Positions 1 through 64,000 of a stretch of 64,000 bases of DNA are shown here, one piece after another. The stretch lies in NCBI GenBank assembly GCA_028714855.1, contig JAQTLP010000003.1, positions 124,001-188,000 on the forward strand, given 5' to 3'. Below the pieces are notes generated by a model that worked only from the letters and a program-made list of their open reading frames with translations, was not told where the DNA came from and ran no database searches. The translations under genes were made by a program, and so were the position numbers. This DNA is from Phycisphaerae bacterium. Lineage in GTDB: Bacteria > Planctomycetota > Phycisphaerae > Sedimentisphaerales > Anaerobacaceae. Numbering within the stretch: the first letter of the stretch is position 1; every line of letters begins with the position of its first letter.

Positions 1-1
1 C

Positions 2-1111
2 GATGTTATCAGCGGGGTAGCTAAACGAATCAATGGAAACCAGTATGCTGTCAGGACGCTGGAGCGGCCCTATCAGCGCAGTGCGGCTGAGGTCATTGTC
101 GCGGCTGAACTGGTCCGGCGTTTTCGCCTAATCGAAGGGGCTGAAGTCGTCGGCGAGGTCGAGCGGAAGAAAGACAAGGTAACGCTGGTATCGATAGAAT
201 CGATAGGCGGGATGAAGCCGGAGGATTTCGCGGGCAGGCCGCGATTCGGCGACCTTGTAGCTATCAATCCGGAGGAGCGATTCGACCTCGGCGGATGCGG
301 TCAGGAGAGCATGCGAATTGTGGACCTTATATCTCCGATAGGCAAGGGGACGCGCCAGTTGATAGTATCTCCGCCGAAGGCAGGAAAGACGGTCCTTTTG
401 GAACAACTGGTGCAGGCAATCAGGCAGTGCAGTCCGCAGACGAAAACAATCGTATTGCTGGTGGATGAGCGGCCGGAGGAAGTGACTGTTTTTCGCAGGG
501 CGGTACCGGGTGCGCAGGTGGCAGCGAGCACGATTGATAACAAGACGGCCCAACATATCGAATTAATCGAGTTTATCCTTGCGCATGTGCAAATAGAACT
601 GGAGTGCGGCAGAGAGGTTGTTTTGCTGATAGACAGCCTGACGCGCGTGGCGAGGGCGTTCAATAATCAGGTCGGCCGAAAGGGACCGCGTGGTCATACG
701 ATGAGCGGCGGGCTGGAGTCCGGGGTTATGGAAGTGCCGAGGCGATTGTTCGGGCTGGCGCGCAATATTGAAAACGGAGGCTCGCTTACGGTCATAGCTA
801 CCTGTCTGATAGATACGGGTTCGCGGATGGACCAGCTTATCTTCGAAGAGTTCAAAGGAACGGGCAACAGTGAGATTATTTTGAACAGAGAACTGGCGGA
901 GGCGAGGATATTTCCGGCGATTGACATAGCTGCGAGCGGAACACGGAAGGAAGCGGTGCTCTACGATGAGGACGATATGCGGGGGCTGGTGACGCTGCGG
1001 CGGGTGCTGTCGGGTTACAGCAACCGTGACGGTATCGATGCGATGTTAAAACTGCTTAAGAAGTATCCGGATAATAAGGTGTTTTTGGAAAGTATGGCGA
1101 CCGGAAGGTGA
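2..1111 (+). CDS. rho: Transcription termination factor Rho (5' end cut by window)
   Basis: The reading frame is open from base 2, so the gene begins before the window; the first visible Met (212) is internal. Rho is a hexameric RNA-dependent ATPase/translocase that ends transcription. The visible part holds the ATPase core: Walker A PPKAGKTVLL, the VDERPEEVT segment, Walker B LLIDSLTRVARAFN, then the GGLESGVMEVPRRLFGLARNIE and GTGNSEIILNRELAEARIFPAID segments typical of Rho. The N-terminal RNA-binding domain lies outside. It ends normally at ATGGCGACCGGAAGG-TGA. Identification is secure. Confidence 0.97.
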   Translation, partial: DVISGVAKRINGNQYAVRTLERPYQRSAAEVIVAAELVRRFRLIEGAEVVGEVERKKDKVTLVSIESIGGMKPEDFAGRPRFGDLVAINPEERFDLGGCGQESMRIVDLISPIGKGTRQLIVSPPKAGKTVLLEQLVQAIRQCSPQTKTIVLLVDERPEEVTVFRRAVPGAQVAASTIDNKTAQHIELIEFILAHVQIELECGREVVLLIDSLTRVARAFNNQVGRKGPRGHTMSGGLESGVMEVPRRLFGLARNIENGGSLTVIATCLIDTGSRMDQLIFEEFKGTGNSEIILNRELAEARIFPAIDIAASGTRKEAVLYDEDDMRGLVTLRRVLSGYSNRDGIDAMLKLLKKYPDNKVFLESMATGR

Positions 1112-1149
1112 TTTATCAGGCCGGGTAACCCATCGGCAAACCGAGAGGC

Positions 1150-1182
1150 TAAATATTATAGAGAACCCAGTCATCAAGATGA
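1150..1182. terminator. Weak hairpin between convergent rho and thiC
   Basis: A stem CCC-(A)-GTCAT / ATGAC-GGG sits between the two convergent stop codons, followed after a few bases by TTTT on the + strand. The T run is not adjacent to the stem, so this is only a possible terminator. Confidence 0.3.
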
Positions 1183-1187
1183 CGGGG

Positions 1188-2492
1188 CTAACCTTTTATT
1201 GAGTCTCGGATTTCCTTATTTATTCTGACGCTGCACCACTGCCTTCCGCACATCGAGCAGTAATCGGCGGACGGCAGTTTACCTTCGCCGGTTTCCTTGC
1301 AGGCCTGGTCGTGCATTCGGCCGGCTGTCTGGGGGTCGATGGATTCGGCAATATGAGTTTCCCAGTCGAGGTTAAATCTGGCAGCGCTCAAATTCTTGTC
1401 GCGCTCGGCAGCGCCTTTTAGGCCTCTGGCGATGTCGGCGGCGTGGGCGGCGATTTTCGAGGCGATGACGCCTGCGCGAACATCATCGACATTAGGCAGG
1501 CCGAGGTGCTCTCTGGGAGTGACATAGCAAAGAAACGATGCGCCATAAAAGGCGGCGGCGGTCCCGCCGATTGCGGAAGTGATGTGGTCATAGCCGGGGG
1601 CGATATCGGTTACAAGCGGGCCGAGGACATAGAATGGAGCGTCATTGCAAAGCTTGCGCTCGAGTTCCATATTGTATTGAATCTGGTCAAAGGGGACATG
1701 GCCTGGGCCTTCGACCATAACCTGACAGCCGGCTTTCTGCGCCCTTGCGGTAAGCTCGCCGATGGTTTTTAATTCTGCGATTTGGGCCTTGTCGGTGGCG
1801 TCTGCGATGCAGCCGGGGCGAAGGCCGTCGCCGAGGGAAAAGCAGATATCGTATTGGGCCATTATTGCGCACAATTCATCAAACATTTCATAAAGAGGAT
1901 TTTGTTTATTGTGATAGAGCATCCACTTGGCCAACAGGGCACCGCCGCGGCTTACGATGCCGCCGATACGGGTTTCAAGCAGCGGCAGGTGCTCTTTCAG
2001 CAGGCCTGCATGAATAGTGAAAAAATCGACGCCCTGAGCGGCCTGCTTTTCGATTGCCTGCAAAATTATTTTTTCATTTATGTCCTCGACGTTTCTGCCC
2101 TGGATGACCTGATAGATTGGCACTGTGCCGAAGGGGACGGGGCATTGCGCGAGCAGCTTTTGGCGCGTGTCATCAAGGTCGCCGCCTGTGCTCAAATCCA
2201 TAATCGCATCAGCACCGGCAACGAGCGCAACTTTCATTTTTTCGATTTCGGTTTCAACAGAGGAGCTGACGCTGCTTGTGCCGATATTGGCATTTATCTT
2301 GGTACGAAGTGCCCTGCCTATGCCGACCGGCTTGAGATTAGTTTTAATATGCAGCGAATTTGCGGGTATTACCAGCCGGCCAGCAGCGATTTCTTTACGG
2401 AGGAGCTCGGCGTCGAGATTTTCATCGCGGGCCACCGATTTAACTGCATCGGTAACTTTGCCAGCTTTTGCGAATTGTAATTGTGTTGTCAT
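1188..2492 (-). CDS. thiC: Phosphomethylpyrimidine synthase ThiC
   Basis: Radical-SAM enzyme that converts aminoimidazole ribotide to HMP-phosphate in thiamine synthesis. The 434-residue product has the family's C-terminal cluster motif CSMCGRQWC (C-x2-C-x4-C), the EGPGHVPFDQIQYNMELE segment and LGPLVTDIAPGYDHITSAIGG. It belongs to the short ThiC form (about 430 residues; the enterobacterial protein has about 630). I chose ATG at 2492 rather than the GTG two codons upstream, because AGGA lies 8 nt before that ATG but only about 2-4 nt before the GTG. A TPP riboswitch precedes it directly, so expression should fall when thiamine pyrophosphate is plentiful. Confidence 0.97.
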   Translation of the reverse strand: MTTQLQFAKAGKVTDAVKSVARDENLDAELLRKEIAAGRLVIPANSLHIKTNLKPVGIGRALRTKINANIGTSSVSSSVETEIEKMKVALVAGADAIMDLSTGGDLDDTRQKLLAQCPVPFGTVPIYQVIQGRNVEDINEKIILQAIEKQAAQGVDFFTIHAGLLKEHLPLLETRIGGIVSRGGALLAKWMLYHNKQNPLYEMFDELCAIMAQYDICFSLGDGLRPGCIADATDKAQIAELKTIGELTARAQKAGCQVMVEGPGHVPFDQIQYNMELERKLCNDAPFYVLGPLVTDIAPGYDHITSAIGGTAAAFYGASFLCYVTPREHLGLPNVDDVRAGVIASKIAAHAADIARGLKGAAERDKNLSAARFNLDWETHIAESIDPQTAGRMHDQACKETGEGKLPSADYCSMCGRQWCSVRINKEIRDSIKG

Positions 2493-2495
2493 TAT

Positions 2496-2578
2496 CACTT
2501 TCCTACGCAGGTTTTATCCTGATCAGGTTCCAAGGGTTTTTTCTCAGACCCGCCTACATGCGGACCACCCCTAGTGAA
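2496..2578 (-). ncRNA. TPP riboswitch (THI element) controlling thiC
   Basis: Read on the minus strand the leader shows the conserved thiamine pyrophosphate aptamer: ACTAGGGGTG, a CCGC/GCGG arm, CTGAGA, ACCCTTGGAACCTGATCAGG, then ATAAAACCTGCGTAGG. The closing CACT/AGTG pairing ends just 4 nt before the ATG, and the AGGA Shine-Dalgarno lies inside the aptamer's 3' strand. No terminator hairpin lies between aptamer and gene, which points to control of translation initiation. Confidence 0.95.
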
Positions 2579-2653
2579 CTGTGTCTATTATATCTTATTG
2601 AGTGTTATAGTCAAAGAAATCTTTCGCGGTGTGCTATCCTGCGTGAAGAGGAC

Positions 2654-4279
2654 TTAAAAATCCCTGCTCGTTTGCTTTTGCATCTCCAGGAAACACTTTT
2701 CAACCTCAGGCCATGGGGGAGTTTTATATTTATCAAAAACAGGATTGTCTTTGCGAACATATAAGACCATTTTTGTACCATCGGCTTCGACGATGATAGG
2801 CCGATAGTGTCGATAAAATACGTCATCGGTCGTAATTGTGTGCAGAACAATGTCCGGCTTGTGAGCAGCAAAAGAGTAAGCATAGTCGAACTTATTGTGA
2901 CCTGCACGGCTGATCTCCGAATGGGCAGGCAGATGAGCAATATAAGGGTCGCACTTGCCCAAAAGGTCAAAGCACAAGCGTCTGGAGAAATAGGGGTAGA
3001 CGCCTGCAAGCCGGACAGCGACGCTGGCATTGGGGTCAGCAACTTTTTCAACAGCAAGAAAAGCCCTGACATCCATTCGACCACCACCGGTCGTTTGCGG
3101 CCTCGCAAGCAAGAGGCAGTGATCCCAGTTTATACCATTGACCGCTACTACACATAAAGCGGTCAGAGCAAGACGAAAGGCTGTTTTCGGGGCGTCTGTT
3201 TTGCGATTTATAAGTAATATTGCTATACGGTTAATACCTTCCGCAGCCAAGACAAACAGGCCGAGACTATACGGTATTACGAACCGATGCAAAGGCCAGG
3301 CATCCCCGCCAACATATACCTGATATACAACAGCGATAGCGAAACTGCCGAGAACCAGAAAATGCCAGCGTTTTGTGTCCTTTATTACCGCTATAGCGGC
3401 GAGCAAAAGAGGCAGGCCGAATACCGCTACCGTCCAGAACGTTTGTTTGATGCCGGCTGCAATCCGATCCGGAAGTGACCAACCTGTAAGTTTGAGATAA
3501 TATGTGTTAGGCAGCCATTGCCCGTAGAAGCGGTATCGCCACAAAAAATGAGCAGCCACCACCAAAGCGACGATAAGCAAACCTATAAGCAATCGAAACC
3601 GGTCCTTTTTTACTGAAAACCAGAAAAATAACAAAACAAACAACATCACAGCAAGAACATCCGGACGAACCAGCGCTGCCGGCGCAAACCACAAAACCGG
3701 CCTGATGCCCCCTCTTCCTTCAGATATGTATTTGATAGTGTCTGCCATCGCAAGGGTTACCAGAAGCGTCAGCAGTCCCGTTTCCATACCAAACAGCGTG
3801 AAGAAAATCAGATTATAAAAAGTTCCAGCCAGCACAATCGCACAGCAAGCCGAGACCGGCGGAACTTTGCAATACCGAGCAAGCAAAGCCGTACTTATCA
3901 AACATCCCCACAGAATCGGAACACCGAGAACCTGAACTAAAAGACAAGTATAGCTTGGGGACAGTCGAAACAGATGACAAATCCCCATGACAAAAGTCCA
4001 TCCAAAAGTCGTATAGCCTTCCACCCGCTCGCCTGGGTTCCATACGAAGCCATGTCCATCTGCCCAATTGGCCGCATATCGCATGGAAATCATTGCGTCG
4101 TCGAATAAACAGAAATACCTGTGCCCTTCGACAACGAAACTGGTTTTTGCGATAAACCCAACCGAATATAAGCCCTGCAAAAGCCCAACCACCAAAACCA
4201 CAATCCACACCATTTTATAATTCGATGGCGCAACTGGTCTTACAAATTCGTCATATCGCTTTGTTTGAATTGCTGGCAT
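2654..4279 (-). CDS. GT-C-like polytopic membrane glycosyltransferase (predicted)
   Basis: A 541-residue inner-membrane protein with about ten hydrophobic segments. After the first membrane segment it has CLFDDAMISMRYAANWADGHG followed by VWNPGERVEGYTTFGW. This DD(A)xIS-RYA...NPGERVEGYT signature is shared by lipid-phosphate-sugar-dependent GT-C enzymes (AftB-like arabinosyltransferases and related bacterial proteins), where the acidic pair in the first loop is catalytic. The last about 110 residues are soluble. Donor and acceptor cannot be told. It is isolated between thiC and the peptidase gene. Family assignment is moderate; substrate is unknown. Confidence 0.6.
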   Translation of the reverse strand: MPAIQTKRYDEFVRPVAPSNYKMVWIVVLVVGLLQGLYSVGFIAKTSFVVEGHRYFCLFDDAMISMRYAANWADGHGFVWNPGERVEGYTTFGWTFVMGICHLFRLSPSYTCLLVQVLGVPILWGCLISTALLARYCKVPPVSACCAIVLAGTFYNLIFFTLFGMETGLLTLLVTLAMADTIKYISEGRGGIRPVLWFAPAALVRPDVLAVMLFVLLFFWFSVKKDRFRLLIGLLIVALVVAAHFLWRYRFYGQWLPNTYYLKLTGWSLPDRIAAGIKQTFWTVAVFGLPLLLAAIAVIKDTKRWHFLVLGSFAIAVVYQVYVGGDAWPLHRFVIPYSLGLFVLAAEGINRIAILLINRKTDAPKTAFRLALTALCVVAVNGINWDHCLLLARPQTTGGGRMDVRAFLAVEKVADPNASVAVRLAGVYPYFSRRLCFDLLGKCDPYIAHLPAHSEISRAGHNKFDYAYSFAAHKPDIVLHTITTDDVFYRHYRPIIVEADGTKMVLYVRKDNPVFDKYKTPPWPEVEKCFLEMQKQTSRDF

Positions 4280-4343
4280 CGCTGCCCCTCATCGGCAATG
4301 ATCGCTTTTAATATGAATCTGTAACAATTTTACCTGATTTAAC

Positions 4344-5423
4344 TCAAAGATTAAAGCTTCCGCTGTTTCCGGCAGTCTTAGTCAGTATCCTACAGCCGGT
4401 TTTGGTTACGAGGACATCATCTTCAATTCGTACGCCGAGTTTGCGCGGGATATAAACGGCAGGCTCAATCGTGAAAACCATCCCCGGCTGTAATTTAGCT
4501 TTGCTATTAGGTGAAATGGAGGGCTGTTCGTGGATTTCCAAGCCGAGGCCGTGGCCTGTGCCGTGGCCATAAACGGGCAAACCACTTCTGCGAACAACCT
4601 CTCTGGCGGCGGCATCGACCTTTTTTGCTTGGACGCCGGGCTTTATCATTTTAATAGCGGCGGATTGCGCCTCCCGCACGGCGGTGAAGACTTTTTTGTA
4701 AAACGGATTCGGCCTACCAACGATGAAACATCTGGTTATATCGCAGCAATATCCTTTGAATTTGACGCCGAAATCGATGAGGACCGTATCATTTTTTTTG
4801 AGCTTTTTGGAGGTCGGCTGATGATGGGGACGCGAAGCATTCGGGCCAAAGGCGACGATTGTCTCGAAACTGTTTTTCGCACCGGCTTTGCGAATTTCAA
4901 AATCCAGGGCACCAGCCAATTCGTTCTCAGTTACGTTCGTCCTTACATATTTCAAAGTTTTCCTGAGCGCTTCGGCCGCAATCTGCGCAGCTTTTTTAAT
5001 TGATGCGATTTCGCTGCCGTCTTTACTGCTGCGCAACTCTTCGACGATACCGGCAACAGTCCTGACTCTGCCGCCGATTTTTGCTTTCAGCTTTTCGAAG
5101 ACAGCAAAAGAAACGTATTTTTCAACGGTTATTGTCCGTGCTAATTTCCGCTTTTTCGCCAACTCCACCAGCGCCTCAACCATCGGTTTATCCCGTTCGA
5201 TTATACTGCAGGCAGGGCATTCATTCTTCGCCTGTTCGGTGTACCTGCTGTCGGTTAAGAGGAAAACATCTCTATCGGTAATCAGTGCCGAGCTATCGTC
5301 CCCTAAAAAGCCGGTTGCATAAGTGACGTTGGCAGGATTTGTTACGAGAAGGGATTTTATCCGCTTTTTCCTTAGCTGGTAACGAATCGTCCTAATACGT
5401 TTTTTTATTATTCCGGCATCCAT
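4344..5423 (-). CDS. Xaa-Pro aminopeptidase (M24 family)
   Basis: A 359-residue metallopeptidase of the pita-bread fold, expected to cleave N-terminal residues preceding proline. An N-terminal creatinase-like domain (about residues 1-130) precedes the catalytic domain. Metal ligands are visible: the DFGVKFKGYCCDITR pair of Asp, GHGTGHGLGLEIHE with the His, and two C-terminal Glu in FTIEPAVYIP and VRIEDDVLV. Length fits the short PepP/PepQ-like cytosolic enzymes. The start ATG at 5423 opens MDAGIIKKRIRTIRYQLRKK. It is divergent from the structured RNA at 5540. Confidence 0.93.
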   Translation of the reverse strand: MDAGIIKKRIRTIRYQLRKKRIKSLLVTNPANVTYATGFLGDDSSALITDRDVFLLTDSRYTEQAKNECPACSIIERDKPMVEALVELAKKRKLARTITVEKYVSFAVFEKLKAKIGGRVRTVAGIVEELRSSKDGSEIASIKKAAQIAAEALRKTLKYVRTNVTENELAGALDFEIRKAGAKNSFETIVAFGPNASRPHHQPTSKKLKKNDTVLIDFGVKFKGYCCDITRCFIVGRPNPFYKKVFTAVREAQSAAIKMIKPGVQAKKVDAAAREVVRRSGLPVYGHGTGHGLGLEIHEQPSISPNSKAKLQPGMVFTIEPAVYIPRKLGVRIEDDVLVTKTGCRILTKTAGNSGSFNL

Positions 5424-5504
5424 TTCGGACTACTCACAACTCTATTAAACCACAATGATTAACATCACTTTAGGAAAAAATAAAGGTTTTTTTTGCTCTA
5501 AAAT

Positions 5505-5533
5505 TTGGCTCTGCACCGTTTTGTATTTATACT
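5505..5533 (+). promoter_or_regulatory. Sigma-70 promoter for the 5540 RNA
   Basis: TTGGCT (5505-5510), 17-bp spacer, TATACT (5528-5533). A start near 5540 is predicted, which matches the 5' edge of the structured RNA. Confidence 0.7.
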
Positions 5534-5539
5534 TTTAGT

Positions 5540-5667
5540 GTGAAAGGTACCGGCTGGGGGGAAGCCGGGCAGTGCAAATGGATGTGCGGGCTGCTGATGC
5601 TTTCCGTGAGGGGAAAATTACTTATAAACTATCTTTCCAGGTGGGACGGCTTTGCCGTCCTTTTTTT
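5540..5667 (+). ncRNA. Structured RNA of about 130 nt: small RNA or rhomboid leader/attenuator
   Basis: Bounded by a good promoter and an intrinsic terminator. Possible helices: P1 GAAAG (5542-5546) with CUUUC (5600-5604); P2 CCGGCU (5550-5555) with AGCCGG (5563-5568); P3 GCAG (5569-5572) with CUGC (5591-5594). GGGAAA (5611-5616) could instead pair with UUUCC at 5601-5605 or 5634-5638, so alternative folds compete. No long coding frame explains it. I do not recognise a known riboswitch, 6S, tmRNA or SRP signature. The rhomboid gene starts 76 nt after the terminator and shows no clear promoter of its own, so a regulated leader is as likely as a free sRNA. Confidence 0.55.
5644..5667 (+). terminator. 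Intrinsic terminator of the 5540 RNA
   Basis: Perfect stem GGACGGC (5644-5650) / GCCGTCC (5654-5660) with loop TTT, followed by seven T. Confidence 0.9.
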
Positions 5668-5743
5668 ATATCTTGTCACATCCTTTCCTTGCCATTACAA
5701 TAACCCAACTTTCGAACTTAATTTTAAAACTGGTAGTTAAATT

Positions 5744-6931
5744 ATGATATTACCCATTCGGACAAGTATTCGGCCATGGCGGACACCATACGCGAATTAC
5801 GCCTTGATAATCGTCAACGTGATATGTTTTTTACTAACATACCAGCCTCATAGAAGTGCGATTACAGGATCAGGGGAGGTTCTGCGAGATTGGGCGGTGC
5901 CATTTATGCTCACCCCCCTTCGACCATATTTGTGGCAGTTTGTGAGCTATGCCTTTTTGCACAGCGGTATCCTGCACATTGCCGGCAATATGTTCTTTTT
6001 GTATCTGTTCGGCAACAATGTTAATGACAAGCTCGGCCACATCAATTATTTGTGCCTTTATCTTGGGGGAGCGGTTTTCGCCGGCGTTGGTCATACACTC
6101 TTTCATATCAACCCCGTCCTTGGCGCCAGCGGGGCTGTGGCTGCTGTAACTGGCGCCTATCTGGTTCTGTTTCCGCAGACGTTAATCACCGTTTTATACT
6201 GGTTTTTCTTCATCGGGACAATGGAACTGTCAGCATTATACTTTATCGCCTTTAAGCTGATTGTCTGGGACAATATTGTCGAGCCGAGATTCTCACCTGA
6301 TGCGATTGCATACGGTGCACATCTGGCAGGATATGCTTTCGGCATTGTAGCTATATTAGTTATGCTCGCCACCGGCTTGATAAGCAGCAGTCGTTTCGAT
6401 TTATGGTCGATGATAAAACAATGGAATCAGCGTCGTCGTTATCGCGATGTTGTCTCAGAGGGGTACGACCCCTTTACCGGCCTGACAACGGCCAGGGAAA
6501 TAAATGTAAAAGAGGTCAAGAAAACGGCCGCTCAGCAGCAGCAAGAGGAAAAAACCAGGCAACTCCGCAATGAAATAGCCGGCCGAATACTTCAGCACAA
6601 CCTGCCTGCCGCGGCTGAAGCTTATCTTGAGCTTGTCGGGCTCGATAATGAGCAGATTCTGCCGAGACAGCAACTGCTGGATATTGCCAATCAGCTTACC
6701 AGCGAGAGCAAACACGCTGAATCGGCACAGGCCTACGAAAAGTTTTTAACTCGCTACAGCAACTACGAATACGTTGAGCAAGTGGAGCTGATGCTGGGCA
6801 TATTGTATTCACGCTATCTCCAGAAGCCAGAACTGGCAATAAAGCACCTGCAGTCCGCAGCCCAAAAGCTGTCCGACAGCGGCCAGGTTAAAATGTGCAA
6901 CGACGAGCTCGCCAAGTTGCAAAAAAAATAG
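5744..6931 (+). CDS. Rhomboid intramembrane serine protease with C-terminal helical-repeat tail
   Basis: An integral inner-membrane protease that cuts transmembrane segments. The rhomboid core (residues about 10-215, six or more membrane helices) carries HIAGNMFFLYLFG (the H-x3-N motif of helix 2), the catalytic serine in GASGAV and the catalytic histidine in GAHLAGY. The remaining about 170 residues are soluble and contain TPR-like helices (QAYEKFLTRYSNYEYVEQVELML), perhaps a partner- or substrate-binding extension. The Shine-Dalgarno is weak. It is preceded by the promoter-RNA-terminator unit at 5505-5667. Activity is likely because the dyad is intact; the substrate is unknown. Confidence 0.92.
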   Translation: MILPIRTSIRPWRTPYANYALIIVNVICFLLTYQPHRSAITGSGEVLRDWAVPFMLTPLRPYLWQFVSYAFLHSGILHIAGNMFFLYLFGNNVNDKLGHINYLCLYLGGAVFAGVGHTLFHINPVLGASGAVAAVTGAYLVLFPQTLITVLYWFFFIGTMELSALYFIAFKLIVWDNIVEPRFSPDAIAYGAHLAGYAFGIVAILVMLATGLISSSRFDLWSMIKQWNQRRRYRDVVSEGYDPFTGLTTAREINVKEVKKTAAQQQQEEKTRQLRNEIAGRILQHNLPAAAEAYLELVGLDNEQILPRQQLLDIANQLTSESKHAESAQAYEKFLTRYSNYEYVEQVELMLGILYSRYLQKPELAIKHLQSAAQKLSDSGQVKMCNDELAKLQKK

Positions 6932-7006
6932 AACAGGCGTTTATCACCATTTTCCTACCTGCTATCGGCCATAGTGATTCGGAGCGATATTTGAACGAGA
7001 AAAAAG

Positions 7007-7035
7007 TTGACAACAGCCGAGACTGGTGCTAATTT
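7007..7035 (+). promoter_or_regulatory. Sigma-70 promoter candidate upstream of the SH3b gene
   Basis: TTGACA (7007-7012), 17-bp spacer, TAATTT (7030-7035); about 60 nt ahead of the ATG at 7095. Confidence 0.55.
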
Positions 7036-7094
7036 GAGGCCCATAGGATAGTTTAAGTTATTTTAAGAAAAGGACTTTTTTGGGAGACTGAAAA

Positions 7095-8318
7095 ATGCAA
7101 TCTCATACCAAATTTATTTATCTCGTTATTTTAGTTTGCCTAATAAGCTTGCCATCTGCCTGTTTTGCCCAGGAAACCGTTAATCCGCCTCAGGAGTCTG
7201 TTTCAACCGATGAGCCGGAGATCAATGAGCTGTCTTTCCCCTACGTTGCCGAGATAACCGAGGATAATGTCAATATTCGCTCCGGGCCTGGTACGAATTA
7301 CTACCCCTGCGGCAAGCTTAACACCGGCGACAGAGTAAAGGTAGTCGCCAGCAAATACAGCTGGTCTCACATAGTTCCGCCGGTCAGCACTTTTTCCTGG
7401 ATTTCAAAACAGTACGTTAGCGTTGAGCCGGATAATTCCGGCACGGGTGTAGTTACAGGCAGTGCCGTTCGCGTCTATGCCGGCTCTGACATGCTCAAAC
7501 CGATGCACTCCACGACCGTTCAGCTGGAACTCAACAAGGGCGATAAAGTAGAGCTGATGGGCGAGGAGATGGACGATTATTATAAAATTGCTCCGCCGAC
7601 CGGCGCCTACCTTTGGGTGCTTACTCAGTATACCAAACCTATCGGAGCTGTCGGCGAGGTTGAGGTTATTGTTAAACCAAATACCGAGCCCGAAGAAGCA
7701 AAAATGGAGGCCGAAGCAGAAACCGAACTCGAAGCTAATACTGTCGCGGTTGTTCCCTCTGTTACTCCAATCGAGTCTCAAAAACTAAAGGAGTATTACG
7801 CGCTGGCAGATCAAATCAAGGCCGAGCAGACCAAGCCGATAGCCCAACAGAATTATACGGAGGTTAAGAAAGCGATGACTGAGCTAGCCGGTAATAAAGA
7901 GGCCGGCAAGGCCGCAAAATACGCGGAGTTTGCGCTTAAGCAGATAGAGCGCTGCGAACTGGCTGTGGCAGTGGACAAGGAAGTCCAGTCTCAGGATTCA
8001 CAATTACAGCAGACGAGTGAACAAATAGAAAATGCCCGCGACGCAGAGTTAGCGAAAGTTCCGGAACTTGGAGAATTTACAGTAGTAGGACAATTTCGAA
8101 CTTCAAAAATTTACGGTTCTGAGGAATCGCTGAAACACTACCGTATAATCGACGATTCCGGACAAACGATTTGTTACGCTTTGCCGGAAGGTTCAGCATC
8201 ACAGATAGATTTAAGCAAATTTGAGGGTCGAAAGGTCGGACTGATCGGGACAGTTGAGCCGCATCCGCAAACCAAAGGCGCCCTGATACGATTTACTCAA
8301 ATAACCGAACTGGAATAA
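7095..8318 (+). CDS. Secreted protein with two bacterial SH3 (SH3b) domains
   Basis: A 407-residue exported protein. A Sec signal peptide (about 1-26, ending near SACFAQE) is followed by two SH3b domains at about 48-112 (VNIRSGPGTNYYPCGKL, a typical opening) and about 117-178. A charged Glu/Ala-rich helical stretch (about 190-310) and a small beta-rich C-terminal domain (about 315-407) follow. SH3b domains commonly bind peptidoglycan or cell-surface peptides, so an envelope role is likely. No catalytic domain is visible. GGGAG lies about 8 nt before the ATG. It stands alone, convergent with the AsmA-like gene. Confidence 0.8.
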   Translation: MQSHTKFIYLVILVCLISLPSACFAQETVNPPQESVSTDEPEINELSFPYVAEITEDNVNIRSGPGTNYYPCGKLNTGDRVKVVASKYSWSHIVPPVSTFSWISKQYVSVEPDNSGTGVVTGSAVRVYAGSDMLKPMHSTTVQLELNKGDKVELMGEEMDDYYKIAPPTGAYLWVLTQYTKPIGAVGEVEVIVKPNTEPEEAKMEAEAETELEANTVAVVPSVTPIESQKLKEYYALADQIKAEQTKPIAQQNYTEVKKAMTELAGNKEAGKAAKYAEFALKQIERCELAVAVDKEVQSQDSQLQQTSEQIENARDAELAKVPELGEFTVVGQFRTSKIYGSEESLKHYRIIDDSGQTICYALPEGSASQIDLSKFEGRKVGLIGTVEPHPQTKGALIRFTQITELE

Positions 8319-8399
8319 TCAGCATTCTAATTAGCCGACTACTGCAAATACAGCTTCGTTAGTCTTATAAGGCGCACGATAAGACCATCCCGCTTATTT

Positions 8400-11300
8400 T
8401 TAACGGCGGCGCGGCGCGACAAAAACGTTCACCGCCTCCTCCAAGACAGGCAAAGGCGTGGTTGTTACACTTGGGTCATAAACATTTCCGGTGACTTCCA
8501 TTCGGACAACAGCGCGACCGAGTCCTTCAGTCAGAGACTGTAAAATAGAAGGCTCAGCAGTGGCAAGACGGCGGCCCCGTGCAAAAAGAATCAGGTCAGC
8601 ATCATAGCTTTGCAGGTCTATCAACCCTGAGCCGTTAAAAGCAACCGCTTTGCCGGATAAATCGAACTGCTCAAAAAAGAGACTATTGTGCTTAATATAT
8701 GAATCGACAACCATCTGCCTGAAGGCAAAATCTTCCGGCTCTGTCAGTTTTAATACATACAACAGCTTTGCCAACGGCGACAGCGTTCCGACATGCATAT
8801 CGGTTATCAGGAGACGGCACCGGCCGATATAAGGCAAGCTTTCACCGGTCCGACCGGCGACACTCAATAAACCGCTCATTTTCCCGCTGGTATGGTCGCT
8901 GCCAGAAGCTTTTTCTTCGAAATTTGTGTCCAGAAGAAATTGTTTCAAATCAACATTTTCAAAGCCTGCCTGGAACAGGTATTCCAAATCTGCCTCTTCC
9001 GAGCGTTTCAATTCGAATTTACCCGCCAATTTGCCGCCGTAACAATCAGCAACAAGATCTTCAGCTATCCAGCTTTTCCGGCCGGGGTCGTAGCTGGTAT
9101 CCAGCTTCAGCCCTGTTAAGGACTTGCCTTTAACCTTGAGACTATCTACGGCAAAAGAGATGTTACCGGCTGAAATCTTAAGCCGGTTGCTGAAGGCATC
9201 ATCCGCCAGCGTTATTCGACCGTTAATTTTTACGGTCGATATGTCCGGCGTCATCAGAGTATTATCAGAAGTGAGAACGGCGGTGGCGGCAATATCCTCC
9301 AGCGTGATAACGTTCTTTGTTATCGTCAGCCTGCCAGTGATATTGTTTACGGGCTCAAAGTTAATGCTGTTACCAGAACAATCTACAGTTACCTTATAGT
9401 CGGGGCTGCTATTGCTGTCGGCTTTGTTCAAATCGGCAGTGAGGTCCACCTTTCCCTGCGGCTGCAGCTCGGAGATGATTTTTCTCAGCTGCTGCGGCAT
9501 CAAAGAAATTAACTCATCGTTTAGCTCCATCTGTTCGGCGTGCAGTAACAAGCTATAGGATAGCTTGCTGGCTTCGTCGCCTGGCCGGATTCGGCCGGCA
9601 AGTGAAACTGAAGTCTGGTTATAACGGCCCGTGAAATCTTCAATTTGTATCAAATCAGACGTAATGATAGTTTTCGCTGATATGCCAGAGATAACCAGAG
9701 GAAAACCGCCTGCTTTCCCAACAAGAAATCCACAGGACAAAGAAGCTTTTTTAAGAGAGACATCGGCGATGAAATTCGTCGGGCCGAAATCCTGTCCGGC
9801 TTCGACAAGTTCGGGTGTAAAAATCTTTATGTCGGCATCGGCCATACCATCCATATCAAGCCTGTTGTAAAAACTACTTTTTTCCTCCGACAGGCTGGAA
9901 AACAGTGTCGAATCCAGAGGGACATCCTTTGCCTCGATTGAGATATCGTATACCGGCTGTTCCGCGCTGCAAGCTGTTACTTTGCCATTCAAGGTTATTT
10001 TGCAATCGTTGACCTGCGAAATTACATCTGAAACAATTACACTGTCGTCGGCAAACAGCAACTTTCCGGAAAGATTTTTTAACGGATAAGGAAATTGACG
10101 GTATGCAGCTTCGCCGCCGAGCAGTTCAGCCGTCAAAGTTCCTTTTTTGTCTGTTCGCGACTGCCGGCTGAGCCTGTAATCTATTGCCGCGAGACCGGCC
10201 GGCGAGAAAGCTGACCAGAATTTCTTCTGCTTCGCACTTAATGCGTCATACAAGTCATTATCTAAAGCCATATTGTCACTTGTAATCCGGATTTGGTATT
10301 TCCAATCCGGGCCAAAATCTTTAGACCAACCATTGAAAGCCACCTCGGTATTATCGTGCCAGCCGCACAGGTTATTCAAGGCTACGCCTTTTTCAGTAAG
10401 GTCTATCCGGCCGGTCATGCGCTCTATGGCGTAAGGAAAGCCGCGGTAGCAGATGGAAATATCCTTGCAATAGACTTTGCCGACTAACTCACTTTCACTT
10501 AGTCGCTCTAAATTGCCATGGGCCTGGAGGTCAATAGCAGCCGTTCCGGATGGCCGGTAACTGTTAAAAAACCTTTGCAGGGCGGTAAAGGGACCGGGTT
10601 TGCCCAAAAACACTCGTTTATCAGCAGCAAAAGCAGAGGAGCATTCTGCAGCCGGACCGGCGAAGGTATGTCTGCTGTGCAAATCTTCTACTTTGAACTC
10701 CAGTGAGTAAGCGCCGCTGCGGTCGTAATTCAATTGGGCGTCGAAAGCATTTATTGTCCATGCCTTCTCAAAGGCGGGGATATCAGCCGATGAGATTCCG
10801 CCGGTAATTGTAATCCTGCCGGGTCTCCAAAATCCGGTCAGGACACTTTTGCCTCGATCGACTCTATCAGCTGTTGTTATATTAAACCTACAGCCGTCCT
10901 GAGTTTTTCGGGCCGGGACAAATCCTGCATCAATAGGTACCGCTGCAACAGCTTTCACCCGCCCGTTTGAAACTTTGCTGTATTGGAGCGTTCCCCTTTT
11001 GAGTCTAATGACGGGAATTTCCCCCGCGGCACCTTTAGGCGGCTTGATTCTAAATGCGGCAATATTCCACCGGTCCGTGTCCAAATCGTGCTGAGCATCG
11101 AAGAGAAAATCCTTAACACTTATTCTTTTCAACCGAGGATGTAATAACAACAGACTGCCTATGCCAAAACGTGCATATACAGTTTTGGCTTTCAGTATTG
11201 TATCTTCGTATTCTTTCCGCTGTTCAGGCCTGATTACAAGCCCCTTGATTAAAACTGAGCCGTTAATACTAAAATTGACCGACTCGGTTGTAATTTTAGT

Positions 11301-11480
11301 GTTAGTCAGCTCAGCAATCTGGGCGATGGCGATTTTACACAGAACCTTGCCTGCCAGTATAAAGACAAGCCATAAACAAAAGAGAAGAATCAGAACTTTG
11401 ACAGGCCAGAGGTGAAAAATTCTCTTGCTTTTTTCGTTTTCAGCGGATTCGTTCGAGTTTTGCGGCATTTTCTGCAGCAT
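8400..11480 (-). CDS. AsmA/TamB-superfamily large envelope protein
   Basis: A 1026-residue protein with one N-terminal membrane anchor (about residues 26-48, VLILLFCLWLVFILAGKVLC) and a very long periplasmic beta-rich body. The region after the anchor (ITTESVNFSINGSVLIKGLVI) and the C-terminal region (SGLLSVAGRTGESLPYIGRC... FNGSGLIDLQSYDADLIL) have the repetitive hydrophobic-groove pattern of AsmA-like/bridge proteins, thought to move lipids between membranes. The assignment is by pattern, not by a strict motif. Two starts are possible (11480 and 11468), both with poor Shine-Dalgarno sequences. It lies 38 nt downstream of purD on the same strand. Confidence 0.7.
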   Translation of the reverse strand: MLQKMPQNSNESAENEKSKRIFHLWPVKVLILLFCLWLVFILAGKVLCKIAIAQIAELTNTKITTESVNFSINGSVLIKGLVIRPEQRKEYEDTILKAKTVYARFGIGSLLLLHPRLKRISVKDFLFDAQHDLDTDRWNIAAFRIKPPKGAAGEIPVIRLKRGTLQYSKVSNGRVKAVAAVPIDAGFVPARKTQDGCRFNITTADRVDRGKSVLTGFWRPGRITITGGISSADIPAFEKAWTINAFDAQLNYDRSGAYSLEFKVEDLHSRHTFAGPAAECSSAFAADKRVFLGKPGPFTALQRFFNSYRPSGTAAIDLQAHGNLERLSESELVGKVYCKDISICYRGFPYAIERMTGRIDLTEKGVALNNLCGWHDNTEVAFNGWSKDFGPDWKYQIRITSDNMALDNDLYDALSAKQKKFWSAFSPAGLAAIDYRLSRQSRTDKKGTLTAELLGGEAAYRQFPYPLKNLSGKLLFADDSVIVSDVISQVNDCKITLNGKVTACSAEQPVYDISIEAKDVPLDSTLFSSLSEEKSSFYNRLDMDGMADADIKIFTPELVEAGQDFGPTNFIADVSLKKASLSCGFLVGKAGGFPLVISGISAKTIITSDLIQIEDFTGRYNQTSVSLAGRIRPGDEASKLSYSLLLHAEQMELNDELISLMPQQLRKIISELQPQGKVDLTADLNKADSNSSPDYKVTVDCSGNSINFEPVNNITGRLTITKNVITLEDIAATAVLTSDNTLMTPDISTVKINGRITLADDAFSNRLKISAGNISFAVDSLKVKGKSLTGLKLDTSYDPGRKSWIAEDLVADCYGGKLAGKFELKRSEEADLEYLFQAGFENVDLKQFLLDTNFEEKASGSDHTSGKMSGLLSVAGRTGESLPYIGRCRLLITDMHVGTLSPLAKLLYVLKLTEPEDFAFRQMVVDSYIKHNSLFFEQFDLSGKAVAFNGSGLIDLQSYDADLILFARGRRLATAEPSILQSLTEGLGRAVVRMEVTGNVYDPSVTTTPLPVLEEAVNVFVAPRRR

Positions 11481-11518
11481 TCAGGCGTACAATATACAGT
11501 TCCATGTTTTTCTACCGA

Positions 11519-12796
11519 CTATATCGTCATTCTTATTGCTTTGTCTGCAATATCCCGCCGGCAATAGGCGCCGTCGAATTTTATCTTATCTACGGCTTCA
11601 TACGCTCTTGCTTTTGCCTTTGCTATAGTTTGCCCCATAGCAGTCACACCCAAGACTCTGCCGCCACTGGTAACGATACTTGCATCTTTTGCAGCAGTAC
11701 CTGCGTGGAACACGACAACATCGGCGAGCTGTTCGGCCTGGGCTATGCCGGTTATTATTTTCCCTTTTTCATACTCTCCCGGGTAACCACCCGCAGCAAT
11801 GACCACACAAACAGCCGGCCTTGGGTCCCACTGGAGTGTAACCTCATCCAGCCTGCCGTCACAAACCGCCAGCATAACCTCCAGCAAATCGCTTTTCAGC
11901 CGCATCAGAATCGGCTGGGTTTCCGGGTCGCCGAAACGAACATTAAATTCGAGCACCCTCGGTCCGCCTGCGGTAACCATAACTCCCGCATACAGCACAC
12001 CTTTATACGGCGTGCCGTTGCGATTCATACCATCTACTATCGGCACAAGAATTTCGCGTGTTATTTTGTCCATCATCGCATCAGTAACCACCGGCGCAGG
12101 GCTGTATGCGCCCATGCCTCCGGTGTTCGGACCGGTGTCACCATCACCAATGGCTTTGTGGTCCTGCGACGACTCCATAACGTAAATACTTTTGCCGTCC
12201 ACGAAAGCCAGTATAGAAGCCTCTTCGCCGAGCAGTTTATCTTCGACGACGATTTTGTCCCCTGCCGTGCCGAATATTTTGCCGCACATTATTTTTTCTG
12301 CCGCGACGATGCCGTCGGCAGGGTCATCGCAGACAAAGACACCTTTGCCCTTTGCAAGCCCCGCTGCTTTTACCACCACCGGGGCGTCCCTGCTTGCAAT
12401 ATATGCTTTGGCGTCGGCAAACCTCTCGAAGACCTGCCCTTCTGCGCTGGAGATGGCGCTGGCGCGCATCATCTGTTTTGAAAACGCCTTGTCAGCTTCA
12501 AGCTGTGCGGCGCCTCCGCTGGGACCGAACGCTTTTACCCCCGCTGTTTCAAACACATCTACCGCCCCTGCCGCAAGGGGGTCTTCCGGCCCAACCACCA
12601 CAAGAGCAACGTTGTTCTGTTTGGCAAAGTTCACCAGCTTGCCGGTATCATTGGCGCCGATAGGAATATTTTCCCCGCATTGAGCCGTGCCTGGGTTGCC
12701 CGGAGCGATATAGAGCTTGTCTAAATTTTTCGATTGAGCAAGCTTCCAGGCGATAGCATGCTCACGTCCGCCGCTGCCGATTAACAATACGTTCAT
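11519..12796 (-). CDS. purD: Phosphoribosylamine-glycine ligase
   Basis: ATP-grasp enzyme of purine synthesis joining glycine to phosphoribosylamine. The 425-residue product starts MNVLLIGSGGREHAIAWKL and has GPEDPLAAG, the ATP-grasp region VVVKAAGLAKGKGVFV, and the GARS hallmark SQDHKAIGDGDTGPNTGGMGAYSP, followed by EFNVRFGDPETQPIL. Full-length and intact. The neighbouring genes do not include other purine genes. Confidence 0.97.
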   Translation of the reverse strand: MNVLLIGSGGREHAIAWKLAQSKNLDKLYIAPGNPGTAQCGENIPIGANDTGKLVNFAKQNNVALVVVGPEDPLAAGAVDVFETAGVKAFGPSGGAAQLEADKAFSKQMMRASAISSAEGQVFERFADAKAYIASRDAPVVVKAAGLAKGKGVFVCDDPADGIVAAEKIMCGKIFGTAGDKIVVEDKLLGEEASILAFVDGKSIYVMESSQDHKAIGDGDTGPNTGGMGAYSPAPVVTDAMMDKITREILVPIVDGMNRNGTPYKGVLYAGVMVTAGGPRVLEFNVRFGDPETQPILMRLKSDLLEVMLAVCDGRLDEVTLQWDPRPAVCVVIAAGGYPGEYEKGKIITGIAQAEQLADVVVFHAGTAAKDASIVTSGGRVLGVTAMGQTIAKAKARAYEAVDKIKFDGAYCRRDIADKAIRMTI

Positions 12797-12874
12797 AAAA
12801 TAACCTCGGATTAAATTCTTATTAGAGCTAAAATATCAATTTACCAAAGTCAGATGTTTTGCTCAAGTTGATTA

Positions 12875-12903
12875 TTGATAAATAGTCATTTAGGTGTTAT
12901 CCT
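12875..12903 (+). promoter_or_regulatory. Sigma-70 promoter candidate for the 12954 membrane gene
   Basis: TTGATA (12875-12880), 17-bp spacer, TATCCT (12898-12903); the ATG is 51 nt downstream with AAGGA at 12940. Confidence 0.5.
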
Positions 12904-12953
12904 GTTTCCGGTGTAGTGGCATAAGCCATCTCGGCGATTAAGGAAGCTAAGTT

Positions 12954-13910
12954 ATGGAATTATCATGGCTGCTTGTTTTCAAGATAGGAGCATCTCTTGC
13001 AGGCGTTATCGCAGGTATGGGTATGTTTTCAGAGGTCAACTGGCCTGTGAAACTGAAGGTGACCGCTGCCTTGCTGGTCGGTATTATCCTGATAGGTTTT
13101 TTGGCTCCCTTAGGAACGCCAGCAGAGCCGTTCGGAGTCATATCTGTGCCGGCCTTCGGCAGTGCAACAGCTTTGGCGGGTTTGGCGGTTTTAGCCGGCT
13201 TTATCGGCTATTTTGTTTCCTGGCCTAACGGCCGGGAAATCGGCATCATGGCGGCACCTGCCGGCCTTGCTATTTGGGCGGTGCGCGGCGGCAATATGGC
13301 AGAACTGATGCAGCTGGCCCCAACCCTCGCCCAGCGTCAGGCGCTGTTTGCAACGCTTAAATGGGAACCGATTTTTTGGCTGGCTATTGTCGCTGCCGGA
13401 TTCGGCGGAGTGCTGCTCGGACAGTATCTTGTATCTCGCAAATCGTCCGTAGCCCCCGGCTCCTTCGACTTTAGTCCATCATCCCTCGTCAATCGTATAA
13501 TCGCTGTAATCTGCTCCTGCTTAATAGCTGTATTTTGCATCGGGATATTCGCCCAAGACATCAGGATACCCGACCTTAGATTAAGTTCGGTAATTGCTCA
13601 GCCGGCTGTCGGCCAGATTGTTTTTGCCGTATTAGTTTCGTTTGGAATAGCAGCTTTTCTTGTTAAGAAATTTCTCGACGCCAGCTATATCTGGCCAATA
13701 GTTGCTTCAGCTTTGGTAACCGGATTTGCAGTTATTACTTACACCAGAGAAAGCATGTTGCAGTATCTTGTCGAACACTACCCGCCGATTTTTTTCTCCT
13801 GGGCGGTCACTTCCATTTTGCCATTGCAAATGGTGGCTTTTGGCACGTTAGGCTCAATCGCCGGCTACTGGCTGGCTGTCCGCGTAAATTTCCGGCAAAA
13901 ACACCCATAA
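12954..13910 (+). CDS. Unrecognised polytopic membrane protein
   Basis: A 318-residue hydrophobic protein with about seven or eight predicted membrane helices (for example LVFKIGASLAGVIAGMGMF, ALAGLAVLAGFIGYFV and a C-terminal VAFGTLGSIAGYWLAV). No motif of a known transporter or enzyme family was recognised. It has a clear Shine-Dalgarno (AAGGA) and a plausible promoter, so it is very likely a real gene. It lies between purD (divergent) and csrA (same strand, about 295 nt on). Confidence 0.7.
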   Translation: MELSWLLVFKIGASLAGVIAGMGMFSEVNWPVKLKVTAALLVGIILIGFLAPLGTPAEPFGVISVPAFGSATALAGLAVLAGFIGYFVSWPNGREIGIMAAPAGLAIWAVRGGNMAELMQLAPTLAQRQALFATLKWEPIFWLAIVAAGFGGVLLGQYLVSRKSSVAPGSFDFSPSSLVNRIIAVICSCLIAVFCIGIFAQDIRIPDLRLSSVIAQPAVGQIVFAVLVSFGIAAFLVKKFLDASYIWPIVASALVTGFAVITYTRESMLQYLVEHYPPIFFSWAVTSILPLQMVAFGTLGSIAGYWLAVRVNFRQKHP

Positions 13911-14088
13911 AAAAGAGGGGATGAATTTAATACATCTTTTTATTCAAGCCGCATCTTTACGGTAAGTGTATATATTTCATACAGTTACGTGCACGGAGTC
14001 CTATAACTAATCCTGGCTGCCTAAAAAAAACAAAAATGGTTGTTTCAGGTCTCGAAATTAGCCGAAAATACTGTTGAACCGAAAGGTT

Positions 14089-14134
14089 TGTTGGCCGCTT
14101 CAGGACAAGAGCATACAAAAGTGTTTGGCCAACA
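14089..14134 (+). promoter_or_regulatory. Stem-loop in the csrA leader
   Basis: An 8-bp perfect inverted repeat TGTTGGCC (14089-14096) / GGCCAACA (14127-14134) encloses a 30-nt loop containing CAGGAC, a GGA core like those bound by CsrA. The stretch 13911-14205 otherwise holds no gene. Confidence 0.4.
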
Positions 14135-14205
14135 GAGGGGTGAACAGGATTTCAGTATTCTTCGTAAGTTAATATAGTAAGACCAGCCGACAAAAGGAGT
14201 TGAAA

Positions 14206-14397
14206 ATGTTGGTTCTAAGCAGACAAAAAGATGAATCGATTATGATTGGCGATGACGTCGAGATTACCATTGTAGATGTCCGCGGGGACAAGGTTCGTCT
14301 CGGTATAGCGGCCCCGAAGGATATACCTGTTCATCGCAAGGAAGTATACGAAGCGATTCAGCGCGAAAAGAGCGAACAAAAAAAGACCCAGGCGTAA
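14206..14397 (+). CDS. csrA: Carbon storage regulator CsrA
   Basis: Small dimeric RNA-binding translational regulator, 63 residues. The sequence [39 protein letters not shown] is diagnostic, including the RNA-contacting N-terminal strand (LVLSR) and the VHRKE segment. ATG at 14206 is preferred over TTG at 14200, since AAGGAG sits 6 nt before the ATG. The ribosome site itself (ACAAAAGGAGTT) resembles the CsrA target consensus with central GGA, so autoregulation is plausible. No flagellar genes lie nearby. Confidence 0.96.
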
Positions 14398-14458
14398 CGA
14401 GACTTACCACTGCCTAAGGGTCGTTATCAAATCTCGCACTATTTTCCCCCTGTTTTTT

Positions 14459-16129
14459 TCACATCCTTTTATAACGCGGTCCGCCTGAGCCTTCCGGAAC
14501 AGTCCACCTGATATTGTCGAAGGGACATTTTCTCTGGCAGGTTTTGCAGTGCACGCAATTTGACGGATTGGCCGGCTTTACCTCATCGTGTACTGTTTCA
14601 TATACTCCCGCGGGGCAAAATGTAATGCAGGGGCTTTCGAACTTAGGCGTGCATTTCGTCCGACAGACTATGCTATCTAAAATTTTAAGGTGGCTGGGCT
14701 GCTCCTCGCGGTGCCTTGTCGCCGCCATTGCTGTAAAGGTGTCTTTATCGAATTGCTGTTCGGGTTTTAATTTATATCGAGCAGCAGTCATCGCCTTATA
14801 ATCTTCTTCAATCTTAAACTTTGGTAAAAACCCGCCAAGAACAGAAATCGGCATCCCCAGCAAAGCCCCGAACTTCGCGACGGTCTGGCGGAAGTTTCTT
14901 GCCGAGGCCATCTCTTTGGCAACATTCGAGCTATCGATTAACTCGGTATATCTGGCTGCTGCGATCTCGGATAAATCCCGCGTTTCGGCGATAGCCTTTG
15001 CTGCCGCTATTCCTGAACAAATAGCATTGTGCAGCCCCTTGATTTTGAGCATGTTCACGAAGCCTGCGCTGTCGCCGACTATTATGCAATTGCCTTTGCC
15101 GATAGAACCTGTTTGCGGGTCTCTCGGAATAGCGTAGTATCCGCCTTCGGGAATCATTTTTGCGCCGGCCTCCAATACTACCCCGCCGGCGATAAACCGC
15201 TTTACAAAACTGTGGTTCTTGAAATTCGTCAGCGCATCCTCCGGATTAAAATCGCAGTATTTCCAGTCGGCACCGACAATCATACCAACGGCAATATTAT
15301 TATCCCCGGCAGGATACATTACTCCGCCGCCGAACATTCCCGGGCCTAAAACAGGCGTCCATAACGGATAGCCCATAGCGTGAACGACACGGCCGGAAGT
15401 GAATTCGCTATACTGCTCGCCGCTTACCTTTATAAGCTCCTTGACGCCAACCGAATAAAGTTGGGGACATTGCCTTTTAAGACCAGCTTTCTGTATGAAT
15501 TTTTCGGTCAACAACCCGTCGCAGCCCTCGGCAAGCACAATGAAATCAGCGTCTATCGTTTCACCCTCAATAAAATTAGGCTGCTTTTGCCCGCTTTTGT
15601 CGAACCCCTGACTAACAAGCTTGATGCCTTTTACTTGCTGTATCGATTCATTGAAAATTATGTCTTCAGCCGCAAAGCCGGTCAGCACTTCGACGCCGAG
15701 CTCTTTCGCAATCTGCCCCATCCATTTCGTCAGCTTGCTTACCGATACAATGTAATCGCCTTTATGTATCATCTGGCCGAAGCCAAGCCTGAATATTTTG
15801 GCAAGCTTAATTGCAAGTGAGATATTAAACGATATTCTCTTTCCCAAAAAGAACATCACATCATCTCTGCTGACCTTATTTGCCAATACATCTTTCGCCG
15901 AGGCACTATCCTGCCATCTCTGAACTGCCGAATCCAGCAGCGTATGCAGCGATTCAGCCTCCAAGGCCGCGCCGGAGAGATTGTGATTGCCCAAATCGGC
16001 GGCCTTTTCTATTACGCAAACATCAATATTCGGCCTTTGCGCTTTTAGCCGTATCGCGCAAGCCAGGCCCGCCGGCCCCGCGCCGACTATCAGGACATCT
16101 GTCTTGTTGTAGTCTTTATCGTTTGACAT
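14459..16129 (-). CDS. Electron transfer flavoprotein-ubiquinone oxidoreductase
   Basis: Membrane-associated FAD and [4Fe-4S] enzyme that passes electrons from ETF to quinone. The 556-residue protein opens with the dinucleotide fold VLIVGAGPAGLACAIRL, has NHNLSGAALE, and ends with the cluster domain: CITFCPAGVYE and NCVHCKTCQRKCPFDNI. These match the ETF-QO/FixC family at full length. Its ATG is 3 nt downstream of the etfBA stop codon, so the two are one operon and the gene product is the likely electron acceptor of the fused ETF. Confidence 0.95.
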   Translation of the reverse strand: MSNDKDYNKTDVLIVGAGPAGLACAIRLKAQRPNIDVCVIEKAADLGNHNLSGAALEAESLHTLLDSAVQRWQDSASAKDVLANKVSRDDVMFFLGKRISFNISLAIKLAKIFRLGFGQMIHKGDYIVSVSKLTKWMGQIAKELGVEVLTGFAAEDIIFNESIQQVKGIKLVSQGFDKSGQKQPNFIEGETIDADFIVLAEGCDGLLTEKFIQKAGLKRQCPQLYSVGVKELIKVSGEQYSEFTSGRVVHAMGYPLWTPVLGPGMFGGGVMYPAGDNNIAVGMIVGADWKYCDFNPEDALTNFKNHSFVKRFIAGGVVLEAGAKMIPEGGYYAIPRDPQTGSIGKGNCIIVGDSAGFVNMLKIKGLHNAICSGIAAAKAIAETRDLSEIAAARYTELIDSSNVAKEMASARNFRQTVAKFGALLGMPISVLGGFLPKFKIEEDYKAMTAARYKLKPEQQFDKDTFTAMAATRHREEQPSHLKILDSIVCRTKCTPKFESPCITFCPAGVYETVHDEVKPANPSNCVHCKTCQRKCPFDNIRWTVPEGSGGPRYKRM

Positions 16130-16132
16130 TTT

Positions 16133-18229
16133 TTACTCGGCCTTTAACGCCAGAACTAACTGCGGCACTATATCTTCTGCGATGCCGACCATATAGTAAT
16201 CGCACTGTTTAAATATCGGCGCGTTCGGGTCGCTGTTAATGGCGATTATTGTCCCTGCGTTCGCAACACCTATCATATGCTGAATGGCGCCTGATACTCC
16301 CAGCGCGATGTAAAGTTTCGGCCCGACTGACGTGCCGGTCTGCCCTACCTGGTGTATGCGTTCAATAAAGCCCTGCTCAACCGCCGCACGCGATGCGCCT
16401 CTTTCAACCGACGTATCCAGCTTATCGCTGAGGCAATCACAAAGTGAGCCGACAAGCCGTTCGTAGTTGTCCCTGCTTTGCATCCCTTTGCCGCCGCTGA
16501 CAATTACCTCAACATTAAAGTTGGCGACACCGGCGCCCGTCTCGGTTTTTATAATTTCAAGGTTAATATCGTCCTCGCAAAGTCTGACTTTGTGCTCGAT
16601 GACTTCACCAGTCCTTGACTGATCAGGCGGAATTCTCTTCATAACTCCCGGTCTTACCGTAGCCATCTGAGACTTTGAATCTTTCGTACAGATAGTTGCC
16701 ATAACGTTGCCGCCCAGCGCTGGCCTCGTCTGCATAAGGATAGCTATGCGGCCTGTTCGTGAGCTGTCCCTTATATCGAATGAAGTACAGTCGGCGGTAA
16801 GTCCGCAGCCAACCCTGTAGGAAACCATAGGCGCAAGCATTCTGCCGCGGGCTGTCGCAGCAAACAGGACAATTTGAGGCCAGTACGTGCTGATACAATC
16901 GGCAACAGCTTTGCAATACGCGCTCGGGTCAAATACACTCAACAGCTCATCCTCGATAACGTAGATATTATCCGCACCGGCGACGATTAGTTCTTTTGCC
17001 ATCGGTCCCACCCGCTGCCCTGCTAAACATACGCCTACTTTGGTCTCTAAAGAGTCCGCAAGCTCGCGAGCCTTGCCTATAAGCTCGAACGTCGCCGGAT
17101 GCAGTGTCCCTAAATCATACTCGGCGACGACCCAAACCTCGCCGGCGAAACTCGGTTCGGTTAACTGCAGGCCGTTTATCATATCTTCCAACGCTTTCTT
17201 GTGAAAATGCCCGCCTGCGACAGCAAGTATCTTTTCCTTAATGCTTTCATCAATCCGGCTGATTTTTCCAACGCCTAATTCCATCAGCGTCTGGTATAAA
17301 ATTTTAAAATCCTCGTTTTCCTTTCTTGTTCTCTCGAAGTCTCTCCCGAACCTGGCCACCCGCCTGCTCGGCAAAACATAGCGGCTCATTTGACCGCTGC
17401 CGGCGAAGTCAGGCTCTGCCCTGCCGCTTTTGAAGCTGTCAACAAGCAATTTAGCCAATGTCTTTACATCACCGAGCTGCTTACATTTTCTAGTGCTTTT
17501 GCCCGGCGGGAAAACCCGGATTACGCTTGTCTTTGAGCCTTTGGCGCCGATGTAAGCCGCTTTGATGTCATCGCCGCTCCACTGCACAACTTTCATCCTG
17601 TTTGCCCGCCGCGTCCCTACAAACGTCGCAAACAGCGGATACTCGTATTTGGCAACTGTGATTACCGCCGGCAGCTTTTTAGGGGCAACAACCTGACTGC
17701 CGCCGCTGATAATCCGCGTGAATTCAAAACGGCCGTTTCTGAATTCTGCTTTCGTGGCGTAGGCTACGCACGGCAGGGACAGCTCCTCGGCAATCTGCGG
17801 AGGTACCTGAGCGGTGTCCCCATCCACCGATTGCATCCCACAAACTACATAATAATCGCCGTTTCCATTGAAGAAGTCTTTAGCTATCCTTCTGATTGCA
17901 TAGGCCAGTGGATTCGCCGTCGCCCACGTATCGGCGCCGCCCAGAGCTTTGTCGGTCAACAGCACCGCCATATCGGCACACCGGGCGAGGGTATATCGCA
18001 GAACTTCTTCAGCCATCGGCGGCCCCATAGTTAAGGCAACGATTCTGCCGTCAGCGTCGCCGCTTGTTGTTTTCATATAGTTCGCAAAAGCCAGCGCCTG
18101 CGTGTCCAGCTCGTTGATTACACCGACCAAGCGGCTCCTGATGAGCGTTCCGGTCTCAGGGTCAAACGCATTGTCGGTTATTTGCGTTATGTCCGGAACC
18201 TGTTTTGTCAAAACTATATAATTACTCAT
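16133..18229 (-). CDS. Fused electron transfer flavoprotein, beta-alpha (EtfB-EtfA)
   Basis: One 698-residue chain carries both ETF subunits. Residues about 1-255 are EtfB-like (YIVLTKQVPDITQI, ALTMGPPMAEEVLRYTLARC, VCGMQSVDGDTAQVPPQIAE). A linker of about 80 residues follows, then EtfA (about 370-698) with the FAD-binding end GQTGTSVGPKLYIALGVSGA, IQHMIGVANAGTIIAINSDP and APIFKQCDYYMVGIAED. The frame opens upstream at 18310, but MSNYIVLTKQ at 18229 is the natural start of EtfB. No frameshift is needed, so the fusion is real in this sequence. It is cotranscribed with ETF-QO. Confidence 0.93.
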   Translation of the reverse strand: MSNYIVLTKQVPDITQITDNAFDPETGTLIRSRLVGVINELDTQALAFANYMKTTSGDADGRIVALTMGPPMAEEVLRYTLARCADMAVLLTDKALGGADTWATANPLAYAIRRIAKDFFNGNGDYYVVCGMQSVDGDTAQVPPQIAEELSLPCVAYATKAEFRNGRFEFTRIISGGSQVVAPKKLPAVITVAKYEYPLFATFVGTRRANRMKVVQWSGDDIKAAYIGAKGSKTSVIRVFPPGKSTRKCKQLGDVKTLAKLLVDSFKSGRAEPDFAGSGQMSRYVLPSRRVARFGRDFERTRKENEDFKILYQTLMELGVGKISRIDESIKEKILAVAGGHFHKKALEDMINGLQLTEPSFAGEVWVVAEYDLGTLHPATFELIGKARELADSLETKVGVCLAGQRVGPMAKELIVAGADNIYVIEDELLSVFDPSAYCKAVADCISTYWPQIVLFAATARGRMLAPMVSYRVGCGLTADCTSFDIRDSSRTGRIAILMQTRPALGGNVMATICTKDSKSQMATVRPGVMKRIPPDQSRTGEVIEHKVRLCEDDINLEIIKTETGAGVANFNVEVIVSGGKGMQSRDNYERLVGSLCDCLSDKLDTSVERGASRAAVEQGFIERIHQVGQTGTSVGPKLYIALGVSGAIQHMIGVANAGTIIAINSDPNAPIFKQCDYYMVGIAEDIVPQLVLALKAE

Positions 18230-18282
18230 ATTATATCGTACCGTGTTTATCGCATCGTGTTTTCGACCGGCACAAAGGACTA

Positions 18283-18310
18283 AATATAACACCGGCCGGG
18301 GTTTTTGCAA
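18283..18310 (-). promoter_or_regulatory. Promoter candidate for etfBA
   Basis: On the minus strand TTGCAA (18310-18305), 16-bp spacer, TATATT (18288-18283), giving a leader of about 45 nt. Confidence 0.4.
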
Positions 18311-18466
18311 ATGGTATAAATCCGCTTTTCTGCGCCGTTATCGCACGCGCAGCCGGAAAATTTAATTTATGGCTTGTTTTAACTCGCAAAATATTGTCTA
18401 ATATTGGCCTTAATTATTGTAAAACTGAATGTAAGCAAATTAACGATTTTTGTGAGGCAAACAGAA

Positions 18467-19093
18467 ATGGCAGATTTGAAAGCATTGGCAGACGCAATTA
18501 TTAAAGGCGACCAGAACGCCGCCGTATCTCTAACCAAAGCCGCCCTAAGCGAGGGGATGACTGCTAAAGAAGTTCTCGACAACGGATTAATCGCGGGTAT
18601 GGCTGTCGTCGGCGGCCGTTTCAAAAGAAACGAGGTTTACATTCCCGAAGTGCTCATTTGCGCCCGAGCTATGAAATCAGCGACGGAAGTCCTCGAGCCC
18701 GAGCTTGCAAAAGCCGGCGTCGAGCCTATCGCAAAGTTTATGATTGGAACTGTGGTCGGCGACCTGCATGACATCGGCAAAAATCTTGTCACGATGATGC
18801 TAAAGGGCGCTGGGTTTAACGTCATCGACATAGGCATCGACGTTAAACCTGAAGTGTTTGTCGAGAAAGCCAAAGCCTGCGGCGCACCGCTGATAGGTAT
18901 GAGCGCGCTTTTGACAACGACACTGCCAGCCCTTGATAAGACCCTCAAGGCAATGAAAACCGCCGGTATTCAAGCCAAATTTCTTGTAGGCGGCGCTCCT
19001 GTAACACAGGGCTACGCCGACAAAATCGGCGCTGACGGCTACGCACCCGATGCTGCTTCGGCTGTCGACGTTGCCAAAAGACTCCTTAATTAA
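18467..19093 (+). CDS. Methyltransferase-type corrinoid-binding protein
   Basis: A 208-residue cobalamin carrier of the MtaC/MtbC/MetH type. A helical cap (about 1-85) precedes the Rossmann domain with the B12 signature GTVVGDLHDIGKNLV (D-x-H-x2-G, lower axial His), SALLTTT and the FLVGGAPV glycine pair. Such proteins carry methyl groups between two methyltransferases. The frame opens at 18404, but MADLKALADA at 18467 has GAGG about 9 nt upstream and fits family length. No methyltransferase gene is next to it, so the substrate is unknown. An intrinsic terminator follows. Confidence 0.92.
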   Translation: MADLKALADAIIKGDQNAAVSLTKAALSEGMTAKEVLDNGLIAGMAVVGGRFKRNEVYIPEVLICARAMKSATEVLEPELAKAGVEPIAKFMIGTVVGDLHDIGKNLVTMMLKGAGFNVIDIGIDVKPEVFVEKAKACGAPLIGMSALLTTTLPALDKTLKAMKTAGIQAKFLVGGAPVTQGYADKIGADGYAPDAASAVDVAKRLLN

Positions 19094-19107
19094 TTATCAA
19101 AATTCAA

Positions 19108-19134
19108 AACAGCCTTGCAAAAGGCTGTTTTTTT
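19108..19134 (+). terminator. Intrinsic terminator after the corrinoid gene
   Basis: Stem ACAGCCTT / AAGGCTGT with loop GCAA, followed by an unbroken T run. Confidence 0.93.
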
Positions 19135-19154
19135 GCGCCCGATTTAGTAAAATA

Positions 19155-20901
19155 GACACTTGGTTATATGAGACAGATAAAAAACCAAAATTTAGCGCAA
19201 TTGCTTGTCCAGCTTCATTTCACACCACAAAAACACCTTCGAAAACAGCTCGAATCTGCCGAAAAACTTCTTGCCATTATCAAACCCGACAAGGAATACC
19301 CTTTCGATTTCGTATGTCTCAATATCACCGGTTTCTACCCTAAGGAAGCCCTGCCGGAACAGCCGCCCATCAAAGGCAACGAGCTTGCAGAAGACCTGAG
19401 GATTTTCATCACCAAGCTGAGCAGTCACCTGGCCCTTGCCGTCGATGAGCAGCACCAGGTCGTCCACACCATCGAGGCCCTTGCCGCCAACCTTGAGGTC
19501 TCAACAAAGACAATTCATCGCTGGCGAAAACGGGGACTGGTTGCGCGAAAATTTGTTTTCCCCGATGGCCAAAAGCGTCTCGGCTTTTTGCAGTCCGCCG
19601 TCGATAAATTCCTCAACGATAATCCCGACGTCATCACCAAAGCTAAAAAATTTCAGCGCCTGACGGAGAAAGAAAAACAACAGATTATAAAACAAGCCAG
19701 GGCGCTCGCAGCCAAGCCTTCGCTAAGCCGATACCAAATCATAGACCAAATAGCAACCAAACTCAGCAAGGCCCACGAAACCATAAGATACACCCTCTCA
19801 AATTACGAAAAGGCCAATCCCGATAACCCTATTTTCAGCAAACACCACGAAGTAATCAGCCCGGCCGAAGTTGCTGAAATTTATAAACTATTCAAACAGG
19901 GCAGTTCTATCAAAGAATTGATGAGCCGCTTCGGCCTGAGTAGAAGCTCGGTATATCGCCTTATAAACCAGCAAAGGGCAAAGATACTCCTGGCCAGGAA
20001 AATCGAATTTGTCCCCAGTGACGAGTTCCTTGATGAAAATGCCAAAGAAAAATTTCTCGCAAAGCCGCTCGGCATCGAAAAACCTATGCCTGCCAAAACC
20101 ATTGAGCCGCTGGAACTGGCCGACAAGTCTCTTTTGCCTGAGTATCTCAAGGCGTTGAGAAACACTCCTGTTCTGAACCGGCAGCGCGAGGTCGAGCTGT
20201 TCCGCAGGTATAACTACCTGAAATACCTGGCTTCTGAAACAAGGGCAGGCATCAAGCCAACGCACGTTCACAGCGACCGGCTGGGGAAAATAGAACACTA
20301 TCTGGCCGAGGCAGAAGCTATCAAAAAAATTATCATAGAGGCAAATCTTCGGCTGGTCGTAAGCATCGCGGGCAAACACGCCGCCGGTGAGGTCAATTTC
20401 CAAGACCTCGTGAGCAAAGGCAATTTCGCGCTTATTAAAACAGTCGAAGAATTCGACTATACAAGGGACGTTCGATTCGGAAAGACCGCCTCGCTGAACA
20501 TAGCCAAAGAGTATGCGAAGGTTTCCGGCAAAAGCACCGAGCTCACGCGGGAAAAAGCAGGCTCGCTGGCGAACATTCAGCGTTACCTGAAGCCGGCTGA
20601 ATCGGACTTCGGCGCCGTCGAACGGGCGAGACATAACCTGGTGCAGGTTATCAAGGATGAGCTTGACAAGCGGGAGCAGTATATAATCATAAATCACTTT
20701 GGCCTTGTCGGCACACTGATAAGAAAGAACAAAAAAACCCTGCAGCAAATCGGCGATGACCTCGGTATGACCAAGGAACGCGTCCGCCAGCTCGAATTGA
20801 CTGCCCTGCAGAAATTGCGGAATTCTCTGAGCATCAAAGAATTCGAGCTGCTGACCGGCTGATAAAATTGGCTTTGTTTGGGTTTGTTTTGACCAAGTGT
20901 C
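19155..20901. repeat. 10-bp inverted repeat flanking the sigma-like gene
   Basis: GACACTTGGT at 19155-19164 and its exact reverse complement ACCAAGTGTC at 20892-20901, each beside A/T-rich bases (AAAATA before, AATTT after). They lie just outside the coding region at both ends. Confidence 0.5.
19168..20862 (+). CDS. Atypical sigma-70 family protein with N-terminal helix-turn-helix domains
   Basis: A 564-residue protein. Residues about 100-150 form a MerR/excisionase-like HTH (IEALAANLEVSTKTIHRWRK). Two more HTH-like segments follow at about 165-215 and 230-275 (IKELMSRFGLSRSSVYRLIN). Sigma region 1.2 is at about 318-350, region 2 at about 385-450 (ANLRLVVSIAGKHA, LVSKGNFALIKTVEEFDYTR), and region 4 at about 490-560 (TLQQIGDDLGMTKERVRQLE). 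Region 2.3-2.4, normally FSTYATWWIRQ-like, reads FGKTASLNIAKEYAKV, and region 3 seems absent. It may therefore recognise an unusual promoter or act as a regulator. No clear Shine-Dalgarno precedes the ATG. A 10-bp inverted repeat flanks the gene. Confidence 0.85.
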   Translation: MRQIKNQNLAQLLVQLHFTPQKHLRKQLESAEKLLAIIKPDKEYPFDFVCLNITGFYPKEALPEQPPIKGNELAEDLRIFITKLSSHLALAVDEQHQVVHTIEALAANLEVSTKTIHRWRKRGLVARKFVFPDGQKRLGFLQSAVDKFLNDNPDVITKAKKFQRLTEKEKQQIIKQARALAAKPSLSRYQIIDQIATKLSKAHETIRYTLSNYEKANPDNPIFSKHHEVISPAEVAEIYKLFKQGSSIKELMSRFGLSRSSVYRLINQQRAKILLARKIEFVPSDEFLDENAKEKFLAKPLGIEKPMPAKTIEPLELADKSLLPEYLKALRNTPVLNRQREVELFRRYNYLKYLASETRAGIKPTHVHSDRLGKIEHYLAEAEAIKKIIIEANLRLVVSIAGKHAAGEVNFQDLVSKGNFALIKTVEEFDYTRDVRFGKTASLNIAKEYAKVSGKSTELTREKAGSLANIQRYLKPAESDFGAVERARHNLVQVIKDELDKREQYIIINHFGLVGTLIRKNKKTLQQIGDDLGMTKERVRQLELTALQKLRNSLSIKEFELLTG

Positions 20902-21441
20902 CAATTTGCATTTTTCGCTGTAATTTCTTGTTTTCAATAAGGTTATAAACATTTTACTTTTTAAAAAATTGGGTTTGTTTTGCATAATTTAGTTGTTTTG
21001 ATTGATTGACTTTTAACCACAGATTGCGCAGATTCACACTGATCGCTTAAATGAAAGCTGCCTAAATTAACCGTGTTTTGTTGTTTCACGTCTTTTGTAT
21101 CCGCCTTCGTTAAAACTTCGGCGAGACAGGATGTTTAGAATACGTCCCTTCTATAATTGGACGAACTTGCGCGATTGATGCGAAAAATTTAGCCGTCGCT
21201 CGCCGCTCGGCCCTCGTAACTCGATAGGAGAAAAGGAGTAAAAAAAATTTGGGGAAAATGGATTTTTGCTTTTACCTACCTGCGCATTTGATTGATTCTA
21301 ACCGCAGAGAGCACAGAGATTTTTTAGACACAGATTGCGCGGTGTTGCCGGAGACCGCAACGAGGAAACGGACAGTAAGTATGCCGAAGGCATACAGGTA
21401 AAAAAGTATCCGAGCAGAAGGCAACACAAATAAATTAGGCT
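20863..21441. other. Noncoding stretch with short dispersed repeats
   Basis: No gene is evident. Two copies of CACAGATTGCGC occur at 21018-21029 and 21329-21340. Each is near a second similar pair: TTGATTGACTTTTAACCACAGA about 21002 and TGATTGATTCTAACCGCAGA about 21288. It looks like a decaying dispersed intergenic repeat. Confidence 0.5.
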
Positions 21442-23529
21442 TCAACTTCCGTATTCGAGCCACTGGTTGGCGACAACAGCCAAGTCCAGAAGGTCGACCA
21501 TGCCATCACCGGTCGGCGGGGCAATATCTGCAGAGGGACTACCAGGGGCCTGAAGCCACTGGTTGCAGAGAATGGCGAGGTCATAAAAGTTGATCCAACA
21601 ATCTATATTGAGGTCACTTAACGGTGTTAAACAGGGCTTTAGAGGACTTTCAGAATTAGCTGCAAAAGGATTTATCTGAAGCTCAACGAGGATTAACCAA
21701 GCAGTAGCTGCGATGCTATCGTACGGCCAGTGCTGCGGAAATGCCGTCGGCATATCGGCACCGTTGGAAAGAGGTGTCATAGTGTTACTACCGGTAAATC
21801 CAATGTCGTCAAGGTAAATGATTGTTCCGGGACTGTTGCCGGTATTATTGCCAAAGCCAAATCCAACGTGCTCAAGTTTACTAAGGTCCGCTCCACTGAT
21901 TTCGGCTAAATTAACGTGATGCTCTGTCCAGTCGGTTGACAGATATCGCGGAGTCGGATAGTAGCTTACTTGAGGACTATTGGCATCTCGAAATATAACT
22001 TGTATATTGTTGTCATTGTTATCTTCGGTCTTAGCCCAGAAGACGAATTTTTCATAATCGCTTACATCCCTATATGTAATGACGCCATTTACCTCCGGCC
22101 CCATATCCAAACCCAAGCTTGCCCAATTAAGATCTTGAGTCAAACACATTTCAGTAGCATTAACCAGCCGGAATGACTGCCAGCAATTGTGGACATTGTT
22201 AGGGTCGTATCCCGGCTTTTCGGGTTCATAATACCAAGTATAGGGCTGGCTATATCCGGCATTTTCAATAGCAACCCAATCGGGCGCGCCGTCGCCGTAA
22301 ACACCGACCTGTCCAAAGAGACAGTGGGGATGACCTTCAAAAGTGGCAAGTATGATATCACAGGGGTCGAAATACTGATTTATGTCGGGACAGGTAACGC
22401 CTACAGAATAGGGAACGGCTCCATTTGTATCCTGCAGGCAGTCTAATGAACCGGTCATTTGATTCTGATTTTCTTTACTGTGACAGGAGGCACCTGCAGC
22501 CAAGATATATCCAGCAGTGCCTTCCACCCAGAAGCTTTCGGTCGCGCGCAGTCCTAACGTTACCTTAGCGAAGCCGGAGAGATTGCAGTCATTGTAATTG
22601 ACGTGGCAGGTATTCTGGTCAATCCACGGCAGGCCGTTATACATATTAGGTTCATTGTCATCATAAGCAGCCAGAACCTGCAAAGCCAGCAGAGTCCACG
22701 TCTGGCTGTCGAGTCGCTCGGGGAAGTCACTAATCGTGCACAGATTATAATCGGCGTATCCGGTATAATAACAACCGAGGCTTGGGTCCCACATTTCCCT
22801 TTCCAACCAGTCTGCGACCCTGACAGCCGCATCGCGATAATTTTCTGCGTTTACATCTGTGACTTCGGCCAAGCTAATTAAAAACGCTACGGCATCGGCG
22901 TTATGTTCGGTGCTTGTCCAAGTGAAAGGGATGCAAAATTCGTCGTATCCGCCTGCGATCGAACCGGCAGCACAGCCATGTTGTGCCTGCCGTTCGAGAA
23001 GGAAATTGGCCACATCTTTTGCAGCCGACAGATAATTGCTATCCATGGTGACCTGATACAATCTCAACAAGGCCAAGCCCATCCAAGCATTGGGGCCAAC
23101 AGCAATAGAATTTGCTTCTTCATTGCCATTAGATGAGTTGTAGCCGTCAACCCATACGTGAGTCAGGCAATTCGTATCATTGGTATCACGGCGGACAGCA
23201 AGCATTCCATCGATGCACTGCTTCGCAGTATCAACATCACCAACAGCCAATAGAGCTATTGTGCCCATTGCCTGGTCATATGTCCAAGCTTTCCAGTCGC
23301 CCGGCATATTGTAGCTGCGGAGCAGGCCTGTCACGTCATTTTGCTGACCGCGTAACCATTCACCAGCCTTTGCGACATGCGAAGGGTAGTGTGTTAGTAC
23401 CTGCTGTAACGACGCCTTTCGGGAATCGGGTACAGGCTGATGTGACAGATCTTCTGCGAAACTTATCTGCGATGATGCTTTGAGAACAAAGGTTAAAAGG
23501 CAGAATAGAAAAGTGCTGTATTTTTTCAT
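21442..23529 (-). CDS. Secreted alpha-helical-toroid protein with dockerin-like C-terminus
   Basis: A 695-residue exported protein. Signal peptide at residues about 1-25 (MKKYSTFLFCLLTFVLKASS). Residues about 30-330 look like an alpha/alpha toroid as found in many carbohydrate-active enzymes (AKAGEWLRGQQ, WMGLALLRLYQVT, DAAVRVADWLEREMWD). A beta-rich region resembling a carbohydrate-binding or galactose-binding-like fold follows (about 430-585). The tail has two dockerin-like segments, DLNIDCWINFYDLAILCNQW and GDGMVDLLDLAVVANQWL. ATG at 23529 has GAGG 8 nt upstream. The substrate is unknown; no specific GH family is claimed. Confidence 0.75.
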   Translation of the reverse strand: MKKYSTFLFCLLTFVLKASSQISFAEDLSHQPVPDSRKASLQQVLTHYPSHVAKAGEWLRGQQNDVTGLLRSYNMPGDWKAWTYDQAMGTIALLAVGDVDTAKQCIDGMLAVRRDTNDTNCLTHVWVDGYNSSNGNEEANSIAVGPNAWMGLALLRLYQVTMDSNYLSAAKDVANFLLERQAQHGCAAGSIAGGYDEFCIPFTWTSTEHNADAVAFLISLAEVTDVNAENYRDAAVRVADWLEREMWDPSLGCYYTGYADYNLCTISDFPERLDSQTWTLLALQVLAAYDDNEPNMYNGLPWIDQNTCHVNYNDCNLSGFAKVTLGLRATESFWVEGTAGYILAAGASCHSKENQNQMTGSLDCLQDTNGAVPYSVGVTCPDINQYFDPCDIILATFEGHPHCLFGQVGVYGDGAPDWVAIENAGYSQPYTWYYEPEKPGYDPNNVHNCWQSFRLVNATEMCLTQDLNWASLGLDMGPEVNGVITYRDVSDYEKFVFWAKTEDNNDNNIQVIFRDANSPQVSYYPTPRYLSTDWTEHHVNLAEISGADLSKLEHVGFGFGNNTGNSPGTIIYLDDIGFTGSNTMTPLSNGADMPTAFPQHWPYDSIAATAWLILVELQINPFAANSESPLKPCLTPLSDLNIDCWINFYDLAILCNQWLQAPGSPSADIAPPTGDGMVDLLDLAVVANQWLEYGS

Positions 23530-23895
23530 AATTATTTCCTCGCCAAATATCACTTACGATAAGCAGGATAAACTATCTTTGTCAATCTAAAATATACAAA
23601 TTAGGATGGGAAAGGAACATCGTACTTGTCCGACTATGGTGGGCGACTTGACGTTTAGAGCAGAAAAGGCCAAAAGCTGGGTTTTTTTGAGTAAAACGGG
23701 CATTTGTATTCTCAATTCGCGACAGGTTCATACTTTTTTTAAATTTCACATTTCGTAACTACCGCTTGGCCGATTTCCAAATCCATCTCTCATCCTTCCA
23801 TCGCAAAAACCGCATTAAAAAAGTACTTGAAAGAAATTGCCGCGGTCTCACGTAAAGGATGCCTTACCGGCACAGCGACTAACGACTAATTAGCA
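23530..23895. other. Noncoding spacer
   Basis: About 370 bases between divergent genes without a supported gene or clear structure, apart from the proC promoter that follows. Confidence 0.5.
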
Positions 23896-23924
23896 TTGCC
23901 ATTGCCCCTATCTGGCTTTATACT
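23896..23924 (+). promoter_or_regulatory. Sigma-70 promoter of proC
   Basis: TTGCCA (23896-23901), 17-bp spacer, TATACT (23919-23924); ATG at 23970 with AAGGAC upstream. Confidence 0.75.
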
Positions 23925-23969
23925 TATAAAAGTTATATATTCGGGAATAATTTCAAAAAGGACAAATCG

Positions 23970-24779
23970 ATGGGAAGAATCGGCTTTATAGGCAGCGGAA
24001 ATATGGCTGAAGCCCTGATAAAGGGCATAATCACAGCGAGACTTTACAAACCAGGCAATATATTCATAAGCGACATCCGGCCGGGACGTTTGAAACAACT
24101 CGCCAAAAAATACAAAGTCAAGCAGACCAGGGGAAACCGCGACCTTGTAAGCAAAGCGGATATTATAGTCTTGAGCGTCAAGCCGCAGAATATGACTGAT
24201 GCACTGGAAAGCATCAAAGGCGCGGTCAGCGGTAAGAAGTTAGTAATATCAATCGCGGCAGGGGTAAAAGTAAGCCGAATCGCAGGCGTTCTCGGTAATG
24301 TTGCGATAGTTCGCGCAATGCCGAACACGCCCGCCCTAATCGGCGAAGGAGCCAGCGCGCTATTTGCTAACGACAAAGCAAAACCGATGCTCAAAAAGGC
24401 AAAGGCAGTATTCTCAGCGGTTGGAAAAGTAGTTGTCGTTTCTAATGAAAGTCTAATCGATGCAGTAACAGCCGTAAGCGGCAGCGGGCCAGCCTATTAT
24501 TTTCTTTTAATGGAAGAAATGATAAAGGCCGGCGGCAAATTAGGACTGTCGGATGATATTGTCAGGGATTTGGTTCTCCAAACCGCAAAAGGCGCTGCTT
24601 TACTTGCGATTGACGCTGACGGCAGATGCGAAAGTCCCGCGAAGCTGCGCCAGAAGGTTACCTCGCCGGGCGGCACAACCGAGGCTGCGCTAAAAGAGCT
24701 GGCGAAAGGCAAATTCGGCGCACTGATTAACTCAGCCATCAAAAAAGCCCGCGACAGAAGCCGGCAGCTTTCGCGATAG
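23970..24779 (+). CDS. proC: Pyrroline-5-carboxylate reductase
   Basis: Last step of proline synthesis, NAD(P)H-dependent reduction of pyrroline-5-carboxylate. The 269-residue protein shows the nucleotide-binding start RIGFIGSGNMAEALIKG, IVLSVKPQNM, RAMPNTPALIGEGASAL, and the family signature AVSGSGPAYYFLLMEEM plus TSPGGTTEAALKEL. Full-length. Its stop codon abuts the stop codon of the convergent ferredoxin gene (24777-24782). Confidence 0.97.
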   Translation: MGRIGFIGSGNMAEALIKGIITARLYKPGNIFISDIRPGRLKQLAKKYKVKQTRGNRDLVSKADIIVLSVKPQNMTDALESIKGAVSGKKLVISIAAGVKVSRIAGVLGNVAIVRAMPNTPALIGEGASALFANDKAKPMLKKAKAVFSAVGKVVVVSNESLIDAVTAVSGSGPAYYFLLMEEMIKAGGKLGLSDDIVRDLVLQTAKGAALLAIDADGRCESPAKLRQKVTSPGGTTEAALKELAKGKFGALINSAIKKARDRSRQLSR

Positions 24780-24962
24780 CTATTCGACGATAATCGCTTC
24801 GACCGGGCACTCTTCAGCGGCCTGCTGGACGGCATCCTCGAATTCGGCTGGAACCTCATCGACAATCACCTTTGCCATATCAGGCCCCATTTCAAAGACC
24901 TCCGGGCAGGTATCCACGCATAATCCGCAGGAAGTGCACGTATCTTCAATTCTGACTTTCAT
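24780..24962 (-). CDS. Single-cluster [4Fe-4S] ferredoxin
   Basis: A 60-residue electron carrier. The N-terminal motif CTSCGLCVDTCP and the C-terminal ECPVEA supply the cluster cysteines (C-x2-C-x2-C plus the distal Cys-Pro), as in Thermotoga/Desulfovibrio-type ferredoxins; the fourth N-terminal Cys is extra. The acidic composition is typical. The open frame extends to 25037, but MKVRIEDTCT at 24962 is the family start. The electron partner is not evident from the neighbours. Confidence 0.93.
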   Translation of the reverse strand: MKVRIEDTCTSCGLCVDTCPEVFEMGPDMAKVIVDEVPAEFEDAVQQAAEECPVEAIIVE

Positions 24963-25080
24963 TATAAATACCCCTGAAATCAGTTCGAAACTCTTGATTA
25001 TTGAATACCATTCACTTATCATAAAAGGAAGCAACAAAATTAAAAATAGTCAATAGAAAATAGTCAATAATAAATTTTTT

Positions 25081-25178
25081 GGCCGGGTCCCATGCAGGCC
25101 GAGCCCGCGAATCTGGTCAGGCGGGGAACCGAGCAGCCATAGCGTGGATTTGGCAGTGCCGTGGCAAACCCGGCCACC
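25081..25178 (+). ncRNA. ffs: Bacterial small SRP RNA (4.5S-type)
   Basis: The terminal helix pairs GGCCGGGT (25081-25088) with ACCCGGCC (25168-25175). The apical domain carries the conserved M-domain binding loop: GGTCAGG (25115-25121), the GGAA turn, then GAGCAGCC (25131-25138). The CACCTTTT end is terminator-like. Position just before dnaX is a known arrangement for this RNA in several bacteria. The RNA would pair with Ffh for co-translational membrane targeting. Confidence 0.88.
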
Positions 25179-25192
25179 TTTTGTCATTTATA

Positions 25193-26863
25193 ATGTATAC
25201 TGTTTTAGCACGTAAATACCGTTCGCAGAGCTTCGATGACGTCGTCGGCCAGAATCCGATTTCGCAAACGCTCAAAAACGCCATAAAAACCGGCAAGGTC
25301 GCTCACGCATATCTTTTCACGGGAACCCGCGGCGTCGGCAAAACAACTATGGCGAGGATTCTCGCTAAAGCCCTCAATTGCCTGTCCGCAGAGGCCCCTA
25401 CCATTGAGCCGTGCTGTAAATGCGAAAGCTGTATCGCAATTAATCTCGGCGAAGATATCGACGTAATCGAAATCGACGGCGCATCGAACAACGGCGTCGA
25501 GGAGGTCCGCAGACTGCGGGAGAACGCGATTTACCGGCCTGCACGCGGCAGATTTAAAATCTATATTATCGACGAAGTGCATATGCTCAGCACGTCGGCA
25601 TTTAACGCGCTGCTGAAGATACTGGAAGAGCCGCCCAGTCACGTTAAATTTATTTTCGCAACCACCGAGCCAAACAAAGTCATCCCCACGATTCAGTCCC
25701 GCTGCCAGAGATTCGATTTTACCAATATAAACCCAAACCTAATCGCAGGTCAGCTCAAATCCATACTCGAACAGGAAAAGATAAAATATGAAGAGAGTTT
25801 AATTTTACCCATAGCAAAAATGGCAAACGGTTCGATGAGAGACGGCTTGAGTCTGCTGGACAGGTTAATAAGCACCGGCGTCGAACCACTGAACGCCGAC
25901 CTGCTCGAAGAATACCTCGGATGTCCGAACAGTGAAAAAATCTATAACCTCATCGCCAAAATCGGCGACAGCGACGCAGCGGGCACACTTGCCGCGACGG
26001 AGGATTTAATCAACGCAGGGTTAAGCGAAGTGCAGCTTGCCGATTCACTCGTCGATTATATGCGGGATTTAATGGTGGCAAAATCCGCAGGCGCAGAAAG
26101 CGAACTTCTGGTTTTGACCGCCGAGCAGCGGCAGCAGGCCGGGAGGTTAGCTGAAAAATTTGACATCGCAGCCCTCGTTTACAATATAACCACACTCGAA
26201 AGATTGCGCCGGACACTCAAAGGCAGCGACACGCCAAGGGCACTTTTAGACGCTTCGCTGCTGCGATTTGCCCTAAGCGAGCATTTCCTGAACATCGATG
26301 AGCTTCTTTTGCAGTTAAAAGGCAGCCCCACTCGTCAGGGCACAGGCCCTGCCGCAGGGCCCATAAAAAAAAAGCAAATAGCTAATCCGAGCACCACAAA
26401 CACTATCGCAGAGAAACAAACTGAGCCTGTAACAGAAAAGAAAATTGATTCGCCTGCGCCAAGTGACATACAGTCAATAAAAAGTGATTGGCAAAACATT
26501 TTAAAAATTATCTCTACCAAACTCGGCAACAGCACCGCAGGATTGTTAACTTCCGCTGAGCCGAGCCGATTCGAAGGGGGCCTGTTAACAATTACTTTCC
26601 CGGGGTCTGCTGAAATGCAGAAAAAAATGTGTGAAAGTAACGGCAGAGTGACACAGATACAATCTTTATTAAGCGAACATTGCGGGGGGAACGTACGATT
26701 GAAGTTTGAAACGGCCTCCAAGGAAACAACTCCCGCCGCAAACCAGCCCAAGACCACCGGCCAAAAAAGAGCCGAACTGATTAACGACCCGGCGGTCAGA
26801 ACCATCCTGATGGGACTCGATGCAACTATCACCGGCATCGAAGATGGCCAGCGGGACGGCTGA
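25193..26863 (+). CDS. dnaX: DNA polymerase III subunit gamma/tau
   Basis: Clamp-loader ATPase, 556 residues. Starts MYTVLARKYRSQSFDDVVGQ. It has Walker A GTRGVGKTTMAR, a zinc module CCKCESC, Walker B IIDEVHML, sensor 1 IFATTEP and the SRC arginine finger (QSRCQRF). The AAA+ and collar region ends near residue 385; a low-complexity linker and tau-type tail follow. The linker contains a run of nine A (26365-26373) forming an in-frame A AAA AAG slippery heptamer. The coding start is 15 nt after the SRP RNA helix, and the frame continues upstream through that RNA, so the later ATG was chosen. Confidence 0.96.
   Translation: MYTVLARKYRSQSFDDVVGQNPISQTLKNAIKTGKVAHAYLFTGTRGVGKTTMARILAKALNCLSAEAPTIEPCCKCESCIAINLGEDIDVIEIDGASNNGVEEVRRLRENAIYRPARGRFKIYIIDEVHMLSTSAFNALLKILEEPPSHVKFIFATTEPNKVIPTIQSRCQRFDFTNINPNLIAGQLKSILEQEKIKYEESLILPIAKMANGSMRDGLSLLDRLISTGVEPLNADLLEEYLGCPNSEKIYNLIAKIGDSDAAGTLAATEDLINAGLSEVQLADSLVDYMRDLMVAKSAGAESELLVLTAEQRQQAGRLAEKFDIAALVYNITTLERLRRTLKGSDTPRALLDASLLRFALSEHFLNIDELLLQLKGSPTRQGTGPAAGPIKKKQIANPSTTNTIAEKQTEPVTEKKIDSPAPSDIQSIKSDWQNILKIISTKLGNSTAGLLTSAEPSRFEGGLLTITFPGSAEMQKKMCESNGRVTQIQSLLSEHCGGNVRLKFETASKETTPAANQPKTTGQKRAELINDPAVRTILMGLDATITGIEDGQRDG
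26365..26385 (+). promoter_or_regulatory. dnaX slippery site for gamma production
   Basis: Nine A then G; the zero-frame codons are AAA-AAA-AAG, so A|AAA|AAG at 26368-26374 fits the X XXY YYZ rule. In the -1 frame the next codons are GCA AAT AGC TAA (stop 26383-26385); in the +1 frame AAA TAG. Either slip gives a product of about 395-397 residues. Confidence 0.8.
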
Positions 26864-26872
26864 GCATCGGCC

Positions 26873-27535
26873 TTAATACTTTGACACATTCACCTGCGGC
26901 ATTATCCCCGTAGCCAGGAAGACAGTTCGTTCACAGATATTGGTGACGCGGTCTGCGCTTCGTTCGAGATTGTGCGCCGCCCAGATAAGAGGCGTCGCCC
27001 TTGATACCACAGTCGGGTCTTTAATCATACGCATCAGCAGGTCGTGATAGGACTGGTCGTAGAGTTTGTCCACTTCATCATCTTCGTTGCAGATGGCCTC
27101 GGCGGTTTTGGCGTCTCTTTTGACAAAGGCCTGAATACTTCGCCGGAGCATATCGATGGTCTTTTCAGTCATTTGGGGAGTGAAAATAAGCGGCCTGATG
27201 AGCGGCTCACCGCTAAGCATAATCGCTATCTTGGCAATCCCTTCGGCATAATCGCCCATACGCTCCAGGTCGGTTATAACATTCAGGACCGCTATTATTT
27301 CCCGCAAATCACTGGCGACCGGCTGCTGCAGGGCGATAAGACTGATGCATTCTTCCTCAATCTGCCATCGTTTCTTGTTGATGAGCAAATCGTCTTTGAC
27401 AATTTGTTCGGCCTCTTTAACATCGCGGGTCTCAAGCGCTTTGATTGACCGGCTGGTTGCAGAAGCAACCATCTCGCTCATCGCGACAACGTGCTCATTA
27501 AGCCCTTTAATGTGTCTTTCGAAACTTTCTCTCAT
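26873..27535 (-). CDS. phoU: PhoU phosphate-signalling protein (set 1)
   Basis: A 220-residue all-helical protein made of two PhoU three-helix repeats. Metal-binding-type motifs occur in each half: DLERMGDYAEGIAKIA (about 88-103) and NLERSADRVTNICERT (about 187-202). PhoU links the Pst transporter to PhoR and damps the phosphate response. It is the last gene of the distal pst set and converges on dnaX with 9 nt between stop codons. A second phoU lies at 31783. Confidence 0.93.
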   Translation of the reverse strand: MRESFERHIKGLNEHVVAMSEMVASATSRSIKALETRDVKEAEQIVKDDLLINKKRWQIEEECISLIALQQPVASDLREIIAVLNVITDLERMGDYAEGIAKIAIMLSGEPLIRPLIFTPQMTEKTIDMLRRSIQAFVKRDAKTAEAICNEDDEVDKLYDQSYHDLLMRMIKDPTVVSRATPLIWAAHNLERSADRVTNICERTVFLATGIMPQVNVSKY

Positions 27536-27553
27536 TTTAATTGTCTCCCTAAG

Positions 27554-28318
27554 TTAGCCAAAATGGCCGCTTATATAGTTTTCGGTCAGTTCTTTTTTGG
27601 GATTAGTAAAAACCTGTCCCGTGTCTCCAAATTCAATAAGTTTTCCCATATACATAAAGCCAGTGTAATCCGACACACGGGCGGCCTGCTGCATATTATG
27701 AGTTACAATTACCAGCGTATATTCCTGTTTCAATACCCGCAGCAAATCCTCTATTTTGAGTGTCGAGACGGGGTCCAGCGCCGAGCACGGCTCATCGAGC
27801 AGGATTATCTCCGGTTTTAAAATCAGCACGCGGGCGATACACAGCCGCTGCTGCTGTTCGAGCGTAAGTGTGCGGGCATTTTTCCCGAGTTTGTCTTTAA
27901 GCTCCTGCCAAAGCCCGACATGCTCGAGGCCGTTCTGAATGGCCTGCATAACCTCATCTTTTCTATTCATCATACGATGTATGCTCAGGCCGAACCTGAG
28001 ATTATTGTAGATAGACAGGTCGAAGACATTAGGCCTTTGAAAAACCATTCCCACTTTTCTGCGCAGCGAAATCAGGTCTGCATCAAGGCTTAGAATATCC
28101 TGCTCGTCAATGATTATGCTGCCATCAACCTTGGTATGCTCGATAAGGTCGTTCATCCTGTTAAAGCATCGCAGCAGCGTGGATTTCCCGCAGCCCGACG
28201 GGCCTATCATAGCGGTAATGTTCTGCGCCGGAATCTTTATGTTCACGTCCTGCAGCGCATGAAAATCGCCGTAGTGAAGATTCAGGTCTATTGTTTCTAC
28301 TTTTGGTGCAAGTTCCAT
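27554..28318 (-). CDS. PstB-like phosphate ABC ATPase with degenerate signature motif
   Basis: A 254-residue ABC ATPase clearly of the PstB family ([39 protein letters not shown]-type end). Walker [10 protein letters not shown] (39-47), Q-loop Gln94, Walker B LLDEP (173-177) and switch His207 are intact. The ABC signature that should read LSGGQ reads LTLEQ (151-155), although the following QQRLCIAR is kept. An ATP site needs the signature of the partner subunit, so this protein cannot complete its partner's site normally. Its neighbour pstB at 28321 has the opposite defects. Adjacent to that gene with a 2-nt gap. Confidence 0.92.
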   Translation of the reverse strand: MELAPKVETIDLNLHYGDFHALQDVNIKIPAQNITAMIGPSGCGKSTLLRCFNRMNDLIEHTKVDGSIIIDEQDILSLDADLISLRRKVGMVFQRPNVFDLSIYNNLRFGLSIHRMMNRKDEVMQAIQNGLEHVGLWQELKDKLGKNARTLTLEQQQRLCIARVLILKPEIILLDEPCSALDPVSTLKIEDLLRVLKQEYTLVIVTHNMQQAARVSDYTGFMYMGKLIEFGDTGQVFTNPKKELTENYISGHFG

Positions 28319-28320
28319 AA

Positions 28321-29076
28321 TTATCCGAATCTGCCGGTTATATAATCATCTGTACGTTTGTCTCTCGGTTCAGTAAAGAGTCTGGCCGTCTCATCGGTTT
28401 CAACAAGCTCGCCCATCAAAAAGAAGGCACATCGCTCACTCACACGTGCCGCCTGTTTGGTGTTATTTGTCACTAATATCTGCGTATAGTCTTGCTTCAA
28501 TTTCTGCATAGCATCTTCAATCTTTGCCGTTGAGATGGGGTCAAGGCCTGAGCAGTGCTCATCATAGAGAATCACATCCGGCTCGACGGCAAGTGTCCTT
28601 GCTATACAGAGCCGCTGCTGCTGCCCACCGGATAATTTCATCGCCGGGCTGTCAAGGCGGTCCTTTACCTCTTCCCAGAGATATGCCTTTTTCAAAGACT
28701 CTTCGACAATTTGACTGATTGTGTCTTTGTCGGTGATGCCGTGAACTTTTGGGCCGTATGCGACATTGTGATAAATGCTTACAGGCAGCACCTGGGGCAG
28801 GGCAAAAATAATGCCGATTTTTTTTCGCAAGATATTATCGCTTATGTCTTTGAGGTTCTGGTCTGCGAAAAAGATTTCGCCGCTTTGTGAATACGAGATA
28901 TTAAGATAATTAAGCCTGTTCAATGCCCGCAAAAAAGTAGTTTTGCCGCTATTAGAAGGCCCAATAATCCCGAAAATCTCGTTCCGGTTGATTTCGAGGT
29001 TCAGGTCTTTTAAAACCGGAAGTTGGCCGTAGCGGCAATTCAAATTCACCGTTTTTATTATCGTCTTTTTTACCAT
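28321..29076 (-). CDS. PstB-like phosphate ABC ATPase with degenerate Q-loop and switch
   Basis: A 251-residue PstB homologue. It has Walker A GPSNSGKTT (39-47) and a perfect signature [13 protein letters not shown] (148 onward). The Q-loop position is Ala (IIFALPQ, residue 92, where PstB has VFQ), the Walker B end reads YDEH rather than MDEP (Glu173 kept), and the switch His is Asn204 (LVTNNTKQAARVS versus [12 protein letters not shown]). These are features of the non-catalytic half of asymmetric ABC heterodimers. It overlaps pstA by 7 nt, which indicates tight coupling. Confidence 0.92.
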   Translation of the reverse strand: MVKKTIIKTVNLNCRYGQLPVLKDLNLEINRNEIFGIIGPSNSGKTTFLRALNRLNYLNISYSQSGEIFFADQNLKDISDNILRKKIGIIFALPQVLPVSIYHNVAYGPKVHGITDKDTISQIVEESLKKAYLWEEVKDRLDSPAMKLSGGQQQRLCIARTLAVEPDVILYDEHCSGLDPISTAKIEDAMQKLKQDYTQILVTNNTKQAARVSERCAFFLMGELVETDETARLFTEPRDKRTDDYITGRFG

Positions 29077-29918
29077 AGCTTCTTTTTTCTATAGTGTGCG
29101 CGAAGAATTATGCTCACCAGATTCATCAGGAACACCATCGCTATAAGGACAAAGCACGTGGCGAAACTAATTCCAACCGGTATATTCGGCACCTGCGTGG
29201 CAATTACATAAAGATGGTACGGCAGCGCCATAACCTGGTCGAAAACCGAACGCGGCAGACGCGGCAGATAAAACGCAGCAACCGTAAAGAGAATCGGGGC
29301 TGTTTCTCCTGCCGCCCTGCTTAGACTTAAAACCGTACCGGTCAAAATTCCCGGTATCGCATAAGGCAATACGCAATACCGCACGGTCTGCCACCTGGTA
29401 GCCCCCAGGGACAAGCTGATTTCTCTAAAGCTTAGCGGTACTGATTCAAGGGCCTCTTTGGTTGCGGTAATGATTACAGGCAAACTCATTATTGCCAGCG
29501 TCAGTGAGCCGGCCAGTATCGATGTGCCTAACTTCAAAAACAGAACGAACAGCGTAAACCCGAAAAGACCATATACAATCGATGGAATTCCTGAAAGATT
29601 TACGACAGATAGTTTTATCAGACGCGTGAAAAAATTGTCCCTCGCGTATTCGACCAGATAAACCGCAGATAACACACCCAAAGGCAAAGAAAACACCATT
29701 GTGCCGACTATCAGCACAATGGTTCCGACTATCGCAGGAAAGATTCCGCCTTCTTTCATTCCGTTGCGTGGCGATTGTGTGATGAATTCCCAGCTTATAA
29801 CGCCGAGGCTGTTTTTGACTATGTACACTATTATCATCAGAATCGGTATGACGACGAGCAGCGTAATCAACCCAAGGACAGAGAAGGCGATTTTTTCGCG
29901 AATCTTCGCGGCGTTCAT
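29070..29918 (-). CDS. pstA: Phosphate ABC transporter permease PstA (set 1)
   Basis: A 282-residue permease with six predicted membrane helices. The cytoplasmic coupling region SFREISLSLGATRWQTVRYC and the PstA-specific [17 protein letters not shown] followed by [20 protein letters not shown] are visible. It would form the channel with PstC below. The start overlaps the pstC stop by 4 nt (ATGA type). Two different ATPases follow rather than one. Confidence 0.94.
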   Translation of the reverse strand: MNAAKIREKIAFSVLGLITLLVVIPILMIIVYIVKNSLGVISWEFITQSPRNGMKEGGIFPAIVGTIVLIVGTMVFSLPLGVLSAVYLVEYARDNFFTRLIKLSVVNLSGIPSIVYGLFGFTLFVLFLKLGTSILAGSLTLAIMSLPVIITATKEALESVPLSFREISLSLGATRWQTVRYCVLPYAIPGILTGTVLSLSRAAGETAPILFTVAAFYLPRLPRSVFDQVMALPYHLYVIATQVPNIPVGISFATCFVLIAMVFLMNLVSIILRAHYRKKKLW

Positions 29919-30805
29919 ACCCTTGCCCTCCGAAGGAAACTATCCGCAAGAAAATTTATTATGAAAGTTATTATAAACAGCACCAGACCAACGGCAAAAA
30001 GGGCGAAATAATGCTCGGAGCCGCTGACGGTCTCGCCCATTTCGCCGGCGATTGTGGCTGTAAGCGTCCTCAACGGCTGCAGGATAGACGTCGGTATAAC
30101 AGGCGAATTGCCGGTAACCATCATTACGACCATTGTCTCACCGATGACCCTGCCGATTCCGAGCATCACGCCGGCGATAATGCCGGGCGAGGCCGCTGGC
30201 AGAACAATCCGCCACAGTGCCTGCCACCTCGTTGCGCCGAGACCGAAGGCCGCCTCCTTATAAGCCCTCGGCACGCCGACAAGGGCGTCCTCGGATATGC
30301 TGATAATCGTCGGCAGCGCCATAAAGGCCAACAGGAGACTGCCCGTAAATCCGCACATACCGGTATTTAAATGGAAAGTATTCTTAAGAAACGGGCTTAA
30401 CCAAATAATGCCGATGAATCCTAACACGACGCTCGGTATCGCAGCTAAAATCTCAATCAGCGATTTTAAGATATGCTTAAGAAATGTCGGAGCGGCCTCT
30501 GCAATGAACATAGCTGCTGCAACGCCGACAGGCACACAGATAACGATGGCTCCGACCGTAACGTATATGGATCCGAGCAAAAGCGGCACAATACCAAACT
30601 TGGGCGGTTCGGAAATCGGCAGCCAGTTCCTGCCGAACAAGAACTCCCCCACCTTGTAAACTCTGAATAAAGATAAAGAATCCCGCAGCAGAAACAGAAA
30701 TATCAAAAATACGAAAATGATGACCACAAAGCCGCTTAGCTTGATGAGCGATTCTATAATGTATTCGCTAATCTTTCTGCGCAACGGTAGCTCCCATCGG
30801 CACAA
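29915..30805 (-). CDS. pstC: Phosphate ABC transporter permease PstC (set 1)
   Basis: A 296-residue permease with six or more membrane helices. It has VPRAYKEAAFGLGATRWQAL (coupling helix) and GIGRVIGETMVVMMVTGN, the PstC signature. The only usable start (30805) lies 38 nt inside the 3' end of pstS, so translation is probably coupled. It pairs with PstA of the same set. Confidence 0.93.
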   Translation of the reverse strand: MCRWELPLRRKISEYIIESLIKLSGFVVIIFVFLIFLFLLRDSLSLFRVYKVGEFLFGRNWLPISEPPKFGIVPLLLGSIYVTVGAIVICVPVGVAAAMFIAEAAPTFLKHILKSLIEILAAIPSVVLGFIGIIWLSPFLKNTFHLNTGMCGFTGSLLLAFMALPTIISISEDALVGVPRAYKEAAFGLGATRWQALWRIVLPAASPGIIAGVMLGIGRVIGETMVVMMVTGNSPVIPTSILQPLRTLTATIAGEMGETVSGSEHYFALFAVGLVLFIITFIINFLADSFLRRARV

Positions 30806-31652
30806 AGCCGGTCTCTATGAATTGCTGCTGACCTTTCGGGCCTAACGTAAAATCAATAAACAGCTTGGTGACCCCGTTCGGCTCACCATTGGTATAAAAA
30901 TAAAGTCCTCTCGAAAGCGGATACGCCTTTTTGATTACATTATCGACATCGGGAGAATAAAATTGGTCTGCCTTTGCCACTAACAGCGCCTTCGTCCGGT
31001 CAGAGACATAGCCCATTCCTAAATATCCAATCGCCGCTTCATTTCCCGCGACTTCTTCGACAATCGCCTGCGAGGAGGTCAAAAGCAGCGTCTGCGGAGA
31101 GAATTCATCGCGGTTGTCTTTTTTGCCGAGCCGGACGACCTCTTCCTTGAAATACATATGTGTGCCGGAGCTGACTTCACGAGAGAGCGTTACTATATGA
31201 AGGTCTTTGCCGCCGAATTCTTTCCAGTTTGTGGCCTTGCCGGTAAATATCCTGTGCAAATCTTCAATCGTCAGCTTATCGATGGGGTTATCCTTGTTCA
31301 CGATTACCGCAACGCCATCGTGCGCGACTGTAAATTCTTTGGGAAAGACGCTCCGTTTTTCGGCCATTTCTATTTCTTTGGGCTTCATTTCGCGTGAGCA
31401 AGTTGCCACGTCGCAGGTCTTGTTTATCAGTGATGCGATTCCGACGCCGCTGCCGCCGCCGGTTACCGCAACAAAAACGTGCGGATAGTCCTTCATAAAT
31501 TCCTCAGCGACTTTCTGCGCGGCGTTAACAACCGTATCCGACCCTTTGACCTGTATAAAGCCGACCGGCTCACCCGGAGGAACGTCTTCGCTGCACCCCG
31601 CCGCGAAAAGTATTGGCAATAACAGTAGTGTAAGTTTCAGCCCGATTTTCAT
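30768..31652 (-). CDS. pstS: Phosphate-binding lipoprotein PstS (set 1)
   Basis: A 294-residue periplasmic substrate-binding protein. The signal peptide ends in a lipobox (LLPILFAAGC, Cys20), so it should be lipid-anchored. Phosphate-binding loops are visible: VKGSDTVV near the start, TGGGSGVGIASL, and SREVSSGTHMYF. It begins the distal pst set, about 130 nt after phoU of the other set. I see no Pho-box in that gap, so it may rely on readthrough from the porin promoter. Confidence 0.93.
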   Translation of the reverse strand: MKIGLKLTLLLLPILFAAGCSEDVPPGEPVGFIQVKGSDTVVNAAQKVAEEFMKDYPHVFVAVTGGGSGVGIASLINKTCDVATCSREMKPKEIEMAEKRSVFPKEFTVAHDGVAVIVNKDNPIDKLTIEDLHRIFTGKATNWKEFGGKDLHIVTLSREVSSGTHMYFKEEVVRLGKKDNRDEFSPQTLLLTSSQAIVEEVAGNEAAIGYLGMGYVSDRTKALLVAKADQFYSPDVDNVIKKAYPLSRGLYFYTNGEPNGVTKLFIDFTLGPKGQQQFIETGFVPMGATVAQKD

Positions 31653-31782
31653 AATGCAGGAATTTTAACCGCCCTCCGCTTTTTTTGCAAAGCGTTTTAC
31701 TAAATTCTCAACGAAGCATCTTAAAAGCGAATCACCTCAGGCCGGTTGTAACTGCGTTGATACCACCCCATAGCAGCGGTCA

Positions 31783-32463
31783 TTAATGATGGTCGTCTGA
31801 TTTGTAATTCTCGGTCTTGTGCCGAACTATTCTGCCTTCCACCATATAGATAACATCTTCCGCGATATTCGTAGCGTGGTCAGCCACGCGCTCAAGGTGT
31901 CTCGAAATTGACAACAAATGCAGCAACTCCCTCGTCCACGACGGGTGTGCCACAATACTTGCCTCAACCTGCTGATACATTTTTCGATTCAAGGCGTCAA
32001 CTTCATCATCGGCTGCACAAACCTGATAGGCCCGCCTGCAGTCCATATCAACAAGCGAATCGAGACTTTCCGTTACCATCCACTGTGTCTTTTCGGCCAT
32101 TGTATCAAAATCAAAAGGCACACTTACATGTTCCCGGCCCGCAAGAAACTCGCTTCGCTCGGCAATATTAACCGCCAGGTCGCCTACACGCTCAAGGTCG
32201 TTGTTGATTTTCAGCGCGGTAACGATGAATCGAAGGTCAATTGCAACCGGCTGATGCAAAGCCAGAATCTTAAGACATTCCTCCTCCACATCAATTTCCA
32301 TCTGGTCTATATTCACATCATCGTCTATCACGCTCCGGGCAAGGGCGGCATCCCTTTCCCTGACCGACTGAACCGCCAAACACAAACTCTTCTCGACAGC
32401 CGCACACAGTGCGAGCAGTTTTGATTTGAGATTTTCAATTTCTTTCTGCATATGCACCGTCAT
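31783..32463 (-). CDS. phoU: PhoU phosphate-signalling protein (set 2)
   Basis: A 226-residue PhoU homologue with both helical repeats (DLERVGDLAVNIAERSEF about 90-107 and HLERVADHATNIAEDVIY about 190-207). It follows the canonical pstB by 12 nt. With two PhoU proteins in one regulon, each may serve its own transporter, or one may signal to PhoR; the sequence does not decide. Confidence 0.94.
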   Translation of the reverse strand: MTVHMQKEIENLKSKLLALCAAVEKSLCLAVQSVRERDAALARSVIDDDVNIDQMEIDVEEECLKILALHQPVAIDLRFIVTALKINNDLERVGDLAVNIAERSEFLAGREHVSVPFDFDTMAEKTQWMVTESLDSLVDMDCRRAYQVCAADDEVDALNRKMYQQVEASIVAHPSWTRELLHLLSISRHLERVADHATNIAEDVIYMVEGRIVRHKTENYKSDDHH

Positions 32464-32475
32464 AGGTTTTCCTTT

Positions 32476-33258
32476 CTATCCGAACCGGCCAGTAATGTAA
32501 TCCTCGGTTCTTTTCCGCTGCGGTTTGGTGAAAACTAGTTCGGTCTGTCCCATCTCGATAAGGTGTCCCTCATAAAAAAACGCCGTCACATCGGATACGC
32601 GGGCCGCTTGCTGCATATTATGCGTTACGATGACTATCGTGTACTCATCGCTAAGCTCGTCAATCAAATCCTCGATTTTAGCGGTGGCTTTTGGGTCAAG
32701 GGCGGAAGCCGGCTCATCCATCAAAAGTATTTCCGGCTCAATCGCCAAAGCCCTTGCGATGCAAAGCCGCTGCTGTTGCCCGCCTGATAAATCCATCGCG
32801 CTGACATTCAGACGGTCCTTTACTTCATCCCATAAAGCAGCCCGTTTCAAACTTCTTTCCACGATTTCACCAAGCTGCTTGTGATTTTTGATTCCATGAG
32901 TGCGAGGCCCGTATGCCACATTCTCAAAAAGCGACTTCGGAAATGGATTGGATTTTTGAAAGACCATACCAACCCTTTTACGCAGTTTCACGACGTCGGC
33001 ACCGCTGCCATATATATCTTCGTCGTCTATGAAAACCTGTCCCGTAAGGCGCGTGCCGTCGATAATGTCGTTCATCCGATTCAGCGTCCGAAGGAACGTA
33101 GATTTGCCGCACCCGGACGGACCTATCAGAGCGGTTACTCGCTTAGATGGAATGTCCATCGTAATATCGAACAGCGCCTGAGTAATACCGTAATAAAAAT
33201 CCAGGTTGCCGACGTGTATCTTCGTCTCGCTTGCGCCGTTGTTCTTCCATATCACCAT
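32476..33258 (-). CDS. pstB: Phosphate ABC transporter ATPase PstB (canonical, set 2)
   Basis: A 260-residue ATPase with every functional motif intact: Walker [11 protein letters not shown]-loop VFQKSNPFP, signature [16 protein letters not shown], Walker [13 protein letters not shown] and switch [14 protein letters not shown]. It should act as a homodimer under PstA/PstC of set 2. It overlaps pstA by 7 nt. It is the reference against which the two aberrant ATPases at 27554 and 28321 stand out. Confidence 0.96.
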
Positions 33259-34103
33259 TTGTATTTTTTCCTTACGCGAATCCGCAGAATAATTGCCGCC
33301 AACCCGACCCCGAGAACTAAAATCAGCAGAACCAGCGCCGTTCCATACGCCTTTGGCCGCACCGCCTCCGTGTCCGGATGCTGCGTCGCCAATACGTAAA
33401 GATGGTATGGAAGCGCCATAACCTGGTCGAATGCCGAACGGGGCAGCCTCGGCAGATAAAATGCCGCGACCGTCAGAAGTATCGGGGCGGTTTCGCCCGC
33501 AGCCCTGCCTATTGCGAGAATAGTCCCAGTGAGCATACCGCCGATTGAGTACGGCAGGACATTACTCCATATTGTCTGCCACTTGGTAGCGCCGAGAGCT
33601 AAACTGCCTTCCCTTAACGATTGCGGAACGGCCCGCAGAGACTCTTCACTCGATACTATAATCGTGGGCAGTATCATGCACGCCAGCGTCGCACAGCCGG
33701 ACATTATCGAACAGCCCCATCCGAAAAATATCACGAATAGTCCCAGCCCGAACAAGCCGAAAACTATCGAGGGGATGCCCGCCAATGTTGCTATCGCCAC
33801 TCGAATGGCGCGTGTAAACCTGCCTTGCCTGGCGTATTCGGATAGATATATCGCTGTCGCCACGCCCAGCGGAAACGCCGCGGCAATACTTCCGGCCACC
33901 AATAAGAATGTCCCTATAATGGCCGGAAGTATTCCGCCTTCTGCGCCGCTGCGCCGCGGCATACTAAATAAAAACTCCCAGCTAATCACCCTCGCTCCGC
34001 GCCAGATAATCTCAAAGACAATAAACCCGACCACCAATACCACAAAGTAGGCAGTCAGCCGCATTAACCAGCACAAAACTTTTTGTGAAAATTTACCAGC
34101 CAT
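33252..34103 (-). CDS. pstA: Phosphate ABC transporter permease PstA (set 2)
   Basis: A 283-residue permease with six predicted helices, coupling segment [20 protein letters not shown] and [17 protein letters not shown] followed by [20 protein letters not shown]. Its ATG shares a base with the pstC stop codon (34103), so the two are translationally coupled. Confidence 0.95.
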
Positions 34104-34975
34104 TAACCCATCCTGTACTTGCTGAGCACTTTTTGTGCCGCCATATTCAGCACAAAAGTCGCAACCAGTAAAACAATCCCAATGCAGAACAACGCACTGT
34201 AGTGGTCGCTGCCGAAGGCCACCTCACCCATCTCCGCCGCGATAGTAGCCGTCATCGTTCTGACCGAATCGAAAGGCCAAAAAGTTATAATCGCCGCGTT
34301 GCCTGTAACCATCATCACCGCCATTGTCTCGCCGATGACCCTGCCTGTTCCGAGCATCACCGCCGCCATTATTCCCGGCAGCGCCGCAGGCACAGTTACT
34401 CTCCAGATTGTCCGCAGCCGGCTCGCGCCAAGCGCAAGAGATGCTTCCTTGTAGGATCTCGGTACGCTTCTCAATGCATCTTCCGAAATCGAAGTAACAG
34501 TCGGTATCGCCATAAACGCAAGCAGTACCGCTCCGGCAAAAGCCGTCAGTCCGGTCGGCAACCCAAAACAGCTTTTCACAAACGGTACCAGCACCATCAG
34601 ACCGAAGAAGCCTATGACAACCGAAGGGATACCAGCCAGTACCTCGATAAATGGTTTGAGTATCTCCCGTTCAATTGGCGATGCCAGTTCTGAAATATAC
34701 ACCGCAGCACCAACCCCAAACGGAATCGTCAGCAGCATTGCGAGTACCGTTACCACAAGTGAGCCGGTAATCAAAGGCACAAGGCCGAATGACTCCTTTT
34801 GCGGAGAGGTCGGCATCCACCGCGTGCCGAAAAGCTCTCCCAATCCGGGGTGCTTTGCAAATGGAACGGCCTCCTTAAAAATAAAAACAAAGATGCATAT
34901 CACGATTATTATGCTTAATGAAGCCGTCCATTGGAGCAACAATTCAATTATCTTTTCCTTACATAAACGTCTCAT
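34103..34975 (-). CDS. pstC: Phosphate ABC transporter permease PstC (set 2)
   Basis: A 290-residue permease with six or more membrane helices, the coupling helix RSYKEASLALGASRLRTIWR and the PstC motif GTGRVIGETMAVMMVTGN. It overlaps the pstS stop codon by 4 nt. Confidence 0.95.
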   Translation of the reverse strand: MRRLCKEKIIELLLQWTASLSIIIVICIFVFIFKEAVPFAKHPGLGELFGTRWMPTSPQKESFGLVPLITGSLVVTVLAMLLTIPFGVGAAVYISELASPIEREILKPFIEVLAGIPSVVIGFFGLMVLVPFVKSCFGLPTGLTAFAGAVLLAFMAIPTVTSISEDALRSVPRSYKEASLALGASRLRTIWRVTVPAALPGIMAAVMLGTGRVIGETMAVMMVTGNAAIITFWPFDSVRTMTATIAAEMGEVAFGSDHYSALFCIGIVLLVATFVLNMAAQKVLSKYRMG

Positions 34976-35856
34976 CGCTTAATCGCCACATAACCCGCTT
35001 CTCTGACTATCACCTGCCCCGCATCGCTAAGGCAAAAATCAACAAAGGTCGTTACATCTGCAGTCGCATTGGTGCCGACGTACAGATACAATGGCCTGGC
35101 TATCGGGTATTTTCCATTGATAACGGTCTCGTCCGAAGGCATAACAGCCGGAGAGTTGGCGTCCGCCTTGACCGCCACAATCTTGACCTTGTCCCCCGCC
35201 GCCAGTGCATAACCAAGTCCGACGTAGCCAATCGCGCCTTCATCAGTCGAAACTGACTCGATAATCGCCGACGTCGCAGGCATCAGTTTTGCTTTGGGTG
35301 TATAGTCTTTGTTCTTTAGAACATGTTCCTGGAAGAACGCGTAGGTCCCGGAGCTTGACTCTCTGGAAAACACAAGAATCCCCTCGTCGCTGCCGCCTAT
35401 TTGGCTCCACTTCGTGTATGCACCGGTAAAAATTTGTGCAATCTGCTGGACATTAAGCTCTTTTACAGTATTTTTTGGATTTACCACCACCGCGATGCCG
35501 TCTCTGGCCACGACAACTTCTCTAACTTCAGTACCTTTTTCCATGGCCTGCTGCTTTTCTTTTTTCTTCATCTCTCTCGAAGCCGCACAGATTTCGGTCG
35601 TGCCGTTTATCAATGCGGCAATCCCCGTCCCCGAACCGCCGCCTGTTACCGCAATTTCCGTCTTGGGATTAATCTTCATAAACTCCTCGGCCCAGTTGCT
35701 GACTAAATGCACCATCGTGTCAGAGCCTTTTATGGTGATTGACTTTTTCTCACCGCCCCGGACGATGGTAAACAGCATTGCGATAATCATACACACCATA
35801 ATAATTAGTGTGATGTCTTCGTTTACCGATGTTTCATTTTTTTCATACATCTTCAT
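34972..35856 (-). CDS. pstS: Phosphate-binding protein PstS (set 2)
   Basis: A 294-residue periplasmic phosphate-binding protein. An N-terminal hydrophobic segment (ITLIIMVCMIIAMLFTIV, about 15-32) serves as signal or anchor; no lipobox is evident. Ligand loops IKGSDTMVHL, TGGGSGTGIAAL and SRESSSGTYAFF are present. It is the first transporter gene after the Pho-box-driven porin. Confidence 0.93.
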   Translation of the reverse strand: MKMYEKNETSVNEDITLIIMVCMIIAMLFTIVRGGEKKSITIKGSDTMVHLVSNWAEEFMKINPKTEIAVTGGGSGTGIAALINGTTEICAASREMKKKEKQQAMEKGTEVREVVVARDGIAVVVNPKNTVKELNVQQIAQIFTGAYTKWSQIGGSDEGILVFSRESSSGTYAFFQEHVLKNKDYTPKAKLMPATSAIIESVSTDEGAIGYVGLGYALAAGDKVKIVAVKADANSPAVMPSDETVINGKYPIARPLYLYVGTNATADVTTFVDFCLSDAGQVIVREAGYVAIKR

Positions 35857-35890
35857 TTTGCATTTCTCCTAAATTAAATTGATTTGTCTG

Positions 35891-37174
35891 TTAAAATTTC
35901 AAAACCAAATCTGCCTGCAGCCTTCTGTAATCATCATTGTTGCTGCCGACTTTGTTAAGGAAATAGCCTAAACCGCCCTGCAGGTTTTTAGCGAACTGAT
36001 ACTTGAAACCAAAGTAATGTCCTCTACCGCCGGTTCCGCCGCCTATGAAATCGGAATCGCTGAACGCACCCAGCACCGCATCCGCTTCGAGGTCACGATA
36101 GTTATACAGCAGTTCCCAAGTCCCGGTCTCTTTTGCCTTGTTGAATCTGCAGCCGATAAGCCATCCTGTATCTTCCAATGTCGACGCAGCGAGGTTTTTT
36201 ACATAGCTGCCGTAAACAGCTGCCGGCTTATCTATAATCGTGAAACCATATTCTCCGAAGCCTTCGACAATACCGTAGTCACTTGCGAATTCACCACCTG
36301 AAGAAGTATTGCCGAAAAAACTGTGCGAAGTCGACGCCCATGTATTCTTGAGGTCACCCCGCCCTTTGGTACTGCTGTAACCGTAATAACTTGCTCCTCC
36401 GGTTAAATAATTTTTATTTTCAAATGTGTGTTTCAAATAACTCTGGATGCCAAACAATGATATATCCGCCCCGCTGGCACTTTCATCCACCCAGAAACCG
36501 CCGCCGTTGATATATAACTTGTTGTTTTCGCCGAAGGGAGTTTCATAAGAAGCAGCTATGCCTTCAGGATTCAAGTCATCGTCCCATATGAGTTGATTGT
36601 CACCGGCTCTGTAAAACGGGTTTTTCATCTTTCCGCCGTAAACTTTCAACCCCTTTCTCGATGACGGATGCCAGGTAAAATACGCCAAATCCAGCCAAAT
36701 GGCTTTACTTGAAAAACCGTCTTCCAATGATTGATTTGTGGAAACCGGGTCTGCTGAGCCGCTGGCTATTCTGAATGAAGCGTCCCAGTCATCGTTGATT
36801 TTTGCATCCAGCCCCAGTCTGGCGCGTATTCTGTGCCGGTTTTGTCCTCTGCGCCAATTGCCACTGGCCTGAGAATCGATGGATTCGTGCCGGTATCGCA
36901 AATCCCCGTTGATTTTTACGTTTTCAACCCACTTAAGACTATCCGGCAGGGCGTCTATTTTCTTGCTATCCACCGCCTTTGTAATTTTTTCATCTACTGT
37001 TTGTTCCTGAACTTTTTGGCTTGTTTCCAGCTGCTCAATTCGCTGCTGCATTTGCAGCAGCAATTTTTGCTGCTCGGCCAATTGAGCTTTCAGCTCGCTG
37101 ACATCATCAGCCCTTGCAGCTCCCCCGAAAACCATAGCTAACATCCACATTGCCAGCGCTATTCCTTTCCTCAT
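35891..37174 (-). CDS. Phosphate-regulated outer-membrane porin (predicted)
   Basis: A 427-residue outer-membrane protein. Signal peptide (about 1-22, ending GGAARADD), then a coiled coil (about 25-60, LKAQLAEQQKLLLQMQQRIEQ), then a beta-barrel with alternating pattern and a C-terminal phenylalanine (ADLVLKF), all typical of putative porins of the Porin_5/Porin_O-P type. ATG 37174 or 37177 follows AAGGAG; the upstream ATG 37192 lacks a ribosome site. It is first in the operon with pstSCAB-phoU and sits directly under a four-repeat Pho box, so it very likely admits phosphate or phosphorylated solutes during starvation. Confidence 0.85.
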   Translation of the reverse strand: MRKGIALAMWMLAMVFGGAARADDVSELKAQLAEQQKLLLQMQQRIEQLETSQKVQEQTVDEKITKAVDSKKIDALPDSLKWVENVKINGDLRYRHESIDSQASGNWRRGQNRHRIRARLGLDAKINDDWDASFRIASGSADPVSTNQSLEDGFSSKAIWLDLAYFTWHPSSRKGLKVYGGKMKNPFYRAGDNQLIWDDDLNPEGIAASYETPFGENNKLYINGGGFWVDESASGADISLFGIQSYLKHTFENKNYLTGGASYYGYSSTKGRGDLKNTWASTSHSFFGNTSSGGEFASDYGIVEGFGEYGFTIIDKPAAVYGSYVKNLAASTLEDTGWLIGCRFNKAKETGTWELLYNYRDLEADAVLGAFSDSDFIGGGTGGRGHYFGFKYQFAKNLQGGLGYFLNKVGSNNDDYRRLQADLVLKF

Positions 37175-37233
37175 CATTTTCTCCTTAAACATACAGTTAC
37201 CTTCATAGCGTATACCGGCGTATACTGCTTAAA

Positions 37234-37288
37234 ACTATATGCCGTCAGTGTGAAGCAAATATGAAGGATTTGTGAAAACTTGATGAAA
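37234..37288 (-). promoter_or_regulatory. Pho box (four 11-bp-spaced repeats) and -10 of the porin-pst operon
   Basis: On the + strand TGTGAAG (37249), TATGAAG (37260), TGTGAAA (37271) and GATGAAA (37282) recur every 11 bp; on the minus strand they read CTTCACA/CTTCATA-like, the half-site form of PhoB boxes. A -10 TATAGT (37239-37234) lies 9 nt beyond the box and no good -35 exists, as in PhoB-activated promoters. Confidence 0.85.
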
Positions 37289-37302
37289 AAAGAAATTTTC
37301 TT

Positions 37303-38724
37303 TTACTTCTTGGGAAGTGTTACAAGGACCTTTGTTCCCTTGTTGACTTCGCTTTCGATGCAGATTCCCCCATTGTGGGCCGACACTATGTGCTTGGCGA
37401 TGCTCAGTCCCAGTCCCGTCCCCCCGATTTCGCGTGAGCGGGCCTTATCAACCCGGTAAAATCTCTCGAACACCCGCTCGACATCCTCTGTTGGTATGCC
37501 GATGCCGTCGTCCTCCACGGTAACAACCACAGAATCGTCAGTTTGGGCAAGTTGAACTTTAATTTTGCCGCCCTCCTTCGTGTATTTTATCGCGTTGTCA
37601 ATTAAATTAACAAAGACCTGTTCAAGCCTGTCCTTGTCACCCCTGATGGTAAAGTCGCCGGAAGGCGCCTCCGCTGACAGCTTCTGCTGCTTGACCGCCA
37701 GTGAATGTCCGAACCCCATTACTATCTCATCAATCAGCTCCTTAAGGTCTACCTCCACCATTTCTATTCCGCCGCCCGATTCGAGTTCGCTCAAACGCAG
37801 CAGGTCGTCTATTATATTCCCAAGCCGTTGTGTGTGTTTCTTGATAATCGCCAAAAACCTCCTCGCATTATCGATGTCGTTAATCGCCCCGTCTTCGAGC
37901 GTCTCGACGAATCCTCTGATGGAGGTCAGGGGCGTCTTCAGTTCGTGTGACACATTGGCGACAAAGTCGGTCCGAACAGTGTCAAGATACTTCAGACGTT
38001 CGATTTTCAGCTTCAGCTCGTCCGACATCGCATTTAGTGACTGGGCCAGCTCACCAAGCTCGTCGTTGCTTTTTACAATAGCTTTGTTGTCGAACTGCCC
38101 CTTCGCAACTGCCCCGGCGACCCTTCTCATCTGCCGAATTGGTCGGCTTATCCCGCAAGACATAACGTATGCGATTATCGCCGCGATACAAATTGCGGCG
38201 GCGGTGCCGAGCATCACCGTCTTATATGGCTCGTGCATCTCAAGCTGAACTTCGGATTCAGGCACCGCTATACGAACGACTCCGACGACCTCTTCGCCGT
38301 CACTAACACGCACTGCCACGTATTTCATAGGATAATTAAGCGTCTGGCTGAAGCGCGTGCTTTCACCTACACCCTTTTTGACCGCCTGAACAAACTCTGT
38401 TCTGTCCCCGTGGTTCTCCATAGACCGGGCATCTCTTTCGGAATCGGCCAGCACCTTCCCCTGTTTGTCTATTACCGTAATTCTAAGATTGAGATTTGCG
38501 GCGAGATTCTTCGCTTCGCGCTGAATATAAGTGTTATCTCCCTCAAGCATTGCCTTTTTGAAAATTTCGCCCGCCAGAATTGTATTATTCTGCAATCTCT
38601 GCGAAATTTTGGATTCGACGTTATCACCAAGCCGGATTACAAGAAATGAGCTTAAAATAATAGCGGTGACAATTGTCAACAGGACAAACGCGGCGAAGAA
38701 TTTCCAGACTATCCTGACTCTCAT
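37303..38724 (-). CDS. phoR: Phosphate sensor histidine kinase PhoR
   Basis: A 473-residue membrane kinase. First membrane helix about 8-30, periplasmic sensor about 31-170, second helix about 172-192, HAMP about 193-245. HisKA carries the phospho-acceptor in FVANVSHELKTPLTSIRGFV (about residue 262), followed by the ATPase domain with VNLIDNAIKYT, DDGIGIPTEDVERVFERFYR and GGTGLGLSIAKHIV. Pairing with the adjacent phoB (3 nt gap) and location upstream of the pst genes support a phosphate role. Confidence 0.93.
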   Translation of the reverse strand: MRVRIVWKFFAAFVLLTIVTAIILSSFLVIRLGDNVESKISQRLQNNTILAGEIFKKAMLEGDNTYIQREAKNLAANLNLRITVIDKQGKVLADSERDARSMENHGDRTEFVQAVKKGVGESTRFSQTLNYPMKYVAVRVSDGEEVVGVVRIAVPESEVQLEMHEPYKTVMLGTAAAICIAAIIAYVMSCGISRPIRQMRRVAGAVAKGQFDNKAIVKSNDELGELAQSLNAMSDELKLKIERLKYLDTVRTDFVANVSHELKTPLTSIRGFVETLEDGAINDIDNARRFLAIIKKHTQRLGNIIDDLLRLSELESGGGIEMVEVDLKELIDEIVMGFGHSLAVKQQKLSAEAPSGDFTIRGDKDRLEQVFVNLIDNAIKYTKEGGKIKVQLAQTDDSVVVTVEDDGIGIPTEDVERVFERFYRVDKARSREIGGTGLGLSIAKHIVSAHNGGICIESEVNKGTKVLVTLPKK

Positions 38725-38727
38725 TTA

Positions 38728-39432
38728 TCAGCCCTTGAATCTGTACCCAACACTTCTGACCGTCTCAATATGGTCTTTCGCGCTTCCGAGTTTCCTACGC
38801 AGTGATTTAATGTGAGCATCTACCGTCCTGTCATAAACCATCGACCCGTCAGTGCCGCCGGCGTCTAACAACTGGTCTCTCGAAAATACTACCCCCGGGC
38901 GCCGGGCCAGACATTCCAGCAGTCGAAATTCGGTTGCGGTAAGCTCCACCTCCCGCCCCTTTACCAGCACCTTGTGTCCGACGCTGTCGATAACTATCTG
39001 GCCTGTTTTTATCTCTCCGGCCGGTTGTTCTTTATGCCTTCGCAGGACAGCTCTTATCCTCGCAATCAGCTCTCTCGGACTGAATGGTTTGGTAATATAA
39101 TCATCGGCCCCAAGTTCCAGCCCCACCACCTTGTCGGTCTCGCGGGATTTAGCACTAAGAATAATGATGGGGACACGTGAAGTTGACTGCTGCCGCTTAA
39201 GCAGTTTACAGACCTCGAAGCCGTCAATGGCAGGAAGCATCAAATCAAGTATTATAAGGTCAGGTTTCGCATCCCCGGCCAGTTCAATCCCTTTTTCACC
39301 ATTATAGGCGTGGATTGCTGTGTATCCTTCCTGCTTCAGGTTATACTCGACCATCTCTACGATATCGCGGTCATCTTCTACTATTAGTATTTTGCCTCTG
39401 TTCATTAAGCTTTGCCCTTTGTTTATGCTCAT
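38728..39432 (-). CDS. phoB: Phosphate response regulator PhoB
   Basis: An OmpR/PhoB-family activator. The receiver domain begins KILIVEDDRDIVEMV, with the phospho-Asp in LIILDLMLPAIDGFEV and the Lys in DDYITKPFSPRELIARI. The winged-helix domain (about 135-232) ends DRTVDAHIKSLRRKLGSA, IETVRSVGYRFKG. ATG 39432 has CAGG 7 nt upstream; ATG 39405 would give the more usual start MNRGKILIV. It should bind the four-repeat box at 37249-37288. No similar box was seen before phoB itself. Confidence 0.94.
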   Translation of the reverse strand: MSINKGQSLMNRGKILIVEDDRDIVEMVEYNLKQEGYTAIHAYNGEKGIELAGDAKPDLIILDLMLPAIDGFEVCKLLKRQQSTSRVPIIILSAKSRETDKVVGLELGADDYITKPFSPRELIARIRAVLRRHKEQPAGEIKTGQIVIDSVGHKVLVKGREVELTATEFRLLECLARRPGVVFSRDQLLDAGGTDGSMVYDRTVDAHIKSLRRKLGSAKDHIETVRSVGYRFKG

Positions 39433-39550
39433 ACGTTACCTGCCCCGGCAATCCTCGTCAAAGTAAAATTTATGACTCAAAAAATCTTGTTGTCCTGTCT
39501 AAAAACTTTCCGCACAATCCATGTTCTCCGCGATTAAAAATGTCCGAAAT

Positions 39551-39613
39551 TTTTGACCGTTCCGATACAAATTTTGACGGTTTCTATACTTTTTTTGTAC
39601 TTTTCTATACATT
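39551..39613 (+). repeat. Three degenerate 21-bp tandem repeats upstream of recR
   Basis: Units begin at 39551, 39572 and 39593. Each starts TTTTG(A/T)(C) and contains (C/G)ATAC or CTATAC 13 bp later; CTATAC recurs exactly 21 bp apart (39584, 39605). A further TTTTGAC at 39624 is in helical phase. The phased T-tracts predict bent DNA. Confidence 0.6.
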
Positions 39614-39663
39614 TTTCTACAATTTTTGACTGTTTTCAACCATATACGCATATAACAGTACCG

Positions 39664-39693
39664 TTGACATTTCACTCCGGCAGGCGGTATAGT
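39664..39693 (+). promoter_or_regulatory. Sigma-70 promoter of recR
   Basis: TTGACA (39664-39669), 18-bp spacer, TATAGT (39688-39693). The predicted start (about 39700) is within 3 nt of the recR ATG at 39703. Confidence 0.8.
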
Positions 39694-39702
39694 AAGCGCA
39701 TT

Positions 39703-40305
39703 ATGAGCACTGTTTATACCGAAGCACTGAATAGGCTGATAGAAGAATTCGGCAAGCTGCCGGGAGTCGGGCCCAAGACGGCGGAACGGCTGGCTTTTCA
39801 TATACTAAAGGCAGAACCCGCTGAAGCAATGGCTTTTGCCAATGCAATCCGTGATGTGAAGAACAAGATTAAGCGATGCGAAATCTGCTACAACTATTCG
39901 GAGGGAAAAATCTGCGAAATCTGCTCCGACCAGCGGCGCGACAGCAGTATTATCTGCGTTGTCGAACAGCCGAAAGACGTAATAGCTTTGGAAAAAACAG
40001 GCGCATGCAAATGGGTTTATCACGTCCTCGGCGGCCATATCGCACCGCTTGACGGGGTCGAGCCGGGAGATTTGACTATCGAGCAGCTCGTCAAACGGGT
40101 CCGCAAAGGCGACGTCAAAGAAATAATAATGGCGACCAATCCCAATATGGCCGGCGACGGCACATCTCTTTATATAAGCTCGCTATTAAAAGATACAGGC
40201 GTGAAAATCACCCGTCTGGCAAGGGGGCTGCCAACGGGAAGCACAATCGAATATGCAAGCGGTAAAATGCTTACCGACGCTATAATCGGCAGACAGCAAT
40301 TATAG
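39703..40305 (+). CDS. recR: Recombination mediator RecR
   Basis: A 200-residue DNA-repair protein that helps RecA load at gaps. It has the helix-hairpin-helix start FGKLPGVGPKTAERLAFHIL, the zinc finger CEICYNYSEGKICEIC, the Toprim segment SIICVVEQPKDVIALEKTG, and the end VKITRLARGLPTGSTIEYAS. The frame is open upstream to 39553, but MSTVYTEALN at 39703 is the family start and follows the promoter almost immediately. No Shine-Dalgarno is present at the right distance, which suggests a leaderless mRNA. Confidence 0.95.
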   Translation: MSTVYTEALNRLIEEFGKLPGVGPKTAERLAFHILKAEPAEAMAFANAIRDVKNKIKRCEICYNYSEGKICEICSDQRRDSSIICVVEQPKDVIALEKTGACKWVYHVLGGHIAPLDGVEPGDLTIEQLVKRVRKGDVKEIIMATNPNMAGDGTSLYISSLLKDTGVKITRLARGLPTGSTIEYASGKMLTDAIIGRQQL

Positions 40306-40362
40306 TAATCCATCTCCTAAAGATATTGCCCCCTAAATTACATGAATTTTTTGACAAATTTT

Positions 40363-40423
40363 TGGTATAATAAACGCAGCCGGAGATTTCCCAAGGCCGC
40401 AATTGTGTATACTTTATAGTATA
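40363..40423 (+). promoter_or_regulatory. rpoN promoter (extended -10) and downstream palindrome
   Basis: TGG-TATAAT (40363-40371) is an extended -10. A perfect palindrome TATACT-TTAT-AGTATA lies at 40408-40423, between the predicted start and the rpoN ATG, and could be an operator. Confidence 0.45.
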
Positions 40424-40468
40424 TGGGCAGGCCCTGCGGCGGGCAAAAAAGAAGTTTCGGGTAAAAAT

Positions 40469-41941
40469 ATGAAATTCGGGATGGAAACACATATGAGGCT
40501 GGAGCAGCAAATGAAGCTTGCTCCACATATGATTCAATCGATGGAGATTCTCCAGCTTCCAATCCTTGCGCTTCAGGAAAGAATAGAGCAGGAGCTTAAC
40601 AGCAATCCTGTTTTGGAAATGGAAGAACCATCAAATCCAGATGGTGCAGGCACTGTTGACCAGCAGCCTCAGGAAGATATCGGCGAAAAAGATTTAGTCG
40701 TCGCCACCGATAACAATAAGGTCAAGGACTTCGAACGCCTCGATGGTCTTGACGATGATTACAGCGACTATATGGGCCGGGGCGAGGTCTTCCGCCGTCG
40801 CGCAAACCCCGATGAACAGGACAGAAAACTCGAGGCGATAAATAATACTGCTGCGCCGCCACAATCGCTGCACGAACACCTGTCCGAGCAATGGCATATG
40901 GTAGAAGCAAGCGACGGAGTAAAAAAAGCCGGCAGCGCAATCATAGATTATATCGATGAAAGAGGATACCTGACCGTTCGGCTGGAGCAGTTACACAATA
41001 AAGACAAGGCCGATTTTACTCTCGATGATTTGAAACAGGCCCTGCCGCTTGTGCAAAAGCTGGAGCCGCCGGGCGTCGGCGCACGCGACATCCGGGAATG
41101 CCTGCTTATTCAAATGGCACAAAGCGGCGAAGATATGAGTTTCGAGCATCGTCTGGTTTCCGAGCATATGGACGATCTGCTCGAAAATCGCCTGCCCAAT
41201 ATCGCAAAAAAAATGAATTGCAGCGTCGAAGACATTAATCGGGCCATTCAGCATATAAGCAAACTCGACACCTCGCCAGGCCTGCAAATCGGGATAGACC
41301 GAAATAACCCCATTACCGCTGATGTAATAGTAGAATCTCTGGATGATTCGGACGATTATTCTGTGCGATTGGCTGATTCCAGTTTGCCGGCCTTGAAAAT
41401 AAGCGGTTACTATACAAAAATGGTAAAAGACGCCAAGGTTAATGAAAAAACAAAACAATTCCTGCAAAATAATATCCGCTCCGCACAGTGGGTAATAGAC
41501 GCGATAGAGCAGCGGAAGAACACGCTGTTAAAGGTTGCACGGTCGATAGTAAAATACCAGCGGGAGTTTTTTGAAAAGGGCCAGCTGTATCTTAAGCCGC
41601 TGCCGATGTCGAAAGTCGCCGATGAAGTCGGCGTGCATCTGGCGACTGTAAGTCGTGCTGTGGCAGGGAAATACGTGCAGTGCGAATGGGGGATACTGCC
41701 GCTGCGGAAATTCTTTAGCGGGGGCACGGAGGACGCAGAGGGACAGGAACACAGCTGGGAGGCAATAAGGGCGAAACTGCAGCAGATTATAGACGATGAA
41801 GATAAATCTAAACCCTTAAGCGACGATGAGATACGTAAAAAGCTGGCGGATGGTGGGATTAATAATCTGGCCAGGAGAACCGTTGCAAAATATCGCAAAC
41901 TGCTCAAAATCCCAACCGCGAGATTCAGGAAAAAATACTAA
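40469..41941 (+). CDS. rpoN: RNA polymerase sigma-54 factor
   Basis: A 490-residue sigma-54. Region I is Gln/Leu-rich (MRLEQQMKLAPHMIQSMEIL, LQLPILALQERIEQELNSNP), followed by an acidic linker, the core-binding domain, the HTH (MSKVADEVGVHLATVSRAVAGKY) and the C-terminal RpoN box ARRTVAKYRKLLKIPTARFR. All parts are intact, so it should need an enhancer-binding AAA+ activator. The start is placed at MKFGMETHMR; ATG at 40481 is an alternative. The open frame begins earlier (40403) but lacks a ribosome site. Confidence 0.96.
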   Translation: MKFGMETHMRLEQQMKLAPHMIQSMEILQLPILALQERIEQELNSNPVLEMEEPSNPDGAGTVDQQPQEDIGEKDLVVATDNNKVKDFERLDGLDDDYSDYMGRGEVFRRRANPDEQDRKLEAINNTAAPPQSLHEHLSEQWHMVEASDGVKKAGSAIIDYIDERGYLTVRLEQLHNKDKADFTLDDLKQALPLVQKLEPPGVGARDIRECLLIQMAQSGEDMSFEHRLVSEHMDDLLENRLPNIAKKMNCSVEDINRAIQHISKLDTSPGLQIGIDRNNPITADVIVESLDDSDDYSVRLADSSLPALKISGYYTKMVKDAKVNEKTKQFLQNNIRSAQWVIDAIEQRKNTLLKVARSIVKYQREFFEKGQLYLKPLPMSKVADEVGVHLATVSRAVAGKYVQCEWGILPLRKFFSGGTEDAEGQEHSWEAIRAKLQQIIDDEDKSKPLSDDEIRKKLADGGINNLARRTVAKYRKLLKIPTARFRKKY

Positions 41942-42148
41942 CCGCGAATTAAGAATTTACAGGCGAAACAGGCCAACGGAGGGGTTATACGCATAGTTAG
42001 TAGGAAATGGTAAGAAATGCTAAAAAGAGAGAAAAAATGAAATAAATTGCAAAAAACAAGCAGCAATCCCTCGACTTTGCTCGGGACGAGATTTCAAATA
42101 ATTTCCAATCATCAAGATACAAAATTCAAAAATAAAAAATTGAGTGTG

Positions 42149-42207
42149 GGTTGCCTAAGTTAACAAGAAGAAAAGCAAAGATGCTAAATTAAAAATAGGC
42201 GGCTGTC
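42149..42207 (-). repeat. RHS boundary repeat A, copy 1 (array end)
   Basis: About 57 bp nearly identical to 46545-46603, including GGTTGCCTAA, TTAACAAGAAGAAAA, CAAAGATGCTAAATTAAAAA and GGCGGCTGTC. It lies just beyond the last membrane gene of the array. The spacer 41942-42227 holds no gene. Confidence 0.8.
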
Positions 42208-42227
42208 CCTGGTTATTTGTTAGTTAT

Positions 42228-42419
42228 TTATTTTTTCTTCATTAACTGACCTTTTGCCCAAACTCTTGTACATTCACCAGCGAATATAAATATGAAAACT
42301 AATAAATAAGTATAACGAAACTGTGAATCTGATATATACAAACCGCCGATTATCCCTAATCCGAAAAATTTTACTGCCGCTGCTATACGACAGATTGTAT
42401 CTAATGTATCACTACTCAT
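42228..42419 (-). CDS. Small membrane protein, putative immunity partner of tip 7
   Basis: A 63-residue protein with two hydrophobic helices (AAAVKFFGLGIIGGLYIS and YTYLLVFIFIFAGE) and a basic tail (KGQLMKKK). ATG 42419 has AGGA 9 nt upstream. It follows the stop codon of the tip-7 cassette by 11 nt. No family was recognised; the role is inferred from the tip-then-membrane-protein pattern repeated seven times. Confidence 0.6.
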   Translation of the reverse strand: MSSDTLDTICRIAAAVKFFGLGIIGGLYISDSQFRYTYLLVFIFIFAGECTRVWAKGQLMKKK

Positions 42420-42430
42420 AAAAATATTTC

Positions 42431-43072
42431 CTAAATACCAATGGTACAAGCTATCGCACAAGCTATTACAATTGCCTTAATTTCTGGAGGGCTATCAGGC
42501 CCTAAGCTTTTGCGCGGGTCTAAAACAAAAGACATACATTTATTCACACAATCACTCAATGTATCACTCTCGCAATCCCATGTACCTTCACTAGCACAAA
42601 GCGCACTACAAGAAAGCGCTACACTAGCCATACAAGCTATGCATGCAACGCTTGGCCCCCCTGCTTTGATCTTTAATCCACTTGGATCAATCCAGTTAAC
42701 TGGATTATTTGTACAATATAGATATAGATTCATCGAATCTTTGTACCCTATCGGGTCTTTGCTAATAAACCTGCCGATACTTGGCTTGTAATACCTTGCT
42801 CTCAAAAAGACCAGACTGTCCGCTTCGGCAAATTGTTGCTCTCCAGTAAAGCCATAGGCGTTGGTGATAGAGCCAGAAGAGGCGATTACGCTGCCGAAGG
42901 AATCGTAAGTGTAGGAGGCAACAACTGCCTCATTGTCGGCTGTTAGTTGTCTCGTGCTACCTAAGCCATCGTAGAGATAAAACGAATTCGCATCTGCTCG
43001 CTTCATACTTATTAAGTCGTTTCCGTAGGTATAAACGGCCTGAATTATACCCGCGTCATCAGTTTCCATCAA
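42431..43072 (-). CDS. Displaced RHS core and Cys-rich C-terminal tip (tip 7)
   Basis: The first about 130 residues repeat the parental RHS core (YTYGNDLISMKRADANSFYL, DGLGSTRQLTADNEAVVASY, GFTGEQQF, LVFLRARYYKPSIGRFISKD, DPSGLK). The unique tip (about 80 residues) is Cys-rich: SVACIACMASVALSCSALC, WDCESDTLSDCVNKC, and a final hydrophobic AIVIACAIACTIGI. It lacks a signal peptide and RHS barrel repeats, so it is probably a silent donor cassette. Homology with the parent begins at GTTCAGGT, just before the ATG. Confidence 0.8.
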   Translation of the reverse strand: MMETDDAGIIQAVYTYGNDLISMKRADANSFYLYDGLGSTRQLTADNEAVVASYTYDSFGSVIASSGSITNAYGFTGEQQFAEADSLVFLRARYYKPSIGRFISKDPIGYKDSMNLYLYCTNNPVNWIDPSGLKIKAGGPSVACIACMASVALSCSALCASEGTWDCESDTLSDCVNKCMSFVLDPRKSLGPDSPPEIKAIVIACAIACTIGI

Positions 43073-43092
43073 TACCTGAACCTGCTTGACCG

Positions 43093-43389
43093 CTACACCC
43101 CATTATTCCATTTATCGTGGTTACTTCCTTTTTCGCGTAACCAATCCTGTAACATTTTACTAAGGATTGACGACGCCAATATAATTAGACCCACGATTAA
43201 AAAAGACGGCCACTTTTTCTCACCTTCACATAGGGTGTCCGCAACGAAAAAAAACTTGCTTCCGACATACAGAAGCAATAAATATATTAGAAGGAAACAC
43301 GCGGTTCCATGCAATGTTTGATATTTACTTCTCCATAATCGAGCGAACACTGAGTTATTTTGTTCTTTCCTTTTTATGGTAGTATCCAT
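43093..43389 (-). CDS. Small membrane protein, putative immunity partner of tip 6
   Basis: A 98-residue protein with two hydrophobic helices (TACFLLIYLLLLYVGSKFFF and PSFLIVGLIILASSIL) and charged ends. The frame extends to 43527 inside tip 6, but MDTTIKRKEQ at 43389, 20 nt after the tip-6 stop, is the sensible start. Family unknown. Confidence 0.6.
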   Translation of the reverse strand: MDTTIKRKEQNNSVFARLWRSKYQTLHGTACFLLIYLLLLYVGSKFFFVADTLCEGEKKWPSFLIVGLIILASSILSKMLQDWLREKGSNHDKWNNGV

Positions 43390-43409
43390 ACCTTTCGTGT
43401 ATAACTTAT

Positions 43410-44015
43410 TTAAAGACAAGCAAGTATCAATCCTGCTACGTATCCTCCGACAACAGCTGCTAGGCAGCCAAAGAGGCACGGACCAACCCCCACGCCCCCT
43501 GTTACTGAACCACATCCAGCCACACAAGACACGTAAAGCGCCGCAACGCCAATGACCCCAATGACATCGACAACATCGCTACATTTTAGGGCATCCTTAA
43601 TACAACTCCAAGTACCAAGCCCTCGTGGATCCGCAAAGTTAATGGGGTTGTTGTGCACATATACATAAGGATGCAGAGATTGTGGTCGATGAATTAAATT
43701 CAAATGAGGTAAAATCCATCCTACATAACCTCCCATTTGTATTGGCACTAAAATCGGATCTCTGGAGATAAATCTGCCGATGGATGGGTTGTAATATCTG
43801 GCTCTTAAGAAAACTAAACTGTCTGCTTCGTTGAATTGCTGCTGGCCGGTGAAGCCATACGTATTAGCCACAGAGCCCACAGAGGAAATTACATTGCCAA
43901 AGGAATCGTAGGTGTAGGAGGCAACCACGGACTCATTGCTATCTGTGAGCTGTTTGACGGAGCCGAGACCATCGTAGAGATAAAACGAATTCGCATCGGC
44001 TTTGTTCATATTCAT
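43410..44015 (-). CDS. Displaced RHS core and C-terminal tip (tip 6)
   Basis: The core repeats NKADANSFYLYDGLGSVKQL, SFGNVISSVGSVANTYGF and SLVFLRARYYNPSIGRFISR, then a variant core end (DPILVPIQMGGYVGWILPHL, YVYVHNNPINFADPRG), shared only with tip 5. The tip (about 70 residues) is hydrophobic with cysteines: WSCIKDALKCSDVVDVIGVI, VSCVAGCGSVTGG, VGPCLFGCLAAVVGGYVAGL. No Shine-Dalgarno precedes the first ATG, so expression in place is doubtful. Confidence 0.78.
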   Translation of the reverse strand: MNMNKADANSFYLYDGLGSVKQLTDSNESVVASYTYDSFGNVISSVGSVANTYGFTGQQQFNEADSLVFLRARYYNPSIGRFISRDPILVPIQMGGYVGWILPHLNLIHRPQSLHPYVYVHNNPINFADPRGLGTWSCIKDALKCSDVVDVIGVIGVAALYVSCVAGCGSVTGGVGVGPCLFGCLAAVVGGYVAGLILACL

Positions 44016-44045
44016 AAAGGGAGAAAAAGCTTACTCTATGCTTTT

Positions 44046-44264
44046 TTATTGCCCTAGTAATTTGGGAAGAGTTAAAGCGTAATTAAAAAGCACGACAGCA
44101 ACTGCAAGCCACAAACCAGCACAAAAAACAATAACACCCCACCATCTAATAGTAGCTCTTGATGCTTGACTTATTTTATATTTTGTCTTGTCAGGCCAAA
44201 TTATTATGATAAATCCTAATATACAGTAAAATATAACCCATACTATGAGATAGATTGAAAACAT
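44046..44264 (-). CDS. Small membrane protein, putative immunity partner of tip 5
   Basis: A 72-residue protein with two hydrophobic helices (YLIVWVIFYCILGFIIIIW and WWGVIVFCAGLWLAVAVVLF). AAGG lies just before the ATG. A weak A/T-rich hairpin (AAAAAGC/GCTTTTT, 44024-44046) overlaps its stop codon and might terminate transcription. Unknown family. Confidence 0.6.
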   Translation of the reverse strand: MFSIYLIVWVIFYCILGFIIIIWPDKTKYKISQASRATIRWWGVIVFCAGLWLAVAVVLFNYALTLPKLLGQ

Positions 44265-44337
44265 ACCTTACACTACTCCTATTAACTATATTAAAACAAG
44301 AAAATTCATGCCCCAAGACCTTGGTATCCCATTTCCC

Positions 44338-45168
44338 TCACCCCATATACCAAGGTATTCCACACGCCTTTATCATGTCTTTAAATTCTTTTGTTTTAGT
44401 AGCTTTATCCCATGCATCTTTAGTGTCGCATGCATCTGCATCTCTACTTTTCTTTAACTCTTTTAACTTCCTCATAAATTTGGGAATTTTCGAAAAGCAG
44501 TTAATCGCGAGTATACCTCCTATTATTATAAATCCACCTATAATTATTACCCCACCGATACCGGCCACCATACCCTCAGGATCAATATAGTTTACCGGAT
44601 TATTACTGCAATACACATAAGAGTGTGTTTTTTGAGGACTCCCCGTCAAATGAGGCAAAAGCCAGAAGAAATTATCCCACACTTTTATTGGCGCAAGAAT
44701 CGGATCTCTTGAGATAAATCTTCCAATGGATGGGGCGTAATATCTGGCCCTTAAGAAAATAAGGTCATTCGCTTCGCCGAATTGCTGCTCTCCGGTAAAA
44801 CCATAAGGATTACCGGTCACATCAACCTCTATTGCTTTGGATACCGGAATTTGTCCTGTAAGCAGCAGTATAATAAATAAAGCGATTAATCCTTGTTTTC
44901 TCTTCCTGATTGCAACAACGCCGGCACCTAAACCAAAACACGCCAAAACCAAAACTCCTGATTCGTTGATTGATTTATTCCCTCCCGCAGCATTGGACGC
45001 CATCCCTCCACCAGCGGTTTGAGCGATTACGCTGCCGAAGGAATCGTAAGTGTAGGAGGCAACCACGGCCTCATTGTCAGCTGTTAATTGTCTCGTACTT
45101 CCCAACCCATCGTAGTTGTAGTAAGAATTTACATCAGCTCTTTTCATATAATGCCGGAAAAGCCCCAA
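44338..45168 (-). CDS. Displaced RHS core and tip (tip 5), with inserted sorting-signal-like segment
   Basis: The core starts KRADVNSYYNYDGLGSTRQL and continues to SFGSVIA, where an extra about 65-70 residues intervene (44812-45021) before PYGFTGEQQFGEANDLIFLR. The insert contains NESGVLVLACFGLGAGVVAI then RKRKQ, like an exosortase-type C-terminal signal, followed by a second hydrophobic stretch LIALFIILLLTGQIPVSKA. The core end is the DPI-LAPI variant shared with tip 6. The tip has a Gly-rich membrane helix (MVAGIGGVIIIGGFIIIGG) and a charged region with three Cys. It lacks a ribosome site. Confidence 0.75.
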   Translation of the reverse strand: MGLFRHYMKRADVNSYYNYDGLGSTRQLTADNEAVVASYTYDSFGSVIAQTAGGGMASNAAGGNKSINESGVLVLACFGLGAGVVAIRKRKQGLIALFIILLLTGQIPVSKAIEVDVTGNPYGFTGEQQFGEANDLIFLRARYYAPSIGRFISRDPILAPIKVWDNFFWLLPHLTGSPQKTHSYVYCSNNPVNYIDPEGMVAGIGGVIIIGGFIIIGGILAINCFSKIPKFMRKLKELKKSRDADACDTKDAWDKATKTKEFKDMIKACGIPWYMG

Positions 45169-45179
45169 ACCAATACAAT

Positions 45180-45210
45180 TTCAGCGAAATAAAACCGCTG
45201 AACCAGTACA
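45180..45210 (-). repeat. RHS boundary repeat B, copy 2 (hairpin)
   Basis: Between the tip-4 partner and tip 5. Contains AACCAGTACA and AAAACC(GC)TGA shared with 48944-48969; here a perfect 7-bp stem TTCAGCG (45180-45186) / CGCTGAA (45196-45202) is present. Confidence 0.65.
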
Positions 45211-45243
45211 TACGTATGATTTATTGTGCAATACGATATAACA

Positions 45244-45990
45244 TTAACTCTTTTGCTGTAAAGGACATGAGAAAAAGCATTTCGGAAAAAAGCTCTTCTT
45301 TTCCCTCAATTCTCCTATGTCTTTCTTCTCTTTTTCAAGTATCTGTTTCATATCTCTAACAGTTATTTGTAATTTTTCATCTTTAACAGCTTTTGCATAA
45401 TCATCTATAATCTCTACCCCTTCTCTTTTACATATAAGCCCAATTAATTGAGTGGTTTTGTCTGTGTAGTCACAGAACTGAACACCCATAGCAATGCATA
45501 CGCTACCCAAAAGGAGACATTGCTCACGGTTCACATCACTTTCTAAATATGATTTGGATAGAGAATGTAAACTCTTAGGAATCAAAATAAATGACTCTAA
45601 ATTATACTTTTTCCCATTTACATTAACATCTGTATCTACGGGGCCGACCTCAATGTCTAATGAATCTCCCTTAGCACCATCAACGATTAGTTCTAGAAAC
45701 CGGTCTATTCTGAAATCAGTCACATCTCTAATATTATTTTCATTTACTCCGTGCACGCTAAGCAACGAGATAGCTTCTGCGTAATTCTCAATAGAAGTTT
45801 TCTCGGAACTCAAAAAACCTTTATTTCGTGCAAACTGCTCCCATAAGGGATCCTGTGTAAAGTTTATTATATTTGAATTTCTCCTACTTACTGCTATTAC
45901 TGCGATCAGCAAGATTATTAGTACAATAATAGCTACAAAAATAATTCCTTTTTTCAGTGGAACCACGAATCTATACCGCATTTTAGACAT
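45244..45990 (-). CDS. Single-pass membrane protein, putative immunity partner of tip 4
   Basis: A 248-residue protein: short basic cytoplasmic end, one membrane helix (IIFVAIIVLIILLIAVIAV, about 15-33), then about 210 residues outside the cytoplasm. It differs from the other partners, which are small and multi-pass. ATG 45990 has AAGG 9 nt upstream and lies within the last 37 nt of tip 4, so translation may be coupled. No family recognised. Confidence 0.6.
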   Translation of the reverse strand: MSKMRYRFVVPLKKGIIFVAIIVLIILLIAVIAVSRRNSNIINFTQDPLWEQFARNKGFLSSEKTSIENYAEAISLLSVHGVNENNIRDVTDFRIDRFLELIVDGAKGDSLDIEVGPVDTDVNVNGKKYNLESFILIPKSLHSLSKSYLESDVNREQCLLLGSVCIAMGVQFCDYTDKTTQLIGLICKREGVEIIDDYAKAVKDEKLQITVRDMKQILEKEKKDIGELREKKSFFPKCFFSCPLQQKS

Positions 45991-46517
45991 TCTGGGGCAC
46001 CTTCTTTTATCATATCTATACATATTTTGATCCACCGTCTTCTTTTCAATTCACATTTAAGTTCCTTCTCGAGACTTCCGCATGATGGATCATCTGGTTC
46101 ATCTAAACATTTAGGTCTCATCTTCATACAAGCGTCATAATATACATGCATGTAGAAACCACACCAGAAACAAGTCCATAGTAGCTTGCCTGATGGGTCA
46201 ATATAATTTGTCGAATTATTCTTTACGTATGTATACAAGTTTAAACCATCAACGTATCCAATCGGGTCTCTGCTAATGAACCTGCCGATTTGCGGCGAAT
46301 AATATCTTGCTCTTAAATAGACCAGATTGTCTGCTTCGCTGAATTGCTGCTCTCCCGTGAAGCCGTAGGGGTTGGTGGCAGAGCCGGAGGAAGCGATTAA
46401 GCTGCCGAAGGAATCGTAAGTGTAGGAGGCAACAACTGCCTCATTGTTAGCTGTCAATTGTCTAGTGCTTCCTAAGCCATCGTGGAGATAAAACGAATTC
46501 GCATCCGCTCGCTTCAT
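45954..46517 (-). CDS. Displaced RHS core and Cys-rich tip (tip 4)
   Basis: Core KRADANSFYLHDGLGSTRQL, GFTGEQQFSEADNLVYLR, GRFISRDPIGYVDGLNLY. RHS homology extends upstream of the first ATG to about 46549 in the same frame (TYGDDLIS), where it meets boundary repeat A. The tip (about 80 residues) has paired cysteines: LLWTCFWCGFYMHVYYDACM, KCLDE, SCGSLEKELKCELKRRR, CIDMIKEGAPECLKC. No signal peptide; likely a silent donor. Confidence 0.78.
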   Translation of the reverse strand: MKRADANSFYLHDGLGSTRQLTANNEAVVASYTYDSFGSLIASSGSATNPYGFTGEQQFSEADNLVYLRARYYSPQIGRFISRDPIGYVDGLNLYTYVKNNSTNYIDPSGKLLWTCFWCGFYMHVYYDACMKMRPKCLDEPDDPSCGSLEKELKCELKRRRWIKICIDMIKEGAPECLKCGIDSWFH

Positions 46518-46544
46518 ACTGATTAAATCATCGCCATAAGTATA

Positions 46545-46603
46545 GGTTGCCTAATTTAACAAGAAGAAAATCAAAGATGCTAAATTAAAAAATGGTGGCT
46601 GTC
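46545..46603 (-). repeat. RHS boundary repeat A, copy 2
   Basis: Nearly identical to 42149-42207, placed between the tip-3 partner (ends 46616) and the tip-4 cassette. A third, partial copy of its core AAAATAGGCGGCTGT is at 47493-47507. Confidence 0.8.
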
Positions 46604-46615
46604 TGTAATTTCCCT

Positions 46616-46822
46616 CTATTCTCTGCGAGAAAGCTGTTTATCGCTTGTTTTATAAAACAACGCCAATGCAATAACCACCAAGCCGATGATTATACCTAAT
46701 ATAAATTTGCTTTCCCCCCTCCCCGAAAAACCAATATAGCTTAGTAAAACAACCATAATGCCGGTGAACAAACTGAGTCCCTGTTCCAACTTGCTTCTTC
46801 TTGGTCGCTTAATGTTCCACAT
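46616..46822 (-). CDS. Small membrane protein, putative immunity partner of tip 3
   Basis: A 68-residue protein with two hydrophobic helices (LSLFTGIMVVLLSYIGF and FILGIIIGLVVIALALFY) and a basic N-terminus (MWNIKRPRRSK). It follows the tip-3 stop by 14 nt. Unknown family. Confidence 0.6.
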   Translation of the reverse strand: MWNIKRPRRSKLEQGLSLFTGIMVVLLSYIGFSGRGESKFILGIIIGLVVIALALFYKTSDKQLSRRE

Positions 46823-46836
46823 TTTTGTTTATACCC

Positions 46837-47511
46837 TTAATCATCTTTAACAGTACAGAACAGATAGGCCCCCGTCGCCTCGCCGGCACAGTAAAGCGCC
46901 CATGCACCACCGCCTATACCAACAGCGGGGCAGAACATACCACCCGCACCCACTCCTCCCATTCCTAACGCGGCCCAAAGCGAACTACAGAGTGGTGTCA
47001 TTGCATCTCCCATACACGCGCTAAGAGATGGATAGCCCCGCCGTCTCCATCGTGGTGGTCCTGATGGTCTTTCCCTTCTTATGCCATATGGATCGCTGAA
47101 ATTGACAGGATCATTTTCTACATATGCATACAAATTTATTCCGCCCTCATACCCAATTGGGTCTTTTGAAATAAATCTGCCAATACTTGGCTTGTAATAC
47201 CTTGCTCTTAAAAAGACTAAACTGTCTGCTTCGTTAAATTGCTGCTCGCCGGTGAAGCCATAGGGATTAACAACTGAGCCCACAGAGGAAATTACATTAC
47301 CAAAAGCATCATAATCATACGAGGCAACCACGGACTCGTTGTCAGCGGCCAATTGTCTCGTGCTTCCTAAGCCATCGCAGAGATAATAAGAATTCGCATC
47401 AGCTCTATTCATACTGATTAAATCATCGCCATAAGTATAAGCAGCCAAGACTGAATTTGTATCAGTCGTTTCCATTAATACCTGAACAAGCGAAAATAGG
47501 CGGCTGTACAT
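46837..47511 (-). CDS. Displaced RHS core and tip (tip 3)
   Basis: Homology to the parental core starts at VQVLMET and runs through YTYGDDLISMNRADANSYYL, GFTGEQQFNEADSLVFLR and GRFISKDPIGYEGGINLYAY to DPYG. The tip (about 85 residues) has an Arg-rich start (RRERPSGPPRWRRRGYP) then a Cys- and Gly-rich hydrophobic half (SACMGDAMTPLCSSLWAALG, GGMFCPAVGIGGGAWALYCA). The first codons read through boundary repeat A core, so the first Met is probably fortuitous. Confidence 0.78.
   Translation of the reverse strand: MYSRLFSLVQVLMETTDTNSVLAAYTYGDDLISMNRADANSYYLCDGLGSTRQLAADNESVVASYDYDAFGNVISSVGSVVNPYGFTGEQQFNEADSLVFLRARYYKPSIGRFISKDPIGYEGGINLYAYVENDPVNFSDPYGIRRERPSGPPRWRRRGYPSLSACMGDAMTPLCSSLWAALGMGGVGAGGMFCPAVGIGGGAWALYCAGEATGAYLFCTVKDD
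47493..47507 (-). repeat. RHS boundary repeat A, partial copy 3
   Basis: AAAATAGGCGGCTGT, identical to part of 42192-42206, directly before the start of tip-3 homology. Confidence 0.65.
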
Positions 47512-47531
47512 AGTTTTTGCAATATTATCGT

Positions 47532-48206
47532 CTAATCAGTTATTACCTTCTGATCAGTATGATGTCCACGTATTACCAGATGCGTTGTGATTTTATAAGC
47601 TTGCCACGCGATCAAAAGTAATATTATGCTTGCTATCTTAGCACGAAGCGAATGGGTATGTCCCATCAGTTCCATAATTGCAACAGAAGAAGATACCCAT
47701 AAAATAGCAACCAGATATCCTATAAACTGTTTAACCAATGTTTCTCGATGTTTCTGCTCTAATGGTTTAGACAATTGAAACCATCTGCCTAGATTTTTGC
47801 GACACATCCAACATAAGCAACCGATGATTATTGCGGCTAACAAAATTACCAAATTCACCGGTATAACATAAGGCATCTCTGGCATAAGTAACCTGAGTTT
47901 TTCGAACATAGTGCCCAAAAGTAGGAAACCAAGAAGAAAAATAGTAATTAACCATATCCTGAGGGTGGTTTTTGCAGAACTCCGTAGCCATGAATAAATC
48001 GCGAGATATACGCAATAGACCCCAGTAAAAACCATCAATATTGTGACAATTAAAAAGGAAAACGAAAAAGCCTGCTTTGAATCAGTCATGTGCCAAATTG
48101 CGAATGCCATTGCAAAAACTATATACAAACCTATGCATCCTGACAGAATCGCCGAAATTCTTGCTAAAAATTTACTTGGTTCTGAAAATAGCTCTTTCCG
48201 TTTCAT
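47532..48206 (-). CDS. Polytopic membrane protein, putative immunity partner of tip 2
   Basis: A 224-residue protein with about six hydrophobic helices (for example ISAILSGCIGLYIVFAMAFA, LVILLAAIIIGCLCWMC). The frame begins at 48281 inside tip 2, but MKRKELFSEP at 48206 has AAAGGAG 7 nt upstream and starts 11 nt after the tip-2 stop. No transporter motif seen. Confidence 0.62.
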   Translation of the reverse strand: MKRKELFSEPSKFLARISAILSGCIGLYIVFAMAFAIWHMTDSKQAFSFSFLIVTILMVFTGVYCVYLAIYSWLRSSAKTTLRIWLITIFLLGFLLLGTMFEKLRLLMPEMPYVIPVNLVILLAAIIIGCLCWMCRKNLGRWFQLSKPLEQKHRETLVKQFIGYLVAILWVSSSVAIMELMGHTHSLRAKIASIILLLIAWQAYKITTHLVIRGHHTDQKVITD

Positions 48207-48217
48207 ATATGTCTCCT

Positions 48218-48910
48218 TTATGGACATGGACATGGAACAAGTGAGCAATCCATCAAATCGGCCGCCAGCCCAATTTCGCACCCTGCTTCGAAACTGAGCC
48301 CAGCGTCATAGGCAATAGCAAGAAGAGGACCCCATACCGCAACACATGTACCTTTACATATTTCTTTTGCTATTGGTGGCATCCGCTTACCACAATCACT
48401 TAGACAGTCTTTAAAACCATCTTCAGCCGCCTTTATAATGGCTTCTCCAATTGACATACATAAGGAAAATGTCACGTAAGCATCTTCAATACATTTATCT
48501 CGAGCCGGACATTTGCCTTTGGGATCTGTATAATTAACCGGGTTATTCCTCACATAAGCATATAAGTTTATACCACCTTCGTAGCCTATCGGATCCCTGC
48601 TCAAAAATCTTCCTGCGGCGGGGTTGTAGTATCTTGCCCTCAGATAAAGCAGTTCGCTTGAACTGTCAAACTGTTCGCCTGTGAAGCCATAGGCGTTGGT
48701 GATAGAACCAGAAGAAGCGATTAAGCTGCCGAAGGAGTCGTAGGTGTAGGAAGCGACCACTGTCTCACTATCATCTGTCAACTGTTTGACGGAGCCGAGG
48801 CCGTCATAAAGATAGAACGAATTTACATCCGCTCGCTTCATACTTATTAAGTCATTGCCGTAATTATAGACGGCCTGAACTGTGCCTGCGGTATCGGTTT
48901 CCATAACCAC
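48218..48910 (-). CDS. Displaced RHS core and Cys-rich tip (tip 2)
   Basis: The core (METDTAGTVQAVYNYGNDLI, DGLGSVKQLTDDSETVVASY, YLRARYYNPAAGRFLSRD, DPKG) is the most diverged copy; it has GEQFDSSSELL where others have GEQQF-EAD. The tip (about 100 residues) has paired Cys: KCPARDKCIEDAYVTFSLCM, DCLSDCGKRM, ICKGTCVAVWGPLLAIAYDA, CEIGLAADLMDCSLVPCPC. First cassette after the intact RHS gene and its partner. Confidence 0.8.
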   Translation of the reverse strand: MVMETDTAGTVQAVYNYGNDLISMKRADVNSFYLYDGLGSVKQLTDDSETVVASYTYDSFGSLIASSGSITNAYGFTGEQFDSSSELLYLRARYYNPAAGRFLSRDPIGYEGGINLYAYVRNNPVNYTDPKGKCPARDKCIEDAYVTFSLCMSIGEAIIKAAEDGFKDCLSDCGKRMPPIAKEICKGTCVAVWGPLLAIAYDAGLSFEAGCEIGLAADLMDCSLVPCPCP

Positions 48911-48943
48911 CTGAACAAATTGGTTTTATCCTGCTTATTTTAA

Positions 48944-48969
48944 CTTCGAAAAAACCATGAACCAGTACA
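48944..48969 (-). repeat. RHS boundary repeat B, copy 1
   Basis: Between the partner gene at 49014 and tip 2; shares AAAACC-(A)TGAACCAGTACA with 45180-45210. Confidence 0.6.
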
Positions 48970-49013
48970 CCATTATGACAATACTATTGTTTGACATGCC
49001 GTCCACCATATTT

Positions 49014-49493
49014 CTAATTTGCTGCAGGAGTTGGTAGTATTTTCTTTCTTCTTCTATGCGCTATCAGCCAAGCTCCTAAAAAAGCGCATACCCAAAGTAA
49101 GGCCATCTGGAGAATCCAAGAAAATCCTAGGATAACTTGGAAATGGTTTTTGATGGACCATGGAATTCCGACAAGGATAGCTTTCGATAAGAGAATAATA
49201 GTAGCAATAGTTACTAACAGGTTAACTATTATTATTGTAATTATCCGATTACTTCTCGATATAAGACTTATGACAATAGCCGTTAAAAAACCCGAAATAC
49301 CAAAACCTAACACGTCTAATAAACAAGATATCGAAATGCACAGGTAGGGATAAGGAAGCCATTCAGTTGATATTAGAAGCTGAACCCTTGAAGAAAGAGT
49401 CAAAAACAAAGGAATAAATATACATATACACAATACGGAACCGATAATAATTGAAATAATTTCTGTAAATATATTTTTGTAACTATAACTCAT
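49014..49493 (-). CDS. Polytopic membrane protein, putative immunity partner of the expressed RHS tip
   Basis: A 159-residue protein with four hydrophobic helices (IISIIIGSVLCICIFIPLFL, LLDVLGFGISGFLTAIVISL, IIIVNLLVTIATIILLS, LQMALLWVCAFLGAWLIA) and a basic tail. ATG 49493 has AAGGA 9 nt upstream; a GTG at 49511 is less likely. It follows the RHS stop by 22 nt. Unknown family. Confidence 0.62.
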   Translation of the reverse strand: MSYSYKNIFTEIISIIIGSVLCICIFIPLFLTLSSRVQLLISTEWLPYPYLCISISCLLDVLGFGISGFLTAIVISLISRSNRIITIIIVNLLVTIATIILLSKAILVGIPWSIKNHFQVILGFSWILQMALLWVCAFLGAWLIAHRRRKKILPTPAAN

Positions 49494-49515
49494 TTGGCAG
49501 TTTCCTTTCACCTAA

Positions 49516-51336
49516 CTAGAAGATGCCTGGCCCCATCGTTCCTTTCGATGATGCACAAAGGGAACGGCAAGCCCAATCCTTAGCCACACACTTAAACCAT
49601 CCTATTAGTCCGGGATTTGTAATTTTGCACTCCCAAAACTTTTGGTTGCAACAACCAATACAGGCCTGGGTATTAAAAGCGTCGGAAGCCATGCCTGGAC
49701 AACCTTCAGTTTCCTCAAGTTGTTCTTTCCATTTTTGACATGCACTCTTCATCTTCAAACCTGACGGGTCTACAAGGTTAACAGGATTATTGTTCACGTA
49801 TGCATACAAGTTTATACCACCATCATACCCAATCGGGTCTTTGGAGATAAACCTGCCAATACTTGGCTTGTAATATCTGGCTCTTAAGAATACTAAATCG
49901 TCTGCTTCACTGAACTGCTGCTCTCCCGTGAAACCGTAGGCGTTAGCTACAGAGCCAGAAGAAGCGATTACGCTGCCGAATGAATCATAGGTGTAGGAGG
50001 CAACCACTGCTTGATTGTCTGCTGTTAATTGCCGTGTGCTTCCCAAGCCATCATAATGATAGAACGAATTTACATCAGCTCTGTTCATACTGATTAAATC
50101 ATCGCCGTAGGTATAGACGGCCTGAACTGTGCCTGCGGTATCGGTTTCCATAAGCACCTGAGTAAGCGGCGACGCCACATCATTTATATATTTAGTTTTT
50201 ACGCCGTTTTGGGTTTTGCTTATTCTTACGCCCTCGCCATTATATTCATAAAGAGTATTGCCGGCCGGCTCGGATACGGACAAAAGGTGGTTTGCCCAAT
50301 CCCAGGAGCAGGTTGTAGTGCTGCCGGCGGCGGTTTTTGTCTGGAGGTTGCCGCAGCCGTCGTAAGCATAAGTAATAGTTGCGCCGCCGGCGGCTTCTGT
50401 CAATAGCTGATTATTATTGTTATAGGTGTAACTGGTTGTATTTCCATCCTTAACCATACTGGTCCTATTACCTACATCGTCATACTGGTAGGAAATAGAG
50501 TAGGCATTTGAGCCGGTGCGGGTTTCGGAAGTGAGCTGATAGATTTCGTCATACTCATAGGTTACAGATGAGCCGCTGTATTCTGATACTGATAATCTAT
50601 TGCCCGCATAGTCGTACGTATAGCTGAAAGAAGATAATACCGCCCCTGTTGAGTCTTTGTTTACCAAAGAGAGGAGCCAATTCCTCTGCGAATCATAGGC
50701 GTATAGCGTATAGCTGCCGTTGGGGTAGTCGGCCTGCGTCAGCTTGCCTAAAGAGTCATATCGGTAAGCTGTTAAACCGGCAGGAGCATTGACCTCTATG
50801 AGGCGATTAAGCTCGTCATAGGCATAGACGGTAATACCGCTGTTGGGGTCGGTCAATTGCGTTCTATTGCCGGCGGCGTCATATTGATAGTTTACGGTTT
50901 TATTGTTCGTGTCGGTAACGGAGGTCAATCTATTGAGATAATCGTAGGTGTAAGAGGTGGTGCCGGCTGGGTCTGTCATCGAGGTCCTGTTGCCCAGGCC
51001 ATCGTAAGTGTAGTTGATATAATGCCACTTGGAAACACACACGCCATTTTCACATAATTCCTCGGCGCCACAGCTTGATATGCAGTGTCCCTGACCATCA
51101 CATACTTCGCAGTTGGAAGACACGCATGTTGACTGGCAGCTGCCGTTTACACAGGTTCGACATTGGCTGGAGAAACAATAATTGTAACATACGCCACAAT
51201 GACAGTACTGACAAGGTCCGCACGGCGAACGGCACTCAAGACAAGGACAGCCCCAGGCAGAGGCGGAAAATACGAACAAGACCACAAGCGTAGATAAAAT
51301 AACGAAGCTTCTCGATAGTTTAAGATTATTTTTCAT
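49516..51336 (-). CDS. Secreted RHS protein, C half: Cys-rich domain, RHS repeats, core and tip 1
   Basis: A 606-residue exported protein. Signal peptide (about 1-29, ending ASAWG); about 20 cysteines in residues 30-110 in short spacings (CPCLECRSPCGPCQYCHC), like a small disulfide domain. YD repeats run from about 118 to 420, then the RHS core to NLVDPSGLK. The unique tip (about 75 residues) is Cys-rich: QACIGCCNQKFWECK, WFKCVAKDWACRSLCA. The start is MKNNLKLSRS, with GAGGAG 6 nt upstream, inside the end of the preceding RHS gene. The pair resembles TcB/TcC-type split RHS cocoons. The likely cleavage point is at DPSGL, as in other RHS cores. Confidence 0.88.
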   Translation of the reverse strand: MKNNLKLSRSFVILSTLVVLFVFSASAWGCPCLECRSPCGPCQYCHCGVCYNYCFSSQCRTCVNGSCQSTCVSSNCEVCDGQGHCISSCGAEELCENGVCVSKWHYINYTYDGLGNRTSMTDPAGTTSYTYDYLNRLTSVTDTNNKTVNYQYDAAGNRTQLTDPNSGITVYAYDELNRLIEVNAPAGLTAYRYDSLGKLTQADYPNGSYTLYAYDSQRNWLLSLVNKDSTGAVLSSFSYTYDYAGNRLSVSEYSGSSVTYEYDEIYQLTSETRTGSNAYSISYQYDDVGNRTSMVKDGNTTSYTYNNNNQLLTEAAGGATITYAYDGCGNLQTKTAAGSTTTCSWDWANHLLSVSEPAGNTLYEYNGEGVRISKTQNGVKTKYINDVASPLTQVLMETDTAGTVQAVYTYGDDLISMNRADVNSFYHYDGLGSTRQLTADNQAVVASYTYDSFGSVIASSGSVANAYGFTGEQQFSEADDLVFLRARYYKPSIGRFISKDPIGYDGGINLYAYVNNNPVNLVDPSGLKMKSACQKWKEQLEETEGCPGMASDAFNTQACIGCCNQKFWECKITNPGLIGWFKCVAKDWACRSLCASSKGTMGPGIF

Positions 51337-51346
51337 AAACAGCTCC

Positions 51347-54133
51347 TCAATTTTCATATTTTATCTGAGTTAAGCGGTTAATATTGTCGTAGGTGTAATA
51401 AGTGAAACGGCCTTTTCCGTCTCTTCTGGTCAGCATATTGCCTTCAGCATCGTAGGTGTAGGATTCGTATTCGCCAAGAGGATAGGTTACTTTAGTCAGC
51501 CGATTTAAGTTATCATAGGTATAGGTAGTGGTATTCCCCTTTGCATCTTTTAAGGATACGAGATTGCCCGCTCTATCATAAGTGTAGGAGGTATCATTTC
51601 CATTTGCATCTGTTACTTTGGTGAGCCGGTTTAACGGGTCATATTCGTAATCGGTTGTATTTCCATTCTCGTCCCTACGCTGACTTAAGCCGCAGCAACT
51701 GTAGGTGTATTGAATATAGTTCGAATCAGGATGGGTTATTTTTGTTACGCGGTTTAAATTATCATATTCATAGGAAGTAGCCCCATTTTCATTGGTCATC
51801 GATAATTTTCTGCCGATAACGTCGTAGGTGTAAGTAGTTATATTCCCGTTAGGGTCGGTAGTTTGGATGAGATTACCGTTGGGGTCATAATCGTAAAAAG
51901 CAGGATTTCCCAATGCATCTGTCATCGAGGCAACCAGGCCATTGCCATCATAAGTATAGGAAATGACAGAAAGAACAGTTTGGTTAGGGTCTTTCTCTGT
52001 AACAGACAGGAGATTATTAAAACTATCATATTCATAAGATGTGACTTTGCCTCTGGGGTCAGTGGCTGAAATCCGGTTATTTTTCGTATCGTAGGTGTAT
52101 GACCAGCTATTATTTAACGGGTCGGTTTTGGAGAGGAGATTATGCTTTGTGTCATAAGTATAGTAAGTTACACGCCCCATTTTATCTCTTACCTGTATTT
52201 TGTTACGATTATCATCGTAAGTATATAAAACATTATTTCCTGAATCATCTTCTATCTTTATGGTATCTCCATAATAAGGCCAGGGGCAGTAGTCGACGCA
52301 AGTATTCGAGTCTGGAGTGTAATAGGTAGAGTTTCCCCTTGGGTCTATCACATAGATGGGACCTCCCGCACCTCCGTTACATTGATATAAGTTATCGTTA
52401 GGGTCGGTTATCTCCGACACCCATATTTCTCCCAAACCAGCGTATTCAATCGTGTAGGTGCCCTTCGGCCCGGTGATAGAAGTAATATTGTTGTGATTGT
52501 CATAAGCGTAGGTAAATGTATTTCCCGCCATATCCACCACTTGGGCGAGATTGCCGTTGGCATCGTATGTAAACGTCGCTTCTCTGGCTAACGGGTCGTT
52601 TACCAGAGTGATTCTTCCTGCGGCGTCGGTTTGTATATCAGTAATTCTGCCTACCGCGTCAGTTATGGAAGTAAGGTTATCATTTGCGTCGTATTGGAAG
52701 CTCACTATATTTCCATTCGGGTCTTCCATAGCAAGAATTTTCCCGCCGTTCGCATGTGTATCATAATGATATTTTTCGTGGCTCTTCGTGAATTCCAAAG
52801 TAAAAGTATCATTCCCATTTTTGGTTAATTTTCTGCTTACCCCGACAGGCGGGTTGTAATATCCGCCTGAATAAGTAAAGGTATCATCGTGTCCTCCAGC
52901 TCTTCTAACAGTTACTGTGGTAAGATTCTCTGTTATTTTTGTCTCCAGATTAGAATGCCAGCTATTTCCAAAATATCCGGTATGCGAGAGGTCGGAATTG
53001 AAGGTGAGGGAAACTTTCACATCCTCTCCTATCGCAGTGATATATCCAATAGGAGTGTCTCTTACTATAAGAGCCAAAGCAGAGGTATCGACAGTAACTC
53101 GCGGGAAACCAAAACCATAAGAACAACAACCGCCGCCACCACCGCCAGCACCGGGGCCTGCTTCCGCTCTATCACAACATTCACCTTCACACTCTGTTAT
53201 CGGCTGTTCAGGACAACAATCGCAGGTCCCCAGAAGAATGTTACTCAACTCCTTTTTGGCAAGTTTGGCGAACTTCCTGCCAGAAGGAGTTGAGAGCGCC
53301 AAAACCTTATCTGTCCATATATCGGCCAATTCTCTTTTATAATAGGAAATCTCACCCAGAACAGGGTCGTAAACTATTACTTTCCCATCGATATCCTCTT
53401 CAATATCTTTTATCACTATCAGATGCGAAGGTTTTACTACCGCCACGAACGGCAACCGAAGGTTCTCTATTCTATCAAGCGGGCATTTTACCGCTTTAAG
53501 TTTCACATCTTCTTTTTTGAGGAATTTCAGGATTTCGGAAAGAGAAACAAGACCATCTTTTAAAGTTATAGACGAAGCAAGTTTCCGCCTGTCTAATTTT
53601 ACTCCTTGTGAGGTCAAATAGTAATTAATGGATTTTGTAGCACAGTTGGAGACAAGCTGCCGCTCACCTCCTGCTAAAGCAAGATTCACCCACTTTGCCC
53701 ACGTGGAGGCGTATTTTCTCTGCTGCCAGGTTTTTGCTTCTGACGCAGCCTTACGGAAATACTTTAAGGCTTTCTTGTAATCATTCAGTTTGTAGTAATT
53801 ACAACCTGTGCGGGCAGATGCTTCTGCAGAAACCCAGGTGTTGGGAAACAGTTCCGCTGCTTTTTGATAAGTCTTTGTGGATTTGGAGAAATCACGCTTA
53901 GATTTGTGGTATAAACCCATCCACAGGTAAGCGTCTCCGGCTTCAGGCGAAGCAGGAGATGTTTTTATAAGATTTTCGGCGGATTCGTACGCTTTCCGCC
54001 AGTCGCCTTTTTTTAATGCTTCTTTGAGCTCACAACCGCACTGCGAAGGAGGCAATGATTTTTCAGCAGCGTTCAGGGCAACCGGCAGATACTGCAACGA
54101 GAAAAATATTAAAATAATGGAAATTCTTTTCAT
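51347..54133 (-). CDS. Secreted RHS protein, N half: TPR, C39-like peptidase domain, RHS repeats
   Basis: A 928-residue exported protein. Signal peptide (1-22), TPR helices (about 35-155), then a C39-peptidase-like domain: SNCATKSINYYLTSQG (Cys164), PFVAVVKPSHLIVIKDI (His237) and VIVYDPVLGE (Asp256), a complete Cys-His-Asp set. A Cys/Gly-rich linker (CDCCPEQPITECEGECC, then a run of Gly) leads into the beta entry domain of RHS proteins (LTFNSDLSHTGYFGNSWHSN) and about 20 YD repeats up to the end. It has no core or variable tip; those are in the next gene, whose frame overlaps the stop codon. ATG 54133 is 22 nt after the TPR gene. Confidence 0.87.
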   Translation of the reverse strand: MKRISIILIFFSLQYLPVALNAAEKSLPPSQCGCELKEALKKGDWRKAYESAENLIKTSPASPEAGDAYLWMGLYHKSKRDFSKSTKTYQKAAELFPNTWVSAEASARTGCNYYKLNDYKKALKYFRKAASEAKTWQQRKYASTWAKWVNLALAGGERQLVSNCATKSINYYLTSQGVKLDRRKLASSITLKDGLVSLSEILKFLKKEDVKLKAVKCPLDRIENLRLPFVAVVKPSHLIVIKDIEEDIDGKVIVYDPVLGEISYYKRELADIWTDKVLALSTPSGRKFAKLAKKELSNILLGTCDCCPEQPITECEGECCDRAEAGPGAGGGGGGCCSYGFGFPRVTVDTSALALIVRDTPIGYITAIGEDVKVSLTFNSDLSHTGYFGNSWHSNLETKITENLTTVTVRRAGGHDDTFTYSGGYYNPPVGVSRKLTKNGNDTFTLEFTKSHEKYHYDTHANGGKILAMEDPNGNIVSFQYDANDNLTSITDAVGRITDIQTDAAGRITLVNDPLAREATFTYDANGNLAQVVDMAGNTFTYAYDNHNNITSITGPKGTYTIEYAGLGEIWVSEITDPNDNLYQCNGGAGGPIYVIDPRGNSTYYTPDSNTCVDYCPWPYYGDTIKIEDDSGNNVLYTYDDNRNKIQVRDKMGRVTYYTYDTKHNLLSKTDPLNNSWSYTYDTKNNRISATDPRGKVTSYEYDSFNNLLSVTEKDPNQTVLSVISYTYDGNGLVASMTDALGNPAFYDYDPNGNLIQTTDPNGNITTYTYDVIGRKLSMTNENGATSYEYDNLNRVTKITHPDSNYIQYTYSCCGLSQRRDENGNTTDYEYDPLNRLTKVTDANGNDTSYTYDRAGNLVSLKDAKGNTTTYTYDNLNRLTKVTYPLGEYESYTYDAEGNMLTRRDGKGRFTYYTYDNINRLTQIKYEN

Positions 54134-54155
54134 TTTATCCTTCCTTTATTTCTAT

Positions 54156-55406
54156 TTACTTCTCATTCTTACTGTTTTCCATTTTAATACGATATTCTAC
54201 AATAAGCAGCTGAGCCTGCTGGGCATCTTCAAAATCAGGCCAGTTATTGATAATCTTTTGGAAGTAATCTATTCCTTTCTGATATTCCCCCAATTCCTGG
54301 GCATAACAAACCGCCGAAGAAAAGTAGGCATTCGGAACAACCTCCGAATCGGGGAATTCAAAAATTAAACGTTCCCAAACTTCTATAGCTTTTCTATAAA
54401 ATAGTTTTTCTCCGTTGGCATCTCCTTCAAGATTCATCAGGCGAGCTTTGGCGTAATATGACAGCCCTATATTTCGAACCACATTTGCCACATCCGGATG
54501 TCCGGCGAAATCCACAATTAGTCTGTCAATGGCCTCTTCAGCACTATCGTATCCTCCTGACATTATTAGAGACTGAATGTTCGCCATTGAGAGGCCTAAC
54601 TTTGCCCTGTCAACGGCAGACGAATTATCAGGATAGTTCTGTATTATCCACTGATAGAGAATATTCGCTTTTTCATACTTACCCGAACGGGCATATCTGT
54701 CTGCAATCCAGTAAATTGTATCATGCAAATCCGGATGGTCCTTGAAATCAGCAACAAGCTTAGCAAAAGCTTTTTCGGCACCATCGTAGTCCTGCGACAC
54801 GATGAGAGACTGGACGGCTGCCCTTGAAACACCTAACTTTGCTTTAACTGCGAATGGGCTATCAGGATAGTTCTGTATTATTTGCTGATATGTGCTTTTT
54901 TCCTCTTCGTATCCGTCCCAATACCCAAATCCTCGTCCGATCCAGTAAAGCTCTTCCGGCAAATCCGGGTGGCTTGAGAAATTGGCGACAAGCTCCTCGA
55001 GGGCCTCTTTGGCCATATTGAAGTCCCTGGCGACAATAAGAGAGAGGACTTTCACCTTCGCGATACCTAAATTTGCCTTACTAACGATGGAGCTGTCAGG
55101 ATAGTTCTGTATTATTTGCTGATAGAGGCCTTTCGCACATTCATATTTATCCGATTTATCCGACCATCGATATCTTTCCGCTATCTCGTAAAGGGCCTGT
55201 GGCAGGGCCTGGTTTTTGGGGAAACCGGCGAGCAATTTCTGAATTTGCGCCTGGGCCTGGGTGTAATTGCCCCCATTGACAAGTGAAACGATATTTGACT
55301 TTGCCTGCTCAAGCCTATCCGATGCATCGACGGGGACTTTGGCTACGGCTACAGATACCAGCAAGATAATAAAAGCTAAGGCTATGGAATGGCTTTTTTT
55401 AGACAT
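54156..55406 (-). CDS. Exported tandem-TPR protein, first gene of the RHS operon
   Basis: A 416-residue protein with a signal peptide (about 1-22, LAFIILLVSVAVA) and four or five repeats of about 75 residues, each containing QQIIQNYPDSS-(x)-VSKANLGIA-like units. This is the TPR pattern of YbgF/BamD-type periplasmic scaffolds. The near identity of repeat boundaries (YQQIIQNYPDS at three places) points to recent internal duplication. A periplasmic adaptor or chaperone for the RHS pair is plausible. AAGG lies 8 nt before the ATG; a 23-codon leader frame overlaps its start. Confidence 0.8.
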   Translation of the reverse strand: MSKKSHSIALAFIILLVSVAVAKVPVDASDRLEQAKSNIVSLVNGGNYTQAQAQIQKLLAGFPKNQALPQALYEIAERYRWSDKSDKYECAKGLYQQIIQNYPDSSIVSKANLGIAKVKVLSLIVARDFNMAKEALEELVANFSSHPDLPEELYWIGRGFGYWDGYEEEKSTYQQIIQNYPDSPFAVKAKLGVSRAAVQSLIVSQDYDGAEKAFAKLVADFKDHPDLHDTIYWIADRYARSGKYEKANILYQWIIQNYPDNSSAVDRAKLGLSMANIQSLIMSGGYDSAEEAIDRLIVDFAGHPDVANVVRNIGLSYYAKARLMNLEGDANGEKLFYRKAIEVWERLIFEFPDSEVVPNAYFSSAVCYAQELGEYQKGIDYFQKIINNWPDFEDAQQAQLLIVEYRIKMENSKNEK

Positions 55407-55470
55407 AGAAATGACCTTTCATTAACGGCGGACGAATTGTGTTTGTACTGTCGCTTATTATTAAGCACAT
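55399..55470 (-). CDS. Possible 23-residue leader peptide of the RHS operon
   Basis: ATG at 55470 is preceded by GGAGG with ideal 6-nt spacing. The frame encodes MCLIISDSTNTIRPPLMKGH then FYV and stops at 55399, so its stop codon overlaps the ATG of the TPR gene (55406). It may couple or regulate translation; its composition shows no obvious attenuation codon run. Confidence 0.45.
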   Translation of the reverse strand: MCLIISDSTNTIRPPLMKGHFYV

Positions 55471-55497
55471 TTATTGCCTCCGAATCACTTGCGTGTC

Positions 55498-55525
55498 AGT
55501 GTACCTGTCCCGGTTTATCTGTCAA
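55498..55525 (-). promoter_or_regulatory. Sigma-70 promoter of the RHS operon
   Basis: On the minus strand TTGACA (55525-55520), 16-bp spacer, TACACT (55503-55498); predicted start near 55490. Confidence 0.7.
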
Positions 55526-55589
55526 GTGAAATTTTACAGGATTTCCAAAATATTTTTTTGCATTGGAACGGCAGTGCGTCGAGGGCGGG

Positions 55590-56621
55590 TTAGATTTTCT
55601 TAGACTTGAGGGATTTTTCGGTAAAGCTGATTATATCGCTCGTCATCTTCGCGGCTTCGACGGGATGTTTGCCGGCAGCGGTTTCGGCGGAGAGCATTAC
55701 ATAGTCGGAACCATCTATGATTGCGTTGGCGATGTCGCTTACCTCAGCACGCGTCGGGCGGATGTGTTCGGTCATGCTCTCGAGCATTTGAGTGGCGGTA
55801 ATAACAAAGGCGCTGCGGCGGAGGCATTTTTTTATAATCATCTTCTGCATCACAGGGACTTCGTAAATCGGCAAAGAGACGCCCATATCGCCGCGGGCAA
55901 TCATAATGCCGTCAGATGCTTCCATTATCTGGTCGATATTTTCGATTCCCTGACGGTTCTCAATCTTGGCAATCAAGGGACAATTAAAATTGCGGCGGTT
56001 AACAAATTCTCTGACGCTGAGAATGTCTTTTTTGCTTCGGACAAACGACTGGGCGATGAAATCGACCTTGTTTGCTATGCCGAAGAGGAGGTCGTTTTTG
56101 TCTTTGTCGGTGAGGCCGTCGAATTTCAAATTGATGTCGGGGATGTTAACGCCTTTGTGCTCTTTTACGAAGCCGGGGACAATGACTTCTGCTTTTAATC
56201 CGGTTTTGTCACGGCCTTTGACCTTAAGAGCGATATTGCCATCGTCTATGAAGATATGACAGCCGGTTTTTATATCCGACAGAGAGCCTTCGTAGTCGAA
56301 GGGGATAACATTTTTTTTGTCGGTTTGCGGTTTGTTAATGAGGGTCACTATGCTGCCCGCCGCAAGGGCGACCATTTTTCTTGGGCCTTTGAACAGGCCG
56401 ACTCTGATTCGATAGCCCTCGAGGTCCAGGAGGATTTTTATTTTGTTTTTTCGGGTTTTGTTCAGCCGCCTGATAATATCGATGCTTTGCCTGTGGGTTT
56501 TGTGGGTTCCGTGAGAGAAATTAAGCCTTGCGACGTTCATTCCGGCCAGAACCAGTTTTTTTAAGACAGCGGCTTTGCTGCTGGAAGGCCCCAATGTACA
56601 GATTATTTTAGTCCTGCGCAT
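55590..56621 (-). CDS. pyk: Short pyruvate kinase lacking the C-terminal domain
   Basis: Glycolytic enzyme making pyruvate and ATP from phosphoenolpyruvate. The 343-residue chain has RTKIICTLGPSS, NVARLNFSHG, the metal/PEP motif DGIMIARGDMGV, FVITATQMLESM and PTRAEVSDIANAIIDGSDYV to SAETAAGKHPVEA. It stops soon after, so the PK C-terminal domain (about 120 residues, allosteric site) is absent. The usual DTKGPEIR motif reads DLEGYRIR. The frame opens at 56693, but MRRTKIICTL (56621) is the homologous start. It may be an unregulated pyruvate kinase or a divergent relative. Confidence 0.85.
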   Translation of the reverse strand: MRRTKIICTLGPSSSKAAVLKKLVLAGMNVARLNFSHGTHKTHRQSIDIIRRLNKTRKNKIKILLDLEGYRIRVGLFKGPRKMVALAAGSIVTLINKPQTDKKNVIPFDYEGSLSDIKTGCHIFIDDGNIALKVKGRDKTGLKAEVIVPGFVKEHKGVNIPDINLKFDGLTDKDKNDLLFGIANKVDFIAQSFVRSKKDILSVREFVNRRNFNCPLIAKIENRQGIENIDQIMEASDGIMIARGDMGVSLPIYEVPVMQKMIIKKCLRRSAFVITATQMLESMTEHIRPTRAEVSDIANAIIDGSDYVMLSAETAAGKHPVEAAKMTSDIISFTEKSLKSKKI

Positions 56622-56741
56622 TTCTGTTCCTGTAAATTTTGTAAGCAGTGAAACAATTTTACCAGAATGCGGCCATTTTGTCGATACCGGCAAGCGCGGA
56701 AGAGGAGATTAGTTAATCAGCGGATGGTTCGAAACTTCGAC

Positions 56742-56762
56742 TCCCTCGACAGCGCTCGGGAC
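56742..56762. repeat. Dispersed 21-bp element, copy 2
   Basis: TCCCTCGAC-AGC-GCTCGGGAC; a copy with TTT in the middle is at 42067-42087. Both are intergenic and nearly palindromic. Confidence 0.5.
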
Positions 56763-56771
56763 AGGCAGGAT

Positions 56772-57908
56772 TTAAACAGCTACCCCGGCCTCTGCAGGAA
56801 ACGTATCGTCGGCGAGTTTATTTGCCTGATTCTTTGCCCTGTGCCAGTTAACCGAGAGGCCGTAATCGAAAATTTTCTTAAAGTACGACAAATCCATTAA
56901 CGGTAATTGTATGTCGCTGCCGGCGAGGATTGCGTCGGTATTAGTTCTATCAAAAACAGGTTCCGACAGCATATAAGGGTCATAAACTGAAGTAGCCCTT
57001 TGGATGAGCTTTTCGATTCCATTCGGCTTGCGCCTCGAAAAACTATTCGCTTTTACCATTTTGTAATTACTTGACCCGAAGAGACGGGAGAATATATTGC
57101 CGAATTCTTTCATAGTCAACGGCTGCGGGTTAGTGATGTGGAAAGTGCCGGCGATGCCGCGATCAATAATATGAGAAGAAACTTTCGCAAAGTAATCCAC
57201 GGGTATGATATTTTTTGTTACGCCGGGAGCTGTTATGACACGTATAAAGCTGTCCCCCAGTCGCGGCATAACCATAGCGAGAACCCGCATATAATCGTAC
57301 AACGAGGCAAAATGCACAGTCCTGCCATACTGCGAATCACCCATAACGATGCTCGGCCGCAGAACAATAACAGGTATAGAATTCAGCTGGGCCCAGTTGT
57401 AGACGAGCATTTCCGACCTGCATTTTGTGTTTTCGTAAACGTTATTAAAGGATTGTCCGACGTCAATTTCATTTTCTTTCACTATACCGGTTCGTTTGCC
57501 GGCGATATAGGCGCTGCTGACATGAACCAAGGGTACAGACAGCCTGCCGGCCAATTCCAGAACGTTGAGCGTGCCCTGCACGTTCATCATTTGATGGGAC
57601 TTGCCGTCATCTTCGAGGAATTTGGTACACGCGGCACAATGAACGATTTTGGAAATTCGTTTGAGACTTTTCGCGTCCGACTTGAGTCCAAGGCCTTCCC
57701 TGCAAATATCACCATGGATTATCTCGATATTGTCTTTAAGCTCTCTGCCCTCTGCAATATCGAGTACCCAATCGAGCCGCCCGGCTGCGGCTTCGCTGTC
57801 CCGGTCCCGCATCAGCGCCAGAATACGCTTTCCATGCCGGGCCATTTCCACGGCAAGCCAGCTTCCGAGGTTACCGGTTATTCCGGTAAATAAAACAGTA
57901 TCTTTCAT
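56772..57908 (-). CDS. Extended short-chain dehydrogenase (NAD-dependent epimerase / thioester-reductase-like)
   Basis: A 378-residue Rossmann enzyme. Cofactor loop VLFTGITGNLGSWLAVEM (TGxxGxxG), IVHCAACTKF, catalytic Ser in HVSSAYIAG and the YxxxK motif in VYENTKCRSE, followed by VIVLRPSIVMGD. The pattern fits male-sterility/thioester-reductase-type or epimerase proteins; the substrate cannot be decided. It is complete and stands alone. Confidence 0.82.
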   Translation of the reverse strand: MKDTVLFTGITGNLGSWLAVEMARHGKRILALMRDRDSEAAAGRLDWVLDIAEGRELKDNIEIIHGDICREGLGLKSDAKSLKRISKIVHCAACTKFLEDDGKSHQMMNVQGTLNVLELAGRLSVPLVHVSSAYIAGKRTGIVKENEIDVGQSFNNVYENTKCRSEMLVYNWAQLNSIPVIVLRPSIVMGDSQYGRTVHFASLYDYMRVLAMVMPRLGDSFIRVITAPGVTKNIIPVDYFAKVSSHIIDRGIAGTFHITNPQPLTMKEFGNIFSRLFGSSNYKMVKANSFSRRKPNGIEKLIQRATSVYDPYMLSEPVFDRTNTDAILAGSDIQLPLMDLSYFKKIFDYGLSVNWHRAKNQANKLADDTFPAEAGVAV

Positions 57909-58097
57909 CTTAATTTTTCACCGGTTTTTAAGCGTTTCCCTTTAATTCCCCGACATATTTGCCGTGGTTTCGGTTCGCAGTATAACACCCTATACCTGTA
58001 TTATCCACTATAATTTTGAAAAACTCTCCGCCTGTACATCATCAAGGACACACGGCTGATTTTTATCAATGACCAAAAAAAATTTTGATTTTTTAAT

Positions 58098-58136
58098 TGA
58101 ACTGTATATTACTATATGAGTATATAGTCATATAGT
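58098..58136 (+). promoter_or_regulatory. arsR promoter with overlapping operator
   Basis: TTGAAC (58098-58103), 17-bp spacer, TATATA (58121-58126). An inverted repeat ACTATAT (58111-58117) / ATATAGT (58122-58128), with a third ATATAGT at 58130-58136, overlaps the -10, where an ArsR repressor would bind. Confidence 0.65.
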
Positions 58137-58158
58137 TATTACTTTTTGGCGTTTTTTT

Positions 58159-58488
58159 ATGTTAAACAGGCAAAAAAAGATGCTATTCGAGAAGCAGGCG
58201 GAGGTCGCCAAGGCTATAGCACATCCGCTACGGATAGCGATTTTGGATTTTTTGAAGGACAGAGAACAGTGTGTTTGCGATATAGCAGAGCATATCGGCT
58301 CAGAGCAATCGAACGTATCGCGGCACCTTTCGGTGATGGTCAGGGCAGGCGTGCTGGAGTGCCGGAAAGAAGGACTGAAGGTCATTTACCGACTTAAATG
58401 CCCCTGCCTGCTCGATTTCTTCACCTGTGTATTGGGCGTTCTAAAGGAACAGGCCATGGAAAGCAAAAATCTTTTGTCTGAGCTTTAA
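58159..58488 (+). CDS. arsR: ArsR-family metalloregulator
   Basis: A 109-residue winged-helix repressor. The metal-sensing motif CVCDIAEH lies in the third helix, followed by the recognition helix SEQSNVSRHLSVMVRAGV and wing ECRKEGLKVIYRL. A further CPC motif (about 81-83) might add thiol ligands. It precedes the arsenic transport genes by 23 nt and probably represses the whole unit until arsenite binds. The Shine-Dalgarno is weak. Confidence 0.9.
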   Translation: MLNRQKKMLFEKQAEVAKAIAHPLRIAILDFLKDREQCVCDIAEHIGSEQSNVSRHLSVMVRAGVLECRKEGLKVIYRLKCPCLLDFFTCVLGVLKEQAMESKNLLSEL

Positions 58489-58511
58489 TCGGCTTTTTAC
58501 AAAGGTCTTTT

Positions 58512-59819
58512 ATGAAAAGAGAGATTAAAATTTTAGCTGCACTTGTGAGCGTTTTTCTTGTCGCGTATTTTTTGCCGCTGGGCAATCCAAAAATTCAGCA
58601 GGCGATTTACGAGGCGTTCCGGCTGCTTCAGTGGTACGCACGTAACCATACTCTTGCGTGTATCGTGCCGGCGTTATTTATCGCGGGAGGAATTATCACA
58701 TTCCTGTCGCAGGAATCGGTGATGCGATACCTGGGGCCAAAAGCAAATCCGGTATTAGCATACGGCGTCGCATCGGTGGCGGGGTGCGTGTTAGCGGTAT
58801 GCTCGTGCAGTGTTCTGCCTATGTTCGCGGGGATATATCAACTCGGCGCAGGTCTCGGGCCTGCGACGGCGTTTCTATATTCGGGGCCAGCGATAAATGT
58901 TCTTGCGATATTTTTGACCGCCCGTGTGTTGGGTTTTGACATCGGCCTGTGGCGAGCCGTCGGTGCAATCGTCTTTGCCGTCGTAATCGGCGTGCTGATG
59001 GCGGTGATATTTCGGAAAACCGAGAAGGCCAAGATTGACGCGGCGATGCAAATGCCCGAGCCGACGAAACCATCCCGTCATATAGCGAAAAACGGTTTGT
59101 TTCTGGCGACGATGATTTTGTTTCTTATTTTTTCCGACTGGTTCAATCCGGGCAAAGTTACTGTAACGATAACCGACGGCAGGACTTTTAACGCCGTTGT
59201 GCTGAACGAAACAAAAGATGCCGTGCGTTTTCAGCTTGAGGAGGATTTCGGCGAACTGAAAGCCGGAGACAAATTAAATTTGCCAAAAATCGACATCGCA
59301 AAAACGGCTGACCGTCCAAGCTGGGTAATGACGGTTTATCACACTCGCTGGTATCTGGCTGGGGCGTGCGGGCTGGCGGTGCTGTTTATGGCGTGGGGAT
59401 GGTTCGCAAAAGATGAGCTACGTCTGTGGATGTCGAACACATGGGACTTTGCAAAGATGCTTGTGCCGCTGCTTTACGGGGGCGTTTTTGTCGTAGGTTT
59501 TATCAGCGTTTTGATTCCTGAAAAGCAGGTTGCTCAATGGGTTGGTGACAATAGTTTGAGAAGTAATCTTGTCGCCAGTGTCATCGGGGTGTTCTGGTAT
59601 TTCGCAACGCTGACCGAGATACCTATTACGCAGGCGCTTATGGGGCTGGGTATGCACAAAGGGCCTGTGCTTGCGCTGCTGCTGGCCGGGCCGGCGCTGT
59701 CACTACCCAGCATACTCGTCATTCGCAGGGTAATAGGCGATGTTAAAACAATTGTCTTTACGATTCTCGTAATTGTGATGTCAACGATTGTCGGGATGAT
59801 TTTCGGGACATTTTTCTAA
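58512..59819 (+). CDS. ArsP/DUF318-type permease
   Basis: A 435-residue inner-membrane permease. Two membrane halves contain the family's CVLAVCSCSVLPMFAGIYQL then SGPAINVLAIF, and LTEIPITQALMGLGMHKGPV with AGPALSLPSILVIRR. A soluble beta insert of about 60 residues (VTVTITDGRTFNAVVLNETK to KIDIAK) separates the halves. Relatives export organoarsenicals or other thiol-reactive compounds. Its position between arsR and thioredoxin-like genes supports an arsenic or thiol-metal role. Confidence 0.85.
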   Translation: MKREIKILAALVSVFLVAYFLPLGNPKIQQAIYEAFRLLQWYARNHTLACIVPALFIAGGIITFLSQESVMRYLGPKANPVLAYGVASVAGCVLAVCSCSVLPMFAGIYQLGAGLGPATAFLYSGPAINVLAIFLTARVLGFDIGLWRAVGAIVFAVVIGVLMAVIFRKTEKAKIDAAMQMPEPTKPSRHIAKNGLFLATMILFLIFSDWFNPGKVTVTITDGRTFNAVVLNETKDAVRFQLEEDFGELKAGDKLNLPKIDIAKTADRPSWVMTVYHTRWYLAGACGLAVLFMAWGWFAKDELRLWMSNTWDFAKMLVPLLYGGVFVVGFISVLIPEKQVAQWVGDNSLRSNLVASVIGVFWYFATLTEIPITQALMGLGMHKGPVLALLLAGPALSLPSILVIRRVIGDVKTIVFTILVIVMSTIVGMIFGTFF

Positions 59820-59830
59820 GGAAAGCGGTT

Positions 59831-60064
59831 ATGAAAAAGATTCAGATACTGGGGACGGGCTGTCCGAAATGCAAGAAGCTGGCGGAGAACGCGGAAATAG
59901 CCGCTAAAGAACTCGGCCTGGAATATGAGCTTGAAAAAATAACAAAAATCAACGACATAATGAAATTCGGAGTAATGATAACGCCTGCACTGGCGGTTGA
60001 CGGCAAAGTTAAAGTTGTCGGTAAAGTAACTTCGGTCGAAGAATTGAAGGAGATACTCAGATGA
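59831..60064 (+). CDS. Small thioredoxin-fold protein (redox-active disulfide type)
   Basis: A 77-residue cytosolic protein with active-site CPKC (LGTGCPKCKKLAENAEIA) and the cis-Pro loop MITPALAVDG. It belongs to the glutaredoxin-sized thioredoxin group often found beside ArsP-like permeases. It may supply electrons to reduce arsenate or keep permease thiols reduced. Its stop codon falls in the left arm of the repeat flanking the GIY-YIG gene. Confidence 0.88.
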   Translation: MKKIQILGTGCPKCKKLAENAEIAAKELGLEYELEKITKINDIMKFGVMITPALAVDGKVKVVGKVTSVEELKEILR

Positions 60065-60065
60065 A

Positions 60066-60396
60066 CCCCGCACCTTCCAAGTATTTAATTTATCCCGCCC
60101 CAAAACATTGGAGTGGGATGTATCAAGTATATCTTTTGAAGAGTCTAAAAAATAACAGTTTGTATATTGGCTATACCAAGGATTTGAATCGCAGATTAGA
60201 AGAACACAATGCAGGTCTTGCTGAATACACCAGGAAATATCTGCCGTGGACATTAATATATTATGAAAGCTACCTCTCCCTGGAAGATGCCAAGAAGCGA
60301 GAAAAATCTTTAAAACATTTTGGAAAAGCATATAGCCAATTAAAAAAGAGAATTGCAGCCAGCCTGAAAAAAGTTGAATGAAAGGAAGGTGCGGGG
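60066..60396. repeat. 13-bp inverted repeats flanking the GIY-YIG gene
   Basis: CCCCGCACCTTCC at 60066-60078 and the exact reverse complement GGAAGGTGCGGGG at 60384-60396. The right arm contains the Shine-Dalgarno and start of the next thioredoxin-like gene; the left arm follows the stop of the previous one. A hairpin at 60093-60117 (CCCGCCCCAA / TTGGAGTGGG) covers the GIY-YIG ribosome site. Confidence 0.75.
60118..60381 (+). CDS. Solitary GIY-YIG nuclease-domain protein
   Basis: An 87-residue single-domain protein of the UPF0213/URI type: YQVYLLKSLKNNSLYIGYTK (GIY...YIG positions), DLNRRLEEHNAG with the catalytic Arg, TLIYYESYLSLEDAKKREKS with the metal Glu. ATG 60118 has GGAG 4 nt upstream; the in-frame ATG at 60061 overlaps the preceding stop. 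It has no link to arsenic and sits between perfect inverted repeats, so it looks like an inserted cassette. Confidence 0.88.
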   Translation: MYQVYLLKSLKNNSLYIGYTKDLNRRLEEHNAGLAEYTRKYLPWTLIYYESYLSLEDAKKREKSLKHFGKAYSQLKKRIAASLKKVE

Positions 60397-60827
60397 TGAA
60401 AAATTTACCAAAAATAATTATCGTCCTACTTCTCGCTGCATCGGCAATGGTCGTAATGAAGAAGAAAAATTCTCAAATTACCGTAAATAATCCTCAAACT
60501 GTAACCGTTCGGGCTCAACAGCCAAGCGAAATGAAAAAGCTGCCGCGACTGGTTGATTTGGGGGCAGATAAATGTATTCCCTGCAAGATGATGGCGCCGA
60601 TACTCGAGGAGATGAAGAAAGATTACGCGGGGACTATCAATGTGGAATTTATAGATGTCTGGAAAAATCCCGACAAAGCCAAAGAGTACGAAATATCGAT
60701 TATTCCGACCCAGATATTTTATGACGCTTCCGGCAAAGAGCTTTTCAGGCACGAAGGATTCTTCTCGAAAGAGGACATTCTCGGGAAATGGAAAGAGTTT
60801 GGCGTTGAACTTACAAAAGTGAAATGA
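60396..60827 (+). CDS. Membrane-anchored thioredoxin-like protein
   Basis: A 143-residue protein: one N-terminal membrane helix (LPKIIIVLLLAASAMVVM) then a thioredoxin domain with active site DKCIPCKMMAPILEEM and cis-Pro loop SIIPTQIFYDASG. GTG at 60396 with GGAAGG 6 nt upstream is the likely native start; ATG 60378 lies inside the cassette end. It overlaps the CcdA-like gene by 4 nt, and the CcdA protein would be its electron donor across the membrane. Confidence 0.88.
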   Translation: MKNLPKIIIVLLLAASAMVVMKKKNSQITVNNPQTVTVRAQQPSEMKKLPRLVDLGADKCIPCKMMAPILEEMKKDYAGTINVEFIDVWKNPDKAKEYEISIIPTQIFYDASGKELFRHEGFFSKEDILGKWKEFGVELTKVK

Positions 60828-61525
60828 TACAGCAGCTTTTTACCAATTTAACACACGCAGTCGAAGGCACGCCGGCGATAGCTATAACCGCCTCGTTTAT
60901 CTGGGGCGTTTTGAGTATTCTGCTTAGTCCCTGTCATCTGGCAAGTATTCCGCTTATTGTAGGATTTATCGATGAACAGGGGAAAATATCAACGAAACGG
61001 GCGTTTGTCATATCCGCTTTATTCGCAGCGGGGATACTTATCACCATCGGGGTCATCGGAGCTATTACGGGGGCGGCGGGGCGAATGATGGGCAACGTCG
61101 GCAAATACGGCAATTATTTTGTGGCTGCAATCTTTTTTATTGTCGGACTTCATCTGCTCGATGTGATTCCGATGCCGTGGTCGGGGCCGGGACAGGTCGG
61201 AATGAAACGTAAAGGAGCGCTGGCTGCGTTTATTCTCGGCTTAGTCTTTGGTATTGCCATAGGCCCATGCACTTTTGCTTATATGGCGCCGATGCTCGGC
61301 GTTACATTCAAACTGGCAAACACGAATCTGCTTTATGGAATCATGCTGCTGGTAGTTTATGGAATCGGACACTGCTCGGTAATCGTGCTGGCGGGGACAT
61401 CAACGGAACTGGTGGAGCACTATATGAACTGGAACGAGCGTTCGAAGGGGGCCGTTATTCTGAAGAAAATCTGCGGCGTTCTCGTTCTTTTAGGCGGTTT
61501 ATATCTGATTTACACGGCTCCTTGA
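60824..61525 (+). CDS. CcdA/DsbD-like transmembrane thiol electron transporter
   Basis: A 233-residue protein with six membrane helices. Its two redox cysteines lie in LLSPCHLASIPLIVGF and GIAIGPCTFAYMAPM, the positions used by CcdA to pass electrons from cytosolic thioredoxin to an extracytoplasmic thioredoxin. The adjacent membrane thioredoxin is the obvious acceptor. Confidence 0.9.
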   Translation: MIQQLFTNLTHAVEGTPAIAITASFIWGVLSILLSPCHLASIPLIVGFIDEQGKISTKRAFVISALFAAGILITIGVIGAITGAAGRMMGNVGKYGNYFVAAIFFIVGLHLLDVIPMPWSGPGQVGMKRKGALAAFILGLVFGIAIGPCTFAYMAPMLGVTFKLANTNLLYGIMLLVVYGIGHCSVIVLAGTSTELVEHYMNWNERSKGAVILKKICGVLVLLGGLYLIYTAP

Positions 61526-61567
61526 TAAAGATGGGAATATCTCTATTGCTGCTCAGGGATTAAAACA

Positions 61568-62770
61568 ATGGCTGAAAAAGTAAATACGGCGAAAAACGCA
61601 AAAGGCCTGAATGTCTTTGAAAAATATCTGACGCTGTGGGTAATTCTTTGCATAGCCGGCGGAATCGTTCTCGGGAAAATTGCACCGGGTTTTGCGAAAT
61701 ATTTAGACGGTATGGCAATATATGTCGGCGGAGCGCCGGTGGTATCTATTCCGATAGCGGTGTGCCTGTTTTTTATGATGTACCCGATTATGGTCAAGAT
61801 AGATTTTGCCGAGGTTTTGAAAGCGGGCAAAAGCATCAAGCCGGTCGGGCTGACCTTATTTGTCAACTGGGCAATCAAACCTTTTACAATGTACGCGATA
61901 GCATTATTGTTTTTAGGCGTTTTGTTCAGGGGATTTATTGGTCCCGATGCTGTTGACATTATTAAAATGCCTTTCGGTCTTGATTTGCCGGTCGGCGCAA
62001 CTTACGGCGTCGGCAAAGTAATAGAGCAAGGCGGCATAAAAGTTCTCGAAGTTCCGCTTTGGCGAAGTTATCTGGCAGGCTGCATCCTGCTGGGTATTGC
62101 TCCGTGCACGGCAATGGTATTGGTATGGGGTTATCTTGCAAAGGGCAATGACGGCCATACGCTGATTATGGTGGCCATCAATTCCCTCTCAATGCTGTTT
62201 CTTTACGGACTTCTCGGCGGTTTTCTTTTGGGCGTCGGCAGACTGCCTGTGCCGTGGCAGGCATTGGTCCTTTCGATAGCAATATATGTCGCCTTGCCTC
62301 TTGTCGCTGGGTACATTTCCCGAAAATGGATAATCGCCCACAAAGGACAGGAATGGTTCGACGAAAAATTTCTGCATTTTTTGACGCCGATTACGATTAT
62401 AGCTTTACTGATTACTCTTGTGCTGCTATTTTCATTCAAGGGCGAAATTATTCTTTCCAATCCGCTGACAATACTATGGATTGCGATACCGCTGTTTATT
62501 CAGACCAATTTGATATTCTGGATAGGTTATATTGTCGCGAAACTGTGGAAATTTAATTACAGGGACGCAGCACCGTCGGCAATGATAGGCGCATCCAATC
62601 ATTTCGAGGTAGCGATAGCCACCGCCACTATGTTATTCGGTTTATCCTCAGGGGCCGCGTTGGCAACGGTCGTAGGCGTTCTGATTGAAGTGCCTGTAAT
62701 GTTAATGCTTGTAAAAATATGCCTTAAAACCCAAAAATGGTTTCCTGAGCGTCAGGGCGCCACTGTTTGA
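61568..62770 (+). CDS. acr3: Arsenite efflux permease ACR3
   Basis: A 400-residue, ten-helix antiporter. Family signatures: [58 protein letters not shown] (with the arsenite-binding Cys), and [20 protein letters not shown] with the conserved Glu. It ends the ars unit, 42 nt after the CcdA-like gene. No arsC arsenate reductase of classic type is visible, though the thioredoxin-like proteins may contribute. Confidence 0.95.
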
Positions 62771-62807
62771 GCATTCGACCCCGGCTAAAGCTGTCCTATA
62801 TTCATTG

Positions 62808-62837
62808 TTGACACTTCAAATCGCGGGGGTGTATAGT
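62808..62837 (+). promoter_or_regulatory. Sigma-70 promoter of the phosphohexomutase gene
   Basis: TTGACA (62808-62813), 18-bp spacer, TATAGT (62832-62837); the ATG is at 62874 with AAGGA upstream. Confidence 0.75.
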
Positions 62838-62873
62838 ATTACGAAAGTGAAATTGTTTAAGGAAATGTTGTAA

Positions 62874-64000
62874 ATGGACCCGGCAATTTTCAAGGCATAC
62901 GATATAAGAGGCGTTTATCCCGACCAGTTTAATGAAGATGATGCGTGGAAGATTGGCTACGCCTCGGCACAGTTTCTGCGGTCAATGCTCAGCGGTTACG
63001 AGCGAGGACAGTCCAATTCTCAATCACTGTGCGTCGGGCGCGATATGAGAACGCACAGCAAAGCCCTGGCGGCCTCGCTTATAGAAGGAATAAGGGCCTG
63101 CGGGGCAAACGTGATTGATATAGGAATGATTGATACGCCGCAGATGTATTTTGCGGTCAATCATTTCGGCACCTGCGGAGGCGTGCAGGTAACAGCCTCG
63201 CATAACCCTGCCAAGTATAACGGCTTTAAGGTATCGGGACCGCAGGCAAGGCCGGTCGGCGTCGATACGGGCCTGAAAGATATAGAGCACATCGCAATGG
63301 CCCTGATTCATACAAAAGGTAAAGCAACAGGCAAAGTAGAGGAACGTAATTTGACCGGCGAATATAAAAATCACGTCCTGAAGTTTCTTCGGCCCAATCT
63401 AAAGCCTCTGAAGATTGCGATTGACGCTTCGAACGGCATGGCCGGGAAAATGGTGCCCGCGATTTTCGGTGATTTGCCGATAAAAATAATTGAGATTAAC
63501 TTCGAGCACACCGGCCAATTCAAACACGAGCCGAATCCGCTGATTGAAGAAAACCTGGCGGAATTAAAAGCTGTGGTAAAGAAAAATAAATGCGATTTCG
63601 GAATCTGCTTCGACGGCGACGCCGACAGGCTGATGATGGTCGACCAGATAGGCAAAAATATCAGCTGTGATTTATTGACGGCCCTGATGGCATCGTATTT
63701 TTTGAAGAGCAATCCGAAATCGGCGATTGTTTACGATTTGCGCAGCAGCTGGGTGGTTGTAGAAGAAATTCTCAAACACGGCGGCACGCCGCGAAGAGAA
63801 CGAGTAGGGCATGCTTTTATGAAGAAGGCCCTGCGTGATTCGCACGCCGTATTCGGCGGAGAGCTTTCCGGCCACTTCTATTATCGCGATAATTTCTACG
63901 CCGATTCTGGCATGATTACCTTCGTGCACGTATTAAACATAGTCAGCGCCGCAAATATGCCGGTGAGCGAACTTATCAGGCCGTTGCGAAGATACTACAG
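62874..64000 (+). CDS. Phosphomannomutase/phosphoglucomutase (3' end beyond window)
   Basis: Alpha-D-phosphohexomutase interconverting hexose 1- and 6-phosphates. The visible 375 residues start MDPAIFKAYDIRGVYPDQFN and show the phosphoserine loop VTASHNPAKYNGFKVSG, the metal loop CFDGDADRLMMVD, and the sugar-binding GGELSGHFYYRDNF. The frame is still open at base 64000, so only the last domain is missing. It should serve exopolysaccharide or nucleotide-sugar synthesis. Confidence 0.94.
   Translation, partial: MDPAIFKAYDIRGVYPDQFNEDDAWKIGYASAQFLRSMLSGYERGQSNSQSLCVGRDMRTHSKALAASLIEGIRACGANVIDIGMIDTPQMYFAVNHFGTCGGVQVTASHNPAKYNGFKVSGPQARPVGVDTGLKDIEHIAMALIHTKGKATGKVEERNLTGEYKNHVLKFLRPNLKPLKIAIDASNGMAGKMVPAIFGDLPIKIIEINFEHTGQFKHEPNPLIEENLAELKAVVKKNKCDFGICFDGDADRLMMVDQIGKNISCDLLTALMASYFLKSNPKSAIVYDLRSSWVVVEEILKHGGTPRRERVGHAFMKKALRDSHAVFGGELSGHFYYRDNFYADSGMITFVHVLNIVSAANMPVSELIRPLRRYY

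Follow-up and report, generated by a model that had tools for sequence, protein, structure and literature searches.

A probable polymorphic RHS toxin locus with seven short, cysteine-containing tips and adjoining membrane proteins in a Phycisphaerae bacterium

On the minus strand of a 64,000-nucleotide stretch of Phycisphaerae DNA (the window), positions 51336-42228 hold an exported RHS gene followed by six displaced copies of the RHS core, with a membrane protein encoded after each tip. Very probably the genes form a polymorphic RHS toxin locus that keeps orphan cassettes of tip and immunity gene, a kind already known from the orphan rhs-CT/rhsI modules of RHS polymorphic toxins (PMC3150448, PMC3967940, PMC3482391). 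It shares with those loci a YD-repeat shell, a TIGR03696 core, a variable tip with a downstream immunity gene, displaced cassettes and exchange at the core. It differs from them in three respects—its tips are short, Cys-dense and without a known domain, six cassettes stand in one array, and the shell is split into two exported proteins, the first of which (RhsA) carries TPR and C39 domains.

A putative two-protein shell and its array

Read along the minus strand, the genes run from a TPR gene through RhsA, RhsB and the partner gene I1 to six units of core-tip plus partner, the last ending at 42228. The TPR gene (54156..55406), first in a probable operon, encodes a 416-aa YbgF/YfiO-like protein (Pfam/NCBIfam) and is separated by 22 nt from RhsA (51347..54133), which comprises a signal peptide, TPR, a C39-like peptidase domain (E 2e-11; C, H and D residues present), DUF6531 and 12 YD repeats, and has neither core nor tip. 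RhsB (49516..51336) comprises its own signal peptide, a Cys-rich segment, 10 YD repeats, the TIGR03696 core and tip T1 (49516..49758); both signal peptides were read from the sequence. A preliminary description of the locus had taken RhsB for a complete secreted RHS gene, and it is indeed exported and equipped with repeats, core and tip, but it would make up only half of a shell whose upstream member, RhsA, had been overlooked. The start of RhsB (ATG at 51336, with AGGAG 6 nt ahead) lies directly past the RhsA stop, so the two are most simply separate operon genes; a single gene split by sequencing error was rejected, since RhsB begins with a signal peptide behind a separate ribosome site. Both proteins would be Sec-exported and presumably form the RHS shell jointly, with RhsB bearing T1 as the active payload and I1 acting as the T1 immunity protein.

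A two-protein RHS shell with the tip on the second protein recalls the TcB/TcC cocoon of Tc systems, and RhsB matches TcC chains; its relatives in the PDB include Tse5 (E 2e-42), Tre23 and TcC. Unlike TcB, however, RhsA contains no SpvB/TcdB domain in Pfam and instead has the TPR-C39 head, and signal peptides are present on both proteins. The Pfam scan likewise found no PAAR domain, whereas T6SS Rhs effectors combine a PAAR-type head with the lack of a signal peptide. The TPR-C39 N-terminus found no comparable match among 98 relatives, and this unusual head speaks for an array that is self-directed rather than interbacterial—a set of phase-variable factors for the cell surface or for development, with the membrane partners as receptors. 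We consider this very improbable, as the locus resembles toxin loci in its anatomy and polymorphism, in its conserved pairs and in its orphan arrays (PMC3482391).

A distinct partner gene is present after every tip (7/7), and the arrangement first described—one full RHS protein and six displaced core copies with differing tips—was recovered at the same positions. I1 (49014..49493) encodes 159 aa with about five TM segments. The first orphan core, bearing tip T2 (48218..48910; tip of 98 aa, 11 Cys), has no ribosome site and precedes I2 (47532..48206; 224 aa, about six TM, with an AGGAG ribosome site). T3 (core and tip 46837..47511; 81 aa, 5 Cys) is followed by I3 (46616..46822; 68 aa, two TM), and T4 (45954..46517; 77 aa, 9 Cys) by I4 (45244..45990; 248 aa). 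Next come T5 (44338..45168; 77 aa, 3 Cys), whose core is enlarged by a 70-aa hydrophobic insertion (44812-45021), with I5 (44046..44264; 72 aa, two TM), then T6 (43410..44015; 69 aa, 7 Cys, very hydrophobic) with I6 (43093..43389; 98 aa, two TM), and finally T7 (42431..43072; 81 aa, 9 Cys) with I7 (42228..42419; 63 aa, one or two TM). The distances from tip stop to partner ATG, calculated from these coordinates, are 22, 11 and 14 nt for T1-T3, an overlap of 37 nt for T4, and 73, 20 and 11 nt for T5-T7, in agreement with the spacing initially reported (11-22 nt, 73 nt for tip 5, or overlap). A 65-nt repeat (42143, 46539) was considered as a genome-wide element and ruled out, being present only within the array.

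Cassettes, start signals and tip exchange

All seven cores exceed the TIGR03696 cut-off (32.5 bits). Among five aligned copies, with the longer core variants of T5 and T6 left out, core DNA is 62-79% identical between copies; precisely at the DPxG boundary, identity falls from 63-83% to about 35%. The six downstream units may be described as former or spare 3' ends, each with a core piece, a tip and an immunity gene in register, and recombination through the conserved core may place another tip, together with its immunity gene, on the shell.

The orphan core-tip frames were said to lack signal peptides and, in several cases, ribosome sites; we found no signal peptide and no convincing ribosome site in any of them, the AGGT match of the T7 orphan being part of the conserved core sequence. 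Because a convincing start signal is absent from every orphan, the orphan tips are expected to be untranslated. Ribosome-site matches are present at six of the seven partners, with a weak match at I3 and none at I6, where the site is doubtful. These signals suggest that the orphan tips are silent and the immunity genes translated; most immunity genes keep their ribosome sites, and the cell would therefore remain immune to the whole set. The lack of start signals also suits a different reading, in which the orphan units, as displaced 3' ends, are debris in the course of decay and apart from immunity serve no purpose today; so does the absence of the array from two genomes of the same genus in which rpoN is present. 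We regard debris as unlikely: all six orphan frames are open although core DNA is only 62-79% identical, dN/dS between cores is 0.05-0.26, well under 1, where dS was measurable (many pairs are saturated), and tips have recently been exchanged in a relative, G077.

RHS matches were found in 74 of 99 related genomes, several of which contain orphan arrays, and similar pairs of tip and partner recur between genomes across the order. In G077, cores that are 92-100% identical in DNA over about 180 nt bear unrelated tips, which is direct evidence that tip exchange at the core occurs. A matching T4/I4 pair is encoded in G051 (tip E 1.5e-4, partner E 2.8e-24), and in G087, from another family, an I4 homologue again stands behind a T4-like tip; the pair is thus found in three genera, and the copies in G051 and G087 are carried on other core types. 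G081 has a solitary I4 homologue. A T1 homologue in G077 (E 1.7e-5) sits on a G077 core, and the gene beside it is the best match to I1 among about 100 partners, a score reached in 2 of 500 shuffles. Further T1 matches in G083 and G157 (E ~0.008) were rejected as spurious frames, and relatives of the remaining five tip/partner pairs were not found in the related genomes searched. For T4/I4, and weakly for T1/I1, there are indications that tip and partner travel together.

The preliminary description had proposed cassettes of toxin and immunity gene with recombination at the core and had suggested a comparison of relatives for tip exchange. The sharp core boundary, the co-conservation of T4/I4 (and, weakly, T1/I1) and the exchange found on near-identical cores in G077 all support that proposal; switching may be active in this strain as well. 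The partner genes have 32-40% GC, compared with 47% for the window. In G001, one of the two same-genus genomes without the array, an ArsP homologue is encoded one gene past rpoN, and ArsP likewise lies beyond the array here.

Tips and the cores that carry them

The seven tips are 69-98 aa long with 3-11 Cys, T5 being the least Cys-rich and also the one carried on the core with the 70-aa insertion. Their median is 80 aa with 11 Cys per 100 aa, compared with a length of 176 aa and a density of 0.9 for tips in the order's other genomes; in the wider phylum, as sampled, short Cys-dense tips were rare. We found no tips of this sort described in the open-licence literature, and sequence and profile searches gave no match to a known toxin or immunity family for any tip or partner.

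The cysteines are spaced in a recurrent manner, with a twin CX3C in T1 (80 aa, 9 Cys; positions 33/37 and 64/68), T2, T6 and T7 (which has three CX3C), a twin CX2C in T4, and neither in T3 or T5. Across 17 Cys-dense tips, CX3C occurred 21 times against 8.3 expected. At least two copies were present in 10 of the 17, against 1.2 expected, with none of 1000 shuffles as high, a figure that is not blind, as the motif was first noticed in the same tips later tested; the ten are also partly homologous (T1/L036, L034a/L035) and represent about eight independent families. Other spacings were not enriched, and a ladder of additional Cys pairs, nested symmetrically beyond the twin motif in T1 and T4, was discarded because chance would yield about as many (2 seen, 1.6 expected).

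The cores that carry these tips also cluster. Mapped onto a tree of 150 cores, the label of short Cys-dense tips changes 6 times, compared with 14.5 times when shuffled (0 of 500 as low), with near-copies adding to the clustering, and one clade of 12 cores (SH-aLRT 98) from three genera (the window, G077 and G042) holds 11 Cys-dense tips; the underlying alignment is short, so finer branching is unreliable. There thus seems, from these sequences, to be a distinct RHS core branch dedicated to small Cys-rich tips. The initial view of the tips as unusual, short and Cys-containing is in this way upheld and sharpened by the twin CX3C and the dedicated core clade.

The twin motifs of five of the seven tips would suit a helical hairpin stapled by predicted disulfides after export. 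A structure model of T1 has three helices at an overall pLDDT of 64 (low confidence), with helices 27-47 and 51-69 near 80, and places C33/C37 and C64/C68 on two adjacent helices, as a stapled hairpin needs. CX3C-Xn-CX3C is the spacing rule of the alpha-hairpinins, and T1, T2, T6 and T7 share it, a likeness of spacing alone and not of homology. Plant alpha-hairpinins are helix-loop-helix structures (PMC7191063); unlike them, the tips have extra cysteines and are carried by RHS proteins, and neither Pfam (T1, T7) nor a fold search (T1) returned a match.

Membrane partners and possible modes of action

Every partner contains at least one hydrophobic segment (7/7). That all partners should be membrane proteins had been considered unusual, which was not borne out: when partners were called mechanically across the order, 51 of 61 had a hydrophobic segment, so that this is the rule here, and membrane immunity to RHS and CDI toxins has been published (PMC9637101, PMC11630599). 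Given small, partly hydrophobic tips and partners that all lie in the membrane, membrane action would be the most likely mode, and by analogy with known systems we give it an even chance. The tips, presumed to be toxic, would act on a competitor's membrane as a channel or ionophore and be blocked within the membrane by the cognate partner.

Two known systems offer the analogy. Tse5 is a T6SS Rhs pore-former whose immunity protein, Tsi5, is a membrane protein with two TM segments (PMC9637101). The RHS shell and two-TM membrane immunity are common to both loci, with membrane action here as a proposal; outside the shell match no sequence relation to Tse5/Tsi5 was seen, and the present locus differs in its export by signal peptide, the lack of a detected PAAR and its Cys-dense tips of 69-98 aa. 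CDI ionophores are alpha-helical, and their CdiI proteins have two helices in 72-100 residues (PMC11630599). Here, too, presumed toxins of great diversity go with small, hydrophobic immunity proteins of two helices (I3, I5, I6 and I7, 63-98 aa), whereas the RHS carrier and twin-Cys motif set the locus apart from the CDI ionophores; for T1, the low-confidence model predicts three helices and no five-helix bundle.

A serious rival, to which we assign somewhat less than an even probability, holds that the tips are disulfide-stapled periplasmic effectors—directed at the cell wall or a periplasmic protein, or binding metal or haem—that do not insert into the membrane, with anchored immunity proteins facing the periplasm. 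The RHS proteins are exported here, and most partners across the order, regardless of the kind of tip, are anchored by a TM segment or are lipoproteins, so that membrane immunity may mark only the place where tip and partner meet. I4 also fits this reading: its AlphaFold2 model (mean pLDDT 78.6) has one membrane helix as an anchor and a folded, mostly helical domain for which a fold search found no match among solved folds. T5, T6 and T7, on the other hand, have segments of membrane-spanning grade, and I1, I2, I3, I5 and I7 are mostly TM, like the immunity proteins of ionophores, both of which count against periplasmic effectors. Against the main reading stand the lack of a strongly hydrophobic 19-residue segment in T1-T4 and of the twin-Cys motif in T3 and T5, and the fact that some partners of Cys-type tips in relatives (L035, L046) look soluble or like exported propellers and not like TM bundles.

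Taking membrane action as the working model, we tentatively suggest that the locus may represent a separate RHS lineage, in which a shell, made of two proteins in this genome, would deliver a new class of payload: helical, disulfide-stapled, membrane-acting mini-toxins, stored as exchangeable silent cassettes and each matched by a separate immunity protein in the membrane. Provided that the tips are indeed toxins, their size would be unusually small for RHS payloads, and they would connect RHS delivery with disulfide-stapled peptides of the bacteriocin type. That a single core clade goes with a single class of tip suggests that shells and payload types have co-evolved, which is testable, and the contrast in start signals between apparently silent orphan tips and presumably translated immunity genes would offer a clean, testable case of weapons held in store while immunity is kept.

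Segments of RhsA and RhsB

In RhsA, the upstream half-shell gene (51347-54133), TPR and a C39-like peptidase domain are fused to the first half of the shell, and no comparable head was found among 98 relatives. RhsB, which bears the core and the first tip (T1), has a dense Cys-rich stretch (51028-51261) placed after the signal peptide and before the YD repeats; a counterpart was absent from all other loci compared.

Sequence features of the orphan units

Units T4 to T7 are flanked on either side by copies of a 65-nt direct repeat (89% identity; 42143-42207 and 46539-46603), with no further copies elsewhere in the genome. Within this group, the core of T5 is interrupted by a 70-aa insertion (44812-45021) containing two hydrophobic stretches, and no insertion of this type was present in any other locus compared.

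Related loci and tip cysteines

The same genome encodes a second RHS array (L158, G000:C7:102000-120000), comprised of three tips of 169-185 aa, each with 1 Cys, and multi-TM partners. A solitary homologue of I4, the membrane partner of T4, adjoins a TIR-like gene in related genome G081 (L122:8023-8718), with no RHS tip beside it. Across the window's seven tips (42431-49758), Cys residues number 9, 11, 5, 9, 3, 7, and 9 from T1 to T7—odd in every case, as in most of the short, Cys-dense tips of relatives—which may indicate the involvement of a free Cys or an intermolecular bond.

What the first reader, a model, noticed from the sequence alone, without database searches (positions are those of the whole stretch)
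49516..54133. RHS protein split into two coupled secreted halves, TcB/TcC-like, with a C39-like peptidase domain
The first gene has a signal peptide, TPR helices, a Cys164-His237-Asp256 C39-like domain and YD repeats but no RHS core. The second has its own signal peptide, a roughly 20-Cys domain, YD repeats, the RHS core and tip. The second gene's Shine-Dalgarno (GAGGAG) lies at the end of the first. Tc toxins also split the RHS cocoon into B and C proteins, but those lack signal peptides and peptidase domains. The peptidase may process the shell or effector.
Basis: partly seen in the sequence, partly recalled or inferred. Interest (0 to 1): 0.72.

Follow-up and report, generated by a model that had tools for sequence, protein, structure and literature searches.

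The report
Two-part secreted RHS toxin shell
An uncultured bacterium appears to build one toxin-holding protein shell from two separately exported halves, next to a row of spare, small, cysteine-rich toxin ends; it is a new twist on a known family of bacterial weapons.

Summary
Two intact minus-strand genes: the first (51347-54133) has TPRs, a C39 domain with C164/H237/D256 and YD repeats but no RHS core; the second (49516-51336) starts from a Shine-Dalgarno overlapping the first gene's stop and has 19 Cys in 71 residues, YD repeats, the core and a short tip. In two unsplit homologues, the best-scoring included, the halves abut (+3, -6 residues); in 5 of 9 they overlap. On three of eight solved shells they map to successive halves of one barrel. 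Most likely reading: one cocoon cut between YD repeats, each half with its own signal-like N-terminus. Co-folding was not possible. TcB/TcC is only an analogy. No other split pair was seen, and no other C39-RHS fusion in 161 genomes of the order. Similar Cys-rich cassettes occur in MAGs labelled Omnitrophota and Ratteibacteria. The role of C39 is unproven; the core keeps its own aspartate pair. New variant of a known kind.

The parts
51347..54133 (-). Gene 1 (P0001, 928 aa): signal-like N-terminus, TPR, C39-like peptidase domain (C164/H237/D256), Cys cluster 304-337 and Gly run 330-335, N-terminal shell part (DUF6531 match), first half of the YD strip; no RHS core
49516..51336 (-). Gene 2 (P0002 from its likely ATG, 606 aa; ORF open from 51357): signal-like N-terminus, 19-Cys domain, second part of the YD strip, RHS core with D507/D530, 80-aa Cys-rich tip
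51336..51357 (-). Junction: TGA stop of gene 1 overlaps the GAGGAG Shine-Dalgarno of gene 2; falls between two adjacent YD units of unsplit homologues
49014..49493 (-). Candidate immunity gene for gene 2's tip (159 aa, 4 hydrophobic segments, ATG with SD)
   Evidence: no family match
48218..48925 (-). Orphan cassette A: RHS core + 98-aa tip with 11 Cys; followed by a 6-TM ORF (47532-48206)
46837..47535 (-). Orphan cassette B: RHS core + 81-aa tip with 5 Cys; followed by a 2-TM ORF (46616-46822)
45954..46550 (-). Orphan cassette C: RHS core + 77-aa tip with 9 Cys; followed by a 1-TM ORF (45244-45990)
44338..45180 (-). Orphan cassette D: core interrupted by an insertion + 77-aa Gly-rich hydrophobic tip with 3 Cys; followed by a 2-TM ORF (44046-44264)
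43410..44030 (-). Orphan cassette E: RHS core + 69-aa hydrophobic tip with 7 Cys; followed by a 2-TM ORF (43093 to about 43389)
42431..43102 (-). Orphan cassette F: RHS core + 81-aa hydrophobic tip with 9 Cys; followed by a small 1-TM ORF (42228-42419)
54156..55406 (-). Upstream secreted-looking TPR protein (P0003, 416 aa), 22 bp before gene 1, possibly the same operon; role unknown

Best explanation
This is a polymorphic toxin-immunity locus whose RHS shell is made of two proteins. Gene 1 gives the N-terminal shell part and the first half of the YD strip; gene 2 gives the second part, the core and the toxin tip. Each half has its own Sec-type signal-like N-terminus and Cys-rich segment, so the halves would be exported unfolded and close into one cocoon outside the cytoplasm (inferred). 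The core would then cut itself at the D507/D530 site to free the tip inside the cocoon (inferred from the known family). The tips of this locus are short and mostly Cys-rich or hydrophobic, each followed by a membrane-protein ORF, so they most likely act on the envelope or membrane of rival bacteria, with membrane-borne immunity (inferred). The six orphan cassettes share only the core with gene 2, so they look like a store of spare tips that recombination could move in (inferred). The C39-like domain, with its triad in place, may trim the shell, for example at the Gly run 330-335 that separates it from the cocoon (a guess). Shown: gene layout, domains, junction position in two homologues, cassette array and tip statistics. 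Not shown: pairing, export, toxicity, immunity, proteolysis.
For: Halves complement each other: gene 1 has the N-terminal shell part and no core, gene 2 the core. G013 (best summed score): gene 1's cocoon part aligns to 86-762 and gene 2's to 766-1184 of one 1390-aa chain; G021: 78-769 and 764-1187. On Rhs1 (7pq5) gene 1 residues 457-928 map to 429-846 and gene 2 model residues 126-427 to 851-1179; PMC8636562 (passages) puts the barrel strip at 420-1262. Combined shell about 989 residues against about 1099-1110 in G013/G021. Six cassettes with Rhs_assc_core downstream; core DNA 75-85% identical to gene 2's; core dN/dS 0.04-0.23 in the 18 of 21 pairs that could be computed. Of 14 tips with this core subtype, all are 69-118 aa with 3.9-11.7% Cys and 13 of 14 are followed by a TM ORF, against 11 of 22 for other cores. 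Orphan RHS toxin/immunity modules are experimentally established elsewhere (PMC3150448, section 11 read).
Against: YD repeats are self-similar: 5 of 9 unsplit homologues (G040, second by summed score, among them), and Tse5, RhsP, RhsA, the Advenella Rhs and TLP among 8 solved shells, give overlapping rather than abutting placements. AF2 models are poor (pLDDT 60.6 and 52.6) and the chains could not be co-folded. No other genome shows the split, so there is no conservation evidence for it. No toxin or immunity family matched any tip or membrane ORF of the window above cut-off. TM calls come from a simple hydropathy window, signal peptides from inspection. Half of the tips in the 14-tip statistic are from this window.
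Confidence: 0.6

Rival explanations
1. The two proteins work apart: gene 2 is a shortened but self-sufficient secreted RHS toxin, and gene 1 is a separate secreted accessory (peptidase plus YD stalk).
For: Each has its own signal-like N-terminus and Cys-rich segment; the repeat registers overlap in 5 of 9 homologues.
Against: Gene 2's shell part is 425 residues and gene 1's 564, each about half of the 1099-1110 in G013/G021; gene 1 lacks the core and gene 2 the N-terminal shell part. Coupled start.
Confidence: 0.18
2. Not a weapon: a secreted surface protein with a variable end (adhesion or antigenic variation), the cassettes being a store of surface variants.
For: Cys-rich secreted modules occur elsewhere in this genome (C3:231785, 49% identity over query residues 31-83); no toxin family was matched.
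Against: A membrane-protein ORF next to each of 7 tips is the toxin-immunity layout; cassettes of this subtype in other genomes also mostly carry a TM ORF next to the tip; one Omnitrophota tip has a weak phospholipase A2 match (PF05826, E 0.006, below cut-off).
Confidence: 0.14
3. A broken locus: an ordinary single-chain RHS gene damaged by an insertion, now drifting.
For: No relative with the split was found; G056's unsplit protein carries an extra domain at about the same place, so the joint tolerates insertions.
Against: Both frames are intact and the insert brings a stop, a Shine-Dalgarno, a start, a signal-like stretch and a Cys-rich domain in order; the cut falls between YD units.
Confidence: 0.08

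Closest known systems
Sec-exported single-chain RHS/YD polymorphic toxins (unsplit homologues G013, G021, G008, G056; WapA-type, recalled)
   Same: Signal-like N-terminus, shell, RHS core, variable tip
   Different: One chain there, two chains here; no C39 or 19-Cys domain is apparent in the unsplit sequences read (by eye)
TcB/TcC (ABC toxin) heterodimeric YD shell
   Same: One shell from two chains, the cargo on the second (PMC6425310, passages)
   Different: No SpvB or propeller found in gene 1; two signal-like N-termini, C39 and Cys domains; TcC has more residues before the shared part (gene 2 241-534 aligns to TccC2 343-664), so the cut is probably elsewhere; TcA search inconclusive
Orphan rhs-CT/rhsI modules
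   Same: Core-led tip plus small ORF arrays downstream of a main rhs gene (PMC3150448)
   Different: Here very short, mostly Cys-rich tips with membrane-protein partners, and a two-chain main gene
RHS toxins with a papain-fold domain after the signal peptide (inactive transglutaminase; PMC3482391, passages)
   Same: Papain-like fold between signal peptide and RHS repeats
   Different: Here a C39-type domain with the C/H/D triad present
Bacterial teneurin-like proteins (PMC13018210, passages)
   Same: Some have predicted signal peptides; shell with small C-terminal toxin and immunity gene
   Different: Single chain with FN-plug and NHL domains

Membership tests
RHS/YD polymorphic toxin | YD/RHS repeats | tested here: met
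   PF05593 E 4e-83 and 7e-41
RHS/YD polymorphic toxin | RHS-associated core ending in a DPxG-type motif before a variable tip | tested here: met
   TIGR03696 E 4e-25 in gene 2; tips differ between cassettes after DPxG
RHS/YD polymorphic toxin | Aspartate pair for core self-cleavage | tested here: met
   D507 and D530, 23 apart (D530 invariant and D507 nearly so); Tse15's cleavage mutant is D1369N/D1391N, 22 apart (entry title). Presence only, activity not tested
RHS/YD polymorphic toxin | Cognate immunity gene after the tip | tested here: inconclusive
   7 of 7 window tips are followed by a TM ORF; no family match, function untested
TcB/TcC | SpvB domain and propeller in the B protein | tested here: not met
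   No SpvB or propeller family among Pfam matches of gene 1 at E <= 0.1, apart from a weak WDR55 match (E 0.07) lying on YD repeats
TcB/TcC | TcA partner in the genome | tested here: inconclusive
   PF18276 no match, but the control rang nowhere
TcB/TcC | One shell closed by two chains | tested here: inconclusive
   Register evidence for and against; co-folding not possible
T6SS Rhs effector | T6SS in the genome | tested here: not met
   PF05943 (VipB sheath) no match in the own genome (98% complete); control rang in E. coli
Peptidase C39 | Cys/His/Asp triad and domain match | tested here: met
   PF03412 44.3 bits; C164, H237, D256
Peptidase C39 | Cleavage after double glycine | not testable with these tools
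   A Gly run lies at 330-335

The most novel reading that the evidence does not exclude
A shell exported as two separate Sec substrates that closes only outside the cytoplasm, possibly fixed by disulfides between the two Cys-rich segments, around a very small disulfide-rich, bacteriocin-like tip; its C39 domain matures the shell at a glycine linker, and a horizontally shared bank of mini-toxin cassettes with membrane immunity, seen in MAGs of at least two further phylum labels, feeds it. This would be an RHS machine built for assembly and loading outside the cytoplasm.
Probability: 0.22. Interest if true: 0.75.

Novelty: new variant of a known kind. Interest (0 to 1): 0.52.

Why it matters
It would be a second, apparently independent way of making a two-chain YD shell, and one where both chains carry export signals, which makes it testable whether such cocoons can close after export. 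The Cys-rich mini-tips with membrane-protein partners also mark a little-described set of candidate small toxins and immunity proteins in uncultured bacteria.

Tried and rejected
Sequencing frameshift: rejected, because a signal-like stretch and Cys domain sit between the halves. T6SS delivery: no sheath gene. Tc membership: see table. Defence system: PADLOC gave nothing for 6 proteins. Homologues of the C39-RHS fusion (own genome included in each n): none other among 61 genomes, 392 of the phylum (no match covers both the C39 and the cocoon part) or 161 of the order (the 15 other genomes match only the C39 part, in frames of 448-762 aa); genome-contig scan with the first 480 aa found none. 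Other split pairs: none in 47 loci (L100-L146) besides the window, but many of these are contig fragments or cassette regions, so few complete main genes were tested (complete chains above 1000 aa with a core in the table: L105, L106, L107, L108, L111, L115, L117, L122, L123, L133). AF2 plus Foldseek: global models poor, TM-scores at most 0.30 with rmsd mostly 16-40, so they neither show nor exclude closure. PLA2 reading of the L119 tip: only a sub-threshold Pfam match and no solved relative. Promoter and terminator scan: promoter-like sites at chance level (30 against 33.7), terminator-like 16 against 11.4 +/- 3.7. Plasmid search with gene 2: distant cyanobacterial and other RHS genes only, below 60% identity. 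Literature: no paper held all of Rhs / peptidase C39 / YD repeat; one held C39 and RHS repeat, where the C39-like domain passage seen describes toxin domains; the listings showed no split RHS shell with two signal peptides in the titles or abstract starts. Rows dropped: the statistic used 40 distinct tips; core ORFs that were open at the 3' end, lacked the GRF-type or DPxG motif, or had tips under 20 aa were left out (among them the cassettes of L112-L114); its 'other' group includes Cys-rich tips of L103, L104, L125, L126, L132 and L141, so high Cys content is not exclusive to this core subtype, only the combination of short and Cys-rich is typical.

Full report
Observation. Two minus-strand genes were reported and are present. 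Gene 1 (window 51347-54133, 928 aa) has a signal-like N-terminus, TPRs (38-133), a Peptidase_C39 domain (163-281, E 2e-11), a Cys cluster (8 Cys, 304-337) with a Gly run, a DUF6531 match and 12 RHS repeats, and no RHS core. Gene 2 starts most likely at 51336: its Shine-Dalgarno GAGGAG overlaps gene 1's stop. It has 19 Cys in residues 37-107, 9 RHS repeats, Rhs_assc_core 457-534 and an 80-aa tip with 9 Cys.

One shell or two? Eight unsplit RHS proteins from the same order and one viral-contig protein were compared. In G013, which has the highest summed score, the end of gene 1 and the start of gene 2's YD part abut (+3 residues); in G021, third by score, they do too (-6). G056b gives +24. G056 gives +172, where an extra domain is inserted. 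In 5 of 9, G040 (second by score) among them, the placements overlap by 103-277 residues, because the repeats are self-similar (BLAST registers, multiple alignment). AF2 models were made with the alignments allowed (pLDDT 60.6 for gene 2, 52.6 for gene 1). Aligned to solved shells, gene 1's strip maps to 429-846 and gene 2's to 851-1179 of Rhs1 (7pq5), to 498-916 and 948-1269 of the S. bongori Rhs (8qjc), and to 482-899 and 883-1206 of Tse15 (8uy4), but they overlap on Tse5, RhsP, RhsA, the Advenella Rhs and the teneurin-like protein (rmsd is high, 7-33). So three of eight distinct proteins give successive halves. Together with gene 1 lacking the core and gene 2 lacking the N-terminal shell part, I take one two-chain shell as most likely, not as shown.

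What lies downstream. Between 42431 and 48925 lie six more open frames with the RHS core and a different short tip each. DNA similarity to gene 2 covers only the core (within gene 2 residues 399-527; 75-85% identity); the cores keep the reading frame with dN/dS 0.04-0.23 in the 18 of 21 pairs computable. By inspection no start codon with a good Shine-Dalgarno precedes these cores, so they look like silent cassettes. Each of the seven tips (gene 2 included) is followed by an ORF with 1-6 hydrophobic segments. This is the orphan rhs-CT/rhsI layout described in PMC3150448 (section 11 read).

The tips. For the core subtype with YGF[TR]G[EQ], 14 distinct tips (7 window, 4 G054, 2 Omnitrophota MAG L119, 1 Ratteibacteria MAG L120) are 69-118 aa with 3.9-11.7% Cys, against 83-253 aa and 0-10.1% for 26 tips of other cores (Mann-Whitney p 4e-5 for Cys fraction, 1e-6 for length); 13 of 14 against 11 of 22 are followed by an ORF with a TM segment (Fisher p 0.008). 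These rows are not independent, the subtype motif was chosen after seeing the tips, and high Cys occurs in some other tips too. Short, Cys-rich or Gly-rich hydrophobic peptides with membrane-bound partners suggest envelope targets; this is inference.

Distribution. The two congeners held (G001, G002) have no RHS core match at all. In G001, rpoN is followed by the ArsP gene about 1.1 kb later, while here 16.6 kb including this locus, pyruvate kinase and a NAD-binding gene lie between; in G001 the latter two are on another contig. So the locus is absent from that site in one congener; the direction of change is not shown. No other C39-RHS fusion was found in 161 genomes of the order, in 61 relatives or in 392 genomes of the phylum, own genome counted in each. 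Cassettes with related cores occur in named MAGs labelled Planctomycetota, Omnitrophota and Ratteibacteria. The window's own phylum is not named; Planctomycetota is likely because G054 (same order) carries a core nearly identical over about 40 residues to that of the Planctomycetota MAG L121 (sequences).

The C39 domain. Triad present. Other C39 proteins of about 600 aa with the same NCA motif occur in the order. In PMC3482391 (passages) inactive transglutaminases, also papain-fold, sit between signal peptide and RHS repeats; here the triad is kept. Trimming at the Gly run 330-335 is a guess. Tip release need not involve it: D507 and D530 have nearly the spacing of the Tse15 cleavage pair (entry title).

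The 19-Cys domain is similar to a Cys-rich protein elsewhere in the genome (C3:231785-231943, 49% over residues 31-83 of the query), so gene 2's N-terminus may have been taken from such a protein. Combined with the joint in G056 that carries an extra domain, this suggests how the split arose: a signal peptide and Cys module inserted between two YD units (inference).

Tc comparison. PMC6425310 (passages) says TcB and TcC form one shell with the C-terminus of TcB next to the N-terminus of TcC, and that natural fusions exist. The present pair works like that in outline, but lacks SpvB and propeller, so it is not filed as Tc.

Verdict. Observation confirmed; two halves of one shell probable; Tc only an analogy; locus type is a polymorphic toxin array, new variant of a known kind.

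Noticed in passing
window 42143-42207 and 46539-46603: A 65-bp non-coding repeat (89% identical) flanks cassettes C to F.
   Followed up: partly
window 44805-45022 (cassette D): The core of cassette D is interrupted by an in-frame insertion that resembles a C-terminal sorting anchor (PEP-CTERM-like, from recall).
   Followed up: no
L125:2873-3625, 5899-6552, 7111-7725; L126:5890-6648: IMG/VR contigs with mini RHS genes: a signal-like N-terminus directly followed by the last part of the core (MYDPGLGRF...) and a Cys-rich tail, with no shell.
   Followed up: no
L012, L016, L021, L025 and the frames near 600 aa: A family of secreted-looking proteins of about 600 aa in this order with a C39 domain (NCA motif) followed by a Cys-rich C-terminus, not RHS.
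   Followed up: partly
L112/L113 (G044 C1:1838000-1872000): An array of ten RHS core+tip frames in a single-contig genome of the same order, several starting with a similar lead sequence.
   Followed up: no
L119:9992-11989: An Omnitrophota MAG contig with two orphan Cys-rich core+tip cassettes and no main RHS gene in the 21.6 kb held; the second tip has a weak phospholipase A2 match and is followed by a 6-TM ORF.
   Followed up: partly
G000:C7:109367-113469 and G000:C14:36405-36650: Four further RHS cores of another subtype elsewhere in the same genome.
   Followed up: partly
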